DNA of 64,000 nt from Gemmatimonadaceae bacterium (GTDB lineage Bacteria; Gemmatimonadota; Gemmatimonadetes; Gemmatimonadales; Gemmatimonadaceae). The translations under genes and the position numbers were made by a program. The number at the start of each line of letters is the position of its first letter. Within the stretch, counting starts at the first letter, position 1. Under the pieces are notes generated by a model, which worked only from the letters and a program-made list of their open reading frames with translations, searched no databases and was not told where the DNA came from. Positions 1-64,000 of this stretch are shown here, in pieces. Where the stretch lies: positions 62,001 through 126,000 of the forward strand of contig JAIEMN010000032.1 of the NCBI GenBank assembly GCA_019752115.1, written 5' to 3'.

Positions 1-77
1 GCGAGGGGTCGGCGCATGCGGTAGAATATGGCGTCGGTCGAGTGACCGCGATGCAATGACCTTTTTGGAGCGATGCC

Positions 78-1016
78 ATGCGTGCGAAGACCCTGACACT
101 GACCGTGCTCCTGGCGAGCGGCCTGCCTCACCTGAGCGCCGCGCAGACGGTGACCCCAAAATTCGCCTGGCCCGCGGGGGCGACTGCCACGGTCGTGAAC
201 GAGGTGCGCACGACCGTCTCCGGTGCAGCCGCCGGGATGAGCATGAATGACTCGTCGGTCACGCGCACCACCTCCACGTTGGCCGTCCGCGCGCATCCGG
301 AGGGGCTTGAGATCACCCAGAGCCGTGGCGTCGTGGAGAAGCTCGTGGCCAGCCGCCAGCCGCAGGAGACGGACCCGACGGCGATCGCCGCCATGGGGGG
401 ACAGTACATCGTGTCCCGCGACGGCCAGTTCGTCCGCCTCAGCAATGTGGCGGAGATGAAGCGCCTGATGGACTCCTTGATGGCGCCCACCATGGACCGG
501 ATCCGGCAGATGGCCCCGGGCATGGTGGCGACGCTGGAGCAGATGTCGTCGCCGGCGGCAATCGAACGACTGACCGCCAACGCCCATCGCGACAATTACC
601 TGAGCATGTACGGACGCTCGTGGACGCCGGGCGATTCGGTGATCACCGCCACGTCGATGCCCTCGCCGCTCAATCCGGCGTCGTCGATCTCGATTCCGCG
701 GGTGGTACGGTTTGACGGCGTGGTGCCCTGCGCCGATCCGACCCGCCGCGTCTGCTGGCAGTTCAGCACGCGCACGACGATCTCCCGCGAAACGCTGCGC
801 CCCTCACTGCTCGAGATGCTCAAGCAGATGGGGATGAGCGAATCGATGGTGGATCAGATGCCGATCCCCGAAACGAACTCCGTCGCGCTCTCCCAGGTGG
901 ATGCCGCGACGATGCTGCCGCTCCGTCTGGAGTTGCGGACCACCGGTGGCGGCACCGGTGGCCCCGTCTCCGTGTTGACGGCGAGCTCCAACATCACGAC
1001 GTACACCTGGAAGTAG
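78..1016 (+). CDS. Secreted hypothetical protein (312 aa)
   Basis: The protein begins with a cleavable signal peptide (basic MRAK, hydrophobic core, small residues ending near A22-Q23), so it is probably exported. No catalytic motif was recognised. The mature part is a Ser/Thr-rich, mostly beta-type sequence with a methionine-rich middle stretch (about residues 135-165), in keeping with uncharacterised periplasmic proteins. The ATG at 78 is preceded by GGAG at 67-70 with a 7-base spacer, which supports this start. The next gene is convergent and on the other strand, so it is probably monocistronic within what can be seen. Function unknown. Confidence 0.75.
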   Translation: MRAKTLTLTVLLASGLPHLSAAQTVTPKFAWPAGATATVVNEVRTTVSGAAAGMSMNDSSVTRTTSTLAVRAHPEGLEITQSRGVVEKLVASRQPQETDPTAIAAMGGQYIVSRDGQFVRLSNVAEMKRLMDSLMAPTMDRIRQMAPGMVATLEQMSSPAAIERLTANAHRDNYLSMYGRSWTPGDSVITATSMPSPLNPASSISIPRVVRFDGVVPCADPTRRVCWQFSTRTTISRETLRPSLLEMLKQMGMSESMVDQMPIPETNSVALSQVDAATMLPLRLELRTTGGGTGGPVSVLTASSNITTYTWK

Positions 1017-1044
1017 CGGCAGGCGGCTGGTGGGCGTCGGCGCG

Positions 1045-2019
1045 TTACGCGGCCTGCGCTGCGCGCCCGATGCGCGCCTCCAGATAATCGACAAACGTCG
1101 CGAACGGGTCGAATCCGATGACGTTCACCGCATCGGCCACGAAGTTCGACAGCGCGTTGATGTCGTAGAAGTAGTGCTGCCCGTCGCGGTCGTCCACGAG
1201 GTACTCGATGCCGCCCACATCGATCTTCGCCGCCCGGGAGACGGCCTCCACCTGCGCGATAATGTGCGCCGGCGGATCGGCGCGCTCGACCCGCATGCCG
1301 CTCTTGGGCGCGTCCACCGCACAGGCGCCGCGCACCAGCTCGGCGCCGCTGGTCGTCTGACAGGCATCGGCCGGGCAGAGGTCGAAGGAGCCCACCGCCG
1401 GATAGACGTTGATGGCGTAGAGATACTTGCCGTTCAGCGTTTCCACCCGCGTGATGTGGCCATTGCGGAGCGGCGCGGCTTCCTGCACCAGCGCGGTGTG
1501 GTCGACGCCGAGATCCACCGTGCCGGCATCGACCGCGGCGGCCAGGGCCTCGCGGGAGTCGTACTTCACAATGCCGGCACCGCTGCCGCCGACATTGGCT
1601 TTCACGAGGACCGGGAACCGAAAACCCGCACTCGCGGCGAGCGCCTGCGAGGGATGGTTGATGGCGCGCGCGCGCGGATACGGCAGGCCGAGGGAGCGCA
1701 GCAGGTCCAGCTGATTCGCCTTCGACAGTTCCAGTGCGTAGGCGTCGGCGCCATTCACCACGGGGGTGCCGAGCCGCGCGAGATGGCGCAGCCAGTGGAG
1801 CGTGTAGAAGGTCGTCTGCCCGTGGCCCCGGAGGTACGCCGACGGGCTCGCGCGATTCACGACGAGCGACCAGGGCGCCTGAGTCTCCGAGGGATCGAAC
1901 TGATGCGCGACGGCATCGAGCCGCTCGTAGGGAATCCCGCGACGGTCGAGCTCCGCGAAAAGCGGGCGGAACCAGTCGGGGTGTTCGTGATAGATCGCGA
2001 TCGGACGGATGGTGGACAT
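1045..2019 (-). CDS. ATP-grasp domain protein (RimK-like)
   Basis: The protein has about 324 residues. The middle and C-terminal parts look like an ATP-grasp ligase: a lysine-containing FPVLVKANVGGSGAG nucleotide-binding strand and loop, and a C-terminal acidic metal-binding segment that includes YFYDINALSNF. The family joins a carboxylate to an amine or thiol through an acyl phosphate; the substrate cannot be told here. The start at 2019 (MSTIRP) is chosen because GGAGGAGGAG lies just upstream on the minus strand. An upstream TTG at 2052 would put that ribosome site inside the gene. A GC-rich hairpin (2060-2084) stands upstream of the ribosome site. Confidence 0.8.
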   Translation of the reverse strand: MSTIRPIAIYHEHPDWFRPLFAELDRRGIPYERLDAVAHQFDPSETQAPWSLVVNRASPSAYLRGHGQTTFYTLHWLRHLARLGTPVVNGADAYALELSKANQLDLLRSLGLPYPRARAINHPSQALAASAGFRFPVLVKANVGGSGAGIVKYDSREALAAAVDAGTVDLGVDHTALVQEAAPLRNGHITRVETLNGKYLYAINVYPAVGSFDLCPADACQTTSGAELVRGACAVDAPKSGMRVERADPPAHIIAQVEAVSRAAKIDVGGIEYLVDDRDGQHYFYDINALSNFVADAVNVIGFDPFATFVDYLEARIGRAAQAA

Positions 2020-2059
2020 GAGCACTCCTCCTCCAGTGACGCCGGCCCACAAACGAAAA

Positions 2060-2084
2060 GCCCGGGCAGCAGCGCCGCCCGGGC
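2060..2084 (-). terminator. Hairpin between the chemotaxis receptor and the ATP-grasp gene
   Basis: GCCCGGGC repeats at 2060-2067 and 2077-2084 around a 9-base loop. On the minus strand the stem is followed by TTTTCGTTT. It can terminate the upstream receptor gene, whose stop is about 150 bases away. Because it lies some 30 bases before the ribosome site of the ATP-grasp gene, it could also act as an attenuator. Confidence 0.55.
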
Positions 2085-2230
2085 ATTCGCGTTTTAGCTC
2101 GTTGTTTTACGTGGCGGCAATAGGCGGCAAAGGACCACGAGTCGGTTGTCCCTTGAGCCTATTGAACGCCCCTGATTTAGTCAACTACTGAGAGTCTCAA
2201 TAATCGATTATCGGAAAATCTACGTCCTGT

Positions 2231-4219
2231 TCAGGCGGCCTGCCGCCGACGGGCATTCAGCGACAGCCGGTCGGCCGGGCGGTTCTCCCAGTCGCGCGTC
2301 TTGAAGCCCTTCACCGCTTCGGCGAGCTGGGTCGCCTGGGCGGTCAGCTCTTCCGACGACGCCGCGGCTTCTTCGGCATTGGCCGCCACCTGCTGCGTGA
2401 TTTCGCTCATGAGCGCGACGCCGTTGCCGATCTCACGCATGCCGGTGGCCTGATGGCTCGCGGCGGTCACGATCTCGTCGATCGTGATCGCCATCCGCTC
2501 GACATACTGACGCGCCGCGGTGAGCTGTTCCCGCACCGCCTCCTCGCGCTTCACGCCGCCGTCCACGTTCTGGATCTCTTCCTCGATCAGCGCCGCCGTC
2601 TGCTTGGCGGCTTCCGCCGAGCGAATGGCGAGCGCGCGCACTTCCTCGGCTACCACCGCGAAGCCACGGCCGGCATCACCGGCACGCGCCGCTTCGACGG
2701 CCGCATTGAGCGCAAGCAGGTTGGTCTGGAAGGCGATCTCGTCGATCGTCTTCACGATGCGCTGCGTGGCATCGGCCGACTGCTTGATGCGATGCATGTC
2801 GGCATTGAGCGCGACCATGGCCTCGCTCCCCTTCTGCACACTCGCCTTCGCGAGCTCCGCACTCGCCTTCACCTCGCTCGCCTGCTCCACCGAGCGCGCG
2901 GCAACGCTGGAGAGTTCGGTGAGCGACGCGCTGATCTCCTCGGCGCTCGACGCCTGCTCCGACGCGCCGTTGGCCAGCTGCTGCGAGCCCGACGAGAGCT
3001 GCACCGCAGCGTCATCGACCTGGAACGCCGCCTGGCGCACCTGCCCGACCGTCACGCGCAGCTGGTTGACTGCGGTGTTGAGGGCGGTCTGCATGCGAGC
3101 GAACTCGCCGCTGAATTCGCCGTCCATCTTCACTTCGAGATTGCGATCGGCCACCTGCTCGAGCGCCCGGCGCGCCTCGAGGAGCGGCGTGTTGACGGCC
3201 GAGAGGACGCCTTCCACACCCCGGAGCACGTCGACGTATCGCCCCTGCACCGGCCCCACATCCGCGTGGCCATCGAGGACGCCATCGCGCACCTGGCCTG
3301 CCAGCCGCTCGATCTCCTGCACGGTATGCCCCACGGCCGTCTGGGCCTTGAAGCAGGCCTCGATGGACAGATCGCACTGGTCGGCCATCTGATTGACGGC
3401 CACGCTGACGGCACCGAGTTCGTCGGTGGACGTATCGTCGGAGCGCGTGAGCGTATGGCGTTCGAGCGCCACGGCCTCGCCGCGCGCGAGGGCGCTGAGC
3501 GCCTCGCTCACCCGCTGGACACCATGCTCCTGCAGTTCGCGGATCTGCGCCGCGATGGCGGCCATGCGATCGCCGAGCGACTGCGCGATGACCCAGGCGA
3601 AGCCGAGACCGGCCGCGAAGAAGAGGGCGAAGCAGCCCCAGATGATGTACGTCGCGCGGGAGAACTGCTTGGTCGTGGACGCCTGCGTGGTGCGCGCGTC
3701 GGCCTGGATCTGATCGCCGAAGCGCTCCATCAGGTCCTCGACCGCCGTGAACTGCGCCGAGAACCGCTCGAAGCGCGTTTGCGCCTCGACCGGATTGGCG
3801 AGCACGACGTCCTGAACTGCCTTCGCATCGGCCGCGTACGTCTCGACCTCCTTGCGAAGCGCGGGCATGCCGTTCTTGATCGCCGGGTCCGTCACCATCT
3901 GGTCGGCCTTGTTGAGCGACTCGATGAAGCGCGCCGAGTGCTCGCCGAGCGACGCGACGGCCGAGGCGACGCCCGCGCTGTCGTGCCGCTGCGCCGCGAA
4001 CAGCGACGCGACCACGTCCGCCCGCATGGCGTCGTGCATCATGTCGCTATCCATCTGGTAGCGCTGCGCCTCGTTGACCGAGACGAGTTCGGCGGTGGTA
4101 CCACGTGCGAGATGCAACGCGGCCTGACCCGCGGTGGCGACCGCGAGAATGCCGACTGCGCCAACCAGTGCAACAGCACGCAACCGCGCGCGCAGGGTGG
4201 TGAAGGCAAAGACGGACAC
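2231..4219 (-). CDS. Methyl-accepting chemotaxis protein
   Basis: About 662 residues. The order is an N-terminal transmembrane helix, a four-helix-type periplasmic sensor of roughly 160 residues, a second transmembrane helix ([20 protein letters not shown]), HAMP-type linkers, and a cytoplasmic coiled-coil signalling domain. The signalling domain holds the highly conserved tip ([20 protein letters not shown]) that contacts CheA and CheW. It should convert ligand binding into CheA kinase control. I chose the GTG at 4219 because it puts the first membrane helix at the N-terminus. An open frame continues to 4405 but crosses the terminator hairpin at 4368-4399. No chemotaxis kinase genes are nearby, so this is an orphan receptor. 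Confidence 0.88.
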
Positions 4220-4367
4220 GGGACTATTACAGAAGAAAACGGCATTGAGGTGGCCAGCGTCGTCGCCAGCCGTATGCCCGCACGGTTTTCCCGTTAGCGG
4301 CACTTCATTGAGATATCGGATTGGGATGAATCCGACTTTAGCGTGAGGTTCGGACCGGCCACGTAAC

Positions 4368-4399
4368 GAACAACCCGGGCGTTTCGGCCCGGGCTGTTC
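4368..4399 (-). terminator. Terminator after the M1 aminopeptidase gene
   Basis: Thirteen-position stem with one mismatch (GAACAxCCCGGGC against GCCCGGGxTGTTC) around a GTTTCG loop. It sits about 35 bases past the aminopeptidase stop on the minus strand. The U-tract is weak. Confidence 0.55.
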
Positions 4400-4434
4400 T
4401 GTCACACGGCTGGCACACGGCGCTCATCCGCCGG

Positions 4435-6471
4435 CTATTTGCTCCAGCTGTTGTCCTGCGTGTTCTTGTCCGGGAAGCGGCGATCGGGATCGAGTGTGAT
4501 CTTCTCGATCGCGCGCCCGCCAAAGACCAGATCCAGCGTGTGCTGGCGGCTCCCGTCGAACCATACGTCCACCGGCACGGTCACGCGGGCGGTGGTCGCG
4601 TCCTTCATCACGGCGTTCTTCATGGGGCGAATCGCCGGCCCCTGTTCGGCGAACTTCACCTCGAGCACGATGGGCGCTGGCATGTCGCCATCCTGCGCGA
4701 CGGTCACGGACGTGCGGATGCCCTGCACCTTCACACTGGCGATGCGCCCGTCCACACTGCCCGTCGTGAACAACCACGCGTTCCAGAACCACCCGAGGTC
4801 GCGCCCCAGCGCCTTGTTCATGAAGAACATGTAGTCCCAGGGCGAGGGATGCTTGAACATCCACGCGGTGGCCCACTCCCGGTGCGCGCGCTGTACGGCC
4901 GTGTCGCCCACGATGCCGCCGAGCATGGAGAGCATGAGCGGCGTCTTAGAGTAGGTGGTGAAGCCGTAGAAGCCGGGACCCGCGTAATTCGCGTTCCACA
5001 TCATCGGCGGTTCGGCTTCATTGCCGCTGGTGCGGCCGTAGCTCTGGCCAAGCCCGTCGAAGACCGGCGGCTTCTTCGCGGCGTCGGCGTCGGAGAGAAT
5101 GTTCATATACTGATTGAAGCCCTCATCCATCCAGCCGTACCACGTTTCGTTGTTGCTCACGACCATGGGCCACCACTGATGCCCGGTTTCGTGGTCGGCC
5201 GCGCCCTGGTTGGAGTTGATGACCATCGGATACTCCATACCGGCGCTCGGCCCGTCCTGCAGCGTGAGCTGCGGGAACTGATACGGGAACCAGAGCCCCG
5301 AGTAGTACTCGAGGGCGTGGCGGGCGATCTCGCCGGCGCGCGCATACAGATTGGCACGGCCCGGCAGGAAGAGCATATGAATGGGCACCACGCCCTTGCC
5401 GGGGATCGTGGCGCGGGTGGCCTGCCAGACATACTTCTTGGCCGTGGCCCACGCGAAGTCGTTCACCGTGTCGGCGTGAAAGCGCCAGGTGAGGCGCCCG
5501 GTGCTGCTGGTCGCGGTGGCCTGCCCCGGCCCCACCTCATCCGGGCCGACAATGGTCGTGATGGCGTCGCTCTGGGTTACCTTGGCGAGTTGCTCGCGCG
5601 CCTTGGCGGTGAGCACCTCCTGCGGGTTCTGCAGGATGCCGGTGCCGCTCACGATCCAGCCGGCGGGCACATCGATGTTCACATCGAACGTGCCGAAGTT
5701 GTTGTAGAACTCCGACGGGCCGAGGTAGAGTTCGCTGTCCCAGCCGCGGAGATCGTCGTAGACCGCGACACGCGGGAACCATTGCGTGGGCTGGAAGAGC
5801 GAATCGGCCCACCGCTGCGTCATGCGGTGCCCCGTGCCGGGGCCCCCCGCAAGCTTGTGCGTCCAGTCGATCTCGAGCCGGGCCGTGGCGCCCGCCGCAA
5901 TCGGGCTCGCGAGACGGACGCGCGCGTTGGTGGACCGACCGGCGAGCAGTGTGTTGCCACCGGCGGCGTTGGCGGCATTCTGCTGCGCCGTCTGAATGGC
6001 ACGGGCGCCGTCGGGACCGGCGGTCGTGACGGGCGCGTTCGACGCGATGTTCACCGGCTGCCCATCGATGGTCATGCGCGAAATGAGCATGCCGTCGGTC
6101 ACTTCGGCGATCGTCCACGTCGCGGCGTGCGGCGCGTTGCCCAGAAAGATGTTCGGGTCGAGCCGCAACCCGACCTCGCGCAACGACTCCGGGCTGGTGT
6201 TGCGGATCGTGATCCGCGCCTTGCCGGTGAGCTTCTGCGTCGCCGGATCGAGCGACACGTCGATGGCGTAGTCGGTGCGCAGCTGCCAGTACTTGGCGCC
6301 CGGGCGACCGGTTGAGTCGCGGGTCCCGGCGGCCATCGCCTTGCGAATCGCGTTGGTGAGCGGGATGTCGCGGCGCACGGCGCGGGGTGGGATGGTGCCC
6401 TGCGCGGCGAGCGACGTCGCGGCCACGGCGGCGGCGACGGAGGTGCAAAGAAGAATGCGGAGCATCGGCAT
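4435..6471 (-). CDS. Secreted M1-family zinc aminopeptidase
   Basis: 678 residues with a signal peptide (MPMLRILL... ending near ATSLAAQ), so it acts outside the cytoplasm. The zinc site is present: H427-E428-T-G-H431 and, after the family spacing of 18 residues, E450 in MDEGFNQY. The substrate-binding GAMEN-like element appears as GMEYP upstream. The N-terminal 200 residues match the beta-sandwich expected for the family. It should remove N-terminal residues from peptides. The C-terminal ERAP/LTA4H-type helical domain is short. A hairpin at 6477-6498 lies directly upstream of the start. Confidence 0.88.
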   Translation of the reverse strand: MPMLRILLCTSVAAAVAATSLAAQGTIPPRAVRRDIPLTNAIRKAMAAGTRDSTGRPGAKYWQLRTDYAIDVSLDPATQKLTGKARITIRNTSPESLREVGLRLDPNIFLGNAPHAATWTIAEVTDGMLISRMTIDGQPVNIASNAPVTTAGPDGARAIQTAQQNAANAAGGNTLLAGRSTNARVRLASPIAAGATARLEIDWTHKLAGGPGTGHRMTQRWADSLFQPTQWFPRVAVYDDLRGWDSELYLGPSEFYNNFGTFDVNIDVPAGWIVSGTGILQNPQEVLTAKAREQLAKVTQSDAITTIVGPDEVGPGQATATSSTGRLTWRFHADTVNDFAWATAKKYVWQATRATIPGKGVVPIHMLFLPGRANLYARAGEIARHALEYYSGLWFPYQFPQLTLQDGPSAGMEYPMVINSNQGAADHETGHQWWPMVVSNNETWYGWMDEGFNQYMNILSDADAAKKPPVFDGLGQSYGRTSGNEAEPPMMWNANYAGPGFYGFTTYSKTPLMLSMLGGIVGDTAVQRAHREWATAWMFKHPSPWDYMFFMNKALGRDLGWFWNAWLFTTGSVDGRIASVKVQGIRTSVTVAQDGDMPAPIVLEVKFAEQGPAIRPMKNAVMKDATTARVTVPVDVWFDGSRQHTLDLVFGGRAIEKITLDPDRRFPDKNTQDNSWSK

Positions 6472-6476
6472 CAGGA

Positions 6477-6498
6477 AAGGGTCGGATAAGCGACCCTT
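6477..6498 (-). terminator. Hairpin between the response regulator and aminopeptidase genes
   Basis: AAGGGTCG and CGACCCTT form a perfect 8-base-pair stem with a 6-base loop. It lies 14 bases past the response-regulator stop and immediately before the aminopeptidase start. It is probably a weak terminator, and it could also hide the ribosome site of the aminopeptidase. Confidence 0.45.
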
Positions 6499-6511
6499 GA
6501 TGCTAGCCTGA

Positions 6512-6910
6512 TCAGCTCCGCGAGGCGAACTGGGACAGGAGCCCGTGGATTTCCGACGGGAGCACCGGCTTGACCAGATGGTGGTCGAAGCCGGCGGCTT
6601 CGGAGCGCTTCCGGTCTTCGGGGTGCCCCCAGCCGGTCAGCGCGATCAGGAGGAGCGGCGCCTCACCCTGCTGGGCGCGCATCTGGCGGGCGGTCTCGTA
6701 GCCGTCCATGACGGGGAGCCCGATATCCATGACCACGGCATCGGGACGACGTTCGAGAAAGCGCTCCAAGGCGCTGCGCCCGTCGTAGGCCACCAGCACC
6801 TGCACCCCGACGCGCTCGAGGAGGAGGGCGAGGGAATCGGTCGCGTCGACATTGTCATCGACGATCAGGACGGTCGAGATCGCAGGCGGATACCCCACGG
6901 CACTGGTCAT
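6512..6910 (-). CDS. Stand-alone response regulator receiver protein
   Basis: 132 residues forming a single CheY-like receiver domain with no output domain. Visible residues are the acidic pair D18-D19, the phospho-acceptor D62 in VMDIGLPVMDG, a conserved Thr in LIALTGW and the Lys in HHLVKPV. Such proteins take a phosphate from a histidine kinase and act by protein contact. No kinase gene is adjacent, so the partner is unknown. Confidence 0.88.
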   Translation of the reverse strand: MTSAVGYPPAISTVLIVDDNVDATDSLALLLERVGVQVLVAYDGRSALERFLERRPDAVVMDIGLPVMDGYETARQMRAQQGEAPLLLIALTGWGHPEDRKRSEAAGFDHHLVKPVLPSEIHGLLSQFASRS

Positions 6911-6977
6911 TGGGAGAGTGTACCGGGGCCATGGCGCGCCGGCAATGCAGCCGTTGGGCGGCAGCGCCCAGCCTGCC

Positions 6978-7697
6978 TTACGGCGTCAGCGACGCCCCCT
7001 GCGCCTGCTGCACCGCCCGTTCCAGCGCCGCGGCAGTAATGCGCCGGTGCGAGGCATGCCAGAGCACGCGGCCGCCACGTACCACCAGCGCCTGCGGCGA
7101 CTCATGACGGACCTGCGTCACCTGTTCCAAGGCATTGGACAACGGGCGCTCGGTCTGCACCACGACCACGCGGGTGGCCACGTCGGGATTGGCGGCCACG
7201 AAGGCATCGTACTGCTGCTTCACGTGGATGGAGATCGAGCACGTCGCGCTGTGCTTGAAGACCACCAGGGGCTCGGCGGCCTGAACCAGTTGCTCGGCCT
7301 CGCTCACGGCGGCCGACGGTGCCGGACGGGGCGCGGCCACACGGGCCGCGGTGGGGAGTTCACCGGTCGCGCGCAGCGCGAGCTGCGCCTGCAGCCGCGT
7401 GGCCAGGGTGCCGAACGACTGCGCCCCCGAGAAGCGCTCCACCAGGGTGCCACGATCAAAGAGCAGCAGCGTGGGGAGGGCGCGCACGTCGAACCGGGTG
7501 ACCGTTTCGAGGTTGGCATCGGCGTCGAGCTTGGCGATGCGCGCCTGTCCGTCGAACTGCTCGGCGAGGCGCTGCATCACCGGGTCGAGGGCCTTGCAGG
7601 GCGCGCACCACGCGGCCCACACGTCGATCAGCACGGGTTCGGACGCGCGCAGGACGTCGGCGTCGAAGGAGGCGTCGGTGAGTTCCAGAACGGGCAT
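6978..7697 (-). CDS. Thioredoxin fused to a bacilliredoxin (BrxC/YtxJ)-like domain
   Basis: 239 residues. Residues 1-105 are a thioredoxin domain with the dithiol site WCAPCK and the cis-proline loop ALPTLLLF. Residues 130-235 look like the monothiol bacilliredoxin BrxC/YtxJ family: VFKHSATCSIS with one cysteine, then QTERPLSNALEQ, SPQALVV and a terminal WHASHRRIT. BrxC proteins remove bacillithiol from mixed disulfides in the bacteria where they are known. The fusion would supply reducing power in cis. The ATG at 7697 is used; the open frame upstream lacks thioredoxin-like sequence. The cytoplasmic location is inferred from the lack of a signal peptide. Confidence 0.8.
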   Translation of the reverse strand: MPVLELTDASFDADVLRASEPVLIDVWAAWCAPCKALDPVMQRLAEQFDGQARIAKLDADANLETVTRFDVRALPTLLLFDRGTLVERFSGAQSFGTLATRLQAQLALRATGELPTAARVAAPRPAPSAAVSEAEQLVQAAEPLVVFKHSATCSISIHVKQQYDAFVAANPDVATRVVVVQTERPLSNALEQVTQVRHESPQALVVRGGRVLWHASHRRITAAALERAVQQAQGASLTP

Positions 7698-7818
7698 GCT
7701 GAAAGCTAACGGGGGCGCGAACCCCCTCCGCCGCACGCCGAACGGTGCCGGGACGCACAGCGCCGCCGCACCGGGACCGAGGCCCCCGCACAGCGGCGCA
7801 CCAGCGTGTGCGTCCGAG

Positions 7819-8694
7819 CTATTGTGCCCAGCTGAGCGTCGCGAGCGCGATGCGATACTCCTTCGCCTGCGCATCGTACACAATGCGATAGCGCGCGGGA
7901 TACCATCCGGCCTTGCCGAAATTGCCGGGCGCCGCCGCATTGGGCACCGGTGGCACGACCTGCTCAAAGGATCCAATCACGGCCGTCTTGAGCGACAGCA
8001 GGTACTCGCGGGTGATCATCGGTTCCAGGAACGTCCACCGGCCGTTCCACGACCCGTAAATGAACGTCTTGTCGAACTTGGGGAGGAGCGCCCACGCTGG
8101 ATTGTTGAAGCGGGCGAGTTCGGGCGCGCAGCCGCAGAGCCAGTGCGTGCCCATCATGGGGACTGGCGGGCCGGAAAAGTACCCGGCGGGGGCGTTCTGC
8201 GGCGGAATGAATGCCGCCGCCGGCGGGGGCCCAACCCACGGCGCGATGCTCATCACCTCGGCTTCCGGCACCGTGTAGAAGTGGAAGTCGAAATGCGGCT
8301 CGTCGTACACGTGTGGCGGCTCGTGTCCCTGCGGATTCCAATCGAGCATCATGAACGTGTAGGGCGCCGGCGCTTTGCCCGGGAAGGGCAGATGCAACAT
8401 CTGCATGTCCGTGCCCAGTCCATCCAGGACGGTCTCATCGAACGCGATGCCGATTTCCAACGGCGTTTTCCCATCCTTCGTATCGGTTACGACGTACGCA
8501 CGCGCCTTGCCCTTCCCCAGCGACAGCGGCGTGCCGTATTGGCGATTCACGCCTGGCGTGTCGTAACCCGCTCGGGCGAAGGCGGCATCGCCGGTCGGCG
8601 CGATTGCGCTGGAGTCGGTGCAACTCGCGAGCAGCACCGCGCTGCCGGACATGGCCCCGAGGGCCGCACGTACTCTGGAGCGACGAGACAACAT
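7819..8694 (-). CDS. DUF5602-like (TTHB210-type) lipoprotein
   Basis: About 291 residues. The N-terminus has a lipobox (LLAS followed by Cys), so it is probably membrane-anchored outside the cytoplasm. The body contains features I associate with the DUF5602/TTHB210 family: DWNPQGHEPP, PHFDFHFY and MMGTHWL, which are rich in His and Asp and may bind metal. Function is unknown. The ATG at 8694 places the lipobox correctly; a longer reading begins at 8781 but adds no plausible signal. It is transcribed divergently from the gamma-glutamyltransferase gene. Confidence 0.68.
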   Translation of the reverse strand: MLSRRSRVRAALGAMSGSAVLLASCTDSSAIAPTGDAAFARAGYDTPGVNRQYGTPLSLGKGKARAYVVTDTKDGKTPLEIGIAFDETVLDGLGTDMQMLHLPFPGKAPAPYTFMMLDWNPQGHEPPHVYDEPHFDFHFYTVPEAEVMSIAPWVGPPPAAAFIPPQNAPAGYFSGPPVPMMGTHWLCGCAPELARFNNPAWALLPKFDKTFIYGSWNGRWTFLEPMITREYLLSLKTAVIGSFEQVVPPVPNAAAPGNFGKAGWYPARYRIVYDAQAKEYRIALATLSWAQ

Positions 8695-8847
8695 GGCATC
8701 CTCATAGTCGACGTGATCGCCAACGCCGATCGGGGTTGGCGCACGGCGACCATAGCCTCGCGAACACCCACGTGCGAGCAAGCACAGCGGTAGCTACAAT
8801 ATTCGGCGACAAGATGTCGGCCTCTTCATCCTTCTGACCCCAGACTC

Positions 8848-10509
8848 ATGCGGCGGTTTGCTTCGATCCTGAGTGCGTGCGTGCTGAGTGCGGCGCCGCT
8901 CCTCGCCCAACGCCCGCTGACGATGGCCGGCCGCTCACCGGTGTACGCGCCGCGCGGCATCGTAGCCACCAGCCAGCCGCTCGCGTCGGCGGCGGGGCTC
9001 GAGGTGCTGCAGCACGGCGGTAACGCCATCGATGCGGCCGTGACCGCGGCGGCCGTGCTGAGTGTGACCGAACCGATGATGACCGGGATCGGCGGCGATC
9101 TGTTCGCGCTGATCTGGATCGCCAAGGAACAGAAGCTCGTGGCGCTCAACGCGAGCGGGCGCGCGGGTGCGCTCATGACGCGCGATGAACTGCTCAAGCG
9201 CGGACGGACGCGCAGCATCCCGCGTGGCGTCGAAACGATCACCGTGCCGGGCGCGCTCGCCGGATGGCAGACGCTGCTCACGACGTACGGCTCGAAGAAG
9301 CTCGCCGACGTACTGCAGCCGGCCATTCGCTACGCGCAGGATGGCTTTCCGCTCACGCCGGTGATCGCCGAGGATTGGGTCGGCCAGGAGACGTTCCTCA
9401 AGCGCGACAGCGGCGCGGTGGCGACGTTCCTGCCGGGCGGGCGCTCACCGAAGGCCGGTGAGTGGTTCCGCAATCCGGACTACGCCAGCACGCTCCGCAC
9501 GATCGCGCGCGATGGCATCGGCACCTTCTATGGCGGCCCGCTCGGGCAGAAGCTCGTGGCGCGCGTGCAGCAGCTCGGCGGTTTTCTCACGCTCGACGAT
9601 CTGAAGAAGAACCAGCCGACGTGGGTGACGCCGATGTCGGTGCCATTCAAGGGCTATCGCCTGTGGGAATTGCCGCCCAACAATCAGGGCGTCGCCGCGC
9701 TCGAGATGCTCCGCATCCTCGAGCCGTATGATCTCAAGGCGATGGGGCACAACTCGGCGGCGTACCTGCATCATCTCATCGAAGCGAAGAAGCTCGCCTA
9801 CGCGGACCTCACGCGGTTCGTGGGCGACGCCGATCATCTGGACATGCCGGCCGACCGCATGCTGAGCGAGGCGTTCATCGCCGAACGCCGCAGCCATCTG
9901 GATGCGACGAAGGCCATGACGCGGGTCGATCCCGGCCCGCTGCGCACGTCCAGCGAAACGATCTATCTCACCGTGGCCGACAGCGCCGGCAACATGGTGA
10001 GCTTCATCAATTCGCTGTACGACGAATTCGGCTCGGGGATCGTGGTGCCCGGGACCGGCTTTGCGTTGCACGATCGCGGCGCAGGGTTCACCCTGGAGCC
10101 GAACCTGCCGAATACCGTGGCGCCGGGGAAGCGCCCGTTTCACACGCTCATCCCGGCGTTCCTCACCCGCACCGAAGGTGGCAAGGAACGGCCGTTCATG
10201 AGCTTCGGCGTAATGGGTGGCGCCATGCAGGCCCAGGGGCACGTGCAGGTGGTGCTGAACATGCTGGTGTTCGGCATGGACGTGCAGCAGGCGATCGATG
10301 CCGCGCGCTTCCGCCATCTCAACGGCATGAACGTGGCGCTCGAGGCGCCCATCACGGACGGCGTGCGCAATGCGCTGCGCGCGATGGGCCATGTCATCAC
10401 CGACGAGCGCCAGACGCAGTTCGGCGGGGCCCAGGCGATCGTGCGGCTGCCTCGCGGGTGGGTCGGCGGGAGCGATCCGCGCAAGGACGGGATGGCCGTG
10501 GGCTACTGA
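8848..10509 (+). CDS. ggt: Gamma-glutamyltransferase
   Basis: 553 residues with an N-terminal signal peptide ending near LLAQR, as in periplasmic or secreted enzymes. The proenzyme is expected to cleave itself before the catalytic threonine. The matching residue is Thr371 in SSETIYLTV, followed by the small-subunit motif FGSGIVVPGTGFAL. The N-terminal family block NAIDAAVTAAAVLSVTEP is present. It transfers or hydrolyses gamma-glutamyl groups of glutathione and related peptides. Length is normal for the family. It ends about 60 bases from a convergent gene. Confidence 0.93.
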   Translation: MRRFASILSACVLSAAPLLAQRPLTMAGRSPVYAPRGIVATSQPLASAAGLEVLQHGGNAIDAAVTAAAVLSVTEPMMTGIGGDLFALIWIAKEQKLVALNASGRAGALMTRDELLKRGRTRSIPRGVETITVPGALAGWQTLLTTYGSKKLADVLQPAIRYAQDGFPLTPVIAEDWVGQETFLKRDSGAVATFLPGGRSPKAGEWFRNPDYASTLRTIARDGIGTFYGGPLGQKLVARVQQLGGFLTLDDLKKNQPTWVTPMSVPFKGYRLWELPPNNQGVAALEMLRILEPYDLKAMGHNSAAYLHHLIEAKKLAYADLTRFVGDADHLDMPADRMLSEAFIAERRSHLDATKAMTRVDPGPLRTSSETIYLTVADSAGNMVSFINSLYDEFGSGIVVPGTGFALHDRGAGFTLEPNLPNTVAPGKRPFHTLIPAFLTRTEGGKERPFMSFGVMGGAMQAQGHVQVVLNMLVFGMDVQQAIDAARFRHLNGMNVALEAPITDGVRNALRAMGHVITDERQTQFGGAQAIVRLPRGWVGGSDPRKDGMAVGY

Positions 10510-10572
10510 AGCCCGAGCTCGAATACCGGTGGCAGAGGCTTGATCTCGCACGGAGGCACGGCGACGCGCTCC

Positions 10573-11019
10573 TTACATCACGATACGCACGTCGATCCCG
10601 CCGATCGGGAGCGTGCAGTACCACGCCTTCTCAACCGTTACTGACTCGACGGGATAGAGTCGCCCGCCCTGCGCGAGTACGTCAGCGACGGTGATCTCCA
10701 CTTCAACCCGGGCTTCGGGGTGCGCCCCGGTGATGCCCTTCATCGCGCGGAGCTCCATCGTCTCCTGCCAGTTGGGCGTGGGCGTCTGCGCGAAGGCGAG
10801 CCCCTTGCCGAGTGATTCGGCCTGCACGAGATGACCGGCCCCATACACATCGACCACCGATTCCACCGGATGCGGATTGGCGTGCAACCGGAAGGAGTCG
10901 GATGTCCCCGCTGGCGCGAGCGACATGAAGACCGCCTCGCGATAGAGCCGGGTCTCGGGGGTGAGGCCGTTCTCGGCGAGGACGCGGAGGACCGCGTCGG
11001 GCGTGTGCGCAGCAGACAT
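10573..11019 (-). CDS. Hypothetical protein, last gene of a TetR-headed operon
   Basis: 148 residues with no signal peptide, membrane segment or recognised motif. It has a mixed alpha/beta pattern with a DVYGAGHLVQAESLGKGLAF segment. It starts only 17 bases after the membrane-protein gene on the same strand, so it is probably co-transcribed with the cupin and membrane genes under the TetR regulator. I do not recognise the family. Confidence 0.65.
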   Translation of the reverse strand: MSAAHTPDAVLRVLAENGLTPETRLYREAVFMSLAPAGTSDSFRLHANPHPVESVVDVYGAGHLVQAESLGKGLAFAQTPTPNWQETMELRAMKGITGAHPEARVEVEITVADVLAQGGRLYPVESVTVEKAWYCTLPIGGIDVRIVM

Positions 11020-11036
11020 GCGTCGAGGCTGAAGGA

Positions 11037-11786
11037 CTAGGGGCGCGAGCTGACGGCCACCGGCACATGCGTGAAGCGCTGCGCGATCGGCTGGCTGAGC
11101 CCCATGACAAACAGGGTCGCCACCAGCATAGCGGGATAGACGCGATCGCGCACGCCCGCCCGGCGATCAGACCAGATCAGACACCCCAGCCAGACGGCTC
11201 CGGCCGCCAAGGCAAAGTACGATCCCGCGATCGGGTCTACCTGAAACAGGCGCATGCACCACCGTCCAAGCCCCGGCGCCAAACCGATCAGCGAGGTGGC
11301 GGCCATCGCGCGTGCGTGGATCGCGGGGCGACGGACGTTCGCCACGGCCGTTGCGAATAGGCTGAGGAACAGGAGCAGCAGGCCGCTGTCCATGATCAGG
11401 AGGAACCACCCAATCTGACCCCCGCGCGGATCGGCCACGGCGCGCGCACCGGTGACCTGCAGCATGGGGAGGGCTGTGACGGTCATGGCCATCGCGAAGA
11501 GCACCCCCCAGAGCGCGAGTTGGCGGTGCGATTCGCGCCGGCGGCGCCGGATCAACTCGGCCTGGACGATGAGCACCACCAGCCAGCCGAGTGAGGCAAC
11601 GCCGTGCACCGCGTGCGCGACGTCCAGTGTTCCAAGCCGGCTGGTGATGGTGCGCTGGAAGCCGAGGAGCGTGGTCAACAGCACGACCGAGAGCCAGATC
11701 GTGGCGCGGTCATGGAGCGTACGCGCCCTGCGCCGGGTCGTGGAGTGTTCGGTGATGAGCGCGGGCGCCACGGCGGGAGCGGTCAC
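11037..11786 (-). CDS. Multi-pass membrane protein
   Basis: 249 residues with about six to seven hydrophobic helices, including a first helix near residues 30-45, then LGWLVVLIVQAELI, LWGVLFAMAMTVTAL, IGWFLLIMDSGLLLLFL and MLVATLFVMGLSQPI. Charged loops follow the positive-inside rule loosely. No transporter motif was recognised. Its ATG overlaps the stop of the upstream cupin gene by four bases (ATGA type), which indicates translational coupling. Role unknown; co-regulated with the cupin protein. Confidence 0.75.
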   Translation of the reverse strand: MTAPAVAPALITEHSTTRRRARTLHDRATIWLSVVLLTTLLGFQRTITSRLGTLDVAHAVHGVASLGWLVVLIVQAELIRRRRRESHRQLALWGVLFAMAMTVTALPMLQVTGARAVADPRGGQIGWFLLIMDSGLLLLFLSLFATAVANVRRPAIHARAMAATSLIGLAPGLGRWCMRLFQVDPIAGSYFALAAGAVWLGCLIWSDRRAGVRDRVYPAMLVATLFVMGLSQPIAQRFTHVPVAVSSRP

Positions 11787-12280
11787 GGACGATCCTCGGG
11801 ACCCATGGGTGGGCCCATGGTGGTCAGGCCAAACTCAGCGTCGAGGCTCAGCAACTGCTCCATCGAGGGCAGCCCACCCGGCGGCGTGACAGCGTCCATC
11901 GCTTCGAAGAAGCGGTCGAGTCCGGAGGGCGTCACGGCAATGAGCAGGCGTGCGTCGCGGTCGGTGAAGTTCTGATAGCGATGCGGCAAGCCGCGGCGCA
12001 GGTAGACCGAACCGCCGGCGGTGACGACGTGCCTAATACCATCAACCTCGAAGACCAACTCGCCGTCGAGCACATAGAACCATTCGTCTTCGCGACTGTG
12101 CACGTGCAGCGGTGGGCCGCTCATGGGCGGTGCATTGAGGTGAAAGACGGCGAGTTGGCTCGCACTGTCGGCACTGTTCACCAGGACGTGGGTGAGTTCG
12201 CCGACGATGTTGAGCGGGGCTCTGGTGCGCGTGGCGCCATGGGGGACGATGATGGGGGTGCTGCTGAGATGGTGAGACAT
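11783..12280 (-). CDS. Cupin domain protein
   Basis: 165 residues. A cupin beta-barrel is shown by its metal-binding motif 1 (HVHSREDEWFYVLDGE, with two His and a Glu) and motif 2 (RRGLPHRYQNF with a His). Such proteins may be small dioxygenases, isomerases or binding proteins; the reaction cannot be predicted. It lies 45 bases downstream of the tetR gene and overlaps the membrane-protein gene. Confidence 0.83.
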   Translation of the reverse strand: MSHHLSSTPIIVPHGATRTRAPLNIVGELTHVLVNSADSASQLAVFHLNAPPMSGPPLHVHSREDEWFYVLDGELVFEVDGIRHVVTAGGSVYLRRGLPHRYQNFTDRDARLLIAVTPSGLDRFFEAMDAVTPPGGLPSMEQLLSLDAEFGLTTMGPPMGPEDRP

Positions 12281-12325
12281 GAGGAACCCCTCAGGGGTCA
12301 GGGGGAGGGTTACAGGGAGTAGGCG

Positions 12326-12934
12326 TCAGGACTGCTTGGGGCGTTTGCTCGGCTTCGCCTTCGCGTCGGCCTTGGCGGCCGTGAGCACGGCGGTCATGGC
12401 GTGCACGGCGGCTTCGGCGGCGGCGGGGGCGCTGAGCTGGCCGCGATCGCGGAGCATCTGCCAGAAGGGGGCGCTGTAGATGGCGACGCACTGCGCGATG
12501 AGCTGATCCTGCTGACCCGGCGTACGGTGCACGAGCAGTGGGGCGAGGGCCTCGCGAAAGGCGGCGCGCCCTTCGGCGGATCCGTGCTGCGAATAGTTCG
12601 CGCGGGGCGCGGCGGCGAGCATGGCGCGCGTGAGCGCATTGTTGCGCTCGAACTGCGCGAAGAGCCCGCGCAGCTCCGGGATGATGGTCTCGAGCGTGCG
12701 GGGCCAGGTGGTGCCAGTGCGGTCGCGCAGCTGCTGCCATACGCCGCGCACGAGATCGCTCTGCGTGGGAAAGTGGCGATAGACGGTGCGCGCCGACACG
12801 CCGGCCCGTTCGGCCACGATTTCGTGGGAGAAGGGCGCCTCCGGCTCATCACGCAGCCGCTCGAAGGCGGCGGCGAGAATGCGCTCGACGGTATCGGCGC
12901 GGAGGCGGCTTTGGGGGGTGTCGGCGGCGCTCAT
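12326..12934 (-). CDS. TetR-family transcriptional regulator
   Basis: 202 residues. An N-terminal helix-turn-helix is visible (IVAERAGVSARTVYRHFPTQ, about residues 39-58), followed by an all-helical ligand and dimerisation domain. TetR proteins repress until a small molecule binds. A cluster of palindromes (12934-12968) overlaps its own start codon, so it probably represses itself and the three genes downstream. Confidence 0.9.
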   Translation of the reverse strand: MSAADTPQSRLRADTVERILAAAFERLRDEPEAPFSHEIVAERAGVSARTVYRHFPTQSDLVRGVWQQLRDRTGTTWPRTLETIIPELRGLFAQFERNNALTRAMLAAAPRANYSQHGSAEGRAAFREALAPLLVHRTPGQQDQLIAQCVAIYSAPFWQMLRDRGQLSAPAAAEAAVHAMTAVLTAAKADAKAKPSKRPKQS

Positions 12935-12968
12935 GTCAGCAAACTGACATGGTGTCAGTTTACTGTCA
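12934..12968. promoter_or_regulatory. TetR operator: overlapping palindromes
   Basis: TGTCAGCAAACTGACA (12934-12949), ACTGACATGGTGTCAGT (12943-12959, perfect 7-base arms) and TGTCAGTTTACTGTCA (12953-12968) overlap one another and the tetR start codon. The half-site is TGTCAG. The position and symmetry fit an autoregulatory TetR operator. Confidence 0.75.
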
Positions 12969-13049
12969 ATACGCTACCCACCGCACCACCGCGAACGCCG
13001 TGGCCCAACCATTGCCCATGTCGGGTTCGACCCTCACGCGGACCCGACC

Positions 13050-13436
13050 ATGACACTGACCACCGACCAGCTCGCGCACCTCGAACGGCGTCTCCGCGAG
13101 GAGCGCGAGTTGCTGCTCACGCCGCTGCGCGAGTTTGCCAAGACCGACGCCGCCCGGGATGCCGACGAACCGGCCGGCGACGCCTCCACGATGCCGCAGC
13201 ACATGGCGGATATCGGGACGGACACGCAGCAGGAGGAATTGGACGCGACCCTCGCCACGCGGCGCTCGGCCGAAATCGGACAGATCGATGACGCGCTCGA
13301 CCGCCTTGCACGCGCGCCAGAGGCCTTTGGCATCGACGAGCAGACGGGAGCACCGATTCCCTTCGAGCGTCTCGATGTCATCCCCTGGACGCGCGCCAAT
13401 GTCCCGCCGGCTGCACCGCCGGAATCGATGCGTTGA
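13050..13436 (+). CDS. DksA/TraR-like protein lacking the zinc-finger cysteines
   Basis: 128 residues. The N-terminal coiled coil (residues 5-100) carries QQEELDATLATRRSAEIGQI, typical of TraR/DksA proteins. It is followed by FGIDEQTGAPIPFERLDVIP, which aligns with the usual FGxCxxCGxxIPxxRLxxxP. The ligand cysteines are replaced by Asp and Thr, and the chain ends before the second CxxC. Family members bind the RNA polymerase secondary channel. A cysteine-free form could still do so, since such DksA paralogues are known. The gene runs divergently from the tetR operon. Confidence 0.8.
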   Translation: MTLTTDQLAHLERRLREERELLLTPLREFAKTDAARDADEPAGDASTMPQHMADIGTDTQQEELDATLATRRSAEIGQIDDALDRLARAPEAFGIDEQTGAPIPFERLDVIPWTRANVPPAAPPESMR

Positions 13437-13505
13437 CGCGCGGCAGCGCACCGGCGATGCTTCGAGTGGGGATCCGCGAGTCGCGTGCCCGCTCTCATTA
13501 CCAGG

Positions 13506-14186
13506 ATGCGCATGTCGCCGGCCCATCTGCCGTCATCGTCGCCCACCGCCAAGCCCGTCTGGCGCGGCCGGCTGCACCAGTGGGCCGCGATCTATGCCCT
13601 CGGCGCCGGCACGGCGCTCATCGCGCTGGCCCCGAACGCCACGGCGCGATTGGCCGGCGCGATCTACGCGCTGAGCCTGGCGCTGCTCTTCACGGTGAGC
13701 GCCACCTATCATCGCCTCGAGTGGCGCCCGGCGGTGCGGGCGTGGTGGCGACGGGCGGACCACGCCTCGATCTTCGTGCTGATCGGCGGGACCTACACGC
13801 CCATCGCGCTGCTCGGTGTTGGCGGCACGACCGGGACGCACCTGCTGGTCGCGGTGTGGATCGGCGTGGCGATCGGCGCGTCGCTCACCCTGTTCGTCCC
13901 CGGCGCGCCCAAGTGGCTGCGGGCGTTGGTGGCGCTCGCGGTGGGGTGGATTGCGGTGCCCTATCTGGGCGATGTGTATCGCGCGCTCTCGGCCACGCAG
14001 CTGACCCTCATCGTACTGGGCGGCCTCGCGTACTCGGTGGGAGCCATTGTGTACGCCACGCGGCGCCCGAATCCGAATCCGCAGGTGTTCGGGTACCACG
14101 AGGTCTTTCACGCGCTGACGCTCGTGGGCGCGGGGCTGCACTTCGTGGCGGTGGCGTTTGTGCTGCGGGTGAGCGGGACGGCCTGA
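13506..14186 (+). CDS. Hemolysin III / PAQR-family membrane protein
   Basis: About 226 residues with seven predicted transmembrane helices. Family signature residues are visible: SATYHR after helix 2, DHASIFVLIGGTYTP in the next helix, and GYHEVFHALTLVGAGLHF near the C-terminus. These place the three conserved histidines and the Asp that bind metal in PAQR proteins. The bacterial role is uncertain; a membrane hydrolase or lipid-homeostasis role is suspected for the wider family. GTG 13485, ATG 13506 and ATG 13512 are all possible starts. Confidence 0.87.
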   Translation: MRMSPAHLPSSSPTAKPVWRGRLHQWAAIYALGAGTALIALAPNATARLAGAIYALSLALLFTVSATYHRLEWRPAVRAWWRRADHASIFVLIGGTYTPIALLGVGGTTGTHLLVAVWIGVAIGASLTLFVPGAPKWLRALVALAVGWIAVPYLGDVYRALSATQLTLIVLGGLAYSVGAIVYATRRPNPNPQVFGYHEVFHALTLVGAGLHFVAVAFVLRVSGTA

Positions 14187-14238
14187 GCGGACGGTGCGCG
14201 TTGATCCGGCGTTAGTTGAGTCGGACAGTGCGTTGTAC

Positions 14239-14358
14239 CTGCCTTGCGGAGAGGCGGAGGAGCGGGGCAACGGAGAGGGGCGGCGCCGATGGGGCGCTTG
14301 CCCCGTTTCTGTTTGGGGTTCCTCCGTTGCCCCGCTCCCCCGCCCCTCCGCAAGGCAG
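14239..14358. repeat. Long imperfect inverted repeat between convergent genes
   Basis: Arms at 14239-14276 and 14321-14358 (about 38 bases each) are near-perfect reverse complements, both beginning CTGCCTTGCGGAG when read inward. The 44-base loop contains a smaller GGGGCG/CGCCCC-type fold. The hemolysin III and MFS genes converge on it. It could be a bidirectional terminator or a REP-like dispersed element. Confidence 0.7.
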
Positions 14359-14409
14359 TCACGCCGATCTCAGCGAACCGCACGGGGCCGTCTGGGCCCG
14401 CCCCGTGCC

Positions 14410-15798
14410 TCAGCGCTTGACCTGCAGCCGTGTGCTGAGCCCCATCATCGCCACCATCACGCCCGCGGCGGCGCCGTAGGCGACCTGCAGCCCGTGCAGC
14501 CCACCGCCGGTGCGATCGGCGAGGAAGCTCAACACGGCGACCACCATCAGGTTGCCGATCGCAATGCCGATGTTGACCAGGGCCTGGGCGGCGCTGCGTT
14601 CCTTGGCGCTTACCTCGTCGAGTACGACTGTGCGAAGCGTACCGCCCACCACGATGCCGACGCCGGCGCCGATGAACAGCGTGGCGAGCATGAAGATCCA
14701 GAACACGTCGGCACCGGCGGCGACCAGGGCGGAGCCGACCAGCAGCGTGCCGAAGCCGCAGAGCATCACGTTGCGCGCGCCGAGCCGGTTCTGAATGCGC
14801 CCGAACACGGCACTCGCGGCCGCTGAGCACAACACCAGCGGCAGGAGGAGCAGCCCGGCCTTGCGCGACGGCGTGTTGAACGCGGCCACGGCCACGCTCG
14901 AAATGAAGATCACGCTCCCCATGCCGAAGCCGGCGCCCACACAGAGCACCCATGTGGTGCGCAGCTGTCGCGACACGAAGAGCGTCATCGGCACGATGGG
15001 CTGGGCGGCGCGGCGTTCGATCAGCATGAGCACCGGCACGCCCACGGCGGCCATGGTGAGCAGGTACGGCCATGCGTGGATATTGAGCGTGATATCCACG
15101 GCGCGATTGATGCCCAGCGTGAGGCCGGCGAGGAGCAACGCGAGCACCGTGATCCCCGCGTAGTCGAAGGGCGGATGCTCGATGACCTGCGTGCGCCGCG
15201 GCAGCGCGCGCCAGCTCATGGCAAACACAATCGCCGCGACCGGCAGGTTGATCAGGAAGATCCACTGCCAGCTGGCCCAGACGAGCAGGGCCGACGCGAC
15301 GACCGGGCCCACCAGAAAGGCCATGCCGAAGGTGGCGCCGATGAGCCCGAGCACGCGGCCCCGCTGATCGGGTGGGAAGGTGTCACCGACCACCGAGCTG
15401 GCGGTGGGGGTGATGCCACCGGCGCTCAGCCCCTGAATGGCCCGCCCGAGCAGCAGCATGCCGAAGGTGGTGGAGCGCGCGATGAGCAGCGACCCCAGCG
15501 CAAAGCCGGCGATGTCCATCAGGTAGATGCTACGACGGCCGAACCGGTCACTCAGGTTCGCCATCAGCGCGGTGCTCGTGAGCGAGCAGAGGCTGAAGAC
15601 AATGGTCACCAGCCCGATCTGGCGATTGTCCACGCCAAAAGCGGCGCGGAGCGCCGGGATGGCCGGCGCGATGACGGCGGCGTCGAGGGCGGCCATGAAC
15701 ACGCCCACAAACAGCACCGTGAGAATGCGCTTGCGGGCGGCCGCTTCGGCGTCGGTCAGCGGGGGCGCCGCCGGCTGGAGTACGTCGGGTGCGGTCAT
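14410..15798 (-). CDS. MFS drug exporter (DHA2/EmrB-like)
   Basis: About 462 residues with roughly 14 transmembrane helices. Motif A of the major facilitator superfamily is present as LSDRFGRRSIYL, motif C-like GPVVASALLVW follows, and motif B-like RAIQGLSAGGITP is in the N-terminal half. These point to a proton-driven exporter of the DHA2 type. The ATG at 15798 (MTAPDV) is preferred over an upstream TTG at 15834, which lies next to the infA terminator. No regulator is adjacent. Confidence 0.87.
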   Translation of the reverse strand: MTAPDVLQPAAPPLTDAEAAARKRILTVLFVGVFMAALDAAVIAPAIPALRAAFGVDNRQIGLVTIVFSLCSLTSTALMANLSDRFGRRSIYLMDIAGFALGSLLIARSTTFGMLLLGRAIQGLSAGGITPTASSVVGDTFPPDQRGRVLGLIGATFGMAFLVGPVVASALLVWASWQWIFLINLPVAAIVFAMSWRALPRRTQVIEHPPFDYAGITVLALLLAGLTLGINRAVDITLNIHAWPYLLTMAAVGVPVLMLIERRAAQPIVPMTLFVSRQLRTTWVLCVGAGFGMGSVIFISSVAVAAFNTPSRKAGLLLLPLVLCSAAASAVFGRIQNRLGARNVMLCGFGTLLVGSALVAAGADVFWIFMLATLFIGAGVGIVVGGTLRTVVLDEVSAKERSAAQALVNIGIAIGNLMVVAVLSFLADRTGGGLHGLQVAYGAAAGVMVAMMGLSTRLQVKR

Positions 15799-15836
15799 GC
15801 GCCAAACGTAGCCGACCCCGCCGGAGCAATGCAAAA

Positions 15837-15862
15837 GGGGCCCCGTCCGAAGACGGGGCCCC
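15837..15862 (-). terminator. infA terminator
   Basis: A perfect 11-base-pair stem (GGGGCCCCGTC with its complement) around a CGAA tetraloop. On the minus strand it is followed by TTTT, about 20 bases past the infA stop. This is a strong intrinsic terminator. Confidence 0.85.
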
Positions 15863-15883
15863 CAAGTGCTCCAACGTGATCGA

Positions 15884-16099
15884 TTACTTGTGGCGGAAGG
15901 TGATCCGGCCGCGGCTCAAATCATACGGTGAGACTTCCACCGTGACCCGGTCGCCGGCCAGGATGCGAATGCGGAATTTCCGCATCTTTCCCGCCATGGT
16001 GGCAAGCACGTTGTGGCCGTTCTCGAGGGTGACGCGGAACATCGCACTGGGCAGCACGTCGTTCACTACCCCCTCGAATTCGATCATGTCGTCCTTCAT
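15884..16099 (-). CDS. infA: Translation initiation factor IF-1
   Basis: 71 residues forming a single S1-type OB fold. The sequence follows the family closely: [20 protein letters not shown], then [20 protein letters not shown] and [20 protein letters not shown]. It binds the A site of the 30S subunit during initiation. It is in tandem with the cold-shock gene 24 bases upstream rather than in a ribosomal protein operon, and is followed by a strong terminator. Confidence 0.97.
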
Positions 16100-16123
16100 C
16101 GGGACTCCGGATCGAAGGACAGC

Positions 16124-16336
16124 TTAGCGGCCCATCTTGACGACGTTCTCAGCGGCCGGACCCTTCTGGCCCTGCACGATGTCGAATTCCACCTGCTCAC
16201 CTTCGGCCAGCGACTTGAAGCCGCTGCCCTGGATGGCCGAATGATGCACGAAGCAATCCTTCTGGCCGTTCGACGGCGTGATGAAACCGAAACCCTTCGC
16301 GTCGTTGAACCACTTCACAGTGCCGGTCGTACGCAT
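16124..16336 (-). CDS. Cold-shock protein (CspA family)
   Basis: 70 residues. RNP1 (KGFGFI) and RNP2 (DCFVHHSAI) motifs are present in a five-strand OB fold. It binds single-stranded RNA and DNA as an RNA chaperone. The ATG at 16336 is preceded on the minus strand by AGAGGAG, a good ribosome site. It heads a two-gene operon with infA, which links cold response with translation initiation. Confidence 0.95.
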
Positions 16337-16468
16337 ACGATGCTGCTCCTCTTCTGAAAACCTGGTATCAGTCGGAGCACCATTGCGATGCAAAAGCTAC
16401 CGACTCCACCTGCTCGTGATCGTCCCTCACGATGGGTCGCCATCACCTGATGGCTTGCGTTGCAACAA

Positions 16469-16494
16469 AAAAGGGCCCGCTCGCTGGCAGGCCC
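16469..16494 (-). terminator. Terminator after the HEXXH protein gene
   Basis: On the minus strand GGGCC and GGCCC arms (16490-16494 and 16473-16477) are followed by a run of six to seven T. It lies about 90 bases past the stop of the upstream minus-strand gene and before the cold-shock leader (16337-16468). No further gene is seen in this gap. Confidence 0.6.
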
Positions 16495-16581
16495 GGTCTG
16501 TCGGAACATGTCCACGCCCCTTGGGACGCGCTTCGCTGTAATGAACCCTAGCGGGGTGCCCACCGGGGCACAATGCGCAAT

Positions 16582-17547
16582 CTAAAGTTTCTCGGAAGAA
16601 CTTTTGGCCCGGAAACTGGCCGCGCTGCCGGGGGCGACCGCCCGGGCCTCCCGCTCGTACCAGCTCTGATACCCCGACCATCGGCGAGCGGTGGCCTGGT
16701 CGATCCAGTCCAGCGGCATCAGCCCGTCCAGCACCAGGAATCGCCCCAGGTGCCGGACCGGGCCGCCCCGGGCGGCCAACCAGTCGGACAGCGGCCCCCC
16801 GAGCAAGATGAGGTCGCGGGAGCGCTGGGCCAGATGGACCGCCTCATGGGTCAGGGTGGCGTGGCGCTCGGCGGGGCTCCGGCCGGTGGCATAGGCAATC
16901 GTCCCGAGATTGGCGTTCCCGGCCCGGAGGCAGGCCACCCCGGGCGGGCAGTTCACCCCGACGCTGAAGCGCGGGCTCCCGGTGCGAAAAACCGGCGCAC
17001 CCGTGGTCCCACTGGCTGCCCAATCCAGCTGCAGCCCCTCGCGCGACACCCCCCGCTCAACGAGCCCCCAGAGTGCCCCGCCCGACACGCGGACCCGCCA
17101 CCCGCCGTTTCCTGTCGTGTCGTGCTGGTGTTCCAGCAGCAGCGGGGAGAGCGGCAGCGTGACGTCGCCCAACAGCGGCGTGCCGCGACCGGCGTTGCGG
17201 GCCATGCTCGCCCCGATCGCGACCACCTGTGCGGTCGCGAGTCGCGCCGCGTCCGCCGACCAGGTGCTCACCGCGAAGCCACCGGCCATCACCGCGCCAC
17301 CGAGGGCACCGCGCCACACGGCCGGGCGGATTGGACGGCCGTCGTGCCAGGCGTGCACCCCGGCGACCCCGGCACCCAGCGCGACGTTGAGGCCGACCAC
17401 GGCGCCCATGGGGAGGCCACTCGTGTTTGCGCCCACGGAGTTGGCGGGAACCAGCGTTGCCTGCGCGCACGCGACGGACGCGTCCCTGATGAGCATCATC
17501 AGCGACAGGGCACCGAAGGCGAGACGGATACGGACACGGAGGCGCAT
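16582..17547 (-). CDS. Secreted protein with a HEXXH motif
   Basis: About 321 residues. A hydrophobic N-terminal stretch ending near ASVACAQA looks like a signal peptide. Residues 40-120 hold glycine/alanine-rich hydrophobic segments that could be membrane helices. H234-E235-A-V-H238 matches a zinc-peptidase HEXXH motif, and conserved-looking W and Y residues lie downstream. It may be a metalloprotease, but the third zinc ligand is not obvious and I do not recognise the family. The start at M7 of the open frame (17547) is used. Confidence 0.6.
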   Translation of the reverse strand: MRLRVRIRLAFGALSLMMLIRDASVACAQATLVPANSVGANTSGLPMGAVVGLNVALGAGVAGVHAWHDGRPIRPAVWRGALGGAVMAGGFAVSTWSADAARLATAQVVAIGASMARNAGRGTPLLGDVTLPLSPLLLEHQHDTTGNGGWRVRVSGGALWGLVERGVSREGLQLDWAASGTTGAPVFRTGSPRFSVGVNCPPGVACLRAGNANLGTIAYATGRSPAERHATLTHEAVHLAQRSRDLILLGGPLSDWLAARGGPVRHLGRFLVLDGLMPLDWIDQATARRWSGYQSWYEREARAVAPGSAASFRAKSSSEKL

Positions 17548-17617
17548 TTCCCGGACGACGGCCACGCCGGGCCCGTCGTCACGAGGGTTTTCCTCACACG
17601 CGGGCGATGGCCGCGCG

Positions 17618-19726
17618 TCAGGGGCGCCAGCGCACCACGGTCACGGAGAGTGGCGGCAACTCGATGGACGCCCCGCGTTGCACACGCTGCGCGGGCGGGG
17701 TGTTTCGCACCGTCCGCCCGCCCGCCGGCGCGGTCCGCCACGCGTACTGCGCCGGGCCGTACTGCGTGATTGTCGCCTCCCGATCGCCGAGGGCGGGGAC
17801 GCGCACGGTGAAGGTGCTCGCCGTGTCATGATGCGTGAGGAGCAGCCGCATTTCACCAGAGGATCGCCGCAGGGTATACGCCGCCGCGCGCTCAGGCTCA
17901 ACTGCGCCCTGCCCCACCGTGGTCGCGAGCAGCACCGCCGAGTCACCCGCCGCCGGCAACCACTCGCGCTGCAGCAGGCGCACCGCCTGTAACATGGCCG
18001 TTGAATCGCGCAGCACGAGATCGTCGGTGACGAGGTGCATCGCGTTGATCCCGAGCGTACCGCACCGCGGCGCCGGCTGCAGGCTGGCCGGCTCCCAGCG
18101 GTACACGTAGCCGCGCGTGAGTCCATGTTCGAGCCCGCGGCCGATCACATCGGCAAAGAGCACGGCGGCAGCGAGCGTCACTTCGCTCTCGCCGGCGAAG
18201 GCGGAGTACCCGATCTCGGTGAGCATCCACGGCAGATCGGTGAGCGGCGGTGTGAGACGCGCCAACGCCCGCTCGTACACGCCGCGGTGCCGCGCGAGTT
18301 GCGGACCCGCCGGGTCACAGGTCGCGTCGAACGGATACCACTCGAAGGTGATGGCCTGCAGCAGGTCGGCCGCGCCCTGCTCCACCAGATGCGCCCGAAA
18401 ACGCTGCAGCCAGGTGGTGGTCATGGCGGTGTCGGGCCAGAAGCGCACGTCGAGCTGCGTGCTCTGCAGCGACGGGCCCACGAGGGTGAGCGCCGGGTCC
18501 ACGGCGCGCAGCGCGCGGCCGACCTGTCGATAGAGCGCGCCAAAGTCTTCCGCGCGCACGTACTGACCGTCTGGCTCTTCGCCGATCTCCACCTGCGACA
18601 CGCGATGACCGCGGGCGCGCAGATAGCGCACGAGCGCCGCCGCATTCTCCGGCGTGTCGTATAGCGCGCCCACCGACCACATGATCGCGCTATCGGCGAC
18701 CAGTCCGCTCTGGAGCACGCGATCGATCCCGGGATGCTCGAGATCGGGCGAGCGATCCCGCGCGCGATGCCAGGGATCGGTGGACGACGTCCACGTGGCG
18801 CTCTGGCGCTGCGACGGGCGATGGCGCACCAGATCGGTGAAGTGCCCCGCGGCATCGACGCGGCCGGCGTACAGCTCGCGAATGGCAAAGCCCAGCGAAT
18901 CGCGGGGATCCCGACTCCCCGGCAGCGCGGTGTGCGAACTGGTCAGGAGCCGGATGCGCAGCCACCGCGTGGTAAGCGGCGACGCGCTCAGGCGATGCTG
19001 CACCGTGCCTCCGCGACCGTGCTGCACGGTGCCCTGCGGAAAGGCCGTCCACTGCCCGGCCGGCCGCGCATCGGCGGGGAGCGCGTTGTCGCCGACCCAG
19101 CGCTCCACGATATAGGTCGTCGCCCACGGCGCGGCCCAGGCGATCTGCAGCGCGTTGACCGGCTGCGGGCGACCCAGGTCGAGCACCACCAGCTGCTCGT
19201 GCTGCGCCTCCGGCTCACCGGTGTAGCGCGCCGCGAGATACGGGTTGCTCTTCCAGAAGGTGGCGGTGCGTCCATCGGTGAGCCGCGACCAATCGTGCTG
19301 CCCCGCCTGATCGAAGGTGTTCCCACGACGCGGGAGGTCGTAGCCGGGCGATGCCAGAATGGGCGCGCCCGGCTGGTCGTCGGACACCCAGTACCCCTGC
19401 GCCCGCGCCGCGTCGCTCCAGCGGCCGCGCGGATTCCAGTGCCAGGCCGCGACCGACAGCTCGGTGCGTAACCGATACGACAGCTGGGTGAGCCCGACGC
19501 TGCGCATGGCGGTGAGCGCCGCCGGATTCCAGAGGGCATCCACGATGCCGGTATCGTGCGCATCGATGGCGCCACCGAGCAGCGGGGCCGGCCCGACCTG
19601 CCGCACGATGCGGGTGGTGTCGATCGTGACCGTCGTCTGCGCTGCCGCGCGGACGCCCACGGCGCTCAGCAGCAGCGCGATGGTCAGCAGCGGCCAGCAC
19701 GTGGGTCTCACCGGGGACGCGGACAT
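17618..19726 (-). CDS. Secreted protein with discoidin-like and glycoside-hydrolase-like (clan GH-A) domains
   Basis: About 702 residues with a signal peptide (WPLLTIALLLSAVGVRAAAQ). Residues about 130-300 resemble an F5/8-type C (discoidin) carbohydrate-binding domain: SRLTDGRTATFWKS, then LVVLDLGRPQPVNALQIAW and WLRIRLL. The following 300 residues fit a TIM-barrel hydrolase. VEIGEEPDGQY would supply the acid/base Glu, and WMLTEIGYSAF the nucleophile Glu, as in clan GH-A. A small beta domain ends the protein. The substrate is not predictable. The domain order, with the sugar-binding module first, is uncommon. Confidence 0.65.
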   Translation of the reverse strand: MSASPVRPTCWPLLTIALLLSAVGVRAAAQTTVTIDTTRIVRQVGPAPLLGGAIDAHDTGIVDALWNPAALTAMRSVGLTQLSYRLRTELSVAAWHWNPRGRWSDAARAQGYWVSDDQPGAPILASPGYDLPRRGNTFDQAGQHDWSRLTDGRTATFWKSNPYLAARYTGEPEAQHEQLVVLDLGRPQPVNALQIAWAAPWATTYIVERWVGDNALPADARPAGQWTAFPQGTVQHGRGGTVQHRLSASPLTTRWLRIRLLTSSHTALPGSRDPRDSLGFAIRELYAGRVDAAGHFTDLVRHRPSQRQSATWTSSTDPWHRARDRSPDLEHPGIDRVLQSGLVADSAIMWSVGALYDTPENAAALVRYLRARGHRVSQVEIGEEPDGQYVRAEDFGALYRQVGRALRAVDPALTLVGPSLQSTQLDVRFWPDTAMTTTWLQRFRAHLVEQGAADLLQAITFEWYPFDATCDPAGPQLARHRGVYERALARLTPPLTDLPWMLTEIGYSAFAGESEVTLAAAVLFADVIGRGLEHGLTRGYVYRWEPASLQPAPRCGTLGINAMHLVTDDLVLRDSTAMLQAVRLLQREWLPAAGDSAVLLATTVGQGAVEPERAAAYTLRRSSGEMRLLLTHHDTASTFTVRVPALGDREATITQYGPAQYAWRTAPAGGRTVRNTPPAQRVQRGASIELPPLSVTVVRWRP

Positions 19727-19768
19727 GCGGCGCAAGCTAATCGTTCGCCGGGCCTGTCCCCAACGCGA

Positions 19769-19800
19769 CGCGGGGCCCGTCCGGATGGACGGGCCCCGCG
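19769..19800 (-). terminator. Terminator after the multiheme cytochrome gene
   Basis: A perfect 14-base-pair stem (CGCGGGGCCCGTCC and its complement) around a GGAT loop, 27 bases past the cytochrome stop on the minus strand. It lacks a clear U-tract. Confidence 0.7.
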
Positions 19801-19826
19801 GGCGGATCGTGATGCGCCGGGTTGGG

Positions 19827-21104
19827 TTACGGGTGCGCCTTGAGCCAATCGATGGAGGCCTGCAGGACCTGCAGCGCGTACACGGGGTTGTGCACACCCA
19901 TCGAGAGTTCGCTGTTGATGTAGCCGTAGTTATACGCGGCGCCCAGTTCGCCCATCTTCCACGGGCGGCCGATGCGGTCGGCCCACGCGGCGTCGGTGCC
20001 CATCGTGATCGTGTTGTTGTAGAGCACCAGCCCCGTCGTCGGCGACACCGTGTTCGCTGCGACCAGCGCGGTGCCGTACTTGTTGGTGCTCGCCGTGTTC
20101 AGGAACAGGCGGCCGTAGAAGTCGTGCGTTTGGATGGCGGAGTAGCTCGCCACACCGGTCGTGGCGTTCACCGTCTTCTTGAAGACCTTGCGGGCCGCGA
20201 GCAGTTCGGCGAGTTCGATGCGCTTCGCATCAATCTTGGCCTGCGTCGGCGCGATCTTGTCGGACGTGTGGCAGCTCTCGCAGATCGCTTCGTTCGGCTT
20301 GAGCGTGTGGCCACCGACCTTGTTGACCGGGTCGTACGTGTTCATGTGGCAGGACGTGCAGTTCCAGTCGCTGTGCTTCCAGGTGCGCGTGTAGCTGACG
20401 CCCGTGTACTCGTAGGCGTTCCGGCCCGTGAAGAGGTTCGACTGGTTGCCATCGTGCACCGAGAAGCTCTGGCCGACCTGGTAGTTCACATTCGCGTTGT
20501 CGTCCTTGGTGGGCGAGAACGGGAAGAACGCGAGCTGCACATAGGTCTTGGTCGCGCCGAGCGAGTCGGTGTAGGTGTTGGACGTGGTGCCACGGATCTG
20601 GTGGCAGTTCACGCACATGTTGTTCATCTCCCCGAAGTCGGTCGTCTTCAGGTTCTGGTCATAGTAGAGCGCGACCGGCGCGGTGGTCTGCAGAATGGCC
20701 GTGTTGGTATCGACGGCGAAATCGAAGCCCGAGTGCTTGTGGCAGGTGGAGCAGCCGATGCGCGTCGCGTTCGGAATGTCGTTGGCCACGGTGAACTTGT
20801 TGGCGCTCAACTTCTCGAGGAAGCCTTCACTGGTGTGGCAGCCGGCGCACCACTTGGTGTTGCGCGCGCTGGTCGTGCCGGTGAAGTGCTTGGACTGGGC
20901 ATACTGATCCCCCATCGCCGTCATGTTGGCGGTGGAGTGGCAGGAGAGGCAGGCGCTGTTGGCGTCCTTGCCGTTGGTCCCGTTGGTGCCGTTCGTGCCA
21001 TTCGTGCCGTTCGTTCCCGCAGGGCCGGCGGGCCCCATGGGGCCTTCGCAGGCCACGGCCAGCAGGGCGCTGGCGAGCAGAAGGGCAATGCGATGGGTGT
21101 TCAT
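19827..21104 (-). CDS. Six-heme c-type cytochrome lipoprotein with a collagen-like linker
   Basis: 425 residues. A lipobox ends at Cys19 (LLAVAC), so the protein should be lipid-anchored outside the cytoplasm. Next comes a nine-triplet Gly-X-Y stretch (GPM, GPA, GPA, five GTN, GKD; residues about 21-47), which resembles a collagen-type spacer. Six heme c attachment motifs follow: CLSCH, CAGCH, CSTCH, CVNCH, CTSCH and CESCH. The C-terminal 150 residues have no heme site and resemble a cap seen in large multiheme proteins. It probably carries electrons at the cell envelope. No cytochrome maturation genes are nearby. Confidence 0.85.
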   Translation of the reverse strand: MNTHRIALLLASALLAVACEGPMGPAGPAGTNGTNGTNGTNGTNGKDANSACLSCHSTANMTAMGDQYAQSKHFTGTTSARNTKWCAGCHTSEGFLEKLSANKFTVANDIPNATRIGCSTCHKHSGFDFAVDTNTAILQTTAPVALYYDQNLKTTDFGEMNNMCVNCHQIRGTTSNTYTDSLGATKTYVQLAFFPFSPTKDDNANVNYQVGQSFSVHDGNQSNLFTGRNAYEYTGVSYTRTWKHSDWNCTSCHMNTYDPVNKVGGHTLKPNEAICESCHTSDKIAPTQAKIDAKRIELAELLAARKVFKKTVNATTGVASYSAIQTHDFYGRLFLNTASTNKYGTALVAANTVSPTTGLVLYNNTITMGTDAAWADRIGRPWKMGELGAAYNYGYINSELSMGVHNPVYALQVLQASIDWLKAHP

Positions 21105-21238
21105 ATGTCAGGCCCGCTCCCGGGGCTGTTCTGCGGTGCGTGCGATAACGCGAGGGGGAGTGCACGTGTGATGAAGTTTCGGAAGCGGCCGCACTTCTAC
21201 GATCAGCGGATCGCGTGATTTACGTAGGAAAACGTGAA

Positions 21239-21262
21239 GGGCGCCGTCAGCATTCGGCGCCC
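21239..21262 (-). terminator. Terminator after the 197-residue hypothetical gene
   Basis: A perfect 8-base-pair stem (GGGCGCCG / CGGCGCCC) with an 8-base loop. On the minus strand it is followed by TTCACGTTTT. Confidence 0.65.
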
Positions 21263-21272
21263 TCATTTCGCA

Positions 21273-21866
21273 TCACCACGTCACGCTTGCGAGCACGGTG
21301 GCCCCGCCGGATGACGCGGGCGGCGGTGGAACCTCGGCGGCATTCAGCAGCAGTACCATGGCCTCGGGCGACTCGCCGCGTTCACGCACATCGGCCTCCA
21401 GCTCCGCCGTCAGCTGCGCCATCGCTGCGGCAGATGCCGCTTCGAGCGTCTCGGCCATCACCAGCACACTGCCCTGCACCGGCACCGTGCCGCCTTCGCG
21501 CAGAAACGCGACGAGGAACATCGGTCGGGCGGGAGCGGCCGGCGCGGCCGGCGCGAGCGTGGGCACGGGTTGCGCCGCGTCGGGATCGAGCTCGAGGCAG
21601 GCCGCGCGGATGGTGTACTCCCGTCCGACGTCGTAGCCACACCCGGCGGGCGCCTGGCGGATCCGGAGCCGATAGGGCAGCCCCTGCGGCATGGCCTGAC
21701 GCGCCTGCGCATCGAGCCCCACGACCACCGCGCGCACCGGACCCGCCGGCACGTGAAACTGCACGGCGGCGTCGGCCACGAACGTCGGATGCGGCCCCGC
21801 CGCACGCAGTGCACGAACCAACTGTATCGCTGCCGAAGGTGCCATCTGGGAAAGCATCGGGCCCAC
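21273..21866 (-). CDS. Hypothetical protein (about 197 aa)
   Basis: Up to 197 residues without signal peptide or membrane helix. There are two visible parts joined by a proline/alanine-rich linker (PTLAPAAPAAPARP). The first has a glycine and cysteine-containing GCGYDVGREYTIRAACLEL segment. The second has a helix-rich segment (ETLEAASAAAMAQLTAELEADV). I do not recognise the family. Candidate starts are GTG 21866, ATG 21857 and ATG 21845; no ribosome site decides between them. Confidence 0.55.
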   Translation of the reverse strand: MGPMLSQMAPSAAIQLVRALRAAGPHPTFVADAAVQFHVPAGPVRAVVVGLDAQARQAMPQGLPYRLRIRQAPAGCGYDVGREYTIRAACLELDPDAAQPVPTLAPAAPAAPARPMFLVAFLREGGTVPVQGSVLVMAETLEAASAAAMAQLTAELEADVRERGESPEAMVLLLNAAEVPPPPASSGGATVLASVTW

Positions 21867-22038
21867 ACGGGCAAAAGGAACGGATCGCCGTCACGCCATC
21901 GATGACCGCGACCCGTACATCGGGGCGACGACCGTCGAACCGCCGGGGCAACGTTTCGTGTGGGGCGACACGCCACTTCGCGCCCCATCCCGGGGGCATC
22001 GGGTCGAATCTCCCCGCGAGATGCGAGTAGCCCGATCG

Positions 22039-22989
22039 TCAGCGACTGAGGTCGAGGCGCAGCAGGCGGGCGGAGTAGCGCAGGCGCGCGTCAAAGGGCA
22101 CGATCTCCGGGCGCCCCGACATCCCGGCGTAGACGTGCTCCGCCAACCAGGCGCGCTCGGCCTCGATGTCGTCCTGCAGTACGTCGCGGAACCAGGCTTT
22201 CGTGGTGCCGTCTTCACCCGCGCTCCACCGGTACCCGCGGGCCTTCAGGCGGTCCTTGGTGTCGAAGTGGCTGTTCATCGCCCAGACGCGCGCCTCGCGC
22301 TTGCGGGCATTGCGCAGCAAGGCCTGGAACGCGAGCTCGCCTGACGGGAGCGCCGTGGTGAGCAGGTGCACCGCAATCCCACAGTCGATGTCGGCGCGGT
22401 GGGCCTCGTAAAACAGACCGCAGTGCTTGTAGGCCAGCCACTCGAGTCGCGCGGACTGCAGCCCCTCCTCCACCCACGGCACGTCGCGCTGGCTGCACGC
22501 CCAGGCCGCGCTGGCGAACAGCGGCAGGCGCGCTTCCAGGAAGCCCCGGTCGAAGCTCGCATTGTGGGCAATCACCAGGACGCTGTGGGCCAGCAGCGCG
22601 GCCACCGCGTCCTCATCGATACGCTGGCCGGCGACATCGGCGTCGGTGATGCCGGTCAGCCGCGTCACCTCGGGCGGGATCGGCACCCCCGGGTCTTCGT
22701 ACCACGACACGCAGGGGGACACCTCGAAGATGCGCCCGCTCTCGCGATCGAAGGTGAAGGGGACGATCGCGAGCTGAATGATGGCATCGCGACCGGCCAC
22801 AAGACCCGTCGTTTCGACGTCGAGAAACAACGCCGTGCGCAGGGGCCGCCCGTCGGCGGCATGGTACGCGGCTCGCGGCTCGAAGCGCTCGACCACGCGA
22901 TACCGCTCACTCGACTCCAGGGCCGCGCGGATGTCTTCCCACCGGTCGGCGTCGATGCCCAGATGGGCAAGCGGATTGTCGGAAGCCAT
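22039..22989 (-). CDS. DEDDh 3'-5' exonuclease (DnaQ-like)
   Basis: 316 residues. The Exo I motif is FLDVETTGL (Asp and Glu), Exo II is IAHNASFDRGFLEARL (Asp), and Exo III carries a His followed by an Asp in EAHRADIDCGIAVHLL. These form the two-metal site of the DnaQ/epsilon family. The C-terminal 100 residues (VWAMNSHFDTKDRLKARGYRW) look like the small domain often found on stand-alone exonucleases of this type. It probably degrades or proofreads DNA ends. It is divergent from the NmrA-like gene. Confidence 0.87.
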   Translation of the reverse strand: MASDNPLAHLGIDADRWEDIRAALESSERYRVVERFEPRAAYHAADGRPLRTALFLDVETTGLVAGRDAIIQLAIVPFTFDRESGRIFEVSPCVSWYEDPGVPIPPEVTRLTGITDADVAGQRIDEDAVAALLAHSVLVIAHNASFDRGFLEARLPLFASAAWACSQRDVPWVEEGLQSARLEWLAYKHCGLFYEAHRADIDCGIAVHLLTTALPSGELAFQALLRNARKREARVWAMNSHFDTKDRLKARGYRWSAGEDGTTKAWFRDVLQDDIEAERAWLAEHVYAGMSGRPEIVPFDARLRYSARLLRLDLSR

Positions 22990-23075
22990 AGGGGGTCGGA
23001 ACCGGACGGCGAGGAGCAGGCTTAGATTGAAACGCGGTACCTCACCCCTAAGCTAGCACCTTCCTCGGAGGATTC

Positions 23076-24023
23076 GTGGCATCTCGTATCATTGCCGTCT
23101 TTGGCGCCACCGGCGCGCAGGGCGGTGGGCTGGTGCGCGCCATCGCGGCCGATCCGGCCAGCGGCTTTGTCGCTCGCGCCATCACGCGCAACCCGAACTC
23201 GGACAAGGCCAAGGCCCTGGCCGCGCTGGGCGTGGAGGTCGTGGCCGCCGATGCGGACCAGCCCGAGACGCTGGCCCCGGCGCTCGCCGGTGCCTATGGC
23301 GCCTTCTGCGTCACGAACTTCTGGGAGCACTTCTCGGCACCGCGCGAAGAGGCGCAGGCCGCGGCGATGGCACGCGCGACCAAGGCGGCGGGCATCCAGC
23401 ACGTCGTGTGGTCCACGCTCGAGGACACGCGGAAGTGGATTCCGCTCAGCGATTCGCGCCTCCCCACGCTCGCCGATCAGTACAAGGTGCCACACTTTGA
23501 CGGCAAGGGCGCCGTGGATCATGTCTTCGCGAACGAAGGCGCGCCCACGACGTACATGATGGCCGCCTTCTACTGGGATAATCTCATTCACTTCGGCATG
23601 GGGCCGCGCGCCAACGAGCAGGGCGACGCCGTCTTTGCGATGCCGCTGGGTGGTGTGAAGCTGCCGGGTATCGCCGCCGGCGACATCGGCGCCTGCGCCT
23701 ACGGCATCTTCAAGGAGGGCACGGGACTCGTGGGTCAGCGCATCGGCATCGCGGGCGAGTCGCTCACGGGCGAGGAACTGGCCGCGAAGCTCGGTCGGGC
23801 GCTCGGTCGCCCCGTGCAGTTCGTGGACGTGCCGTTCGATGTCTATCGCGGGCTGGGGTTCCCGGGCGCTGAAGACCTCGGGAACATGTTCCAGTTTCAG
23901 GCGATCCTGGGCGACGAGTTTCAGGGGTACCGGGATGCCGCCCGGTCGCGGGCGCTCTATCCGGCGCTGCTGGACTTTGACGCGTGGCTGGCGAAGAACG
24001 CCGGTGCCATTACGGTCGCCTGA
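23076..24023 (+). CDS. NmrA-like NAD(P)-binding protein
   Basis: 315 residues with a Rossmann fold. The N-terminal dinucleotide motif is VFGATGAQGGGLVRAI. The second strand is followed by RNPNSDKAKAL, as in NmrA and HSCARG proteins, which sense the NAD(P) redox state. There is no complete SDR catalytic triad in the usual spacing, so it may be a sensor or an atypical reductase. It starts at GTG 23076; GGAGGA at 23067-23072 is a strong ribosome site for that start. A perfect palindromic terminator follows. Confidence 0.86.
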   Translation: MASRIIAVFGATGAQGGGLVRAIAADPASGFVARAITRNPNSDKAKALAALGVEVVAADADQPETLAPALAGAYGAFCVTNFWEHFSAPREEAQAAAMARATKAAGIQHVVWSTLEDTRKWIPLSDSRLPTLADQYKVPHFDGKGAVDHVFANEGAPTTYMMAAFYWDNLIHFGMGPRANEQGDAVFAMPLGGVKLPGIAAGDIGACAYGIFKEGTGLVGQRIGIAGESLTGEELAAKLGRALGRPVQFVDVPFDVYRGLGFPGAEDLGNMFQFQAILGDEFQGYRDAARSRALYPALLDFDAWLAKNAGAITVA

Positions 24024-24047
24024 GGGCGTCCATGCTTCGTTGAGACG

Positions 24048-24073
24048 CGGGGCCGGTCAGCTGACCGGCCCCG
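24048..24073 (+). terminator. Palindromic terminator after the NmrA-like gene
   Basis: A 26-base perfect palindrome (CGGGGCCGGTCAG and its complement), 25 bases past the stop, followed by TTGTCGTT. It belongs to the same sequence type as the hairpins at 41718 and 60260. Confidence 0.75.
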
Positions 24074-24230
24074 TTGTCGTTGGGGGCGCGACCGGGCGTG
24101 TCATACGGCCGCCACACCCCTGTTAGGGACGTGTAAGGCTGAATTCGCATCTTCCGTGACGAATTCCGCCATTGGCCTGCACGCGAGTAGCTGCGTGCGC
24201 GCACGGTTTGCCATCTCACGTCCCGCATCC

Positions 24231-25304
24231 ATGAAGCTTGTGCTGGGCCTTTCCGCCCTGACGGTCCTCCAGGCGTGCAAGAAGCCGCCCCAGGCTGAGG
24301 AAGCCGCCGCGAAGTACGTGGCCACCCGGCCGATCGTGATGGATACGTCGTACGAGAAGCAGTACGTCGCTCAGATCCGCTCCTTCCGCAACATCGAGAT
24401 TCGCGCGCAGGAGAAGGGCTTCCTCGATCAGATGCCGGTGGATGAAGGGCGCTCGGTGCAGGCGGGGCAGCTGCTCTTCAAGATCATGCCCAAGGTCTAC
24501 GAGGCGGAGCTGCAGAAGGCCGAGGCGGAGGTGCGCGCTGCGGAGATCGAGCTCGAGAACGCCACGACGCTGGCGGCCAAGAAGATCATCTCCAAGAACG
24601 AGCAGGCACTCGCGCAGGCCAAGCTGGATGGCGCCAAGGCCGAAGCCGCGGCCGCGCGCCTGCATCTCTCCTTCACCGACATCCGCGCGCCCTTTGACGG
24701 CGTGCTCGATCGCATCCCGAAAAAGCTCGGCAGCCTGATCGAGGAGGGCGAGCTGCTCACGACGCTGTCCGACAACAGCCGGATGTTCGCCTACTTCAAT
24801 GTCGCAGAGCCGGAGTACCTCGATTACCAGGCGAATCGGGCGGGCAAGGGGAAGCAGACCGTCTCGCTGATGCTTGCGAACAATTCGCGCTTCCCGCACG
24901 AGGGGACCATCGAGACGGTCGAGGGGGAGTTCGATAACGAGACGGGCAACATCGCCTTCCGCGCCATCTTCCCGAACCCCGACCGCCTGCTGCGCAACGG
25001 GGAAACCGGCAAGGTGCTGCTGCGCGTCCCGTATACGAACGCCCTGATCATCCCACAGAAGGCCACCTACGAGATCCAGGACAAGACGTACGTCTTCGTG
25101 ATCGACAAGGCCAACAAGGTGCACGCCACGCTCATCACCGTGGCCGGGCGCCTGCCGGACCTGTTCATCGTGGGCAGCGGGATCACCAAGGACGATATGA
25201 TCCTGCTCGAGGGCGTACAGAAGGTGAAGGACGACGACGTCATCACGTTCGACGTCAAGGACATGAAGGACGTCCTGAAGACGCTGCGCCTGCGCGCGGA
25301 ATAA
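24231..25304 (+). CDS. RND efflux periplasmic adaptor lipoprotein
   Basis: About 357 residues. MKLVLGLSALTVLQAC gives a lipobox, so the adaptor is anchored in the inner membrane. It has the membrane-fusion order: barrel-sandwich half (IEIRAQEKGFLDQMPVDEG), an alpha-hairpin coiled coil (residues about 95-150), the second half (FTDIRAPFDGVLDRIPKKLG), then beta-barrel and membrane-proximal domains. It bridges the inner-membrane pump and the outer-membrane channel. The stop lies 6 bases before the pump gene. ATG 24231 is used; an upstream ATG at 24156 would bury the lipobox. Confidence 0.92.
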   Translation: MKLVLGLSALTVLQACKKPPQAEEAAAKYVATRPIVMDTSYEKQYVAQIRSFRNIEIRAQEKGFLDQMPVDEGRSVQAGQLLFKIMPKVYEAELQKAEAEVRAAEIELENATTLAAKKIISKNEQALAQAKLDGAKAEAAAARLHLSFTDIRAPFDGVLDRIPKKLGSLIEEGELLTTLSDNSRMFAYFNVAEPEYLDYQANRAGKGKQTVSLMLANNSRFPHEGTIETVEGEFDNETGNIAFRAIFPNPDRLLRNGETGKVLLRVPYTNALIIPQKATYEIQDKTYVFVIDKANKVHATLITVAGRLPDLFIVGSGITKDDMILLEGVQKVKDDDVITFDVKDMKDVLKTLRLRAE

Positions 25305-25310
25305 GCCGCC

Positions 25311-28300
25311 ATGTGGAATCGGTTCATTCAGCGGCCGATCTTATCGATCGTCCTGTCGCTTCTCGTGCTCTTCGTGGGTGGGCTGGCGCTGTCGCAGCTG
25401 CCGGTCACGCAGTATCCGAGCATCTCGCCGCCCAAGGTCACTGTCGTGGCCGACTATCCGGGCGCCAATAACGAACTGCTCATCAAGGCCGTGGTCATCC
25501 CCCTCGAGCGCGCCATCAACGGGGCGCCGGGGCTCAAGTACATCGCCTCTGACGCCGGCAACGACGGCGAAGCGAACATCCAGGCGGTGTTCAACCTCGG
25601 CACGGACCCCAATCAGGCCACGCTCGCGGTCCAGAACCGCGTGGCATCGGTGGTGAACAAGCTGCCGCCGATCGTGGTGCGTGAAGGCGTGAAGATCACG
25701 CGCGAGGAGCCGAACATGCTCCTCTACATCAACGTCTACTCGGACGATCCGACCGCCGACCAGAAGTTCCTCTTCAACTTCGCCGACATCAACCTGCTGT
25801 CGGAGCTCAAGCGGGTCGATGGCGTGGGCTTTGCCGACATCCTCGGCAACCGCGAGTATGCGATGCGTATCTGGCTCAAGCCGGAACGCCTCACCGCGTT
25901 CAAGGTCTCGGCGGACGAAGTGATGGAAGCGCTGAGCGCGCAGAGCCTCGAAGCCTCGCCGGGCAAGACCGGCGAAAGTTCGGGCAAGCGCTCGCAGGCA
26001 TTCGAGTACGTCATCAAGTACCCGGGCCGCTATACGACCAAGGAGGAATACGAGAAAGTCGTGATCCGGGCCCTCCCCAACGGCGAGATCCTGCACCTCA
26101 AGGATGTCGCCGACGTGGAGTTCGGCAGCTCGATGTACGACATCTACTCCACGATCAACGGCAAGCCGTCGGCCGCCATCGTCCTCAAGCAGTCGTACGG
26201 CAGCAATGCCAACCAGGTCATCGCCGACGTCAAGACGCGCCTCGAGGAGATCGCGACGTCCACCTTCCCCAAGGGGATGCACTACGAGATCAGCTACGAC
26301 GTCTCGAAGTTCCTCGACGCCTCCATCGAGAAGGTGATCCACACCCTGATCGAGGCGTTCATCCTCGTCGGGCTGGTGGTGTTCATCTTCCTGGGCGACT
26401 GGCGCTCCACGATCATCCCGGCGATCGCCGTGCCGGTCTCGCTGATCGGCACCTTTGCGTTCATGCAGCTGTTCGGCATCACGCTCAACCTCATCACGCT
26501 GTTCGCGCTGGTGCTGGCGATCGGCATCGTGGTCGACAACGCCATCGTGATCATCGAGGGCGTGCACGCCATCATGGAGCAGGAGCATCTGGGGCCGCTG
26601 CCCGCCACGCGCAAGGCGGTGGACCAGCTGGCGGGCGCCATCATCGCCATCACGCTGGTCATGGCGGCGGTGTTCGTGCCGGTCGGCTTTCTGTCCGGCC
26701 CGGTCGGCATCTTCTACCGCCAGTTCTCGATCACGATGGCCACGGCCATCGTCCTGTCCGGCTTCGTGGCGCTCACGCTCACTCCGGCGCTCTGCGCCAT
26801 GTTGCTCAGGCCGCACGTGCAGCATGGCGAACGACGCACGCCGATTGGCCGCTTCCTCGACGCGTTCAATCGCATCTTCGGTCGCGTCACCGATCGGTAC
26901 GTGGGGCTGCTCAAGGTGATTGCCTCGCGCCGCGTGATCACCTACGGCGTGCTGCTGCTTCTCTGCGGCGCCACCTGGTTCACCTCGCGGACCGTGCAGA
27001 GCGGCTTCATTCCCAACGAAGACCAGGGGATGTTCTACGCCATCGTGCAGACGCCACCGGGCTCCACCCTGGAGCGCACGAACGACATCGTGCGCCGCCT
27101 GCAGAAGGTGGCTGAAGACGTGGATGGCGTGAAGTCGGTGTCGTCGCTCGCCGGCTACGAGATCCTGACCGAAGGCACGGGCGCCAACACCGGCACCTGC
27201 CTCATCAACCTCAAGGATTGGAGCGAGCGCGAGCACTCGGCGCAGGAGATCATCACCGAGATGGAAGAGAAGGTGAAGGACATAACGGGCGCCAACATCG
27301 AATTCTTCCTGCCCCCTGCCCTGCCGGGCTACGGGGCGGCCGGCGGCTTTGAACTGCGCCTGCTCGACAAGGCCGGCTCCGGCGACTATAAGCGCATGGA
27401 GCAGATCAATACCGACTTCGTGGCGGCACTCAACAAGCGGAAAGAGCTGAACAGCGTCTTCAGCTTCTACAGCGCCAGCTTCCCGCAGTACATGCTGCGC
27501 ATCGACAACGAGCTGGCCCAACAGAAGGGCGTGAGCGTGGACAACGCCCTCAATACGCTCTCCACGCTGCTCGGGTCGAACTACGAGATCTCGTTCATCA
27601 AGTTTGACCGCCAGTACAAGGTCATCGTGCAGGCGGCACCGGAGTACCGCGCCCAGCCGGAGGACATCCTCAAGCTGTCGGTGAAGAACAGCCGCGATGA
27701 AATGGTCCCGTACTCCGCCTTCATGCACATGGACAAGGTGTACGGCCTGTCGGAGATCACGCGGCACAACATGTCGAATGCGTCGGAAATCTCCGGGGCG
27801 GCGTCTCCGGGCTACAGCAGCGGCGACGCCATTCGGGTCGTGACGGAGGTGGCCAAGCAGGCGCTCCCGCGCGGCTTCGACATCGACTGGGCCGGTATCT
27901 CGCTCGACGAAGTCCGCCAGGGCAATCAGGCGATCTACATCTTCATCGTGTCGCTGGTGTTCGTGTACCTGATCCTGTCGGCGCAGTACGAGAGCTTCAT
28001 TCTGCCGCTGGCGGTGATTCTCTCGCTCCCGGCCGGTGTCTTCGGGGCCTTCGCCTTCCTGCTGCTGACGGGGCTCGAGAACAACATCTACGCGCAGATC
28101 GCGATGGTGATGCTCATCGGTCTCCTGGGCAAGAACGCCGTGCTCATCGTGGAGTTCGCCTCGCAGCGCCACGCCGAAGGGTGGTCGGTCCGTGAGGCCA
28201 TGATCGAAGGCGCCCGCGCCCGATTCCGCCCCATTCTCATGACCTCGTTCGCGTTCATCGCCGGCCTGGTGCCGCTGATGTTCGCGACCGGCCCCGGCAA

Positions 28301-28463
28301 GCTGGGGAACCGGACGATCGGCACGGCCGCCTTCGGCGGCATGCTCATGGGCACGCTCCTTGGCGTCATCCTGATTCCTGGTCTGTACTACGCCTTTGCT
28401 CGCCGGTCGGAGAAGCATCCGTTCCACGCGACCGAAGACGAGCGTCCGCTGACGGAGGTCTGA
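25311..28463 (+). CDS. RND efflux pump permease (HAE1 family)
   Basis: 1050 residues, the normal length. It begins MWNRFIQRPILSIVLSLLVL and has 12 transmembrane helices with two large periplasmic loops. The proton relay is suggested by the paired Asp in helix 4 (ALVLAIGIVVDNAIVIIEGV). The pseudo-repeat of the second half is seen in VILSLPAGVFGAFAFLLLTG and in MVMLIGLLGKNAVLIVEFA. It exports hydrophobic or amphiphilic compounds using the proton gradient. It is the second gene of a three-gene tripartite operon. Confidence 0.96.
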   Translation: MWNRFIQRPILSIVLSLLVLFVGGLALSQLPVTQYPSISPPKVTVVADYPGANNELLIKAVVIPLERAINGAPGLKYIASDAGNDGEANIQAVFNLGTDPNQATLAVQNRVASVVNKLPPIVVREGVKITREEPNMLLYINVYSDDPTADQKFLFNFADINLLSELKRVDGVGFADILGNREYAMRIWLKPERLTAFKVSADEVMEALSAQSLEASPGKTGESSGKRSQAFEYVIKYPGRYTTKEEYEKVVIRALPNGEILHLKDVADVEFGSSMYDIYSTINGKPSAAIVLKQSYGSNANQVIADVKTRLEEIATSTFPKGMHYEISYDVSKFLDASIEKVIHTLIEAFILVGLVVFIFLGDWRSTIIPAIAVPVSLIGTFAFMQLFGITLNLITLFALVLAIGIVVDNAIVIIEGVHAIMEQEHLGPLPATRKAVDQLAGAIIAITLVMAAVFVPVGFLSGPVGIFYRQFSITMATAIVLSGFVALTLTPALCAMLLRPHVQHGERRTPIGRFLDAFNRIFGRVTDRYVGLLKVIASRRVITYGVLLLLCGATWFTSRTVQSGFIPNEDQGMFYAIVQTPPGSTLERTNDIVRRLQKVAEDVDGVKSVSSLAGYEILTEGTGANTGTCLINLKDWSEREHSAQEIITEMEEKVKDITGANIEFFLPPALPGYGAAGGFELRLLDKAGSGDYKRMEQINTDFVAALNKRKELNSVFSFYSASFPQYMLRIDNELAQQKGVSVDNALNTLSTLLGSNYEISFIKFDRQYKVIVQAAPEYRAQPEDILKLSVKNSRDEMVPYSAFMHMDKVYGLSEITRHNMSNASEISGAASPGYSSGDAIRVVTEVAKQALPRGFDIDWAGISLDEVRQGNQAIYIFIVSLVFVYLILSAQYESFILPLAVILSLPAGVFGAFAFLLLTGLENNIYAQIAMVMLIGLLGKNAVLIVEFASQRHAEGWSVREAMIEGARARFRPILMTSFAFIAGLVPLMFATGPGKLGNRTIGTAAFGGMLMGTLLGVILIPGLYYAFARRSEKHPFHATEDERPLTEV

Positions 28464-28466
28464 CCC

Positions 28467-29915
28467 ATGCGCTTCTCCAAGACGTTTCGCGTGGGCGCGC
28501 CGGCCATCGCCGCGGTGCTGGCCGGGTGTGTGGCGCCCAAGCTGCCCCCCGAGCCGGTCGCGCCGTCTGTTCCCACGACCTACGGCGTGCCGGGCGAGGG
28601 TACGCGCCAGAGCGACACGATTTCCGTCGCCGACATGGGGTGGCGGCAGTTCTTCGCCGACACCACGCTGCTGGGGCTCATCGATACCGCCGTCCGCAAC
28701 AACCCCGAGCTGCTCTCCACCTTGCAGGAGGTGGAGATGTCGCGTGCCGAGCTGCGCGGCGTGCGCGGGCAGCTGTTCCCGCGTGTCTCGCTCGGCGGCG
28801 GGCTGGGGATCGACAAGGCGGCGCGCTACACGGCGGAGGGGGCGGGCAACGCCTCGACGGATATCACCGAGGGGAAGCGGGTGCCCGACCCGATCGGCGA
28901 CCTGAGTCTTGGCTTCACCGCCGCGTGGGAGGCCGACGTGCGCGGCAAGATCCGCAACCAGAAGGGTGCGGCGCTGCAGCGGTACCTCGGCTCCATCGAA
29001 GGCAGCCGCTACGTTCTGACGGGGCTCGTCGCCGAGGTGGCGAACACCTACTACGAGCTCACCGCGCTCGACGCCAAGCTCGCCATCGTGCGGCAGGCGA
29101 TCGCCCTGCAGCGCAACGAACTCGACGTCGTGCGGGCCCAGCGCGAGGCGGCGGGGGTCACGGAGCTTGCGGTGAAGCAGTTCGAGGCGCTGCTCCTCAA
29201 CGCGCAAACGATCGAGGTGAAGCTGCAGCAGCAGATCCGCGAGACGGAGAATCGCCTGAACCTGCTGCTGGGTCGTTATCCGCAGCCGGTGGCGCGTCCG
29301 TCGGCGTTGCCGAGCGGGCTGGGCATGCGCACGCTGGCGCAGGGGCTCCCGTCGCAGCTGCTGCGGAATCGCCCCGACATCCGCGCGGCGGAGCTTGAGC
29401 TCAAGGCGTCGCGCTTCGATGTGAAGGCCGCGCGGGCGGAGTTCCTGCCGGAGGTCAATCTCACGGCCGGTCTGGGCGTGCGGGCGTTTACGGCCAATTA
29501 TCTGTTCCAGACACCCGAGTCGATGGCGTATGGACTTGCCGGGGACTTGATGGCGCCGCTGATCAATCGCATCGGGCTCAAGGCCGAGTTCCAGCGGGCG
29601 AGTGCGGCGCAGCAGAAGGCACTGCTCGGCTATCGGCAGTCCATCCTCTCCGGGGTCACCGAGGTCTCGACACTGGTGACTGCGCTGGACACATATGAGC
29701 GGGGGCTGCAGCTCAAGACGCAGCAGGCCGCGGCGCTCGACAGCGCGGTCAGCGTGGCGGGCGACCTCTTCAATGCGGCGCGCGCGAACTATCTCGAGGT
29801 GCTCACGGCCCAGCGCGAGGCGATCGACGTGAAGCTCGAGCTGGTGGAGGCGCAGCTGCGGCAGCGGGTGACGCTGACGAATCTGTACCGGGCACTGGGC
29901 GGCGGGTGGAAGTAG
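28467..29915 (+). CDS. Outer-membrane efflux lipoprotein (NodT/OprM type)
   Basis: 482 residues. A lipobox is present (AAVLAGC). Two repeats of the outer-membrane efflux protein domain follow, with long helices (TLLGLIDTAVRNNPELLSTL in the first half, EFQRASAAQQKALLGYRQSI in the second). It forms the trimeric channel of the tripartite pump. It starts only 3 bases after the pump stop and is followed by a terminator. Confidence 0.94.
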   Translation: MRFSKTFRVGAPAIAAVLAGCVAPKLPPEPVAPSVPTTYGVPGEGTRQSDTISVADMGWRQFFADTTLLGLIDTAVRNNPELLSTLQEVEMSRAELRGVRGQLFPRVSLGGGLGIDKAARYTAEGAGNASTDITEGKRVPDPIGDLSLGFTAAWEADVRGKIRNQKGAALQRYLGSIEGSRYVLTGLVAEVANTYYELTALDAKLAIVRQAIALQRNELDVVRAQREAAGVTELAVKQFEALLLNAQTIEVKLQQQIRETENRLNLLLGRYPQPVARPSALPSGLGMRTLAQGLPSQLLRNRPDIRAAELELKASRFDVKAARAEFLPEVNLTAGLGVRAFTANYLFQTPESMAYGLAGDLMAPLINRIGLKAEFQRASAAQQKALLGYRQSILSGVTEVSTLVTALDTYERGLQLKTQQAAALDSAVSVAGDLFNAARANYLEVLTAQREAIDVKLELVEAQLRQRVTLTNLYRALGGGWK

Positions 29916-29928
29916 GGCGGACGGCCCT

Positions 29929-29952
29929 GGGGTGCTGGTCGTAGCACCCCAC
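29929..29952 (+). terminator. Terminator of the RND efflux operon
   Basis: A perfect 9-base-pair stem (TGGGGTGCT / AGCACCCCA) with a 6-base loop, 13 bases past the last stop. The U-tract is absent. Confidence 0.6.
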
Positions 29953-30058
29953 GCTGGCGCGTCCAATGCGCCTTTGCCACGGCTCCTGGTGCTACACGGA
30001 CTAGCGAAGTCGGGTGTCCGCGCGGTATCGTCAGACATCTGCTTCGAGGTCGTCTGCA

Positions 30059-30631
30059 ATGCCGTTGGTGATTGTCGCGTTGATTGCCCTGCTGATCCCG
30101 GCGCGCCTCTCGGCGCAGGTGTACCACTTCGGGCCGCGCTTTCTGTACGATGAGCGCGTCGAACTCCGCGAGGATACGGCCCTCGTACGGAGCTTTACGC
30201 CAGTCGCGCCGTGGGGCGATCTCCCACAGACCTGCGCTGCGTTCAGCCCGCCCAATGTGCTGGACTTTCCGGACTACGGGCTGCACGCGCCCCGGCGGGA
30301 TGGGTGGCACGCCATGATGTTCGTCTGGTTCACGGCGAACGGCCGTGATGTGTCGCGGGCGCAGATTGTGCGCACGGCCGCCACGCTGCCCCTCTATCGT
30401 GACGGCAACGTTCCCATCGTCGATCCGCTCACTCCGCTGACGGACCAGACCATCATCAGCATAGACTTTGCCGACAGTTCCCTCACGGCGTACAATCGCG
30501 TGCAGTCACGTCCGCTCCCCGGCGTACGGCTCAGTCTGAGAACGACTGGGGATCCGCCACCGTTCGTGGACGAAAGCCTTAAACAGATCGCGGCCGCCAA
30601 GCGTCTGTGTTTGGCCCGATCCAAAGCCTAG
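30059..30631 (+). CDS. Secreted hypothetical protein
   Basis: About 190 residues with a signal peptide (PLVIVALIALLIPARLSAQ). The mature part has two cysteines far apart and a WHAMMFVWFTANG segment. It looks like the TonB-C-like or energy-transducer type of short periplasmic domain, but the match is weak. The start at 30059 places the signal peptide at the N-terminus. It is followed 7 bases later by the YCII-like gene. Confidence 0.65.
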   Translation: MPLVIVALIALLIPARLSAQVYHFGPRFLYDERVELREDTALVRSFTPVAPWGDLPQTCAAFSPPNVLDFPDYGLHAPRRDGWHAMMFVWFTANGRDVSRAQIVRTAATLPLYRDGNVPIVDPLTPLTDQTIISIDFADSSLTAYNRVQSRPLPGVRLSLRTTGDPPPFVDESLKQIAAAKRLCLARSKA

Positions 30632-30638
30632 CCCAACG

Positions 30639-30977
30639 ATGAAATACCTGATCTCCTTCCCCGCCGCCGCGATGCAGGTGCCTCCCGAGGAGCTGGTGTC
30701 GGTCGGTGAGGCAGCGCGTGCCGTCATTCGCGAGGCCAAGCAGGCTGGCGTGTATGTGTTCGGCGGCGGGATCAACAGCAGCGTGGCGCCGGTGCTGGTC
30801 GCGGGTGATGGCACCGTCTCGCGCGAGACGTATCCGCAGACGCGTGCGTTTGACGGTGGCTACTGCGTGCTCGAGCTCCCGTCGCGTGAGGCCGCCATCG
30901 AGTGGGCGGCCAAGATCGCTGCGGCCTGCCGATGTGCGCAGGAGCTGCGTGAGTTCGGGTACGACCCTGAGAGCTGA
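30639..30977 (+). CDS. YCII-related domain protein
   Basis: 112 residues with the dimeric alpha/beta ferredoxin-like fold of the YCII family. It begins MKYLISFP and ends with DGGYCVLELPSREAAIEWAAKIAAAC, the family's usual helix segment. Such proteins are small putative enzymes, and many are linked with ECF sigma factors; none is adjacent here. Function unknown. Confidence 0.82.
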   Translation: MKYLISFPAAAMQVPPEELVSVGEAARAVIREAKQAGVYVFGGGINSSVAPVLVAGDGTVSRETYPQTRAFDGGYCVLELPSREAAIEWAAKIAAACRCAQELREFGYDPES

Positions 30978-31019
30978 TTCGCCTCGACTGGCCGCATTGG
31001 CTGCCCACCGTCCAGACCA

Positions 31020-31505
31020 ATGACCGAACGCCAATATTTCTTCCGCGCCCTGCTGTTTCCGCTGGTACTGCCCCTCGCTGCGTGGGGGCTTGTGCTGCTC
31101 ATGCAGCAGTCGGGACACGCGTATCGGACACCGACCGACGCGATCTACAAGAGCGCGTCCCTCCTTGCCTTCACGGGCGCGTTCTCCACGATCCCCTATC
31201 TGCTCTACCTCGGCCCCGCGATCTGGTGGGCGCGCACACGACCCAGCGCCAATCTCCGTCGCGTGGCGTGGTGGGCTCCGGCGCTGATCGCGGTGGGCGT
31301 CTGCACGCTGAACGCCGGCGACCTGCTCTGGCGCGGGCAGACCACCTCCGTCGCGATCGAGTCCGCCATCTACGGGGGCGCTGCGCTCGTGGTCGGCTAC
31401 GCCTACGTGCTGCTCGTGTTCGCGTCGCTCACGCTGCTGCGCGCCGCGGGGCTTGTCCACACGACGGATCACCGGACAACGCCAGTGCCGTCAACGTCAG
31501 TTTGA
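31020..31505 (+). CDS. Small integral membrane protein
   Basis: 161 residues with four hydrophobic helices: FFRALLFPLVLPLAAWGLVL, then SLLAFTGAFSTIPYLLYLG, ALIAVGVCTLNAGDLLW and AALVVGYAYVLLVFASLTLL. There is no recognised motif. It starts 42 bases after the YCII-like gene and ends 20 bases before the next, so the four small genes 30059-32181 may be one transcript. Confidence 0.65.
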   Translation: MTERQYFFRALLFPLVLPLAAWGLVLLMQQSGHAYRTPTDAIYKSASLLAFTGAFSTIPYLLYLGPAIWWARTRPSANLRRVAWWAPALIAVGVCTLNAGDLLWRGQTTSVAIESAIYGGAALVVGYAYVLLVFASLTLLRAAGLVHTTDHRTTPVPSTSV

Positions 31506-31524
31506 TCCTCCCGCGCCTCCTGGC

Positions 31525-32181
31525 ATGCTCCTCTCCGCCCTACTCATCGCCAGCACGCTGCTGATGCCCCTGGCTTCATCGCGATGCTCGCCGGTCATCC
31601 GGCATTTCAACAAACCGGCGCATCATCTCACGCTCTGGGCGCGTACCGGGCGCGACTCCGTATTTGTGGGCAAGGAGTACGGTCAGGTGTTCGATCTCGT
31701 GCGTGTCGATGGCGCCACGACGCCGGCGGTTGGCGCTGCCCCACGCGTAGTGCTCGTGTGGTGGGGACTCACCGCCAGCTGCGAACGCGTTCGCGATACC
31801 GCGTGGACGCCGGTTCCCACGGGAGAGGCGCTCGTTGTAGCGCAGCCGCGACCGGAGGGACAGTGGATCCAGGGGATGCCGACGTTCGACATCCTCCTGA
31901 ATGAGCTGTATATCCCGGCCCGCGCCCAGCAGCAGTTTCCCCGCTCAACACCACTTGGCATCGGCGAGTACTGGCCACTGTTCGCGATGGTGCCAGCGGC
32001 GGAGCTGTCTCCCGCGGACGCCCGCCCGTACTGGGAACGCGTGCTCGCTTGGGGCCGCGCGAATCCAACTCGCGCGTCCCGTACCCCAGCCCGCCAGCTG
32101 CTGTGCCATGCGAAAGATCGTCTGGAGCTGCTGCGACGCGGGGTGGACACCTCGCAGTACCTCTTCGAGGAGCGATGCTAG
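31525..32181 (+). CDS. Secreted hypothetical protein (about 218 aa)
   Basis: A signal peptide or lipoprotein-like N-terminus (LLSALLIASTLLMPLASSRC) is followed by a mature region with no recognised motif. It has tryptophan-rich beta segments (PRVVLVWWGLTASCERV) and a C-terminal cysteine. The ATG at 31525 is used because it begins the hydrophobic leader. Function unknown. Confidence 0.6.
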   Translation: MLLSALLIASTLLMPLASSRCSPVIRHFNKPAHHLTLWARTGRDSVFVGKEYGQVFDLVRVDGATTPAVGAAPRVVLVWWGLTASCERVRDTAWTPVPTGEALVVAQPRPEGQWIQGMPTFDILLNELYIPARAQQQFPRSTPLGIGEYWPLFAMVPAAELSPADARPYWERVLAWGRANPTRASRTPARQLLCHAKDRLELLRRGVDTSQYLFEERC

Positions 32182-32247
32182 TTGTTCCCGCCATGCCGCT
32201 TCGTCGCGGGACGAGTCCGGCGCTTCTCGCGTGACTCTCCCGCCGGC

Positions 32248-33231
32248 TCAGTACCCAGCCGTCAGATCCACGGGATAGCGCAGCGGTTCATCCGCCAGAT
32301 AGCGCTGCAGATTCTCGACGTACAGCGCCGTGATCAGATCCCAGTGCTGCGCATTGAACCCCGACACGTGCGGCGTCAGGATCACGTTCGCCATGTCCCA
32401 GTACGGATGATCGGGCGCCAGCGGCTCCTCGAGAAAGACATCGAGCACCGCCCCGCCCACCGCACCACTCCGCAGCGCGCTCAGGAGTGCCGGCTCATCC
32501 ACGATCGATGCGCGCGCCACATTCACCACCACCGCGCCCGGATTGAGCAACGCCAGCTCGCGCGCGCCGATCAGCCGCTCGGTGGCGCTGCCACTCGGCG
32601 CGGCCAGCACCAGTACATCGGCGCCGGTGATGGCGTCGTGCAACTGGTCGGGCCCGTACACCTGCGACACGCAGGACGGTGTGGGCTGCGCCGGGTTCCG
32701 ACGCACGCCCACCACGGTCATCTCGAAGGCGTGCGCGCGCTGCGCGATCGCGAGGCCGATGTCCCCCAGTCCGATGATCGCCATCCGCTTGCCGCGCTGC
32801 ACCGTGGGGAGTTCATCGAACAACGCGTTCTGAATCCAGGCGTGCTGGCGCTGCGCAGCCAACATGCGGTCAAAGCGCCGCCCTAGCACGAGCAGCCCGC
32901 CCATCACCGTTTCGGCGATGGGCACCCCCTGAATGCCGCGCGAGTTGCTGACTTGGATGCCGCGCGCCGCCAGTTCGGCGATGGGCAGGAGCCCCAGCAC
33001 ATTGACCGCCGTCGAGTGGACCCAGCGCAGCTTCGGTGCGGCCGCGACCATCTCCGGCGTCAGACGCGACGACAGCGCTGCGTCGGCATCCACGATACCC
33101 GCCAGCGCCTCCTCGGGGGTGTGCGCATGCACGAACGTGATGTCCGGAAAGCGCGCCCGCAGCGCATTGACCGCACGGTCGGGGAGCGTCCACTGCTTCA
33201 CCCCGAACGAGACGTAGCAGAGGATCCGCAT
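32248..33231 (-). CDS. D-2-hydroxyacid dehydrogenase
   Basis: About 327 residues. The NAD-binding motif is MAIIGLGDIGLAIAQRA. The catalytic residues fit the family: Arg in VVVNVARASIVDEPAL, Glu in DVFLEEPLAPDHPYW, and His in VILTPHVSGF. It reduces 2-ketoacids or oxidises D-2-hydroxyacids; the substrate is unknown. The ATG at 33231 lies 5 bases after the stop of the upstream ABC-F gene, so the two are one operon. Confidence 0.92.
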   Translation of the reverse strand: MRILCYVSFGVKQWTLPDRAVNALRARFPDITFVHAHTPEEALAGIVDADAALSSRLTPEMVAAAPKLRWVHSTAVNVLGLLPIAELAARGIQVSNSRGIQGVPIAETVMGGLLVLGRRFDRMLAAQRQHAWIQNALFDELPTVQRGKRMAIIGLGDIGLAIAQRAHAFEMTVVGVRRNPAQPTPSCVSQVYGPDQLHDAITGADVLVLAAPSGSATERLIGARELALLNPGAVVVNVARASIVDEPALLSALRSGAVGGAVLDVFLEEPLAPDHPYWDMANVILTPHVSGFNAQHWDLITALYVENLQRYLADEPLRYPVDLTAGY

Positions 33232-33236
33232 GGCGC

Positions 33237-34853
33237 TTACCGCCCGCCCTTCTTCTCGACGTGCGCCTCCCACTCGTGGAACGGTCCGTCGTAGTCCTTG
33301 AGCTGCGAGCCCTCGAAGTACCACACACGCGTCGCCACCTCGCGCAGGAAGGCGCGGTCGTGGCTCACGAGCAGCACCGTGCCCTCGTACTCCTCGAGCG
33401 CATCTTCCAGCACTTCGATGTTCTCGACGTCCAGGTGATTGGTGGGCTCGTCGAGCACGAGCAGGTTCGCGCCGGAGAGCGTCATGATCGCCATCGCCAT
33501 GCGCGCGCGCTCGCCACCGCTCAGGCTCGTGATGGGGCGCTGCACTTCGTCGCCCGAAAAACCGAACGCACCGAGGCAGTTCTGCACCTGGCCACGATTC
33601 CAGAGCGGGCGGAGGTCCTGAATGGCGTCGTACATCGACTTGTTGAGCGGCAGGTCACTCAGGTCCTGCCGGAACCACGCCGGCGTGACCGACGCGCCCA
33701 CCTTGGCTTCCCCACGCGCGGGCGCGCGGTCGCCGAGGATGGTGTGAATGAAGCTCGACTTGCCGGCGCCGTTGGGCCCCACAAGCGCCACGAAGTCGTT
33801 GCGGCGGAGCACGGCCGTGAAGTCTTCCACGAGCACGCGCCCGGGCACTTCCACGCGCAGGTCCTTGATGGCGATGACCTGATCGCCGCCCCGTTCGTTC
33901 ACGGTGAACTCGAGCGTCATCGCAGCCGGATCACCCGGCGGCGGCGCGAGGCGCGGCAGGCGCTCGAGGCGCTTGCGCTTGCCCTTGGCCTGAAAGGAGT
34001 TCACGCCGGCGATGTTCCGACGGATGTACTCCTCCTCCTTCTTCACGTAGGCGCGCTGCTTTTCGAGCTCGCGTTCCCGCGTGAGGCGCCGTTCGGCGCG
34101 CTGCGGCACGAACTGGCTGTAGTTCCCCTTGTACCACTCGCTGGTCTTGGCTTCGATGTGCAGGATGTGCGTGCAGATCGCGTCGAGGAAGGCACGGTCG
34201 TGCGAGACGACCAGCACGGTTTCGTCGCAGTCCTTGAGCCACTCCTCGAGCCAGTTGATGGTTTCGAGGTCGAGGTGGTTGGTGGGCTCGTCGAGCATGA
34301 GCAGATCGGCCGGTGCAATGAGCTGCGCCGCGAGCCCCACGCGCCCGCGCTCACCACCCGATAAGGTGCTCACGAGCCGCGTCTTGCTCTCCTCGGCGTC
34401 AAAGCCCAGGCCCTGGAGCACGGCGTCCACGCGCGAATGGTAGATGTAGCCACCGAGATCGCCGAAGCGCTCCTGCAGGTGCCCGAATTCCTCGAGCATC
34501 GCCTCGGTGACCTTGTCGCCGAGTTCCCCGAGCTGCATGGCCTGCTCCGCGATCTTCTGCTCGAGGGCAATGACCTCGCGCCACGCCGCCGCGCCGGCCT
34601 GCCACACGGTGGTGGCGCCTTCGAAGGCGCGATGCTGGTCGAGGAGCGCGTGGCGCATGCCCGGCTTGCGGGCCACACTGCCGACGTTCGCCGGCCGATC
34701 GCCGGTGATGACGCTGAAGATCGACGTCTTCCCCGCCCCGTTGCGCCCGATGATCCCCCACCGTTCGCCCTCGGCGACGGTGAAGGTGATGTCCTTGAGC
34801 AGCTCGGTGGCGCCGAAGGAAATGCCGATGTTGGAGCAGGAGAGAAGCGTCAC
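33237..34853 (-). CDS. ABC-F family ATPase
   Basis: About 538 residues with two ATP-binding cassettes and no membrane segment. Walker A motifs are GRNGAGKTS and GPNGAGKSS. The ABC signatures are LSGGERGRVGLA and LSGGERARMAMA. The linker between the cassettes is charged and helical, as in proteins that act on the ribosome exit site or peptidyl-transferase centre. The GTG at 34853 (VTLLSCSNIGISFG) aligns with the usual family N-terminus; longer readings begin at 34931. It precedes a dehydrogenase gene by 5 bases. Confidence 0.92.
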   Translation of the reverse strand: MTLLSCSNIGISFGATELLKDITFTVAEGERWGIIGRNGAGKTSIFSVITGDRPANVGSVARKPGMRHALLDQHRAFEGATTVWQAGAAAWREVIALEQKIAEQAMQLGELGDKVTEAMLEEFGHLQERFGDLGGYIYHSRVDAVLQGLGFDAEESKTRLVSTLSGGERGRVGLAAQLIAPADLLMLDEPTNHLDLETINWLEEWLKDCDETVLVVSHDRAFLDAICTHILHIEAKTSEWYKGNYSQFVPQRAERRLTRERELEKQRAYVKKEEEYIRRNIAGVNSFQAKGKRKRLERLPRLAPPPGDPAAMTLEFTVNERGGDQVIAIKDLRVEVPGRVLVEDFTAVLRRNDFVALVGPNGAGKSSFIHTILGDRAPARGEAKVGASVTPAWFRQDLSDLPLNKSMYDAIQDLRPLWNRGQVQNCLGAFGFSGDEVQRPITSLSGGERARMAMAIMTLSGANLLVLDEPTNHLDVENIEVLEDALEEYEGTVLLVSHDRAFLREVATRVWYFEGSQLKDYDGPFHEWEAHVEKKGGR

Positions 34854-34974
34854 GCGAGCCGACCGGGAGAACGAGAATGGGGGAACCCCGAAAAGTAGCG
34901 ACCTCAGCCCCTCCATTGCCCCCCGGGTCATTTGACCTCAAACCACCCGGCCAGCGCCCCCCGTCCAATCGGGC

Positions 34975-35979
34975 ATGATCACCTTCCACGTCTCCCGCGC
35001 CTCCCGCCGCCGCCCGATCGCCGCGGCGTGTACCCTCCTTACGGCGACCCTGCTCCTCGGGGCGCTCCCGGCCCACGCGCAGGTCAACCGCGACCCCGAG
35101 CGTGCCCGCTTCGTCACCGACGACATCACGCACTTCTGGGCAGCCTTCGACGCCCGAGGCGCGCTGGGGACGGCGGCGGCCATGGATTCGCTGTACTTCG
35201 CCCCTGCCACCGCCGGCCTGCAGGACTTCCGGCGCCTGCGGCTCCAGGACCCGGCGATCTTCGCGCGCACGGTGGATGCCGCGTCGCGCTACTACGCCTC
35301 CACCCGCGAAAGCACGCTGCGCATTGCGGGCTTCGAGCCACAGCTCCGTCAGGTCCTCCGCACGCTCGCCGCGCAGCTGCCCGACGCCGTGTTTCCGGAC
35401 GTGTACTTCGTGATGTGGCGTCTCAGCACCGGTGGCACCACCGGCCCCGCGGGGCTGCTGATCGGCGCCGAGATGTACGGGCGCACTGCCGACAGCCTGC
35501 TCGGGAAGCCACTCAACGACTGGCATCGCGCCGTGCTGCGCCGGGTGGACGACCTGCCGGGGATCGTGTCGCATGAGCTGGTGCACTACCAGCAGCGACC
35601 GGATGGGCCGACGCTGCTCGAGAAGGCCTTGCGCGAAGGCATCGCCGATTTCGTCGGCGAGCGGATCAGCGGCATGAACATCAATGCGCCGGCCGTCGCG
35701 TGGGCGACCTCGCACGAAGCCGAGCTGTGGGCGGAATTCCAGGGGGCCATGCTCGGCACGGACTACTCACGCTGGCTCTTCAACGGCAGCAGCAGCATCG
35801 ATCGGCCGGCCGATCTCGGCTACGTGATGGGGTATCGCATCGCGCAGGCGTGGTTCGCACGGCATGGCGGCGAGCGGGGCGCGCTGCGGCGCATGCTGAA
35901 CGTGGAGGGGCTCGCGTCGGCGCAGCGATTCCTTGCCGAGAGCGGGTATGCGCCCGGGGGCGGCCCACGCCCGCCCTGA
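34975..35979 (+). CDS. Secreted predicted zinc protease (HELVH motif)
   Basis: 334 residues with a signal peptide ending near ALPAHAQ. H200-E201-L-V-H204 is a zinc-binding motif, and E221 in ALREGIADFVGE is a candidate third ligand. This pattern resembles predicted Zn-dependent proteases of the DUF2268 type. No transmembrane segment is present after the signal. It is divergent from the ABC-F gene and lies 34 bases before the AraC gene on the same strand. Confidence 0.75.
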   Translation: MITFHVSRASRRRPIAAACTLLTATLLLGALPAHAQVNRDPERARFVTDDITHFWAAFDARGALGTAAAMDSLYFAPATAGLQDFRRLRLQDPAIFARTVDAASRYYASTRESTLRIAGFEPQLRQVLRTLAAQLPDAVFPDVYFVMWRLSTGGTTGPAGLLIGAEMYGRTADSLLGKPLNDWHRAVLRRVDDLPGIVSHELVHYQQRPDGPTLLEKALREGIADFVGERISGMNINAPAVAWATSHEAELWAEFQGAMLGTDYSRWLFNGSSSIDRPADLGYVMGYRIAQAWFARHGGERGALRRMLNVEGLASAQRFLAESGYAPGGGPRPP

Positions 35980-36013
35980 CCAACGGTGCCACCCGCATGC
36001 AAGTTGAGAGCAC

Positions 36014-37210
36014 ATGCTCTCCTTCGGCACGCTCAGCTTTCTGCTCACCCTCGGCGCCCTGAACGGACTGGGCGTCGCAGTGCTGTTGCTGAATACGCGC
36101 GGCAACCGCGTGGCGAATCGCTTTCTGGCGGCGTTGCTGTTCGTGCTGGCGATGCGCCTGGTGCCGTACATCATCGGCTATGCCGGTGCGTACGACCGGT
36201 GGCCCTGGCTGTCGTTTGCCCCGTTCGACATGCCCCTGGCGATCGGGCCGCTGCTGTTCCTGTACGTCGCGCGCCTGACGAGCGGAGAGATGCCCCGCCG
36301 CTGGTGGCTGCATCTACTACCAGCCGCGACGCATTTCACGGTCTACTTCGCGTTGTTCGCGTTTGTCTCGCTGGAAACGCGTCACGCCCTGGTGGGCCGC
36401 TGGATCGATCCAGTCGTGGCGCCGGCCATCACCGCCGGTGCGTTGGGGGGCCTCGCGTGGTATGGGTGGCTCGCGCTGGGCCGGTTGCGCCAGTACCAGC
36501 AGTGGCTCGACGACCATCTCTCGAACCGCGAGGAATACCGGCTCACGTGGCTGCGCGTGTTGCTCACGGTGATGGCGCTGCTGGCGGTGGTATGGGGTGG
36601 CTATGCCATCACCGATGCGCTGATCCACCCGCTCAGCTATTTCGACGAATTCCCCTTCTACCTCGCGCAGTCGGCGGCCGCGTGGGTGCTCGGCCTGCTC
36701 GCGTGGCGCGCGGCCGCGCTCCGCTACCCGACGCCGGCGGATCTGGCCGCGGAGACCACCACACCATCGCCGGCCACCGTACCGACCGATTCGGCGGACT
36801 CGGCCGTACGCGCGCGCGGGCAGGACTGGCCGGCGCTCGGCGCCGAGTATCTGGCCGCCTTGCGAAGGCATGAGTGGTGGCGGGATCCGCAGCTGACGCT
36901 CGACAAGCTGGCCCAGCAGCTCGCGACGAACAGCTCCTATGTGTCGAAGGCCCTCAATCAGGGGCTCGGTCAGGGGTTCAATGAATGCGTGAACCGGTTG
37001 CGGGTGGAGGCGGTGGCCGCCGATCTGCGCGCGGGCAGCGCCCTCGATCTCGTGCAGATCGGGTTCGACAACGGCTTCAACTCCAAAGCCTCGTTCCAGC
37101 GCGCGTTCGTGCTGTACATGGGGCAGACGCCCAGCGCCTACCGTGACGCGGTCCGGAAAGGACAGGTCTCACCCGTCGGCTCGCCGGCTGAGACGTCTCA
37201 AAATCCGTGA
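36014..37210 (+). CDS. Membrane-bound AraC-family regulator
   Basis: 398 residues. The N-terminal 230 residues have about seven transmembrane helices. The C-terminal 110 residues carry an AraC-type double helix-turn-helix: LTLDKLAQQLATNSSYVSKA in the first, and VQIGFDNGFNSKASFQRAF with the family ending GQTPSAYR in the second. A membrane sensor joined directly to a DNA-binding domain suggests it responds to an envelope or external signal. Its target is not visible, but the neighbouring secreted peptidases are candidates. Confidence 0.88.
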   Translation: MLSFGTLSFLLTLGALNGLGVAVLLLNTRGNRVANRFLAALLFVLAMRLVPYIIGYAGAYDRWPWLSFAPFDMPLAIGPLLFLYVARLTSGEMPRRWWLHLLPAATHFTVYFALFAFVSLETRHALVGRWIDPVVAPAITAGALGGLAWYGWLALGRLRQYQQWLDDHLSNREEYRLTWLRVLLTVMALLAVVWGGYAITDALIHPLSYFDEFPFYLAQSAAAWVLGLLAWRAAALRYPTPADLAAETTTPSPATVPTDSADSAVRARGQDWPALGAEYLAALRRHEWWRDPQLTLDKLAQQLATNSSYVSKALNQGLGQGFNECVNRLRVEAVAADLRAGSALDLVQIGFDNGFNSKASFQRAFVLYMGQTPSAYRDAVRKGQVSPVGSPAETSQNP

Positions 37211-37291
37211 AGTCGTTGTCGCGCCAACGATTGCGACCTGGCGGGGGGCCGCGATGGGTAGGGTTGGCCGTCCACCTTCACGGAGCCTGCC

Positions 37292-38833
37292 TTGCCCGCT
37301 GTCCACTTCGCTCGCCGCCGACTCGCCCTGATTCCCTCGGCGATCACCATCCTGTCGCTCGCGGCGTCGCCCGTGCTCGCCTCGCCCCCCGTCGTGCCGC
37401 CGGCCGCCATCACGGCGGACTCCACGGCGGCGCTGCGCAACACCCTGATCCCGTCGGCCGCGCTCCAGGGGGATCTCGCCCAGCTCGATGCGGCCTTTCG
37501 GCGGCTCCACCCGGCGCTCTTCCGGTATCACACGGAGGCCAGCTGGACGCGCGCGTTGGACTCGGTGCAACGCTGGGCGTCGGTCCCGCGGTCGCGCGGT
37601 GAGACGTTCGTCGCCTTCTCGCGGCTGGTCGCGTCGCTCCGCTGCGGGCACACCTACCTGAGTTTCTGGAATCAGCCCCGCGCGGTGCATCAGTGGCTCA
37701 CGGATGGCGCCGACAAGCTGCCCTTCGAGTACGATCTGGTTGCGGGCGACCAGTGGGTCGTGAACCGCTCGGCGACGTTTCTGGCCGGTGACTCCCTCGC
37801 GATTCTCCCCGGCGATACCATCGTGGCCGTGAATGGCGTCGCCGTGCCGGCGCTCGTGCGCGAACTGCTGCCGCTGATTCGCGCCGACGGGGACAACGAT
37901 GGGAAGCGCCGCGCCCTTCTCGATTTCCGGCATCGCAAGGAATTCGAAGCGATCGACGTGTTTCTCCCGTTGCTGCATCCGCCGGTCAACGGACAGTACG
38001 CCATCACGCTCCGGCGTGGGCGTGAGACGCGTGTCGTGCAGGTGGCCTCGATGCCGGCGGCGGTGCGACGCGTGCAGGCCGTTCCCGTCGTGATGGCAAA
38101 GCCGATGCACGAGGTCACGCGCCTGCCGGGGCGTGCGGCCCTGCTCCGCGTGGATGCGTTCGACTACGGTCGCGATGCCGACAAGTGGGAACCCTTTGTG
38201 AAGGCCACGTTTCGCGTGCTGCGACGCGACACCGTGCAGACGCTGATCGTGGACCTGCGCGAGAACGAGGGTGGCTCCGATGAAGGCGCCGAATTCCTGC
38301 TGCGCCACCTCATTCGGACGCCATTGACGCTGCCGCCGCTGCAGCTGCTCGTGGCCTACGACACCGTGCCGGCCGCGCTCCGCCCGCTGCTCAGCACGTG
38401 GGACCGCAGCTTCTACGACCGGCGCGGACACGTCACCGCGCGCGGCGACGGGCGCTTCACACTCGACGAATCGGCTGCGTGGCCGCAGCGGATTCCGGTC
38501 GCGCCGGATGCGTTCACGGGTCGCGTGATTGTGTTGACCAGCTATGTGAACAGCTCCGCGTCGCACATCGTGCTGCGTCTGCTCGCGCGGCAGCCGGGCG
38601 TGACGCTGGTGGGCGATACCACCGGCGGCAGTTTGCGGGCGCACACCGGCGGCAACCTGTTCTTCGCCACCTTTCCCGGCACCGGCTTCGAGGTCGATCT
38701 CCCGCTCATCGCCTACGAGTGGGGCGTGAACAATCCCACCGGTGGGGTGGCACCGGACATTGCCGTGCCGGCACGCGAGGCGCTCGATCGGGCGCGGCGG
38801 CTCATCGCCGAGCCTGCGCGTACGTCCCGGTAG
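37292..38833 (+). CDS. S41-family (C-terminal processing) peptidase
   Basis: 513 residues with a signal peptide (ITILSLAASPVLASP). A PDZ-like region is suggested by LAILPGDTIVAVNGV. The S41 core shows TLIVDLRENEGGSDEGAEFL, the catalytic Ser region VNSSASHIVLRLLA and LVGDTTGGSL. It cleaves proteins in the envelope. It appears to start at TTG 37292, because no ATG or GTG is placed before the signal peptide; ACGGAG upstream supports this. Confidence 0.82.
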   Translation: MPAVHFARRRLALIPSAITILSLAASPVLASPPVVPPAAITADSTAALRNTLIPSAALQGDLAQLDAAFRRLHPALFRYHTEASWTRALDSVQRWASVPRSRGETFVAFSRLVASLRCGHTYLSFWNQPRAVHQWLTDGADKLPFEYDLVAGDQWVVNRSATFLAGDSLAILPGDTIVAVNGVAVPALVRELLPLIRADGDNDGKRRALLDFRHRKEFEAIDVFLPLLHPPVNGQYAITLRRGRETRVVQVASMPAAVRRVQAVPVVMAKPMHEVTRLPGRAALLRVDAFDYGRDADKWEPFVKATFRVLRRDTVQTLIVDLRENEGGSDEGAEFLLRHLIRTPLTLPPLQLLVAYDTVPAALRPLLSTWDRSFYDRRGHVTARGDGRFTLDESAAWPQRIPVAPDAFTGRVIVLTSYVNSSASHIVLRLLARQPGVTLVGDTTGGSLRAHTGGNLFFATFPGTGFEVDLPLIAYEWGVNNPTGGVAPDIAVPAREALDRARRLIAEPARTSR

Positions 38834-38848
38834 GCCCGTTGCCCGACG

Positions 38849-38873
38849 CGCGTCGCCTCTCTCGGGCGACGCG
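38849..38873. terminator. Bidirectional hairpin between convergent peptidase genes
   Basis: A 9-base stem (CGCGTCGCC / GGCGACGCG) with a 7-base loop lies between the S41 gene and the M14 gene, which converge here. Confidence 0.55.
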
Positions 38874-38897
38874 CCCGTCGCGCTTCTTGGCCTGAGT

Positions 38898-40715
38898 TTA
38901 GTTCCCCACCGGATTCATCGACCGCAACACCGGGTAGTACGCCGGCGCCGGCGTGAGTCCGAGGACCGGGTCCAGAATGTTCCACCACATGAACCCATCG
39001 TCGGAGCGCGGATCCATGAGGATGAACAGCAGGCGCGCCAGCGGCTGATCCATCGGGACCACGACCGAGCCGGCCGGGAGCGTCTGCGAGGTGGTCTCCC
39101 ACGCCCCGGTGAGCGTGCGCGCCTTGTGCGTACCCTGATACTCTCGCGTTACGATCACATTCGTGGCGATCTTGAAGCGCTCGCCGATGAATGCCGTTTC
39201 CCTGGTGGTCACCGTGTAGCGAATGCCGTGCGCTTCGAGGCGATCGATCACGCTGGCGATCATGCGCTGCGTCGGGGTGCCGCCCGGACCGCGCCCGCCG
39301 AAGCCACCGGGGACGATCTGCCCGGGCACGCCGCCACGGCCGCCACCGCCCGCGCCGCCCGCACCGGGTGCTGCCGGCGCCGGAGCGCTGGGCGCCGCGT
39401 CGGCGGAATTCGGGATGACCCACACCCGCGGCGCGAGGCTCGTTTCGGTGGGTTCGGTGGTGCCGTAGAACGGCAGCATCTCCGAGGTGACCTCCGTGTT
39501 GCCGTCGGGGCGCAGGCGATACGGCCGATCGGGCACGTATGGATTGCGCACGCTGATCGTCGGCGCAAACACAATACGCTTGAGGTCGGGCGCCTTCACC
39601 AGCACCTGCCGCACCGCAAGCTGCTGCCCGATGACCGATTCCGCATTGGCCGCGGCCACGACGCTCTGCACCTTGGCGCTGTTGGCGTTCACGAAGCCGA
39701 GCGTTTCCTCGAGGAACCAGTACGTCTCGAAGATGCGCTGCTTGAAGCTCGCGTACGAGTACGTCTCCGAGAGCAGTCCCAGGATGTTGCGCACGCCAAA
39801 GAGCGTGGAGGTGTAGCGCGGCCGCGCGAGATCGGCGTCGGAACGCCACGCGCGATCGGCGCCGGTGCCTGAGACGCCACCGTAGTACCACCAGTCGGAG
39901 CCGTGCTTGGCCTTGATGGTCTTGGTGACCTCCGGCAGCATGACCTCGCGCAGCAGGCTCATCTCCCCCTTGGCGTTGTTGGGGTTGAGCGAGGTTTCGT
40001 ACGTCATGTTGAAGCCGCTGTTGCTGCTGCCGTCGGTCGTGTGCAGGTCCATCGCCACATGCGGCGCGTACTGCGTCAGCAGGCGCACCATCGAGCGCGC
40101 TTCGGCGGTCTCCAGCTTGGTGCCGTCACGATTGAGGTCGAGCCCCTGCGCGTTCTCGCGCGTCCCCATGCCACCCACGGGACCGGCCTGGCTGCCGCGG
40201 TTGGTCACGTTCACGCGCTCATTGCCATCGGCGTTGTAGATGGGGTTGATGAGCAGCACCATGTTCTTGAACCACGCGTTACGTTCCCCCTTGGCGATGG
40301 AGCGCAACAGCCAGAGCACCGCCTCCTTCCCCTCCACTTCGCCGGCGTGGATGTTGCCCTGGATGTAGACGCGGGTCTTCTTGGTCGCGAGCACCTGCTC
40401 CGGGCTGGTGCCGGGCGCGCCAATCACGGCGAGCGGCATGGGGCGCCCTTCGTAGGTGTAGCCGTAGGTCGTGAGGTGAATGGCCGGATTGAGCGCGGCC
40501 ATCTGCTTCATGTACGCGATGACGTCGTCGTAACGGCTGGTTTCGGCGTAGTCGGTGCGCTCGGGGCGCGTGAGGTACGCGCCGGCGGTGCCGGCTGACT
40601 TGGGTGCCTGGGCGGCAAGTGAGCGACCACCGAGCAGCGCGGCCACGGTGGAAAGCGCCAACAGGGCACGCCGACGGCGTGCGACTCCCTTCTGCGACAT
40701 CAACGACGGGGTCAT
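38898..40715 (-). CDS. Secreted M14-family zinc carboxypeptidase
   Basis: 605 residues with an N-terminal export signal (RRRRALLALSTVAALLGG). The zinc site has H123-A-G-E126 and a later His in AMDLHTTDGS. YGYTYEGRPMPLAVIG is the usual family lead-in. A C-terminal region of about 170 residues follows the catalytic domain. It trims C-terminal residues or processes peptides. Its ATG overlaps the stop of the upstream gene by four bases (ATGA), so the two are translationally coupled. Confidence 0.9.
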   Translation of the reverse strand: MTPSLMSQKGVARRRRALLALSTVAALLGGRSLAAQAPKSAGTAGAYLTRPERTDYAETSRYDDVIAYMKQMAALNPAIHLTTYGYTYEGRPMPLAVIGAPGTSPEQVLATKKTRVYIQGNIHAGEVEGKEAVLWLLRSIAKGERNAWFKNMVLLINPIYNADGNERVNVTNRGSQAGPVGGMGTRENAQGLDLNRDGTKLETAEARSMVRLLTQYAPHVAMDLHTTDGSSNSGFNMTYETSLNPNNAKGEMSLLREVMLPEVTKTIKAKHGSDWWYYGGVSGTGADRAWRSDADLARPRYTSTLFGVRNILGLLSETYSYASFKQRIFETYWFLEETLGFVNANSAKVQSVVAAANAESVIGQQLAVRQVLVKAPDLKRIVFAPTISVRNPYVPDRPYRLRPDGNTEVTSEMLPFYGTTEPTETSLAPRVWVIPNSADAAPSAPAPAAPGAGGAGGGGRGGVPGQIVPGGFGGRGPGGTPTQRMIASVIDRLEAHGIRYTVTTRETAFIGERFKIATNVIVTREYQGTHKARTLTGAWETTSQTLPAGSVVVPMDQPLARLLFILMDPRSDDGFMWWNILDPVLGLTPAPAYYPVLRSMNPVGN

Positions 40716-41239
40716 CGAGGAGCTCCGAGTAGGTACGACCGCAGGTCGTGCTCGTTGTGATCCTGCACGGTTCTGAGTTCACGCAGCGGGGGCGTGACGC
40801 CGCCGCGGGCGTAGATGCTGATGGCGATGTTGGTCTTGCCGCGAGTCAGCGCCTGCGGCACCAATACGTCCACGGTACGGGGAGTGGCCGCTGGCGCGAG
40901 CTCCGGCGTGGCAATCACACTGTCCTCCACCACCAGCGCAAAGCGACGGGCGCCGTTCGCCGAGGGGTCGGCGGCGAAGGTGCAGGAGACGGTCACTTCG
41001 GTGTCGTCGAAGGTGGTGAGGGCGTAGCGCACCCACCCGGTCGCCTCGCGATAGGCGGTCCCACCCGCGGTATCGGCCCGCGCCTCGACCCCCACGTAGC
41101 CGTGCAGCGCCTCGCTCCGGGCGTCGCCGGCATGAACGGTATCCACGATCCGGCGGTCGCGCACCGCGCGCAGCGCGGACGACGCGACCAGCACAGCCAA
41201 CGGCAGGGAGCGCCCGAACCAGAAGGTACGGCTGATCAC
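40712..41239 (-). CDS. DUF6805-like beta-sandwich protein
   Basis: 175 residues. A hydrophobic N-terminal stretch (PLAVLVASSALRAV) may be a signal. The rest resembles the DUF6805 domain usually found attached to glycoside hydrolases such as beta-L-arabinofuranosidases: REATGWVRYALTTFDDTEVT, then RRFALVVEDSVIATPEL and LTRGKTNIAISIYARGG. Here it stands alone. It starts at GTG 41239 and overlaps the M14 carboxypeptidase start by four bases, so they are made together. Confidence 0.65.
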   Translation of the reverse strand: MISRTFWFGRSLPLAVLVASSALRAVRDRRIVDTVHAGDARSEALHGYVGVEARADTAGGTAYREATGWVRYALTTFDDTEVTVSCTFAADPSANGARRFALVVEDSVIATPELAPAATPRTVDVLVPQALTRGKTNIAISIYARGGVTPPLRELRTVQDHNEHDLRSYLLGAPR

Positions 41240-41334
41240 GACCGGGCGAACGCGGGGGGCGGTGTCATGGTGTGAGTATACGCCGCCAGCGGGGGGCGTG
41301 CTGAACGGCGCGCCGGCTGGCGCGCGCCGCCGCC

Positions 41335-41670
41335 GTGCCCCATTGTCACGAGTTTCCGAAGACGCCGGCTGGGAGGGAGGCGGAAGCCCTGAGTCCCGCC
41401 GCGTTTCTCACGTGGTGGGGGCAGGCGCAGCATCCGCACGATCTCGTGGACGGGGCCTCGCCCTGGAACGACACGATCCTGGAACGTCGGGAGGTGATCG
41501 GCAGCGTCGCGATCCTGCCGGACACCGTGGCGGTCGTCGCGCGACCAACCGAGATCGTCTGTCTCGATACGCTCGGCGTGTGCATGATCGCCGCGCTTGG
41601 CGACAATCAGGGCGGCTGGGGGTTCGATGCGTCGTGCGGGTGGCTGGGACTCGCCGATCGGTACTTCTGA
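41335..41670 (+). CDS. Hypothetical protein (111 aa), low certainty
   Basis: The frame reads as plausible protein (AAFLTWWGQAQHPHDLVDG, then IGSVAILPDTVAVVARPTEI) rather than a GC-driven shadow. It starts at GTG 41335 and ends 48 bases before a strong plus-strand terminator. No motif was recognised. Two other frames are also open here, so the call is tentative. Confidence 0.4.
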   Translation: MPHCHEFPKTPAGREAEALSPAAFLTWWGQAQHPHDLVDGASPWNDTILERREVIGSVAILPDTVAVVARPTEIVCLDTLGVCMIAALGDNQGGWGFDASCGWLGLADRYF

Positions 41671-41717
41671 GGGCCCCATGAAGGTCGGCGCAGCGCAGCG
41701 CACGTCCGCACAAACAA

Positions 41718-41753
41718 CGCGGGGCCGGTCGTTCGACCGGCCCCGCGGTTTTT
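41718..41753 (+). terminator. Strong terminator at the left edge of the accessory region
   Basis: A perfect 14-base-pair stem (CGCGGGGCCGGTCG and its complement; 41718-41747) with a very short loop, then a run of five T at 41749-41753. On the minus strand TTGTTTG follows as well, so it may act both ways. It closely resembles the hairpin at 60260. Confidence 0.8.
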
Positions 41754-42035
41754 CAGGCGACTGCCGCCGTGTGGTGGCGCAAGTGGTTTGGAGGAACGGA
41801 GCGCGCTATTTGGATGTGCGCCTTTGCTAGTGCTCGCGACCTCTCCCCTCGAGTTGCCCTTCGGTATCATCTGTAAGCTGGAGCCTTAGGTGCCGTAGTG
41901 CACAACTGCAAGCCGAACACTGGACATGGGAATTCTCTGAAGTGATGGTGGAACGGGTGAGTCGCGGGGCGCGCATCGGTCCATGCACGCGACGAGCGCC
42001 GGAGCAAGCGGATGCGCGCCGCGACTGCTGACCGA
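41754..42035. other. Intergenic stretch with reduced GC
   Basis: No convincing gene is seen. Base composition falls compared with the left arm from about 41830 on. Short open frames here are not protein-like. It could hold a junction of inserted DNA, but no duplicated target or inverted terminal repeat was identified. Confidence 0.4.
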
Positions 42036-42404
42036 CTACGCGCGGCCGGCAAGCCGCGCGGGAATCGGCTTCAGGGACCACACCGCACAGTAGAAAACGT
42101 CTGCTTGGCACTGGTCGTAGCAGACGTTCTGCACTTCGCGGATGAGGCCGTCCTTGACGGTGTAGTACAGCACCCGGTTGCTGTCGCACTTGGCACCCTT
42201 GGCTTCGCCCCAACGGCGATGTACGTCGATGGCGTGCACGTCCTCGCCCGCGAGATAGCTGATCTCCGCCTCGAAGTTGCCCTGCCGAAGCACGTCGAAG
42301 TACGCCACAACTTCATCGCGCCCGACCTTCGTCCCGGATAGCGGGTGATGGCCCGGGAGGGCCGGCTTGACCCAACCCCGATTTTGTCCCACCTTCGTGC
42401 GCAC
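42036..42404 (-). pseudogene. 5'-truncated NTF2/SnoaL-like gene
   Basis: The frame carries the C-terminal two thirds of an NTF2-like (SnoaL, ketosteroid isomerase-type) domain: GHHPLSGTKVGRDEVVAYF, then YLAGEDVHAIDVHRRWGEAK and LYYTVKDGLIREVQNVCYD. The usual first helix of about 40 residues is missing. The sequence before GHHPLSG is unrelated to the family, and no other frame supplies it. I read this as a gene cut at its 5' end near 42345, where the next plus-strand gene region begins. Confidence 0.6.
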
Positions 42405-42479
42405 CTAGCTACTGCCGCGACACTCCGTCGAGCTATGGATTTGATTTCGGCGCATTGGGTGATGTTCAATGGGGGATTT

Positions 42480-43565
42480 ATGACGCGTCATCAGACGTTA
42501 GGTGCAATCGCGATTGCTTGCACGATTTTCGGGGGCGTAGTGAGTGGATGCGCAGACACGGCTCGCATGACCGGTTCAGCTAGGGATGAGGTTCGAGAGT
42601 CGCTGGCGACCCTTCAGCCCGGCACAGCCCGACAGACCGTCTGGGAATATCAGGCGGGCGGTCGATTGGTCTTGCGGTCAGCCGTGAAGAGTATGATCGG
42701 GTCATCTCCGCAGTCGACGCCTCGCGGTCAGAGTCCACAGGCGCTCCAGGTTTCGGCTGACGACGCAGGTCGGATTCGCGCGTCCGTTGGCGGCATCGGC
42801 CTGTTGCAGGCACTCGCGCGTGGCGCAAAGAAGGGCACGCGTGTTCGACTGGAGCTTCCTGGCGCAGAGGAGCTGCTCGCATCCTCGATCGGGCGCCACG
42901 GACTGAAAGTCGCGCAGACGGTCGACGATCATGGCGTGCGATACACCACTGCGTTAGTGGAACAGGCCGGCGCCACCCGAGCGATTCGCACCGAAGTTGC
43001 TCGCCAAATTGGGACGGACTTTGTGCCGATCCGTGTGCAAACGGCCGTGCTGGACTCCACCGGTACTGCTACCGCAATTGTCGTCAGCGAGTTCTCTTGG
43101 GGGACGGGCATCTCGATGGGGACGCTTCAGTTCAAAGGACATCGCTTGGGGGCCGTGGCGGCCGACATTATCGCGTCCGTCGTACTTCCGGAAACGTTGG
43201 AGGCAGCCACACTGCGAGCCTGCGAGAGCGAGTCCACCAATCTCGATGTGAAGACGGCAGAATGGATCTTCGCACTTGGTGCTTTGGTCTCGCTTCAGCA
43301 AAGCTGCAGCTTCGCACCAGAAGTGTGCGCGTTTCTCATTGACGGAGCGAACGCGGCCGTATCGTACGCGGACTTGGAGTTGGCCGTCGCACTCAACACG
43401 TACAACAACTGCATGAACAGGATTCGGATGCAGCCAATGGGGTCCGTGTGGATCAACAATGAGCTCTGTACCACCTATTACATCTTCTACACGAACGACG
43501 GAGGTGACACTTGGAGATTCCGCGAAGACACCGTTTCCTGCGTCGGGAGAGATTATGAGCTTTGA
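42480..43565 (+). CDS. Lipoprotein of unknown function
   Basis: About 361 residues. The ATG at 42480 follows GGGGG with good spacing. The N-terminus has a lipobox (GGVVSGC). The middle has GTDFVPIRVQTAVLDSTGTA and a glycine-rich LQFKGHRLGAVAADI. Six cysteines in the C-terminal half (for example LQQSCSFAPEVCAFL) suggest disulfides in an exported protein. No family was recognised. Codon use appears less GC-biased than in neighbours. It overlaps the next gene by 11 bases. Confidence 0.7.
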   Translation: MTRHQTLGAIAIACTIFGGVVSGCADTARMTGSARDEVRESLATLQPGTARQTVWEYQAGGRLVLRSAVKSMIGSSPQSTPRGQSPQALQVSADDAGRIRASVGGIGLLQALARGAKKGTRVRLELPGAEELLASSIGRHGLKVAQTVDDHGVRYTTALVEQAGATRAIRTEVARQIGTDFVPIRVQTAVLDSTGTATAIVVSEFSWGTGISMGTLQFKGHRLGAVAADIIASVVLPETLEAATLRACESESTNLDVKTAEWIFALGALVSLQQSCSFAPEVCAFLIDGANAAVSYADLELAVALNTYNNCMNRIRMQPMGSVWINNELCTTYYIFYTNDGGDTWRFREDTVSCVGRDYEL

Positions 43566-43821
43566 GCCGCAAAGCGTGGGGGCACTACTCTTCGCACTGC
43601 TCGCCGCGCGCATGGCGTACCGAATTCACCGCGAGTCCGCGTGGCATTACTGGACATGGGTCTGGTGGGGACTCGCCGTCTCGTCGCTCCTCTTTGCCGG
43701 CGTGTCGTGGCTCAATCGGCCAGCCCTCACGAGTCATGCGCTCTCACTCGTGCTCGCCGTCCTCTGTGCCGGCGCACTGGCTACCGGCATTGGACGGGTG
43801 AGGAGCGGACCCACCGGGTAG
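43555..43821 (+). CDS. Small membrane protein (88 aa)
   Basis: Three hydrophobic helices: VGALLFALLAARMAY, then WTWVWWGLAVSSLLFAGVSW and ALSLVLAVLCAGALATGIG. It overlaps the lipoprotein gene by 11 bases in another frame, so it is translationally linked to it. Function unknown; a partner of the lipoprotein is possible. Confidence 0.6.
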   Translation: MSFEPQSVGALLFALLAARMAYRIHRESAWHYWTWVWWGLAVSSLLFAGVSWLNRPALTSHALSLVLAVLCAGALATGIGRVRSGPTG

Positions 43822-43858
43822 CTTCCGCTGGCGGCGGACGTCGCATTGGAGGAGGAAC

Positions 43859-43903
43859 CAGAACGCCCTCGTGTGCCGGCAATCGGCGCGCGAGGGCGTT
43901 CTG
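43859..43903 (+). terminator. Long-stem hairpin after the membrane-protein gene
   Basis: CAGAACGCCCTCG at 43859-43871 pairs perfectly with 43891-43903 (13 base pairs). The 19-base loop can fold further (TGCCGG region). It lies 38 bases past the stop. There is no U-tract. Confidence 0.6.
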
Positions 43904-44112
43904 CACAACCCTCTCAATATGAGCGGCCTCTGCGGTCACAGCTAGAGAGATTCCCGCTGTGCAACGATGCCCCGGCGCGCGTAGCGCTCGTGCGCGACCA
44001 GACGAGGCGCACCCGGCAGCGCGGTTCTTCGGCGTATGTCCGACTTGGATTGAAGTTTTCCGATCTACTGGGAAACTGACTTTCCTTCACCATGGCGACA
44101 GCACGACACGAG

Positions 44113-44142
44113 GTGAGCCCCGGAGATCTCTCCGGGGCTCAC
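44113..44142. terminator. Palindromic hairpin GTGAGCCCCGGAGA
   Basis: A perfect 14-base-pair stem around TC. It stands free of any gene by more than 250 bases on both sides. It may be a terminator left from a lost gene. Confidence 0.5.
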
Positions 44143-44326
44143 TTCGTTGCTGCGGCGCCGGCGCCGACTCTAGGCCCGCGCGACTACTCGCGCCGCTTCC
44201 GTGGCTTCTGCGCCCGCGCAGTCGCCCCGCCGTGCCCCCGGCGCGGCGCTGGTGCTGGTGCTGCCCCCGCTCCTCTACCTCGTCTATTCCGTCGGTCGAG
44301 GTGAGCCGGTTAAGGAGGTTTAGGAG

Positions 44327-44348
44327 GTTTAGGAAGGCCATCCTAAAC
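44327..44348 (-). terminator. Terminator-like inverted repeat after the transposition operon
   Basis: GTTTAGGA and TCCTAAAC form a perfect 8-base stem around AGGCCA. It follows two direct copies of AGGAGGTTT, and lies about 45 bases past the stop of the 611-residue gene on the minus strand. Confidence 0.5.
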
Positions 44349-44390
44349 TCTCCACAACTTGCTGCAAGTGCTCTCTGCGCTCCCCGCGTG

Positions 44391-46226
44391 CTACCCCACC
44401 GCTGCCGGGAGGAGCCCGCCGCCGATCAGCCGCGCCGCCTCGGTCGCGGTCCTGCGCGCCTCTGCACTCTTCGCCCCTTGGATCACGCGGAGCACGGTGC
44501 CAGTCAGCCGCGCACGATCCGCCTGGCAGAGCACGAGTGACAGCAGATAGGCCGCGGTGTCCATCTCGTCGGCGGGGTCGGGCACCGCCTCCTCATAGCT
44601 GACCTCTTCGCCAAGCAGCGCGAGCGCAAGGATCAACGGGCGTCGACCATCCGACCGCGCGAGGGGGATCGCCGACAAGCACGCGCGGATCAGCGGCGCA
44701 TCGCGAAGCACGTGCCCCAGCAGTACCCGAGCGCCATGCAGAAGGCTGATCGCCCGCGGCGGGCTGACGGCGTCCATGATCCCCGCCATCGCGTCCACAC
44801 GGTCGACCAGCAGCCAACCCAGGCCTTCGCGCTCGGCGGGGATGAGCGAGCCGTTCTGGCGGTTCTGCGCCCATCGCGCATCTGGATTCGGTACGCGGCG
44901 CGCGCGGCTGTAGAACATCCGCAAGCTCTCCTCCCCGGCGTACGCGCGTCCGAGCAGCCGCGGCACCGCCGCCGCATACGGGTGCAGCTGTCGATGGGAG
45001 ACCACGGCCGCCTCGCCGACGATCCGCACACTCGGACGCTCACCGGGGGCGGCGACGCTGATCGTGCGCAGAGCGCTGAGTTCGCGGTTCAGTTCCGCCA
45101 TGGGCGCGAGCTTACCACTTCGGGCGTTCACGTGAGCCTGACCTGCCCACTGCATCAAGACGGCGTTACTTCGCTGGAGCAGCCCGATGGCCTCCTCGAG
45201 AACGTCAGACTGCGCGACCGGCCGAAGGAGCGCCGACAACAACACCTCCCGCGTCGCGATCAGCTGATGAAGCTCTGGCAAGCCGAGACGCATCGCGATG
45301 CTGCGCGCGACCACGAGGGTTTCCAGCTCGGCGGACGGGCGAAGCAGCCGAAGACGATCCTCAAGCGCCATCGCTTCGTGCATCACGTTTGAGACCTCAC
45401 CGAGCGTGTATCGCTCGGGCGCCCCACCGGGTACGGTGTGGGGGTTGCGCAGAACACGCCACGTACCGCGCCCCTGCACCAGGCGCGATGTGCGCTGTGT
45501 ACTCAACTGCTCCAAGCCGCGGCCGAGGCAGCCGGTCGTGCGGACAAACGCTGCGGCCGGTGCACTGGTGGCATGCGTGGCCACCCAGAGCGCGGTCTCC
45601 ACGCGCGAGACCGGCCGCCCCAGCGCCGCCTCGGTTCGGCGTACGGCCTCCATGACGCCCTCGGCCTGGCTGACGGGCATCCGTTGATCCGGCGCCGGTG
45701 CGGCCGCCGGGCGCCAGAGCGTGCGTCGGCGTCCGTCGAGCGTGGTGACGGCGCGCGCAGCCAGCCGCGGCGCGCGCCAGGCTGGCGCGCCACGGGTGGA
45801 GGGGCGCGTGAGCGCGTCAAGGATCAAGCGATAGTTGCGCGGGTCGGGCAGCTGTACGCCGAGCGCGCGCATGCCCTCGGTGATGAGCGAGGTTGGCGCC
45901 TCCGTACCCGTCTCGGTCCAGTGGCGTTCGACGACCGCCACTGCGGCTGCCATCGGTTCGCCCGGCGGTACGGCATCGACGGGGTGCTCCCGGTGCGCGT
46001 ATCGTCCATGCGGCGGGCGGCCGTAGACGTACAGGAGCACCCCGCTCGTGCAGAGTTGTGCGACGACGAGCGCCACGTCGAACGGGGATTCGTCCGGGTA
46101 TCGCCGACGGAGTTCCTCTTCCACCTCCGACGGGTGCACGGCCACGCCACGTGAACGGGTCAGTTCCAACACGAGGGTGGCCACACGCGACCGGCGGCTC
46201 ACCGTCCCACTGGCCACTCCCGGCAT
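44391..46226 (-). CDS. Unrecognised third protein of the transposition operon (611 aa)
   Basis: 611 residues, mostly helical, with no membrane segment. Residues 10-75 look like a winged helix-turn-helix (VATLVLELTRSRGVAVHPSE, then a wing at SGVLLYVYGRPPHGRYAHRE). No CxxC zinc fingers are seen, so it is not an ordinary TniQ/TnsD protein. The rest shows helical repeats but no motif. Its ATG overlaps the stop of the TnsC-like gene (TAATG), so the two are made together. By position it would be the target-choosing or accessory factor of the element. This role is an inference. Confidence 0.7.
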   Translation of the reverse strand: MPGVASGTVSRRSRVATLVLELTRSRGVAVHPSEVEEELRRRYPDESPFDVALVVAQLCTSGVLLYVYGRPPHGRYAHREHPVDAVPPGEPMAAAVAVVERHWTETGTEAPTSLITEGMRALGVQLPDPRNYRLILDALTRPSTRGAPAWRAPRLAARAVTTLDGRRRTLWRPAAAPAPDQRMPVSQAEGVMEAVRRTEAALGRPVSRVETALWVATHATSAPAAAFVRTTGCLGRGLEQLSTQRTSRLVQGRGTWRVLRNPHTVPGGAPERYTLGEVSNVMHEAMALEDRLRLLRPSAELETLVVARSIAMRLGLPELHQLIATREVLLSALLRPVAQSDVLEEAIGLLQRSNAVLMQWAGQAHVNARSGKLAPMAELNRELSALRTISVAAPGERPSVRIVGEAAVVSHRQLHPYAAAVPRLLGRAYAGEESLRMFYSRARRVPNPDARWAQNRQNGSLIPAEREGLGWLLVDRVDAMAGIMDAVSPPRAISLLHGARVLLGHVLRDAPLIRACLSAIPLARSDGRRPLILALALLGEEVSYEEAVPDPADEMDTAAYLLSLVLCQADRARLTGTVLRVIQGAKSAEARRTATEAARLIGGGLLPAAVG

Positions 46227-47146
46227 TACGCCGCCGCGCCGTCAGCCGGTCGATGCCACAGACGCTCGAACAGCTGCGCCGAGAACGGCGCCTCCGTCCG
46301 CGGCACCCGCGGGCCCATGCCGCGCACCGCTTCCAGGTACAGCTGCGCGTGGCGGATCAGGCGGCCGACGGGCAACGGCTGTCCGCCCGTGACGACGGTG
46401 TCGATGTAGAGGCGCCAGCGCGGCATAGTCAACACATCGACGTGCTCCTTCCATCGCGGGAACCACGTGAGATAGATGTCGGGCGCCAGCGCGGGCGGCA
46501 CGAGCCCGATCTCCTCGATCAGGGGCCACCGGTGTCCGCGTTCGGCATGCTGATCCACGATCCGACGGAACGAGGGGGCTCCAACGGCGAGCACGCCGAC
46601 GCCGCGCTCCATTCCACCGGCCTCGGTCCCTCCTTTCCGCCGATCCGCGAGTGCGGCTTCGGTGATGACATCGCGAATGACGGTCATACCGGCATCGGTG
46701 ATGTACTCCCCCTCCTCGACGAGCAGCGCCACCACGTTCTGCTCGAGGCAGGTGGAGACGATCTCGCTCAGCAGTTGCGCGTCCGTCTTGCGCCCACCAC
46801 GCATGCGCATGTGCGGGGGCGCACCACGCAGCGCCGTCAGGATTGCGATCAGACAGTCGCGTTCACTGTGCGCCTTCAGTCGCCCGACGAGCACGATGCG
46901 CTGGGGCACGTGTCCCGGGGTCGCGAGTTGCTGCTGGAGCTGCTCTGCATCCCATTCGTCGATGACGCGCTCCAAGCTGAACGTCTTGCCGGCGCTCTTC
47001 TGGGCCACCACCGCAATCGCGGCACGGCTGGAGATCGCGAGTTCCAACATCTTCCGCATGAGGGTCTTCGCGTCCACCGCCGGGATGATCGGGAAGCCGC
47101 CGTCCCGTTCGGTGTCTTCGTTCAGAGTAGGCATCGTCGTTGTCAT
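46226..47146 (-). CDS. TnsC/TniB-like AAA+ transposition ATPase
   Basis: 306 residues. Walker A is AQKSAGKT with Lys54, in the [AG]xxxxGKT form. The Walker B region reads NVVALLVEEGEYI, so a Glu takes the place of the usual Asp. Sensor regions follow (VGVLAVGAPSF). TnsC-type proteins bind DNA as ATP-driven filaments and carry the target signal to the transposase. Position between the TnsB-like transposase and a third factor matches Tn7 and Tn5053 operons. The gap to the transposase gene is 61 bases. Confidence 0.8.
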   Translation of the reverse strand: MTTTMPTLNEDTERDGGFPIIPAVDAKTLMRKMLELAISSRAAIAVVAQKSAGKTFSLERVIDEWDAEQLQQQLATPGHVPQRIVLVGRLKAHSERDCLIAILTALRGAPPHMRMRGGRKTDAQLLSEIVSTCLEQNVVALLVEEGEYITDAGMTVIRDVITEAALADRRKGGTEAGGMERGVGVLAVGAPSFRRIVDQHAERGHRWPLIEEIGLVPPALAPDIYLTWFPRWKEHVDVLTMPRWRLYIDTVVTGGQPLPVGRLIRHAQLYLEAVRGMGPRVPRTEAPFSAQLFERLWHRPADGAAA

Positions 47147-47207
47147 GGGGGTGCTCGGGTTCGGGGGTTCAGGGGTTCAGGGGGTCAGGTGCTGCAGGGC
47201 ATGGCGA

Positions 47208-49367
47208 TCATCCAGACCGACGCTGCTCCAGGTCCTCGATGGGCAGCGCCGGGCTCGGATACGGGACCGCGGGTGGCGTGGTTGCCGCACTGAGGCCTGC
47301 GAGCCAGAAGGAGCCGCCCTCGACGGCATCGGCGCGCGGGGGTGCGGCCGCTGCCCCGTCACCGGGGATCAGCGCGAGCAGTGAGGCGAAGGCGGGCGTC
47401 GGCGCACTCACCGTGGTGGTCGCCTGCCGCAGTGCTTCGTCCAAGAGGGGCGTCAGCTGCGCCCCGGACACGTACATCGATTCCGGGATCGCGTCAGCGG
47501 CGCGCACCGCCGCCGCGGGGGGATCGCCGTCCCGTGTGTCGCGCGCGGGGCGCGCTCCCAGCCACACGTCCTCTGGCCGCAGTGGTGTCGTGACCGCGGC
47601 GGCGATGAGCGATGTCAGATCAACGGTCCCGGCGACGCCCTCAGGGCTGGGCGCTCGCCGAGCGGCTGGATCAGCGGCGATGTTCTGGTCCGCGGCGGCT
47701 CGCGTCTCGGCCGCCCGTTCAACCCCCAGACGTTGGTCCATCAGCGCGTGGATCGCGCGCTGGGCCCGTTCGCTCAGGCCGCCGGTCATCTCGGCGCGGG
47801 CGCGGGCGATGTAGTGCCCGTCGCGGCTGGCTGACGCGTCTCGAAGACCGGGGACGTGCACCAGCGCTCGTCCGCTATCCTCGACCGCCCACAGACAGGT
47901 GGCCAGCGGGTGTACATGGGCGGTCACCGTGGCCCCCACGGGCACGATGCGCCCACGGATCCGATGGTCGAAGGCGACCAACCGGTTGTCGCGCTGCATC
48001 TGCAGGCTCCCCTTGGTCGATGTCAGCGTGACCACCGGCAGGGCCCGGAGCAATGCGTCGCTCGGCGTGAGCAGGCTGGCGCGCGGCCGCTGCGCCATGA
48101 AGGCGTCATACGGCGTGGTGCCGTGCGCGGAGTGTCGCCGCTCGAAGTTGTAGTGCTCGATGAGCTTCGGAAGGATGATGCGGTCGACGTCCTCCACCCG
48201 GGGGAGATCCTCCGGGAGAATCTCGATCTTTCGAGCGGGCCGGTCCGTCGTGGCGGCCGCCTCGACACGCGCCTCGTGGGGGTTCTGGCGGAGGCGATCC
48301 GTGGGGATGTGCGTCTGCACGTGACCGGGAATTCCCGCGAAGAAGGCGTCGAATTCCTCCTTCACCGTGAAGCCGCAGCGCTCCTGGCTGCCGTTTCGAT
48401 AAGGTCGGTACGCCGACAGGATGTGGATGGCGGACGGGATGTGGGGCTGGACCGCCTTCGACCACGCCCGGTGGGTGACGTGACCATCCAACCGAATGTG
48501 CTTCGGCAGAAACCCGGTAAAGGGGCGCATGAAGGCGGGCGCGATGTCGGGTTGCGACGCGCGCAGGAAGACCGTCGCGACGTCATGCTCGTCGAACCCG
48601 GTGACGACCACTTCGCCCTGCGCCCCGCGTCGACGCCGTGGATCGCACACCTGCCACGCGAGGATCGCTCGGCTGACGTAGTCGAGAACCAAGGCGACGT
48701 AGAGCAGCGTGGAGACCCACCGACGCTGCTGCTCGTGCCAGAGCCCCACCCAGAGCGGGAACACCAGTTCGTCCTCTGTCCAGCAGTCGTGGGGTCGGTC
48801 GTACGGCAGCGTGTCGTGCGGCACCGCGTCGACCTCGGCCGCCCGGCGACCGTGGCCCCCCGCCGAACGCCCCAAGACGCCGCCTCGCGCCTCTTCGATG
48901 ATTCGGCGCAACGCCCACTCTCCGGGGAGATCGACGGCACAGCGCACGGCCGCCTGCGCCAGCAGCTTGATCGCTTTGCCGGTCTCGAGACGCGGATTGA
49001 CGGCCAAGGCGTCGTCGAGGACGTCCATCAGAGCATCGTCCAGCTTCGCGCGTGGACGGCCACCGCCGTGCTGGATCAGGTAGTAGGCGGGGTCCGTGCG
49101 CGCCTGGTCCGGCCCATTGCGATAGATCTCGGCGAGGGCGCAGATCGTCGGCCGGGTGGGCACCCAGCCGTCCAAGGTGGCGTGGATCTTTCGCACCGCA
49201 CGCACCATGTCGCACGGCCGAGGGCCGGCTTCGGCGGCGACCCGCGCGACCTCAAACCGGCGACGCGCGGTCAGCGACCGCTGCACCTCAGCGGAGGCGA
49301 GCCGTTTCCGATGACTCGGCGGGGTGCGCGCCTCAGGTTTTGCTGGACGGTCGTGGAACTGGGACAT
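47208..49367 (-). CDS. TnsB/TniA-like DDE transposase
   Basis: 719 residues. An N-terminal helix-turn-helix DNA-binding part (about residues 1-170) is followed by an RNase H-fold integrase core. Candidate catalytic residues are D199 (TEDEL), D294 (LDG) and E329 (GSQER). The last two are exactly 35 apart, the DD(35)E spacing of retroviral-type integrases. A Mu-type beta-barrel region follows at about residues 430-520 (VGATVTAHVHPLATCLWAVE), and the Pro/Ala-rich C-terminus would contact the ATPase. No TnsA-like endonuclease gene is seen, so the element may copy itself by cointegrates as Tn5053 does. Confidence 0.85.
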   Translation of the reverse strand: MSQFHDRPAKPEARTPPSHRKRLASAEVQRSLTARRRFEVARVAAEAGPRPCDMVRAVRKIHATLDGWVPTRPTICALAEIYRNGPDQARTDPAYYLIQHGGGRPRAKLDDALMDVLDDALAVNPRLETGKAIKLLAQAAVRCAVDLPGEWALRRIIEEARGGVLGRSAGGHGRRAAEVDAVPHDTLPYDRPHDCWTEDELVFPLWVGLWHEQQRRWVSTLLYVALVLDYVSRAILAWQVCDPRRRRGAQGEVVVTGFDEHDVATVFLRASQPDIAPAFMRPFTGFLPKHIRLDGHVTHRAWSKAVQPHIPSAIHILSAYRPYRNGSQERCGFTVKEEFDAFFAGIPGHVQTHIPTDRLRQNPHEARVEAAATTDRPARKIEILPEDLPRVEDVDRIILPKLIEHYNFERRHSAHGTTPYDAFMAQRPRASLLTPSDALLRALPVVTLTSTKGSLQMQRDNRLVAFDHRIRGRIVPVGATVTAHVHPLATCLWAVEDSGRALVHVPGLRDASASRDGHYIARARAEMTGGLSERAQRAIHALMDQRLGVERAAETRAAADQNIAADPAARRAPSPEGVAGTVDLTSLIAAAVTTPLRPEDVWLGARPARDTRDGDPPAAAVRAADAIPESMYVSGAQLTPLLDEALRQATTTVSAPTPAFASLLALIPGDGAAAAPPRADAVEGGSFWLAGLSAATTPPAVPYPSPALPIEDLEQRRSG

Positions 49368-49455
49368 GGCTCGTTCACTCGCGGCGCCCGCGATTCACCT
49401 GCAGGCGAGCAGGCTTCACCGGGCTTCTGAGCCGCAGCGTAGAGCGTGATGGGCA

Positions 49456-49489
49456 CGCGCCAAGGGCAGCCTGCCCTAGTTTTGGCGCG
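49456..49489. repeat. Nested inverted repeat upstream of tnsB-like gene
   Basis: CGCGCCAA (49456-49463) pairs with TTGGCGCG (49482-49489), and GGGCAG pairs with CTGCCC inside. It lies about 90 bases before the transposase start, where a promoter operator or end-binding site would be expected. Confidence 0.55.
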
Positions 49490-49774
49490 CGAGAAGGCGC
49501 CTGCGCGGCACGGCGGAATCGAGAGCGGGCGGACACGGGCAACCTCGGGGGGGGAGGCCAAACGCGGTCACTCGGCGCGACCAACGTGAACGTCGACCAA
49601 CACGGTTCGCTCACCGTCCCCTCGAGACCCACCACCCCGGCCGGACCAGAGCCCGGCAGGCGCCCGCGAACGGACGCCCGCGCGTGGGCCGACCTCGGGG
49701 GGGCAGCCCAGCGTGGATCACGGTGTCGTGGCCCCGACACCGCCGTTGCTGGCGGCGCGGCAAACGAGCACGCG

Positions 49775-49796
49775 GTTCGGGTGGACATACCCGAAC
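49775..49796. repeat. Inverted repeat GTTCGGGT-6-ACCCGAAC
   Basis: Perfect 8-base arms at 49775-49782 and 49789-49796, in non-coding DNA between the transposase and a small gene. It could be a protein-binding site. Confidence 0.45.
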
Positions 49797-49921
49797 AGAA
49801 GCCGAAGTACGCCAGCCCGGAGACGGCCGTCAAGCGGACTCTTCGGTGCGCGTTCGGTGTTGGGAGAGCGGGGGTGCCGCGAGGTTTCTCGCGTGACCCT
49901 GCACGCTTCGGCCGCGATCCT

Positions 49922-50131
49922 ATGAGCGGCTCGCCTCGAAAGCACCTGCGCCGGGCCGATGAGGCGCTCCGGCAGGCGCTGGACACGGCCTCGCGCTACC
50001 CGGAGGCCCGCGCGGAGCTCGTCGCCCAGCTTGGCGAGGAGCGCCTCGCGCAGCTGGAGCGGGCGGCCGCCATCGTGCGGGCGGCGGTGGACGCGCTGGA
50101 GGGCCCGGCGGACGGGAGCCGCGACCGCTGA
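49922..50131 (+). CDS. Small helical hypothetical protein (69 aa)
   Basis: The sequence MSGSPRKHLRRADEALRQAL leads into a second helix (AELVAQLGEERLAQLERAAA). It looks like a genuine helix-turn-helix-like or coiled-coil small protein. It is convergent with the XRE gene 27 bases away. No family recognised. Confidence 0.45.
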   Translation: MSGSPRKHLRRADEALRQALDTASRYPEARAELVAQLGEERLAQLERAAAIVRAAVDALEGPADGSRDR

Positions 50132-50158
50132 GCCTCCGTGGCCAGCGGTACCAGGGGC

Positions 50159-50719
50159 CTACTCGTCGGCGTCGCCGATGGCCGCGCGCACGGCGCGGAC
50201 GCGTTGGGTCTCACGCGGACTTCTGAGCGAGGCCCGCAGCCGACCGTTCCGGGCGTCCTCCCGTTCGGCGGCGAGCTGCGTTGCCGTGACGCCCTGCCGC
50301 GTTCTGGCCCGCTGGACGTCGCGCACCACCGCGTCCATCCCATTCCGCTCCTCGGCGGTCGGCGGTCCCACGATCAGGCTGGCGTCGACCTCGAGGCCGG
50401 CGGCGATGTGGTGCGCCTCGAAGATGGTGAGCGCGCGATTGCCCCGCTCAATCTTCGCCAGCCAGCTCTGGCTGAAGCCCAACCGCCTCGCCAGCTCCAG
50501 CTGGGAGAACTGCTGCGGGCTCTCGGGCGCACGCGCGCGGCCCGTCGGCACGAACGCGAGGCTGGCGGCGCGCGCACGCTCTCGCCGCGCCTCTCGCAGC
50601 GCCTGAATGCGGCGACCGACCAACCAGTCCCAGGCCTTGGCCTCGTCCGCCAGCTTGAGCCACTGCACGACGCGACGGACCTCGTTCGGGTCCGGCCCCG
50701 CCCGCGCCCCCTTGCCCAC
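50159..50719 (-). CDS. XRE-family helix-turn-helix regulator
   Basis: 186 residues. The central HTH is LELARRLGFSQSWLAKIERG (about residues 73-92), typical of Cro/C1 proteins. The flanks are long, Arg-rich helices; they lack a recognised effector domain. It starts at GTG 50719 and is divergent from the RuvC-like/kinase pair, so it may control that pair. Confidence 0.82.
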   Translation of the reverse strand: MGKGARAGPDPNEVRRVVQWLKLADEAKAWDWLVGRRIQALREARRERARAASLAFVPTGRARAPESPQQFSQLELARRLGFSQSWLAKIERGNRALTIFEAHHIAAGLEVDASLIVGPPTAEERNGMDAVVRDVQRARTRQGVTATQLAAEREDARNGRLRASLRSPRETQRVRAVRAAIGDADE

Positions 50720-50895
50720 GCGAGTCCTCCGTTGAGGGATCGTGGGGAGGATCGAGTCGATTTTGGACTATTCCGAATTGGACTTGCCGACGTCCTCGGC
50801 GCCGCGGTGGGCGACGATGGCGAGCAGCGGCGACTACTTTGCTTGTTGATCCAATCTCCGTTGAGCGACGTTTCTGACTTTCATCTTTGCTGCGC

Positions 50896-51447
50896 ATGAT
50901 TGCCCTCGGTCTTCGTGCCCACCCCAAGCACGTCACCTTCGCGGTCGTTGCCAACCCCGAGGCGCCTGTGCTGCAGGCGCTGTCCACGGTGATCCTTCCC
51001 GCCGCCCTGCACGCCCCCGAACAGCTGTTCTTCGTGCGCACGACGCTCCTCGATCTCATCCGGGAGTACCACGTGACCAGCGCCGGGGTGCGGACGACCG
51101 AGCCGATGGCGAAGAGTCCCAACCTCCTGCGGCTGAACATCGAAGGCGTAGTCCAAGAGCTGCTCGGCGCGGGCGCCGTCCCGCGCTACTTCGCCGGTCC
51201 GCTCGCCACCATCGGCCGCTACCTCGGTGTGTCCACCAAGGAGGCGAAGCGCTTCGCCACCGGCGAGGCGCGCGTCGACAGCGTGGAGGGGTGGGCGGAG
51301 CGGTATGACGACGAGCAGCGCGAGGCGATTTTGGCGGCCCTGGCCGCCCTGCGTATCCCACGCTCGCGACTGTCAATGATGACCGATGATGCGCCGGTCG
51401 CTTTGTCGGCAGGTCCTGCCGATCTCGAGGTTCCGCATGCTGATTGA
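50896..51447 (+). CDS. Hypothetical protein, possible RuvC/RNase H fold
   Basis: 183 residues from ATG 50896. The layout suggests the RuvC fold: a first strand (MIALGLRAHPKHVTFAVV), a helix, LLDLIREYHVTSAGVRTTE with E69, then LRLNIEGVVQELLGAGAVPR with E83, and a last helix containing ATIGRYLG. RuvC resolvases have Asp in the first strand, which is absent here, so it may not be an active nuclease. The stop overlaps the kinase start by 11 bases, so the two are coupled. The fold is an inference from pattern only. Confidence 0.6.
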   Translation: MIALGLRAHPKHVTFAVVANPEAPVLQALSTVILPAALHAPEQLFFVRTTLLDLIREYHVTSAGVRTTEPMAKSPNLLRLNIEGVVQELLGAGAVPRYFAGPLATIGRYLGVSTKEAKRFATGEARVDSVEGWAERYDDEQREAILAALAALRIPRSRLSMMTDDAPVALSAGPADLEVPHAD

Positions 51448-52495
51448 GACGGCCGTTCGGTTCGAGCGCCTCCAGAACCTCGACCTGCAAGGCGCCAATT
51501 CGCAGGTCTTCCTGGCCCGGGACCATCAACTGCAGGCGACGCTCGTCGTCAAGGAGATCGAGAAGGCGAAGATCGACGCGGCGCGCTACTTCGACGAGGC
51601 GGCGAAACTCTACGCCGCGCGGCACCCCAATGTGGTCGACGTGCTTTACGCATCGTCCACGGACACGCATGTGTACATCGCGATGCCGCAGTACGCGTGC
51701 TCGATTGAGGCGCTGCTGCGCGACCGCCCGCTGACCGTCCGCGAGGTGGTGCGCGTGGGGATCGGATTCTTGACCGGCCTGCACCACATCCACGTCAAGA
51801 AGCTGGTGCATTTCGACATCAAGCCGTCGAACGTGCTGCTCGACACGGCCGGAAACGCGTCGTTGTCCGACTTTGGCCTGTGCCAGGCGGTCGACGCGGC
51901 GGGATTGGCCACCCCGGCGCAGGTGTACGAGTCCCACGTCGCGCCGGAGTACCTGGTAGCGTCGACCAGCCTGTCGACGGCCGCCGACATCTACCAAGCC
52001 GGACTGACCCTCTACCGGATGTGCACCGGCACGGCGCTCTGGCAGGCCCACCTCAACCAGGTAATCGCTGCGCTGGGGGCGGATCGGTGGCTGGAGGCGG
52101 TGGCTCTCGGGGCATTTCCGTCACGCGACCTGATTCCCCCGCACATCCCGAATCGGCTGCGGGCGGTCATCATGCGCGCGATCCAGCCCAACCCCGACGA
52201 CCGCTTCGGGAGCGTGTTGGAGATGATGAACGAGTTGGCCCAGGTCGACGAGGCGCTCGACTGGCAGTTCACGCCGATGGCGGAGGACCTCCGGTGGGAG
52301 TTGACCACCGACGCACAACGGTGGACGGTCGAACTCAAGGGGAACGGTCCCCTTGCCGACATCATTGCGAGACGGGAGAATCTGGCCACCGGCAAAGTGA
52401 CAGACTTTCCTTCCCTGAGTCACGCCGGCGTGAAGGGCGCCAAGGTGGTCAAGTATGTGCAGGCGGCGATCCGGGAGTTCACGCCCAGTTCCTGA
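51437..52495 (+). CDS. Serine/threonine protein kinase
   Basis: 352 residues. A eukaryotic-type kinase domain covers residues 8-265. The Gly-rich loop is LQGANSQVFLA, the ATP lysine is K39 in VVKEI, and the catalytic loop is HFDIKPSNVLL with D127 (HFD instead of HRD). The metal-binding Asp is D145 in SDFGL, and an APE-like motif (VAPEYL) follows. The C-terminal 80 residues are a separate small domain. No transmembrane segment or sensor is present. It overlaps the RuvC-like gene, and a phosphoesterase gene of the calcineurin type lies downstream on the other strand. Confidence 0.88.
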   Translation: MLIETAVRFERLQNLDLQGANSQVFLARDHQLQATLVVKEIEKAKIDAARYFDEAAKLYAARHPNVVDVLYASSTDTHVYIAMPQYACSIEALLRDRPLTVREVVRVGIGFLTGLHHIHVKKLVHFDIKPSNVLLDTAGNASLSDFGLCQAVDAAGLATPAQVYESHVAPEYLVASTSLSTAADIYQAGLTLYRMCTGTALWQAHLNQVIAALGADRWLEAVALGAFPSRDLIPPHIPNRLRAVIMRAIQPNPDDRFGSVLEMMNELAQVDEALDWQFTPMAEDLRWELTTDAQRWTVELKGNGPLADIIARRENLATGKVTDFPSLSHAGVKGAKVVKYVQAAIREFTPSS

Positions 52496-52577
52496 TCCGC
52501 CCGCAGTCGGTTGACTTTGTCCGTACAAACACCGAAGATCGAGGTGGCGCCGTCCGGCGCCCAGACGAGAGGTCCCA

Positions 52578-52811
52578 ATGCGAAAAAACACGGCTGGACC
52601 GCAGGGAAGGCCGTCGGGGACGTCGGTGCGCTTGGACGTGGCATCCCCCCTGGTCACCCGTGAGAGCCAGGTGCCGGGGCACGGTGTGCCTCACGATGAG
52701 AAGCTGCGGAAGTCGGGGGCCGCCGACGTGCGCGGAAATGCTGTGGTGGAGCGCGCCGGCGGCGGCTTCATCCGCGTGCTGCCCAAGGACGCGTCGAAGC
52801 GTCACGGGTGA
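52578..52811 (+). CDS. Small hypothetical protein (77 aa)
   Basis: It starts at ATG 52578 after GAGAGG. It is Gly/Arg-rich with a final basic GGGFIRVLPKDASKRHG. The position 82 bases after the kinase suggests the same transcript. No family recognised; it could be non-coding. Confidence 0.4.
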   Translation: MRKNTAGPQGRPSGTSVRLDVASPLVTRESQVPGHGVPHDEKLRKSGAADVRGNAVVERAGGGFIRVLPKDASKRHG

Positions 52812-52859
52812 TCGCTGCGACGTGTGGGCGGGGGGGCCCCTGTTTCCGTCGCGTGCCCG

Positions 52860-53483
52860 TCAGCGGTAGACCCAGTCGAACCGATCTAGCACCACCACGC
52901 GCCCTGCATCGATCCGGCGATGCATGTGGCCGCAGACGAGTTCTGGTCGACCCAAGTGGTCCCAAACGTCTTGGACGATCCCTGCTGAGACTGACGGGGT
53001 TCCGCCGTGCTCGGCGATCACGTCAGCCGGGGGCGTGTGCGTGATCAGAAGGTCGATGTCGCCCGCTTGGAGGGCGAGGAGCGGGGCGGCGTCGGCCCGG
53101 CGGATCGCCTCCTCCTCCGGCCACCAATCCTCACCCGGTACCCAGTACGGGGCGATGTGGTGCGTCTCGGCCCCACCGAGAAAGGCGACCCGGCGACCTG
53201 CGAGGTGCAACACCGTACCCCGGGGGCAGTAGCTGAGCCCTGGGGCGATTTCGGTCGGCGCCGTGAGCCCGCGGGTCGAAGGGAAGTGGTGATGGTTGCC
53301 GTCGATGAAGTAGACGTGACGGGCCAGCCGACGCCATCGCGCCGAGGGCGGGGTACCCGGTGCTCCGCTGAGATACAGGTCGCCGACCTGCACCACGACG
53401 GTGACCTCCGGGGGAAGCTGCTGCTCGACGATCCAGGCGAGGCCGTCAATGTCTTGGTGGATGTCGCCAACGATTGCGAGCAT
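52860..53483 (-). CDS. Calcineurin-like metallophosphoesterase
   Basis: 207 residues with the five family motifs: GDIHQ, GDLY, GNHHH, THTPP and GHMHR. These hold the Asp, Asn and His ligands of the two metals. It hydrolyses phosphate mono- or diesters, with substrates ranging from nucleotides to phosphoproteins. It is the only phosphatase-like gene near the kinase. Its start is close to the repeated operator-like sites at 53527-53609. Confidence 0.9.
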   Translation of the reverse strand: MLAIVGDIHQDIDGLAWIVEQQLPPEVTVVVQVGDLYLSGAPGTPPSARWRRLARHVYFIDGNHHHFPSTRGLTAPTEIAPGLSYCPRGTVLHLAGRRVAFLGGAETHHIAPYWVPGEDWWPEEEAIRRADAAPLLALQAGDIDLLITHTPPADVIAEHGGTPSVSAGIVQDVWDHLGRPELVCGHMHRRIDAGRVVVLDRFDWVYR

Positions 53484-53526
53484 GCGGTGCGGTTTGGGCG
53501 TTGGGCCGCAGGGAGGTTGTCGAAAA

Positions 53527-53609
53527 GGTATAGTGTACTATACACGAAGTGTACTACACCACCCTTGAGGTATACTACACTATCTCTCAGGTATAGTGTA
53601 GTATACACT
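53527..53609. promoter_or_regulatory. AT-rich operator-like array between divergent genes
   Basis: Four related sites share the core TAGTGTA(C/G)TATAC. Site 1 is GGTATAGTGTACTATACAC at 53527-53545, and site 4 (53590-53609) matches it except for one central base. Site 2 (53547-53560) is partial, and site 3 (53569-53584) is in reverse. The sites contain inner dyads. The array lies in very GC-poor DNA between the phosphoesterase (minus) and nucleotidyltransferase (plus) genes. Confidence 0.7.
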
Positions 53610-53679
53610 CAGGCGTAGGGATCCGCGTGATCCCCTGTCGCCGCGTCGCTTTCTCGCCCCTTGCCCTCGCCTCCTGAGT

Positions 53680-54372
53680 ATGCGCCCCCCGGCTCGAAGC
53701 TTTCTCCGAACCCCCCTCGACCACGTGCTGGGCACGGTCGCGGCCGTGCGGGTCCTGCGGAGCCTCGTCGCGAGTGACGCGCCGACCACGCAGAGCACGC
53801 TCATGCGTGAAACGCATCTGACCCGGAAGTCGGTGCGTCACACCGTGGATCATCTCGTCTCGGCCGGCGTGCTCCAGCTGGTCGGCGACCCTGGAGCCCA
53901 CCTGTACGCTCTGGAAACCTCCCATCCGCTGGTCCCGGCCATCCAGACCCTTTTCGCGGCGGAGCGGTCGCGACTCCCCCAGCTCTCCGAAGCGATCCGG
54001 GCGCTCGCGGCGGAGCACGTGCCGCCGGTGATGGGCGCGTGGCTGTATGGCAGCGTGGCGCGGGGTGACGACGACCTCACGAGCGACCTCGACCTCGCGC
54101 TGGTGGTAGACACCGCGGAAGCCAATGCCGCGACGGAAGCCCTACGGCGCGACCTGCACCGACTGGGCGACGCGCAGCATGTCCCGATCAACGTGATCGC
54201 CTTCAGTCCCGCGGAACTGCTCGCGCTTCCTGACATCAACCCTGGGTTCTGGGACAATCTCCGGGAGGACGCTCGCGTGCTGCACGGCAGTGATCCAGAC
54301 AGCGTTGCGCTTCGCCTTCGGCGCGTGCTGAAGGCCGAGGCGACGACGACGACGGAGGCGGACCATGGTTAG
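53680..54372 (+). CDS. Winged-helix nucleotidyltransferase (MNT-like)
   Basis: 230 residues. The first 90 residues contain a winged helix-turn-helix (MRETHLTRKSVRHTVDHLVS). A minimal nucleotidyltransferase follows: G124-S125 in YGSVARGDDDLTSDLDLALV, which gives the GSxxRG and DxD catalytic site. MNT proteins paired with HEPN proteins act as antitoxins, some by adding AMP to the toxin. Its DNA-binding part may bind the operator array just upstream. It overlaps the next gene by 8 bases. Confidence 0.85.
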   Translation: MRPPARSFLRTPLDHVLGTVAAVRVLRSLVASDAPTTQSTLMRETHLTRKSVRHTVDHLVSAGVLQLVGDPGAHLYALETSHPLVPAIQTLFAAERSRLPQLSEAIRALAAEHVPPVMGAWLYGSVARGDDDLTSDLDLALVVDTAEANAATEALRRDLHRLGDAQHVPINVIAFSPAELLALPDINPGFWDNLREDARVLHGSDPDSVALRLRRVLKAEATTTTEADHG

Positions 54373-54784
54373 ACAGGGGAAGGTCGCCATCGCGGATGGG
54401 CAGGCGTGGGGCTCCCGGCGGCAGGACGCGCAAGCCTTCCGAAAGGCCGCCGAGACCCTCGAAGCCGTGGCCGAAGAGGGCCAGAACTGCAACCCCATCA
54501 TCGTGCTCATCATCCATGCCGCCATAGCGTACGGTGACGCGCTGACCGCCCGCTTCGGTGGGACGGTGAACCGCGGAAATCACGATGACTTATGGCGTCG
54601 GGTGAAGCAGGCCATGAAGGGACGTGCCGACGAGCCCCAGATCTCCCGGCTTAAAGATCTGCTCGGCAACAAAACCGCCTACTCGTACGGCGCCAAGATC
54701 GGTCGGCTCAACGATATGCGGGAGATGCTCAAGCAGCTGAAGCGCTTTGAGCTGTGGGCCGAGGAGCAGCTCACGAGCGGGTAG
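54365..54784 (+). CDS. HEPN-like helical protein, partner of the nucleotidyltransferase
   Basis: 139 residues, all helical. The core helix NPIIVLIIHAAIAYGDALTA resembles HEPN proteins. A histidine follows in NRGNHDDLW, but the usual R-x4-6-H RNase motif is not clear. The position directly after, and overlapping, an MNT-type gene makes a toxin-antitoxin role likely. Whether this one is an active RNase cannot be told. Confidence 0.72.
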   Translation: MVRQGKVAIADGQAWGSRRQDAQAFRKAAETLEAVAEEGQNCNPIIVLIIHAAIAYGDALTARFGGTVNRGNHDDLWRRVKQAMKGRADEPQISRLKDLLGNKTAYSYGAKIGRLNDMREMLKQLKRFELWAEEQLTSG

Positions 54785-54888
54785 GCGCATTGCGCACCAC
54801 CCGCAAGCGTTCGTCGCACCGGCCACTCCCGCCGAGCCCACGGCTGAGGGTAGGGTGATGTCGTCCTCTCCTCAGCGTCTCGCTCACG

Positions 54889-55119
54889 ATGACCTTCGCC
54901 CGCCGCGCGGTTTCCCGTTCCCTCAGCCCGCATGACCGGAACGCGTCGGAGCCGGACACACCGAGCGGGCGCCTACGTTGCGCGCAACGCCAGACGTATT
55001 GGGAACTCCACGCGCGCGTGCTCCTTGGCCAGGCATTGACGGAGGCGGAGCAGCATGAGTTCGTGAAGCTCTCGCCCCTCGTGCGCGGCGGCTGCGCGCT
55101 CTGCGAACCGGCACGCTGA
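54889..55119 (+). CDS. Small cysteine-containing hypothetical protein (76 aa)
   Basis: The C-terminal half reads as protein (RQTYWELHARVLLGQALTEA) and ends with CALC. A third cysteine lies at LRCAQ. It is weakly supported. Confidence 0.35.
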   Translation: MTFARRAVSRSLSPHDRNASEPDTPSGRLRCAQRQTYWELHARVLLGQALTEAEQHEFVKLSPLVRGGCALCEPAR

Positions 55120-55146
55120 ACGATACGACGGCCGCGATTCTTGTTT

Positions 55147-55389
55147 TCAACGCGAGCGGGTCGGGCCGGCGGCGGCGTCCACCGATTTGAGGTAGGCGCG
55201 ACACCATGCCTGGAGTAGCCGGAGACCAGCGGCTTCGGCCGCGGCGATGCTCGTGGTCTTTGAGACCTCGACGGTGATCTGCTGCGGCGCGATGCCGTCG
55301 CCCGAGATCTCGCACATGACCTGATGGCCGGTGAACGTGCTCGTGGACTTCTCGGAAACCCGGATGACACGCGCGCGGGCGGTGAACAT
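55147..55389 (-). CDS. Small hypothetical protein (80 aa)
   Basis: The pattern is beta then helix: ARVIRVSEKSTSTFTGHQVM, QQITVEVSKTTSIAAAEAAG, then LRLLQAWCRAYLKSV. It resembles a small compact domain. It is oriented away from the restriction-modification gene. Family unknown. Confidence 0.55.
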   Translation of the reverse strand: MFTARARVIRVSEKSTSTFTGHQVMCEISGDGIAPQQITVEVSKTTSIAAAEAAGLRLLQAWCRAYLKSVDAAAGPTRSR

Positions 55390-55602
55390 GTGATCTGCCA
55401 GTGAAGGGGCGGAGAGTGCGCCGGCCGGAGAGCCGCTCGACCCTCCAACCGAACGAGATCTTGAACGTTGTGCACGGTAAGAGAAGCTTGCCCCTCGCGC
55501 ACCGTCAGGCCCACGCCGTACCTTGCCACGCGTTCATGAAGCCCCCGAGCCTGATCGCGGCCGTAGGGGCGTCGCCGTCCCGCCCGAGGTGCTGTGTCCA
55601 CA

Positions 55603-58600
55603 ATGCCCGCCCCAATGGCCGCCGTCGCCCCCGAGGTGGCCCTCCGCGCCCTGCGCGACCGCTGGGCCGCCACCAAGGCCGCCGAGCGGGCGAACGCCCA
55701 GTCGTACATCCGCGAACTGTGTGAGGCGTTGGGCGTGCCCGCCCCGATGCCCGCCGGCAGCGGCTACGAGTTCGAGCTCCCGATCAAGCTGGTGACGCGG
55801 GACGGGACCGAGGCGCAGGGCTTCGTGGACTGCTACAAGGCCGGGCACTTCATGCTCGAGGCCAAGGACGTCGACGGCGGGGCATCGGATGTGGCGTTGC
55901 GCCGGGCCTACGGCCAGGCGCGCCAGTACGCCGCCCACGACCCGTCGGGCACCGCCCCGCCGTACCTGCTCGTGCTGGACGTGGCGAAGACGCTGCTGGT
56001 CTACCACCGCTGGGGCGGGACGTACCAAGGCTTCGCGGCCGGCCACCGCATCGATCTGGCCACGCTCGATCAGCGCCGGACCGACATCGAGCTGCTGCGC
56101 GACATCTGGACGGCCCCGGAGAAGCGCGACCCCCGGCAGCACGCGCAGGCCGTGACCAACGACATCGCCGGAAAGCTGGCTACCCTCGCCGCCTCCCTCG
56201 AGGCGCGCGGCTTCGCGTCCGAGCGTGTCGCGAAGTTCCTGATGCGGGTGGTGTTCTCGTGCTTCGCCGAAGACGTCGATCTGCTCCCCCGCGAGGCCTT
56301 CCGGCAGACGGTGCAGCGCGCCGGCGTGGAGGGCGACCCGGTCAAGTTCCAGCGCGCGCTCGAGACCCTGTGGCGCGCCATGGACGAGGGCGGGATGTTC
56401 GGGTTCGAGAGCCTGCTGCGGTTCAACGGGCACTTCTTCAAGGACGCGGAGGCGCTCCCTCTCGAACGCGCCGACATCGCGCTCGTCCTGGAGGCGGCGA
56501 AAGCCGACTGGAAGGACGTCGAGCCGACGATCTTCGGGACCCTGCTGACGCGCGCGCTCGACCCCGTGGAGCGCCACCGCCTGGGCGCGGAGTACACCCC
56601 CCGCGCCTTCATCGAGCGCCTGGTGCGCCCCACCGTCGAGGAGCCCGTGCGCGAGCGCTGGACGGCCGTGCAGGCCGCCGTGCTGCAGCTGCGCGAGTCC
56701 GGGAAGGCCAAGGATCGCGCCACGGCCGAACAGCGCCTGCGCGACTTCCTCGGGTGGATGCAGGGCTTGCGCGTCCTCGACCCCGCCTGTGGATCGGGCA
56801 ACTTCCTCTACGTCACCATGCACGTGCTCAAGGACATTGAGTACGAGGTGGTGCGGGAGCTCGAGGCCCTGACCGGCCACCAGGAGCTCCGTATACAGGA
56901 GATCGGCCCCGCCAACTTCCTCGGCATCGAGGTGAAGCGCTGGGCCCGTGAGGTGGCCGAGCTGACGCTCTGGATCGGCTACCACCAGTTCTGGAAGCGG
57001 CGACACGCTGTCCAGCCGCCGGAGCCGGTCCTGCAGGATACAGGCACGCTGGAGCTCCGGGACGCCGTGCTCGTTTGGGATCGACTAGAGCGCGTGCCCG
57101 AAAAGGACCGCCCCGACCCCACCCCGCGTCTGGTCCATCCCGTCTCCGGCGAGCTCGTGCCCGACCCCGCAGCTCGCCTCGAGTACACGGCCTACGTGGG
57201 CGCCCGCGAAGCGGAGTGGCCCGCCGCCGACTTCATCGTCTCGAACCCACCGTTCCTTGGGCAGTTCCGCCAGCGAGAGGCGCTTGGGGACGGCTACGTC
57301 GAAGCGCTGCGGGCTGCGTATCCGGATGTACCGGATGCCGCAGACTTGGTGATGTACTGGGTCCGCCACGCCATGCGCGCGGTGGCGGAGGGGCAGGCCC
57401 TGCGCGCGGGGCTCATCACCACGCAGTCGGTGACGCAGGTGCAGAACCGGCGTGTGCTGGAGGCGGCGGCGGCGCTCGGCGTCCGCCCGTGCTGGGCCAT
57501 CGCCGATCACTACTGGAACGACAGCCACGAGGACGCACGCGTGCGTGTCGCCATGGTGGTGTTCGCGAAGGAGCCGACGAGTGCGACGCTCGTGACAGTG
57601 GACGGCGAGGCGGCGGTGACTGCCACCCATCGGGTACCGCGACTCAACGCGGACCTGACAGCGCATGCAGATGTCGCATCTGCATCTGGGCGCCCGCTGC
57701 GCTCGAATTTCGGATTGTCCACACGTGGATTTATGCTTGCCGGCGCCGGCTTCGTGCTCGAGAAGCATGAGGGTTCGCTTCTGCGAGCGCAGCCCGAACA
57801 TGATCGGGTGGTAAAGCCGTTCCGGAATGGAAAGGATCTCACCACACGTCCGCGAGAGGTCTTCGTCATTGATTTCGCCGGCAGGGTCGAGGCGGATGCC
57901 AGGACGTTCCCCGTCCTGTTCGACATTGTTCGAGATCGGGTCAAGCCGGAGCGCGACGCCAACAAGGATCAGGCACGCCGCTTGAACTGGTGGAACTTCG
58001 GACGGGCCAACGATCAGTTGCGCGCGGCACTCCGGGCCTTGCCGCGTTACATCGGAACTCCGGAGACAGCCAAGCACAGATTCTTCGTCTTCCTCGACGG
58101 CGAGGTGGCGCCCGACAACTCGGTGGTGTGCATCGGCTCCGCCGATGCCTTCCACCTTGGCGTACTGTCGTCTGCCATTCATGGCGCGTGGGCACTGGCG
58201 GCCGGCAGCCGCCTCGGGATCGACGGCACCCCGCGGTACAACAAGGGGCCGTGCTTCGAGGCGTTCCCATTCCCGGACCCCTCGCCCGCGCTCCGCAGCC
58301 GCATTGCGGACTGCGCGGAGCGGCTTGACCGACACCGGAAAGACGCGCTCGCGCGCAGTGAAAAGGTCGGGATGACGGTGATGTACAACGTCGTGGATCA
58401 GCTCCGCGCCGGCGCCGCGTTGTCGAAGTTGGAGCACGAGGTGCATCGGCTTGCCGCGTGCGGCACGCTGCGCGACCTGCACGACGAGCTCGACGCACTC
58501 GTCGCCGAGGCCTATGGCTGGTCGTGGCCCGAGCCCCCCGCACTGATCCTCGAGCGCCTCGTCGCGCTCCACGACCGTCGGGTCGAGGAAGAGGCGGCCG

Positions 58601-58944
58601 GCAGCGTGCGGTGGCTGCGCCCCGACTACCAGATGCCGCGATTCGGACGCGCCGACGAGGCGGCGGCCGCCGCGCCGACGCTCGGCATTCCGGCGGAGAC
58701 GCCTTCAGCGAAACCGTCGACCGCCTCGGCCGCGGCCACCCCGTGGCCATCCGACGCCGTCGGCCAGATCACGGTCCTGCGGTCCATGGCGGCCACGACC
58801 CCGGTCTCCATCGAGGAGGCCGTGCAGCGCCTCGTCGGCGCCAAACGCGAGATCGTGGGCCGACACCTCGAGACACTGGCTATGCTCGGTGAGGTGCGCG
58901 ACGTGGGCGGCGGGCGGTACGCGGTGGCGGCTGGCAATGCGTAG
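55603..58944 (+). CDS. Single-chain type IIG/IIL-like restriction-modification protein (MmeI-like)
   Basis: About 1113 residues. The N-terminal domain has a PD-(D/E)xK-like nuclease site (D76, then E86-A-K88 in HFMLEAKD). The middle holds a gamma-type adenine methyltransferase: motif I at D393 (LDPACGSGNF) and motif IV at N548 (SNPPF). The C-terminal part is a target-recognition region with a final winged-helix-like segment (EEAVQRLVGAKREIVGRHLE). Such enzymes methylate and cut DNA in one chain. The frame extends to GTG 55594; ATG 55603 is chosen, with GAGG upstream. No separate specificity or nuclease gene is seen. Confidence 0.87.
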   Translation: MPAPMAAVAPEVALRALRDRWAATKAAERANAQSYIRELCEALGVPAPMPAGSGYEFELPIKLVTRDGTEAQGFVDCYKAGHFMLEAKDVDGGASDVALRRAYGQARQYAAHDPSGTAPPYLLVLDVAKTLLVYHRWGGTYQGFAAGHRIDLATLDQRRTDIELLRDIWTAPEKRDPRQHAQAVTNDIAGKLATLAASLEARGFASERVAKFLMRVVFSCFAEDVDLLPREAFRQTVQRAGVEGDPVKFQRALETLWRAMDEGGMFGFESLLRFNGHFFKDAEALPLERADIALVLEAAKADWKDVEPTIFGTLLTRALDPVERHRLGAEYTPRAFIERLVRPTVEEPVRERWTAVQAAVLQLRESGKAKDRATAEQRLRDFLGWMQGLRVLDPACGSGNFLYVTMHVLKDIEYEVVRELEALTGHQELRIQEIGPANFLGIEVKRWAREVAELTLWIGYHQFWKRRHAVQPPEPVLQDTGTLELRDAVLVWDRLERVPEKDRPDPTPRLVHPVSGELVPDPAARLEYTAYVGAREAEWPAADFIVSNPPFLGQFRQREALGDGYVEALRAAYPDVPDAADLVMYWVRHAMRAVAEGQALRAGLITTQSVTQVQNRRVLEAAAALGVRPCWAIADHYWNDSHEDARVRVAMVVFAKEPTSATLVTVDGEAAVTATHRVPRLNADLTAHADVASASGRPLRSNFGLSTRGFMLAGAGFVLEKHEGSLLRAQPEHDRVVKPFRNGKDLTTRPREVFVIDFAGRVEADARTFPVLFDIVRDRVKPERDANKDQARRLNWWNFGRANDQLRAALRALPRYIGTPETAKHRFFVFLDGEVAPDNSVVCIGSADAFHLGVLSSAIHGAWALAAGSRLGIDGTPRYNKGPCFEAFPFPDPSPALRSRIADCAERLDRHRKDALARSEKVGMTVMYNVVDQLRAGAALSKLEHEVHRLAACGTLRDLHDELDALVAEAYGWSWPEPPALILERLVALHDRRVEEEAAGSVRWLRPDYQMPRFGRADEAAAAAPTLGIPAETPSAKPSTASAAATPWPSDAVGQITVLRSMAATTPVSIEEAVQRLVGAKREIVGRHLETLAMLGEVRDVGGGRYAVAAGNA

Positions 58945-58956
58945 GTAGCGCCCGAC

Positions 58957-60111
58957 ATGCCGATGGTCGCCTTCTTCCCTTGGGCGGTTCAAGAAGAAAC
59001 GCTCGTCGTCGGCGAGTTCACCATCGCCCCGTTCGGCGCGGCGGTGCTCCTCATGCCACCAGGGCACGCCACAGCGGTGCGAGAGGTCGTCGCGGCCTAC
59101 GACAAAACAGACGACGACCTCATCGCCCGCGTGCCCATACTGTTCCGCACCGCCACGGGCCCCACGGACGACGTGGCCGACGAGGACGTGGGCGCGCTGT
59201 TTCTCGTCGGCGAGATGGTCGCGTGCGCTGCCCTCGCGTCGCGCCAGTTCTTCATGCACGCGTACTGGAATCGCGACTCCTTCCATTTCGTGGTCCAAGG
59301 GTTCCGGCCTGACCGACCTGGCGGCGCACTGATCACCTCTAGGCGTCGAGATGGCGCTGCGCCGAGCTATGTACCGGCGAAGCACTATCGGGTACCCCGC
59401 CCGTTTCACGTCGGGCAGGGCCGGATGGAGGACCTTGATCGACCGCTTCTCGATGCGCTCGTGGAGGCCCGGGACGATGCCCGAGTCGCCCAACTGCACG
59501 ACGCCGTGCGAGGGTTCAACGCAGCCAACACCGACAGCCCAACCATCAGCCAGGAGACGGAGCTTGTGCTCTTGGTTGGCGCGTACAGTCGGCTCTGCGA
59601 CGTATGGGACAAGGACGGCACCGCCGCAGCTGTCCGCGATCTGCTTGACAGGGCGCCGGCGTGGCCCGGCTCGATGCCGGGCACCAAATGGGAACACGCG
59701 CCTCTGAAAGACCGAATGGCGAAGAGCAGGAATCCGAGCAGGGTCTACGAGTGGATGGCAGACGCGTATCTCCTGCGCGGCCAGTTCGCTCACGGCCGCG
59801 GGCAGTCTCCGTACAAGGGGGCGTGGGGGCTGCGTGATCACCTGTTGCTGGGCACCTACCTCTTCCCGCTGGCGGTGAAGGCGTGGCTTGGCCGCAGCGG
59901 TCGATACACACTCAGCCCGACGGAGCTCATGCGGATTTCGGCCTTCGATGCGCTGTCCTCGTGCGATCACTTCGTCGGCGACGAGGGCGGCGGCGAGGGC
60001 GATGAGCACCGTCGGCCGTCAGACTTCCCGTGGGTGAGGGTGATCCAGTCGATCCCGATCCAACTGTTCGTCTCCGGGCTGATGCCGCCTGCCGCGCATC
60101 GAACTGAGTAG
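58957..60111 (+). CDS. HEPN-motif protein paired with the restriction-modification gene
   Basis: 384 residues. R274-G-Q-F-A-H279 fits the R-x4-H active-site motif of HEPN RNases, set in a helical C-terminal half. The N-terminal 200 residues are beta-rich (EETLVVGEFTIAPFGAAVLL). This two-part layout resembles HEPN proteins used in phage defence. It starts 12 bases after the restriction-modification stop, so they are one operon. Family not recognised by name. Confidence 0.65.
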   Translation: MPMVAFFPWAVQEETLVVGEFTIAPFGAAVLLMPPGHATAVREVVAAYDKTDDDLIARVPILFRTATGPTDDVADEDVGALFLVGEMVACAALASRQFFMHAYWNRDSFHFVVQGFRPDRPGGALITSRRRDGAAPSYVPAKHYRVPRPFHVGQGRMEDLDRPLLDALVEARDDARVAQLHDAVRGFNAANTDSPTISQETELVLLVGAYSRLCDVWDKDGTAAAVRDLLDRAPAWPGSMPGTKWEHAPLKDRMAKSRNPSRVYEWMADAYLLRGQFAHGRGQSPYKGAWGLRDHLLLGTYLFPLAVKAWLGRSGRYTLSPTELMRISAFDALSSCDHFVGDEGGGEGDEHRRPSDFPWVRVIQSIPIQLFVSGLMPPAAHRTE

Positions 60112-60142
60112 GCGCGCGCCACGGCCACCGCCTCGAACGACA

Positions 60143-60171
60143 AAGGGAGGCCCCACGGCGGGGCCTCCCTT
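60143..60171 (+). terminator. Terminator of the restriction-modification operon
   Basis: A perfect 12-base-pair stem (AAGGGAGGCCCC / GGGGCCTCCCTT) with a 5-base loop, 32 bases after the last stop. Confidence 0.75.
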
Positions 60172-60259
60172 CTGTGCTGATGGTGTCAAGGATCGGCAAG
60201 TCAGTTATCTGGCAAGCCGGTAAAGTCCAAACCAAGCCTGACACGGCGTACTAACAAAC

Positions 60260-60289
60260 AGCGGGGCCGGTCTTTCGACTGGCCCCGCT
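60260..60289 (-). terminator. Terminator of the pil operon
   Basis: A 13-base-pair stem (AGCGGGGCCGGTC against GACTGGCCCCGCT, one G-T pair). On the minus strand it is followed by GTTTGTTAG. It is about 85 bases past the pilC stop and very similar to the hairpin at 41718. Confidence 0.7.
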
Positions 60290-60372
60290 CCACTTTACCG
60301 TGCGCCTTTTCCTCCGTTTATGTGGCGCCAAGACGCTCCAAAGCGCCTGCTCCGCCACACCACACCGCGGCG

Positions 60373-61572
60373 CTACTTCACCGCATTCACCATGTCGAAG
60401 ATCGGCAGGTACATCGCCACGATCATGCCGCCTACGACCACGCCGAGGAATACGATCATGACCGGTTCGAGCAGCGAGAGGAGCGCGCTCACGGCGGCGT
60501 CCACTTCGTCATCGTAGAAGTCGGCGATCTTGGTGAGCATTTCGTCCAGACCACCGGTCTGCTCACCGACGGCGATCATGCTGATCACCATGGGCGGGAA
60601 GACTTCGCTCTTCTGGAGCGGGCCGGCGATCGTGTCACCACCGGCAATGCTGGCGCGCGAGCTCATGACGGCGTCCTGCACCACGCGGTTGCCCGACGTA
60701 CGGGCCGTGATCTCGAGGCCGTCGAGGATGCTCACACCCGACGAAATGAGCGTGCCGAGCGTGCGCGTGAAGCGTGAGACCGCCGACTTGCGGAGCACAT
60801 CACCCAGCACCGGCACCTTGAGCAGGAAGCGGTCGATGACCAGCTGCCCCTGCGACGTGCCGTAGTACTGCTTCACCGCGAATGCCGCCCCGGCGCCACC
60901 GGCGATGATCGCCCACCAGTAGCCGTTCACGAAGTGCGACAGCCCGATGACCACCTGCGTGGGGAGCGGAAGCTCCTGGCCGACACTCTGGAACATGCTG
61001 GCGAAGACGGGTATGACCTTCCACAGCAGGATGACCACGCACAACGCGGCCACGCACATGATCACGGTGGGGTAGATCATCGCGCCCTTCACCTTGCGGA
61101 CGAGGGCATCGTTCTTTTCCATGAAGATCGCGAGGCGATTCAGGATGGTATCGAGGATACCGCCCGCCTCACCGGCCGCGACCATGTTCGTGTACAGGTC
61201 GGAAAATGCCTTGGGATGCTTGCGCATCGCGTCGGCCACCGTGTGACCCGACTCGACGTCGAACACGACCTCACGCACCACACTCGCGAGCGTCTTGTTT
61301 TCGGTCTGCTTGGCCAGGATGTCGAGCGCCTGCACGAGCGGCAGGCCGGCGTTGATCATCGTCGAGAACTGCCGCGTGAAAATGACGATGTCGCGCATGC
61401 TGACCGAGCCGCCCATCTTCTTCTTGGGCGTGGACTTCGCCTCGTCGACCTTGACGATCGTCAGGCGCTGCCGGCGCAGCTGGGCCACGGCGTCGTCGCG
61501 ACTGGGCGCGTCGATCGTCGACTGCTTCAGGTCACCGCTGGTGGTCCGGGCCGTATAGGCAAACGTAGGCAT
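60373..61572 (-). CDS. pilC: Type IV pilus inner-membrane platform protein
   Basis: 399 residues with the GspF/PilC duplicated domain and three hydrophobic membrane segments, including IMCVAALCVVILLWKVIPVF and the C-terminal VMIVFLGVVVGGMIVAMYLP. The N-terminus is FAYTARTTSGDL, typical of the family. It links the PilB/PilT motors to the growing pilus. It is the last gene of a pilB-pilT-pilC operon, 27 bases after pilT. Confidence 0.95.
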   Translation of the reverse strand: MPTFAYTARTTSGDLKQSTIDAPSRDDAVAQLRRQRLTIVKVDEAKSTPKKKMGGSVSMRDIVIFTRQFSTMINAGLPLVQALDILAKQTENKTLASVVREVVFDVESGHTVADAMRKHPKAFSDLYTNMVAAGEAGGILDTILNRLAIFMEKNDALVRKVKGAMIYPTVIMCVAALCVVILLWKVIPVFASMFQSVGQELPLPTQVVIGLSHFVNGYWWAIIAGGAGAAFAVKQYYGTSQGQLVIDRFLLKVPVLGDVLRKSAVSRFTRTLGTLISSGVSILDGLEITARTSGNRVVQDAVMSSRASIAGGDTIAGPLQKSEVFPPMVISMIAVGEQTGGLDEMLTKIADFYDDEVDAAVSALLSLLEPVMIVFLGVVVGGMIVAMYLPIFDMVNAVK

Positions 61573-61599
61573 TACCGATCTCCTGGGGGATTGCGATAC

Positions 61600-62766
61600 T
61601 CAGCGTCGGCCGCCCGCCCCAGCCAGCGGGCGATCGGTGGCACGGTTTCCGATCGGCGTCACCGGAGCCCCGTCGTCGGTCGGCGACTTGCCGATCATCC
61701 GCAGGAACTCGTTCGGATCGCCCGCGCACCGGACGCACTCGTCCGCGCTCACCTGGCGCGACACGTACAGCTGGTACAACGCGTCGTTCAGCGTCTGCAT
61801 GCCGAACTTCTTGCCCGACTGCATCAGCGAGTAGATCTGATGCACCTTGTCGTCGCGAATGAGCGCCCGGATCGCCGGCGTCACCACCAGCACCTCGGCG
61901 GCCATTGCGCGGCCGCGCCCCGACATCTTGGGGAGCAGCACCTGCGTCACGATCCCCTCAAGCACGAACGCCAACTGCGCCCGCACCTGGCTCTGCTGAT
62001 GGCTCGGGAAGACGTCGATGATGCGGTTGATCGCCTCGGCGGCGCTGTTCGTGTGCAGCGTGGCCAGCACGAGGTGACCGGTTTCGGCAATCGTGAGCGC
62101 GGCCTGGATGGTCTCCAGGTCGCGCATTTCGCCCACCAGGATCACATCCGGATCTTCACGCAACGCGTACTTGAGCGCCGACGCAAAGCTCTTGGTGTCG
62201 GAGCCGACTTCGCGCTGGTTGATGATGCAGTTGCGGTGCCGGTGGATGAATTCGATCGGGTCTTCCACCGTGATGATGTGCGCGCGCCGCTCGGTGTTGA
62301 TCTTGTCGATCATCGCCGCCAGCGTCGTGCTCTTGCCGGAGCCGGTCGGGCCGGTCACGAGCACGAGGCCACGCGGGCGCTCGGCGAACCCCTTGATCAC
62401 CGCCGGGACCTGCAGCTCCTCGAACGTCTTGATCGTGAAGGGGATGCTTCGGATCACCATGCTCACGCAGCCGCGTTGCTTGAACACATTGCCGCGGAAA
62501 CGGCTCAGGTTCGCGATGCCGAACGAGAAATCGAGCTCGTCCTCCATCTCGAAGCGCTTCTTCTGGTTCTCCGTGAGGACCGAGTACGCCAACTGCAGGG
62601 TGTCGCGCGGCGTCAGGAGATGGTCCACGGTCGAGTTCACCACATCGCCGTCCACGCGCAATTTCGGCCGCTCACCGGCCGTGATGTGCAAGTCGGACGC
62701 CTCCCGCTCGATCATTTCATCGAGGAGGGTGCGGAGCGAGACGGGGGATGGGGCTGGAGGCGTCAT
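61600..62766 (-). CDS. pilT: Type IV pilus retraction ATPase
   Basis: 388 residues. An N-terminal PAS-like domain is followed by a RecA-like core with Walker A (VTGPTGSGKSTT), an Asp box (IITVEDPIEF), Walker B (ILVGEMRDLETIQAAL) and a His box (HLVLATLHTNSA). AIRALIRDDKVHQIYSLMQS is close to the PilT C-terminal segment (the AIRNLIRE motif). It powers pilus retraction and twitching motility. It starts 89 bases after pilB. Confidence 0.95.
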   Translation of the reverse strand: MTPPAPSPVSLRTLLDEMIEREASDLHITAGERPKLRVDGDVVNSTVDHLLTPRDTLQLAYSVLTENQKKRFEMEDELDFSFGIANLSRFRGNVFKQRGCVSMVIRSIPFTIKTFEELQVPAVIKGFAERPRGLVLVTGPTGSGKSTTLAAMIDKINTERRAHIITVEDPIEFIHRHRNCIINQREVGSDTKSFASALKYALREDPDVILVGEMRDLETIQAALTIAETGHLVLATLHTNSAAEAINRIIDVFPSHQQSQVRAQLAFVLEGIVTQVLLPKMSGRGRAMAAEVLVVTPAIRALIRDDKVHQIYSLMQSGKKFGMQTLNDALYQLYVSRQVSADECVRCAGDPNEFLRMIGKSPTDDGAPVTPIGNRATDRPLAGAGGRR

Positions 62767-62855
62767 TGCGTGGGCAGAGCGGAAATGGCGGGGAATGAGC
62801 CCCCCGCGCGCTGGACGAACCGGTGGCGCATGGGAAACGCCACCGTCACAGTTTC

Positions 62856-64000
62856 TTAATTCGACGTTTCACGGATGACCTGATCGAGGGTCGTGACCCC
62901 CTTCAGGACCTTCAGCCAGCCGTCCATGCGGAGGGTCAGCATCCCCTCTTCGATGGCGGCGTTGCGCAGCACCTGCACGTCCGCGTTCTGCATCACCAGC
63001 TTCTTCAGGCTCTGAGTCATGAACATGACCTCATAGAGACCCTGCCGGCCCTTGAGACCGGTCCCGCCACAGGCATCGCAGCCGTAGCCGCGGAAATAGG
63101 GGAGCTCCCCGAAGGTGGTATCGAGCGACAGCTTCTCGAGGAACGGCACGGCTTCCGGCGTCGCCTTGGCCTTGGCGTTGTCGATCGCCTCCTGCGTGAA
63201 ACGCAGCTCCCGCAGCGTGCTCGTGGGCTTCACCTTGGCGCCCGCAAACTCCGCCTCACTCGGCTCGTACTTCACCTTGCACTTCGGGCAGATCCGGCGC
63301 ACGAGGCGTTGCGCCAGAATGAGGTTGAGCGCCGACGCCACGTTGAACGGCTCGAGCCCCATGTCCAGCAAGCGCGTGATGGTCTCGGGCGCGGAGTTCG
63401 TGTGCAGCGTGCTCATGACCATGTGGCCGGTGAGCGCGGCCTTGATGGCAATACCGCCCGTCTCCAGGTCGCGGATCTCACCGACCATGATGACGTTCGG
63501 GTCCTGCCGCAGGAACGCCTTGAGCGCCGCCGCGAAGGTCATGCCGATTTCGCTGCGCACCAGCACCTGATTGATCCCATACAGATTGTACTCGACGGGA
63601 TCTTCGGCGGTCATGATGTTCGTGTCGCCGGTATTGATCTTGGAGAGCGCCGAATAGAGCGTGGTGGTCTTCCCCGAGCCCGTCGGGCCGGTGACGAGCA
63701 CCATGCCGTACGGGTTCGAGATCGCCTCCATGAGCTCCCGCTCGGCGCGCGGCTCGATGCCGAACTTCTCGAGCTCGAGCGTCAGATTGCCCTTGTCGAG
63801 GATTCGGAGCACGACCTTCTCGCCGAACAGCGTGGGCAGCGTGCTCACGCGGAAGTCGACCACCTTGCGGCCAACCTTCAGCTTGATGCGCCCGTCCTGC
63901 GGCACGCGACGCTCGGCGATGTTGAGCGACGCCATGATCTTGAAACGGGAAATGAGCGCCGCGCGCATCTTCATGGGCGGCTTCATCACCTCCTGCAGCG
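62856..64000 (-). CDS. pilB: Type IV pilus extension ATPase, 5' part beyond the window
   Basis: The C-terminal 381 residues are present, and the frame stays open to the window edge, so the gene starts outside. Visible features are Walker A (VTGPTGSGKTTT), an Asp box (TAEDPVEY), Walker B (VIMVGEIRDLETG), and a His box (HMVMSTLHTNSA). The four-cysteine metal site of PilB/GspE is formed by CPKC and CDAC. It drives pilin polymerisation. It is the upstream member of the operon with pilT and pilC. Confidence 0.95.
   Translation of the reverse strand, partial: LQEVMKPPMKMRAALISRFKIMASLNIAERRVPQDGRIKLKVGRKVVDFRVSTLPTLFGEKVVLRILDKGNLTLELEKFGIEPRAERELMEAISNPYGMVLVTGPTGSGKTTTLYSALSKINTGDTNIMTAEDPVEYNLYGINQVLVRSEIGMTFAAALKAFLRQDPNVIMVGEIRDLETGGIAIKAALTGHMVMSTLHTNSAPETITRLLDMGLEPFNVASALNLILAQRLVRRICPKCKVKYEPSEAEFAGAKVKPTSTLRELRFTQEAIDNAKAKATPEAVPFLEKLSLDTTFGELPYFRGYGCDACGGTGLKGRQGLYEVMFMTQSLKKLVMQNADVQVLRNAAIEEGMLTLRMDGWLKVLKGVTTLDQVIRETSN

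Follow-up and report, generated by a model that had tools for sequence, protein, structure and literature searches.

Evidence for a non-TniQ third gene in the transposition operon of a Tn7/Tn5053-like transposon from a Gemmatimonadaceae bacterium

The 64,000-nucleotide stretch of a Gemmatimonadaceae contig analyzed here (the window) almost certainly harbors a transposon whose transposition operon carries a third gene other than TniQ. Judged from their sequences, the transposase (TnsB/TniA type) and the ATPase (TnsC/TniB type) place this transposon in the Tn7/Tn5053 class, and the family of the third protein is not described in any of the libraries searched (Pfam, NCBIfam, PADLOC, and PHROGs). 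Given its operon position, its gene overlap with the ATPase, a fold suited to binding DNA, and the lack of a detected TniQ, we infer that this protein probably takes the slot of TniQ/TnsD as a DNA-binding partner of the TnsC-like ATPase and serves in target selection. The broader reading, to which we give an even chance, is that a Tn7/Tn5053-class lineage has replaced TniQ/TnsD by a non-homologous, zinc-free, multi-winged-helix selector acting directly on the TnsC-like ATPase.

The operon lies on the minus strand, and its three open reading frames, of 719, 306, and 611 residues, are present as originally predicted: the DDE transposase at 49367-47208, the AAA ATPase at 47146-46226, and the third protein at 46226-44391.

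47208-49367, minus strand: TnsB/TniA-like DDE transposase, 719 aa, with invariant D199, D294, and E329; hhalign to R751 TniA
46226-47146, minus strand: TnsC/TniB-like AAA ATPase, 306 aa; PF13401; hhalign to R751 TniB
44391-46226, minus strand: third transposition gene, 611 aa, of a family without a database name, with three predicted wHTH units and a predicted helical/HEAT-like C terminus (operon position, searches, AlphaFold2)

The stop of the ATPase gene and the start of the third gene overlap by one base in TAATG, read on the coding strand at 46226, as had been reported before. Residues D199, D294, and E329 of the transposase are invariant among the first relatives aligned (alignment A5), and D294 and E329 are separated by 34 residues in the window protein and by 33 to 74 in relatives; the window transposase is therefore not strictly DD(35)E, and its earlier description as a TnsB-like DD(35)E enzyme stands as to the catalytic residues and is off by one as to the spacing. 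The transposase family aligns with R751 TniA (hhalign 45%, E 2e-4, 366 columns), and the relative in L039 matches rve and Mu-transpos_C above the Pfam cut-off. The assignment of the second gene as a TnsC-like ATPase is likewise borne out, as the window protein matches AAA_22 (PF13401; 27.9 bits, cut-off 27), relatives reach the Pfam TniB model (PF05621; 25.5 versus a cut-off of 22.4), with a match above the cut-off in L038, the family aligns with R751 TniB (hhalign 86%), and a profile search of the PDB yielded weak matches to ShTnsC and Tn7 TnsC. Both Walker A and Walker B are altered in the window ATPase, and this copy may therefore be impaired; in the ATPase of element b, described below, the Walker motifs are canonical.

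Terminal repeats and a target duplication delimit the element around this operon, which occupies one end of it:

44037-60243, unstranded: whole transposon, 16,207 bp, the best TG...CA pair for terminal repeats plus target duplication
44030-44036, unstranded: left copy of the target-site duplication, CGGCGTA, identical to the 7 bp at 60244-60250
60244-60250, unstranded: right copy of the target-site duplication, CGGCGTA, beside the terminator downstream of pilC, in a flank conserved in the genus
44037-44086, plus strand: left terminal inverted repeat, TGTCCGACTTGGATTGAAGTTTTCCGATC...AACTGACTTTCC, matching the inward-read right end at 34/50 positions
60194-60243, minus strand: right terminal inverted repeat, TGTCAGGCTTGGTTTGGACTTTACCGGC...AACTGACTTGCC, pairing with the left repeat
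44108-44147, unstranded: inverted repeat resembling a terminator, close to the left end on its inner side, with 19-nt arms that are 95% complementary

When all TG...CA pairs around the operon were scanned without bias, the pair 44037-60243 came first with a score of 35; the runner-up had 29. The ends begin TGTC... and are identical to each other at 21/30 and 34/50 positions, and of 400,000 TG/CA pairs picked at random in the window, not one reached the latter value; a second conserved block is present in both, and each is followed by a terminator-like hairpin. As for an empty site, relatives retain the pilC side with its terminator, and the left flank of the window was not found in them. An edge of conservation at 50786 had also been considered as an end of the element; it was dropped in favor of the ends with a target duplication at 44037 and 60243.

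The third gene remains with the transposition genes in other loci. It occupies the third position in every one of the seven complete operons found (the window, L005, L014, L028, L038, L039, and L044, from five genomes of two families), so that the linkage proposed as a check of the original prediction, a transposase and an ATPase beside the third gene, holds in each, and its start overlaps the ATPase stop in six of them. The genome of the window contains two further copies of the three-gene set, both on contig C27 and both with a small fourth gene after the third:

L005 6080-10702, contig C27: copy a
L014 4736-9329, contig C27: copy b

The operons in L028 and L038 come from the same genus as the window, and those in L039 and L044 from another family of the same class. 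The third gene is rare: 5 of 179 genomes in the taxonomic family have it, as do 6 of 395 sampled across the phylum and, for the order to which L039 belongs, 3 of 154. No relatives of its product were found in plasmids (tblastn) or viral contigs (pattern scan). When genome contigs were scanned with the transposase alignment, a single close relative was recovered; it is truncated and runs into an ATPase frame of the IS21 type, possibly as an assembly chimera.

These loci bear on whether the third protein might be a passenger, for example a defense component, that sits in a convenient position and is unused in transposition. Such a reading, which we regard as very improbable, draws on the richness of the cargo in defense genes, on a third-gene remnant in L026 that adjoins a TIR/short-pAgo pair, and on two loci, L006 and L027, where the third gene occurs without a detectable transposase and ATPase beside it (L027 has an in-frame stop and an adjoining transposase gene). 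However, a passenger would not be expected to be always the third cistron, and nearly always overlapping the ATPase gene, in operons whose transposases have diverged beyond significant blastp similarity: the L039 and L044 transposases match that of the window at E of about 0.05, which is not significant, whereas their third proteins are homologous to that of the window (E 1e-5 and 2e-7). The relationships are also congruent across the three proteins, with the pairs a-b and j-k closest in all of them, and PADLOC has no match for the third protein. Homology of the third proteins despite diverged transposases, together with congruent closest pairs, thus argues for a component of transposition rather than a passenger.

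A second element could be delimited on contig C27. Downstream of the fourth gene, copies a and b share a conserved stretch of 127 bp (73%) with repeats spaced 21 bp, which ends in ...CCGACA; together with a matching TGTCGG... end at C27:26488, this defines element b:

C27:26488-44048, strand not given: element b, 17,561 bp, with a 6-bp duplication GCCGAC

Element b also ranked first in the unbiased scan of TG...CA pairs, and its insertion point falls within the terminal bases of one end of element a, whose left end was not found; the same type of scan delimited no ends for the elements of L028, L038, L039, and L044. Transposon ends with target duplications mark the window element and element b as real mobile elements. 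The known insertions occupy gene-free spacers. That of the window adjoins the pilC terminator, which is conserved in the genus; a partly delimited insertion follows the stop of a core gene (30 of 30 genomes in the genus) at a distance of 13-16 bp; and the third, that of element b, lies within the end of a resident element. No obvious att site is common to the two delimited insertions and the partly delimited one; site-specific selection is therefore not demonstrated.

Several searches, among them the profile-profile comparison that had been proposed as a check, set the third protein apart from TniQ/TnsD. Its family scores 0.1% in hhalign against R751 TniQ and 0.2% against a five-member TniQ alignment, a profile search of PDB sequences did not find TniQ or TnsD, and the Pfam TniQ model is silent on the third proteins scanned. 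At the genome level, PF06527 (TniQ) was above the cut-off in none of the seven genomes carrying the third gene, with plasmid R751 as a positive control (Pfam TniQ E 1.6e-20). Even with E values as high as 1 allowed, Pfam, NCBIfam, PADLOC, and PHROGs gave no match to the third protein, and the previously noted lack of a CxxC motif extends to all nine members checked. An extremely diverged TniQ/TnsD that has lost its zinc fingers and is recognizable by structure only would occupy the same operon position as TniQ in R751, and target selectors are known to evolve fast (PMC10293859). However, the alignment with TniQ stays at 0.2% while the neighboring proteins align with TniB and TniA, and neither the PDB profile search nor Pfam TniQ gives a match, which makes this origin of the third protein improbable.

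The AlphaFold2 model of the third protein, built from seven sequences, has moderate confidence (pLDDT 70, pTM 0.64). It places three helical units in the N-terminal part, at residues 11-60, 91-173, and 187-274, with beta wings predicted in the second and third of these only, followed by further helices and then a helical repeat region. Residues 81-180 align with known wHTH domains (VIA-align Z about 10, rmsd 2.3-4.2, 72-85 residues), and the second unit accordingly classifies, in the model, as a winged helix of three helices and a beta wing; the first and third units are predicted to be wHTH by the AlphaFold2 model alone. The winged-helix-like N terminus suggested earlier is thereby supported and now comprises three predicted units of the wHTH type. 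When modeled by itself, the C-terminal part reached pLDDT 73 and bears a weak resemblance to HEAT-like scaffolds (Z at best 8.1, over 90 residues, in an arrangement that, by the tool's own warning, may be common), and the PDB profile search likewise gave only weak alphaRep/HEAT matches. Foldseek searches with the whole protein returned nothing significant; for the N terminus of this medium-confidence model, the combined Foldseek and VIA-align lists contain wHTH proteins, and for its C terminus, helical-repeat proteins that match weakly. TniQ and TnsD are absent from these lists, an absence that with such a model is no proof. Residues 440-545 are the best conserved part of the protein, with 29% mean pairwise identity versus 17-23% elsewhere, and such a pattern would be expected if the surface for the partner is common to the family and the contacts with DNA vary.

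Multiple winged-helix units are typical of transcription factors, and no motif is common to the known target sites. Both points are consistent with the main competing explanation, namely that the third protein regulates transcription or the transpososome and, for example, binds the ends or promoter of the element and represses or organizes transposition. We consider this unlikely, although less so than the two alternatives above. The element already contains a candidate for that function next to the transposase gene:

50159-50719, minus strand: XRE-type HTH protein, a probable regulator of the element (PF01381)
50763-50784, minus strand: AGTCCAATTCGGAATAGTCCAA, a possible operator or end-like site, identical in L015

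An XRE homologue with 57% identity lies beside tnsB in L015, a relative recorded as a Gemmatimonadetes MAG, and HTH matches occur upstream of tnsB in L005, L014, and L044, so that a separate gene of the usual regulator type adjoins tnsB in at least five loci. DNA similarity to L015 stops abruptly just beyond AGTCCAATTCGGAATAGTCCAA. The third gene, by contrast, is coupled to the ATPase gene, as is TniQ in R751, and its product, at 560-700 aa and with an extensive helical region, is rather large for a repressor.

In the preferred reading, that of a partner of the ATPase, the winged-helix N terminus of the third protein would bind target DNA, and its better conserved C-terminal part would contact the TnsC-like ATPase and so present the target DNA to it. 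Loaded there, the ATPase may then recruit the transposase that sits on the two ends (44037 and 60243) and activate it. The original prediction of a new kind of target selector is thus sustained in so far as a non-TniQ third protein belongs to the operon of a mobile element; a choice of target by this protein is what we infer, and the insertions share no common attachment site.

The element shows considerable similarities to known systems, but there are also clear differences. With Tn5053/Tn402 (TniA-TniB-TniQ-TniR) it shares the order of DDE transposase, AAA ATPase, and coupled third gene, as in plasmid R751 with its TniA-TniB-TniQ order and TniB/TniQ overlap, as well as ends of the TGT...ACA type and profile matches of the ATPase and transposase. 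However, the third protein there is TniQ, which is unrelated to that of the window, no TniR-type resolvase was identified in the window element, and the duplications are 6-7 bp, unlike the 5 bp of Tn5053. Target duplications of 6-7 bp are found in Tn552, which, like IS21 and phage Mu, resembles the window element in having a transposase/ATPase pair without TniQ; none of the three is known to have a third coupled cistron of the family described here. Tn7 (TnsA-TnsB-TnsC-TnsD-TnsE) is similar in its TnsB/TnsC logic, a transposition module at one end, large defense-rich cargo, and insertion into gene-free spacers, whereas the window element has no recognizable TnsA, TnsD/TniQ, or TnsE and no attTn7-like site has been shown for it. 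Recruitment of an unrelated DNA-binding protein as target selector by a Tn7-like element is known from Tn6022 with TnsF, a zinc-finger protein with a dead tyrosine recombinase that acts through TniQ (PMC10293859). In contrast, the window element has neither TniQ nor a recombinase match, and its third protein seems to replace TniQ itself. Depending on the clade, 73-97% of elements have been found to carry tnsD/tniQ (PMC8649781). Some elements thus lack a detected TniQ, and the third-protein family may account for part of these.

If the replacement is real, TniQ would not be an obligatory adaptor in the Tn7/Tn5053 class, and this hub would be replaceable by a second, independent solution for handing target DNA to the ATPase. 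It could represent a novel means by which transposons of this class select their insertion sites, and a fresh basis on which to build programmable insertion tools. The delimited ends, the target duplications, and the seven operons make the replacement idea testable now.

Tn7-like elements typically carry defense-rich cargo (PMC8649781). The cargo of the window element spans 50.2 to 60.1 kb and includes, in addition to the XRE gene, a type IIG restriction gene and other defense-like genes:

51386-52495, plus strand: Ser/Thr protein kinase (PF00069, E 2e-34)
52860-53483, minus strand: metallophosphoesterase-like protein (PF12850, 25.1 bits, just below the cut-off)
53680-54372, plus strand: nucleotidyltransferase with a wHTH (PF18765 above the cut-off; PADLOC PDC-M05A)
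54365-54784, plus strand: small partner of the nucleotidyltransferase, possibly HEPN-like, without a Pfam match (gene overlap)
55594-58944, plus strand: type IIG (MmeI-like) restriction-methylation enzyme (four MmeI Pfam domains; PADLOC REase_MTase_IIG, E=0)
58957-60111, plus strand: 384-aa protein without a family match

No TnsA or resolvase was recognized in the window element, which also contains several small open reading frames without a family, and neither Rfam families nor CRISPR-like arrays were found within it. A homologue of the type IIG enzyme is located about 5 kb upstream of the operon in L028.

Genes of the third type, whose window member encodes the predicted multi-winged-helix protein in the TniQ/TnsD slot, also occur outside complete operons, at the following loci.

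L026, 15202-19212: residual third gene of which the C-terminal part is left, adjoining genes for a class I short pAgo and a protein with a TIR domain
L006, 9283-11307: intact gene of the third type, encoding 674 aa
L027, about 10185-12029: gene of the third type interrupted by an in-frame TAG, adjoining an IS transposase gene

The TIR-domain protein and short pAgo are a SPARTA-like pair. No recognisable transposase or ATPase is encoded by the genes adjoining the intact L006 gene, which may be domesticated or served by partners of another kind. The L027 gene is apparently a decayed copy.

The two further copies on contig C27, elements a and b, form a nested tandem insertion, with element b one base within the terminal end of element a, and the ends of resident elements may be insertion targets. 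Only these copies carry a fourth small gene after the third, and a Pfam scan of its L005 copy gave no match.

L005, 11483-11489, and L014, 10048-10055 (C27:26482-26488 and C27:44048-44055): nested insertion of element b in the end of element a
L005, 10709-11242, and L014, 9333-9875: fourth small gene, 177-180 aa, 3' of the third gene

Outside the element in L014, terminator-like hairpins forming an 80-bp inverted repeat pair (86%; 10798-10877 and 17611-17690) bracket several genes.

Among seven ATPases compared, only that of the window (46226-47146) has altered Walker motifs: Walker A, AQKSAGKT, has lost its first G, and in Walker B, LLVEEGE, D is replaced by E. The window copy may be a weak ATP hydrolase or in decay.

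In L015, at 6111-7589, an IS21 IstB-like ATPase frame is joined to the tnsB frame after residue 354, through either recombination or an assembly chimera.

A 22-bp direct-repeat motif lies 5' of the XRE-type HTH gene (window 50763-50784), and the inner part of the window transposon's right end (TTGGACTTTACCGG) is similar to it. The motif is identical to L015 4658-4679, in a relative of 71%, and the similarity between window and L015 breaks off directly past it.

Follow-up and report, generated by a model that had tools for sequence, protein, structure and literature searches.

A Type IIL restriction-modification gene and an adjoining gene for a likely HEPN protein in Gemmatimonadaceae: a candidate two-gene defence unit

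The locus raises the question of whether a single-chain restriction enzyme and the unnamed protein encoded directly behind it could form a two-layer defence, in which an RNase would act once restriction has failed. The pair is located in a 64,000-nucleotide stretch of Gemmatimonadaceae DNA, here called the window, and includes the following features:

55594 (GTG) or 55603 (ATG) to 58944, + strand: ORF of the predicted MmeI-like Type IIL restriction-modification enzyme, 1116 aa from GTG or 1113 aa from ATG
55828 to 55866, + strand: predicted PD-(D/E)xK nuclease site D79-x9-E89-A-K91, from the alignment with D70/E80/K82 of MmeI
56779 to 56805, + strand: methyltransferase motif I DPACGSGNF, residues 396-404, inside the Pfam MmeI_Mtase match (377-664)
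57244 to 57255, + strand: methyltransferase motif IV NPPF, residues 551-554, aligned with NPPF of MmeI
57742 to 58278, + strand: predicted target recognition domain, residues 717-895 (Pfam MmeI_TRD, 33.5 bits, cut-off 27)
58945 to 58956, + strand: spacer of 12 bases between both ORFs, read from the sequence
58957 to 60111, + strand: ORF of the 384-aa HEPN-motif protein of an unnamed family, read from the sequence
59776 to 59793, + strand: codons of R274-G-Q-F-A-H279, the proposed RNase site, invariant in 9/9 aligned family members
60143 to 60171, + strand: hairpin just 3' of the second ORF, from the RNA fold of 60112-60190

The assignment of the first gene product as an ordinary one-protein restriction-modification enzyme of Type IIL (MmeI-like) is supported by its predicted domains. 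Pfam MmeI_N, MmeI_hel, MmeI_Mtase, and MmeI_TRD were all above cut-off in one chain, the PADLOC model PDLC03627 (REase_MTase_IIG) matched with 1341.5 bits over positions 3-1136 of 1136, and phmmer related the protein to MmeI (5hr4) with an E value of 2.7e-37. The order of N-terminal nuclease, helical spacer, methyltransferase, and target recognition domain in a single chain is that of MmeI and Type IIL enzymes, which cleave at a fixed distance and methylate one strand only. The D...E-x-K and NPPF motifs of MmeI were also found, and N6-adenine methyltransferase motifs I and IV were both present. Cleavage by MmeI needs D70, E80, and K82, according to the available part of its description (PMC4833311). 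The original prediction of a Type IIG/IIL-like enzyme with nuclease and methyltransferase sites in one chain was borne out by the Pfam domains together with D79/E89/K91, DPACGSGNF, and NPPF. Unlike the 919-aa chain of MmeI, the protein comprises 1116 aa, with a longer C-terminal part in which Pfam MmeI_C gave no match at E up to 1. For the relative in genome G165, MmeI_C scored 19.5 bits, short of its cut-off of 27; therefore, the model may be too narrow, and the domain is not treated as defining for Type IIL.

The predicted gap of 12 bases before a 384-residue protein with an R-x4-H motif was read at 58945-58956, and R274-G-Q-F-A-H279 was present. We infer that both genes are carried on one transcript. 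The scan found no promoter-like site directly upstream of the MmeI-like gene. The RNA fold of 60112-60190 had an energy of -39.3 kcal/mol (z -2.80) and contained the strong hairpin at 60143-60171, which is possibly the transcript end; it has no U-run and is thus not a canonical terminator, and it was absent from the terminator scan output. A repeat at about 60254-60288 was considered as an integration end and rejected: the sequence forms a palindromic hairpin, and relatives have comparable hairpins close to pilC. No Rfam match was obtained for 48000-64000 at the gathering threshold.

The 384-aa protein had no match in any of the libraries searched (Pfam, PADLOC, NCBIfam, PDB by sequence, and PHROGs), and its N-terminal ~190 aa contained no known domain. 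The family profile gave one chance-level match in PDB (E 0.13), and PHROGs returned four matches, each to single family members, with E of 0.07 or worse. None of the eight members was matched by PADLOC 2023 models at E up to 1. The possibility of a known defence gene that PADLOC or NCBIfam lists under a different name was therefore rejected for lack of a match. Searches for relatives confirmed none in genome contigs and found none in viral contigs or, by tblastn, in phages. The lack of conservation of R274/H279 had been named as a result that would count against the original prediction; both residues proved invariant in all nine aligned relatives. Identity within most pairs of these proteins is 14-36%, and two close pairs reach 77 and 86%. 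Position 2 of the motif was N in two members, and G followed the H in 7/9. On column shuffling, an invariant R-x4..6-H arose in 305 of 20000 trials. The match in G165 was kept as a family fragment (profile 273-385) outside the nine-member alignment; G042 was removed from the family before counting, as its match (E 9e-4) was short and the frame that contained it had none of the features of the family.

The R-x4-6-H pattern of the HEPN superfamily occurred in 9/9 members, and the 384-aa protein likely belongs to this superfamily. The assignment is no firmer than likely because the comparison with ApeA-type profiles, ApeA being the sole HEPN family compared, fell in the motif register but was far from significant: hhalign of the family against 14 ApeA-type proteins placed motif on motif with E 0.37 and a probability of 0.2 of 100. 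Pfam HEPN_Apea matched one of eight members (E 0.13) and none of the other seven, and these values do not support the identity of the protein as ApeA. The window protein itself had no Pfam match to any HEPN family. Its C-terminal part is probably helical; the single-sequence AlphaFold models consisted mostly of helices in the C-terminal half, but they are untrustworthy at the pLDDT obtained (mean 36.4 for 384 aa, 41.9 for residues 160-345 alone).

Comparison of gene neighbourhoods showed that the family recurs beside restriction systems of different kinds. A restriction-modification gene or its remnant lay within 2 kb of the family gene in 5/10 loci, and three kinds were represented:

Window: MmeI-like gene, 12 bases away, same strand
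G368 and G180: type III-like Mod, divergent, ~200 bp away
G065: split Eco57I-like gene, 1.9 kb away
G165 (family fragment): Mod remnant

In the other five loci, none of the five queries used detected a restriction-modification gene. Among 20 MmeI loci, window included, the exact pair occurred once: none of the 19 other MmeI-orthologue loci examined contained a family member, and different genes followed the three closest orthologues (73-76%). A conserved operon of the MmeI gene and the 384-aa gene was rejected on this basis. One of the 19 loci (L064, in G043) contained a weak match to the family profile (E 9e-4) ~6.7 kb upstream of its MmeI gene; the match was partial, at 12 bits, without the R-x4-H region, and was left out of the count. 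The matched protein reads like a HamA/DUF1837-type nuclease. The survey of co-occurrence thus went against the original prediction for the exact pair and in its favour for restriction-modification genes in general.

At the genome level, the survey favoured the association, mostly between unlinked genes. Among the matches listed, MmeI-like enzymes were detected in 6/7 genomes with the family compared with 43/395 overall (p 8e-6, from seven family genomes and uncorrected for relatedness). Without the window genome, the value was p 6e-5, and the co-occurrence persisted both in genomes with a type I R subunit (p 0.009) and in those without (p 0.007). Type I R subunits, used as a control restriction-modification family, were somewhat raised (4/7 family genomes vs 85/395, p 0.04). 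Of the six other family-bearing genomes of the phylum, five carry a MmeI-like gene among the matches listed, that of G178 being borderline (5.2e-31); in four, the gene is on a different contig or separated by hundreds of kb, and in one it lies ~5 kb away. Since at most 4 and 2 first-look candidates were scored per genome, some matches may be missing.

We give about even chances to the reading that the locus is a two-gene defence unit, in which a Type IIL enzyme would be joined by an exchangeable RNase-type accessory serving as a PrrC-like backup to restriction. The enzyme would methylate its own recognition site and cut incoming DNA without methylation. When restriction is blocked or overwhelmed, the 384-aa protein, as an exchangeable accessory with a HEPN-like R-x4-6-H site, would most likely cleave RNA (host tRNA or other transcripts), and the growth of the infected cell would be halted. 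That the protein is an RNase, that the restriction enzyme controls it, and that infection ends abortively are all proposals, and the two-layer defence would follow from them by analogy. A further reading builds on the 5/6 other genomes of the phylum in which a MmeI-like gene accompanies the family: an undescribed HEPN-type RNase family would serve restriction enzymes of several types as an exchangeable add-on and would depend on or guard MmeI-like enzymes both in cis and in trans. This reading is improbable. In a less probable yet substantial competitor, the 384-aa gene would act autonomously, as a HEPN-type abortive-infection gene in a defence island, and would be functionally uncoupled from the MmeI gene. 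Half of the family loci are without a restriction-modification neighbour found (those on Cupriavidus and Microvirga plasmids and in G150 and G178 among them), the pair is unique among the MmeI loci, the site adjoining pilC varies among relatives, and further defence-like genes were detected by Pfam, PADLOC, and NCBIfam immediately upstream of the pair; the raised co-occurrence of type I R subunits would also be expected from a general defence load. However, the 12-base same-strand spacing, the recurrence beside three kinds of restriction system, and the persistence of the MmeI-like co-occurrence in both type I strata argue against such autonomy.

It is improbable that R-x4-H is non-catalytic and the protein a non-nuclease accessory of restriction systems (regulator, RNA binder, or specificity helper). 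The invariance of R and H at such low identity would be unusual for a non-catalytic site, although this alternative is consistent with the lack of a significant match to a HEPN family and of an assigned function for the N-terminal half. In addition, motif-less HEPN domains can be non-catalytic RNA binders according to the available text of the 2013 survey (PMC3710099), and a HEPN fold alone would therefore not prove activity. We consider it very improbable that the protein is a toxin with the nucleotidyltransferase encoded at 53680-54372 as its antitoxin. HepT toxins are HEPN proteins, and the product of that gene is similar to MntA-type antitoxins (a match below cut-off to NCBIfam MntA_antitoxin, E 6e-8); however, the gene lies ~4.6 kb off, beyond the MmeI gene, and overlaps a 139-aa neighbour of its own, Pfam gave no HepT-like match for the 384-aa protein, and the other family loci showed no nucleotidyltransferase by eye except G180 and G368, where it stands beside its own HepT gene.

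If the preferred reading of a Type IIL enzyme with an RNase-type backup is true, an RNase family missed by the Pfam, NCBIfam, and PADLOC models searched would join the HEPN proteins backing up restriction, and the partner of a HEPN-type backup would be a single-chain restriction enzyme. A two-protein system is easy to rebuild in a laboratory strain; thus, the 2013 proposal of restriction-linked HEPN proteins as a second line would become testable with two genes.

As first noted, no system name was found for the pairing, and no operon of a Type IIL or IIG enzyme with a HEPN gene was found in the literature searched, subscription papers lying largely outside the search, and MmeI itself differs from the present enzyme in having no HEPN-motif gene directly behind it. 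Coupling of HEPN genes to restriction-modification as such is already published, and the available part of the 2013 survey links at least 16 HEPN clades to restriction-modification systems as a proposed second-line defence (PMC3710099). There, PrrC, which contains an ABC ATPase domain and is partnered with a type Ic system, is the second line behind restriction. As in the PrrC/type Ic pair, a restriction enzyme here adjoins a putative RNase that could act once restriction fails; unlike PrrC and RloC, the 384-aa protein has no ATPase match in Pfam, and its neighbour is of Type IIL. The ApeA/BMEI1217 family, embedded in restriction-modification operons of epsilonproteobacteria according to the same part of that survey (PMC3710099), shares with it an N-terminal region followed by a C-terminal R-x4-H, but neither sequence nor profile comparison matched the 384-aa protein significantly to these proteins. 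Within the type III-like operons found in G180 and G368, HepT/MntA likewise sets a HEPN RNase (here putative) beside a restriction system; unlike the 384-aa protein, HepT of G180 has 114 aa, a Pfam HepT-like match, and its own nucleotidyltransferase neighbour, and the family member forms a second element there, located divergently upstream. In the available part of PMC10853773, HEPN RNases near Dnd phosphorothioate genes are proposed to step in once restriction has been counteracted, which resembles the position of a putative HEPN protein beside a DNA-modification system here; unlike the present case, the Dnd system has another modification chemistry, and its HEPN is fused to DndF or encoded nearby. 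According to the available part of PMC11437467, phage Tsatsa carries a HEPN gene and phage Riverbug a Type IIL gene, and restriction endonuclease and HEPN genes share one variable region in IN93-like proviruses; that part contains no Type IIL-HEPN pair. The pairing of restriction-modification with HEPN is thus of a kind already proposed in print, and at this locus the HEPN-motif gene looks like an interchangeable add-on.

Two adjoining open reading frames on the forward strand, both checked, match the original prediction of an enzyme followed after 12 bases by a 384-residue protein with an R-x4-H motif:

55594–58944, +, gene 1, MmeI-like (Type IIL) enzyme (GTG start; ATG at 55603), 1116 aa
58957–60111, +, gene 2, 384 aa with R274-GQFA-H279; starts 12 bases past the gene 1 stop
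60143–60171, strong hairpin without a U-run, 3' of gene 2 (fold of 60112–60190: −39.3 kcal/mol, z −2.80)

No promoter-like site was found directly upstream of gene 1, and the hairpin was absent from the list of the terminator scan. According to our own reading of the ORFs, a type IV pilus operon (pilC, pilT, and pilB) lies beyond the hairpin on the opposite strand.

In the Pfam search, the gene 1 product matched four MmeI domain models above the cut-off (N-terminal, helical spacer, methyltransferase, and target recognition), and gave no match to MmeI_C. It scored 1341.5 bits against the PADLOC Type IIG model PDLC03627 over nearly the whole model length. In the alignment with the MmeI structure 5hr4 (E 2.7e-37), residues D79, E89, and K91 coincided with the MmeI catalytic D70, E80, and K82. 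Together with the methyltransferase motifs DPACGSGNF and NPPF, these residues bear out the predicted presence of nuclease and methyltransferase sites within one chain. Since MmeI-like matches occurred in 43 of the 395 genomes of the phylum Gemmatimonadota (E ≤ 1e-30) and in 60 plasmid records (E ≤ 1e-50), the gene 1 product is predicted to be an ordinary Type IIL enzyme.

Searches of Pfam, NCBIfam, PADLOC, and PHROGs, and a sequence search of the PDB, gave no match for the 384-aa protein. A family profile gave eight matches in the 395 phylum genomes, and seven were kept once that in G042, judged spurious, was dropped; the match retained in G165 is a C-terminal fragment. A tblastn search of plasmids added Cupriavidus metallidurans pMOL28, represented by three records, plus two plasmids from Microvirga, for a total of 10 loci (seven phylum genomes and three plasmid loci). 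In an alignment of nine members that left out the G165 fragment, two pairs were close (77 and 86% identical), and the rest shared 14–36% pairwise identity. The alignment has fourteen invariant columns, including R274 and H279, the residues singled out by the original prediction, and an invariant R-x4..6-H arose by chance in 305 of 20000 column shuffles of this alignment. The family thus carries the R-x4-6-H motif, one hallmark of HEPN proteins, and the local pattern W...RN.LAHG...W...HLLL resembles HEPN motifs. Comparison of the family profile with 14 ApeA-type HEPN proteins superposed the motifs, but the match was not significant (E 0.37, probability 0.2 of 100); HEPN_Apea was matched by one of eight members (E 0.13) in single-sequence Pfam scans, through which the other HEPN families were also compared. 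Fold predictions made without an alignment had mean pLDDT values of 36.4 and 41.9, too low to use. On the two Microvirga plasmids, an alpha/beta hydrolase gene follows the HEPN-motif gene (fetched loci L005, 7983–9964, and L004, 8001–9955), a possible second partnership.

The pair of genes 1 and 2 is not conserved. A further 19 MmeI-orthologue loci were inspected, drawn from 18 of the 43 matching genomes; among them, the G268 gene is incomplete, and the contig of G150 stops shortly after the MmeI gene. Six-frame profile searching, combined with tblastn using the nine members as queries, recovered all six positive-control loci but no family member in the fetched stretches of any of the 19. One weak match, in L064, was examined and rejected; an ORF at 473–1387 (−) of that locus, ~6.7 kb upstream of the G043 MmeI gene, resembles a HamA/DUF1837-type defense nuclease by eye. 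Behind the closest gene 1 orthologues lie a 257-aa gene in G021 (76%), a convergent gene in G006 (74%, with one stop inside the orthologue), and a 462-aa gene in G009 (73%), and a Mrr-type nuclease gene lies close behind the G093 gene on the same strand (L067, 11316–12293). Because these genomes carry differing genes there, the slot behind MmeI genes is variable. Same-strand genes without Pfam matches stand close behind those of G021 (L054, 11809–12582), G009 (L055, 11540–12928), and G124 (L063, 8060–8761), and a survey of what follows Type IIL genes may be worthwhile.

The co-occurrence expected in other genomes was therefore not seen for the exact pair at these 19 loci, whereas restriction systems near the family were: a restriction-modification (RM) gene or remnant lay within 2 kb in five of the 10 loci, the window included, and the family often accompanies such systems. 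In G368 and G180, close relatives counted as one event, a type III-like Mod gene stands divergently upstream of the family gene at ~200 bp and is itself followed by MntA-like, HepT-like, and ResIII genes. In G065, an Eco57I-like methyltransferase gene, split by an apparent insertion sequence, is located 1.9 kb away on the opposite strand. The G165 fragment adjoins a remnant of the same Mod, with an MmeI-like gene ~5 kb further. No RM gene was found at G150, G178 (both contig ends read), or the three plasmid loci; as the search used five RM protein queries, other RM types were possibly missed. The partner of Mod changes even among its orthologues: those of G406 (88%) and G165 (74%) have a different ~365-aa gene in the divergent slot (in G406 with an HNH_5 match below the cut-off), and that of G174 (73%) lacks a family member in this position. 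Type III-like restriction operons in which an MntA/HepT-like pair separates mod from res were observed in L016 (10707–16807) and L014 (3264–9345).

At the genome level, an MmeI-like enzyme was present in six of the seven family-bearing genomes (the G178 match is borderline, 5.2e-31) vs. 43/395 in the whole set (p 8e-6, one-sided Fisher test), and in 5/6 vs. 42/394 without the window genome (p 6e-5); these counts are small, and the statistics ignore relatedness. The type I R subunit HSDR_N, used as a control, was also raised (4/7 vs. 85/395, p 0.04), and therefore general defense load explains part of the co-occurrence. The association nevertheless persisted within genomes with and without HSDR_N (p 0.009 and 0.007). 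All three tallies assume the same 395 genomes, and those of the family and MmeI-like genes, with at most four and two first-look candidates scored per genome, are both possibly low. Except in the window and G165, the two genes are unlinked in these genomes.

The site of the pair adjoining pilC is variable among relatives: neither gene was found beside pilC in nine readable same-genus flanks (5.6–19.5 kb; ten fetched). The flank (window ~13000–60300) looks like an insertion hotspot, because the interval from a conserved gene ending at ~12.9 kb to pilC at 60373 spans ~47 kb in the window vs. ~4 kb in G005. Just upstream of the pair (53680–54784, +), a 139-aa gene without matches shares an 8-base overlap with an HTH-nucleotidyltransferase gene that matches Pfam Polbeta and PADLOC PDC-M05A (E 3e-14); the two probably form an MntA-like toxin–antitoxin or defense pair. 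The same defense-like stretch contains a serine/threonine protein kinase gene (50887–52495, +; Pfam Pkinase, E 2e-34; PADLOC matches to PD-T4-6 and MADS type kinases), overlapped by a 186-aa gene without matches. Three genes at 44391–49367 (−), encoding a 719-aa protein with a weak rve_3 match below the cut-off, a 306-aa AAA protein, and a 611-aa protein without matches, look like a Tn7/Tn5053-type transposition module.

The motif, the gene arrangement, and precedent suggest how the two-layer defense proposed in the original prediction might operate. The Type IIL enzyme would restrict unmethylated DNA, and the 384-aa protein would most likely be a metal-independent RNase, restrained in normal cells and let loose once restriction is neutralized, like PrrC with its type Ic partner. 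In sequence tests of membership, the protein fell outside both PrrC and ApeA. No published account that pairs this family of HEPN-motif proteins with a Type IIL enzyme turned up in the literature searched. The second-line principle is already in print: one survey links at least 16 HEPN clades to RM systems, proposes second-line action for them, and lists ApeA/BMEI1217 as embedded in epsilonproteobacterial RM operons (Anantharaman et al., 2013; PMC3710099). The pair itself was found once and, if our reading of the putative RNase is right, would work in the same way as these RM-linked HEPN proteins.
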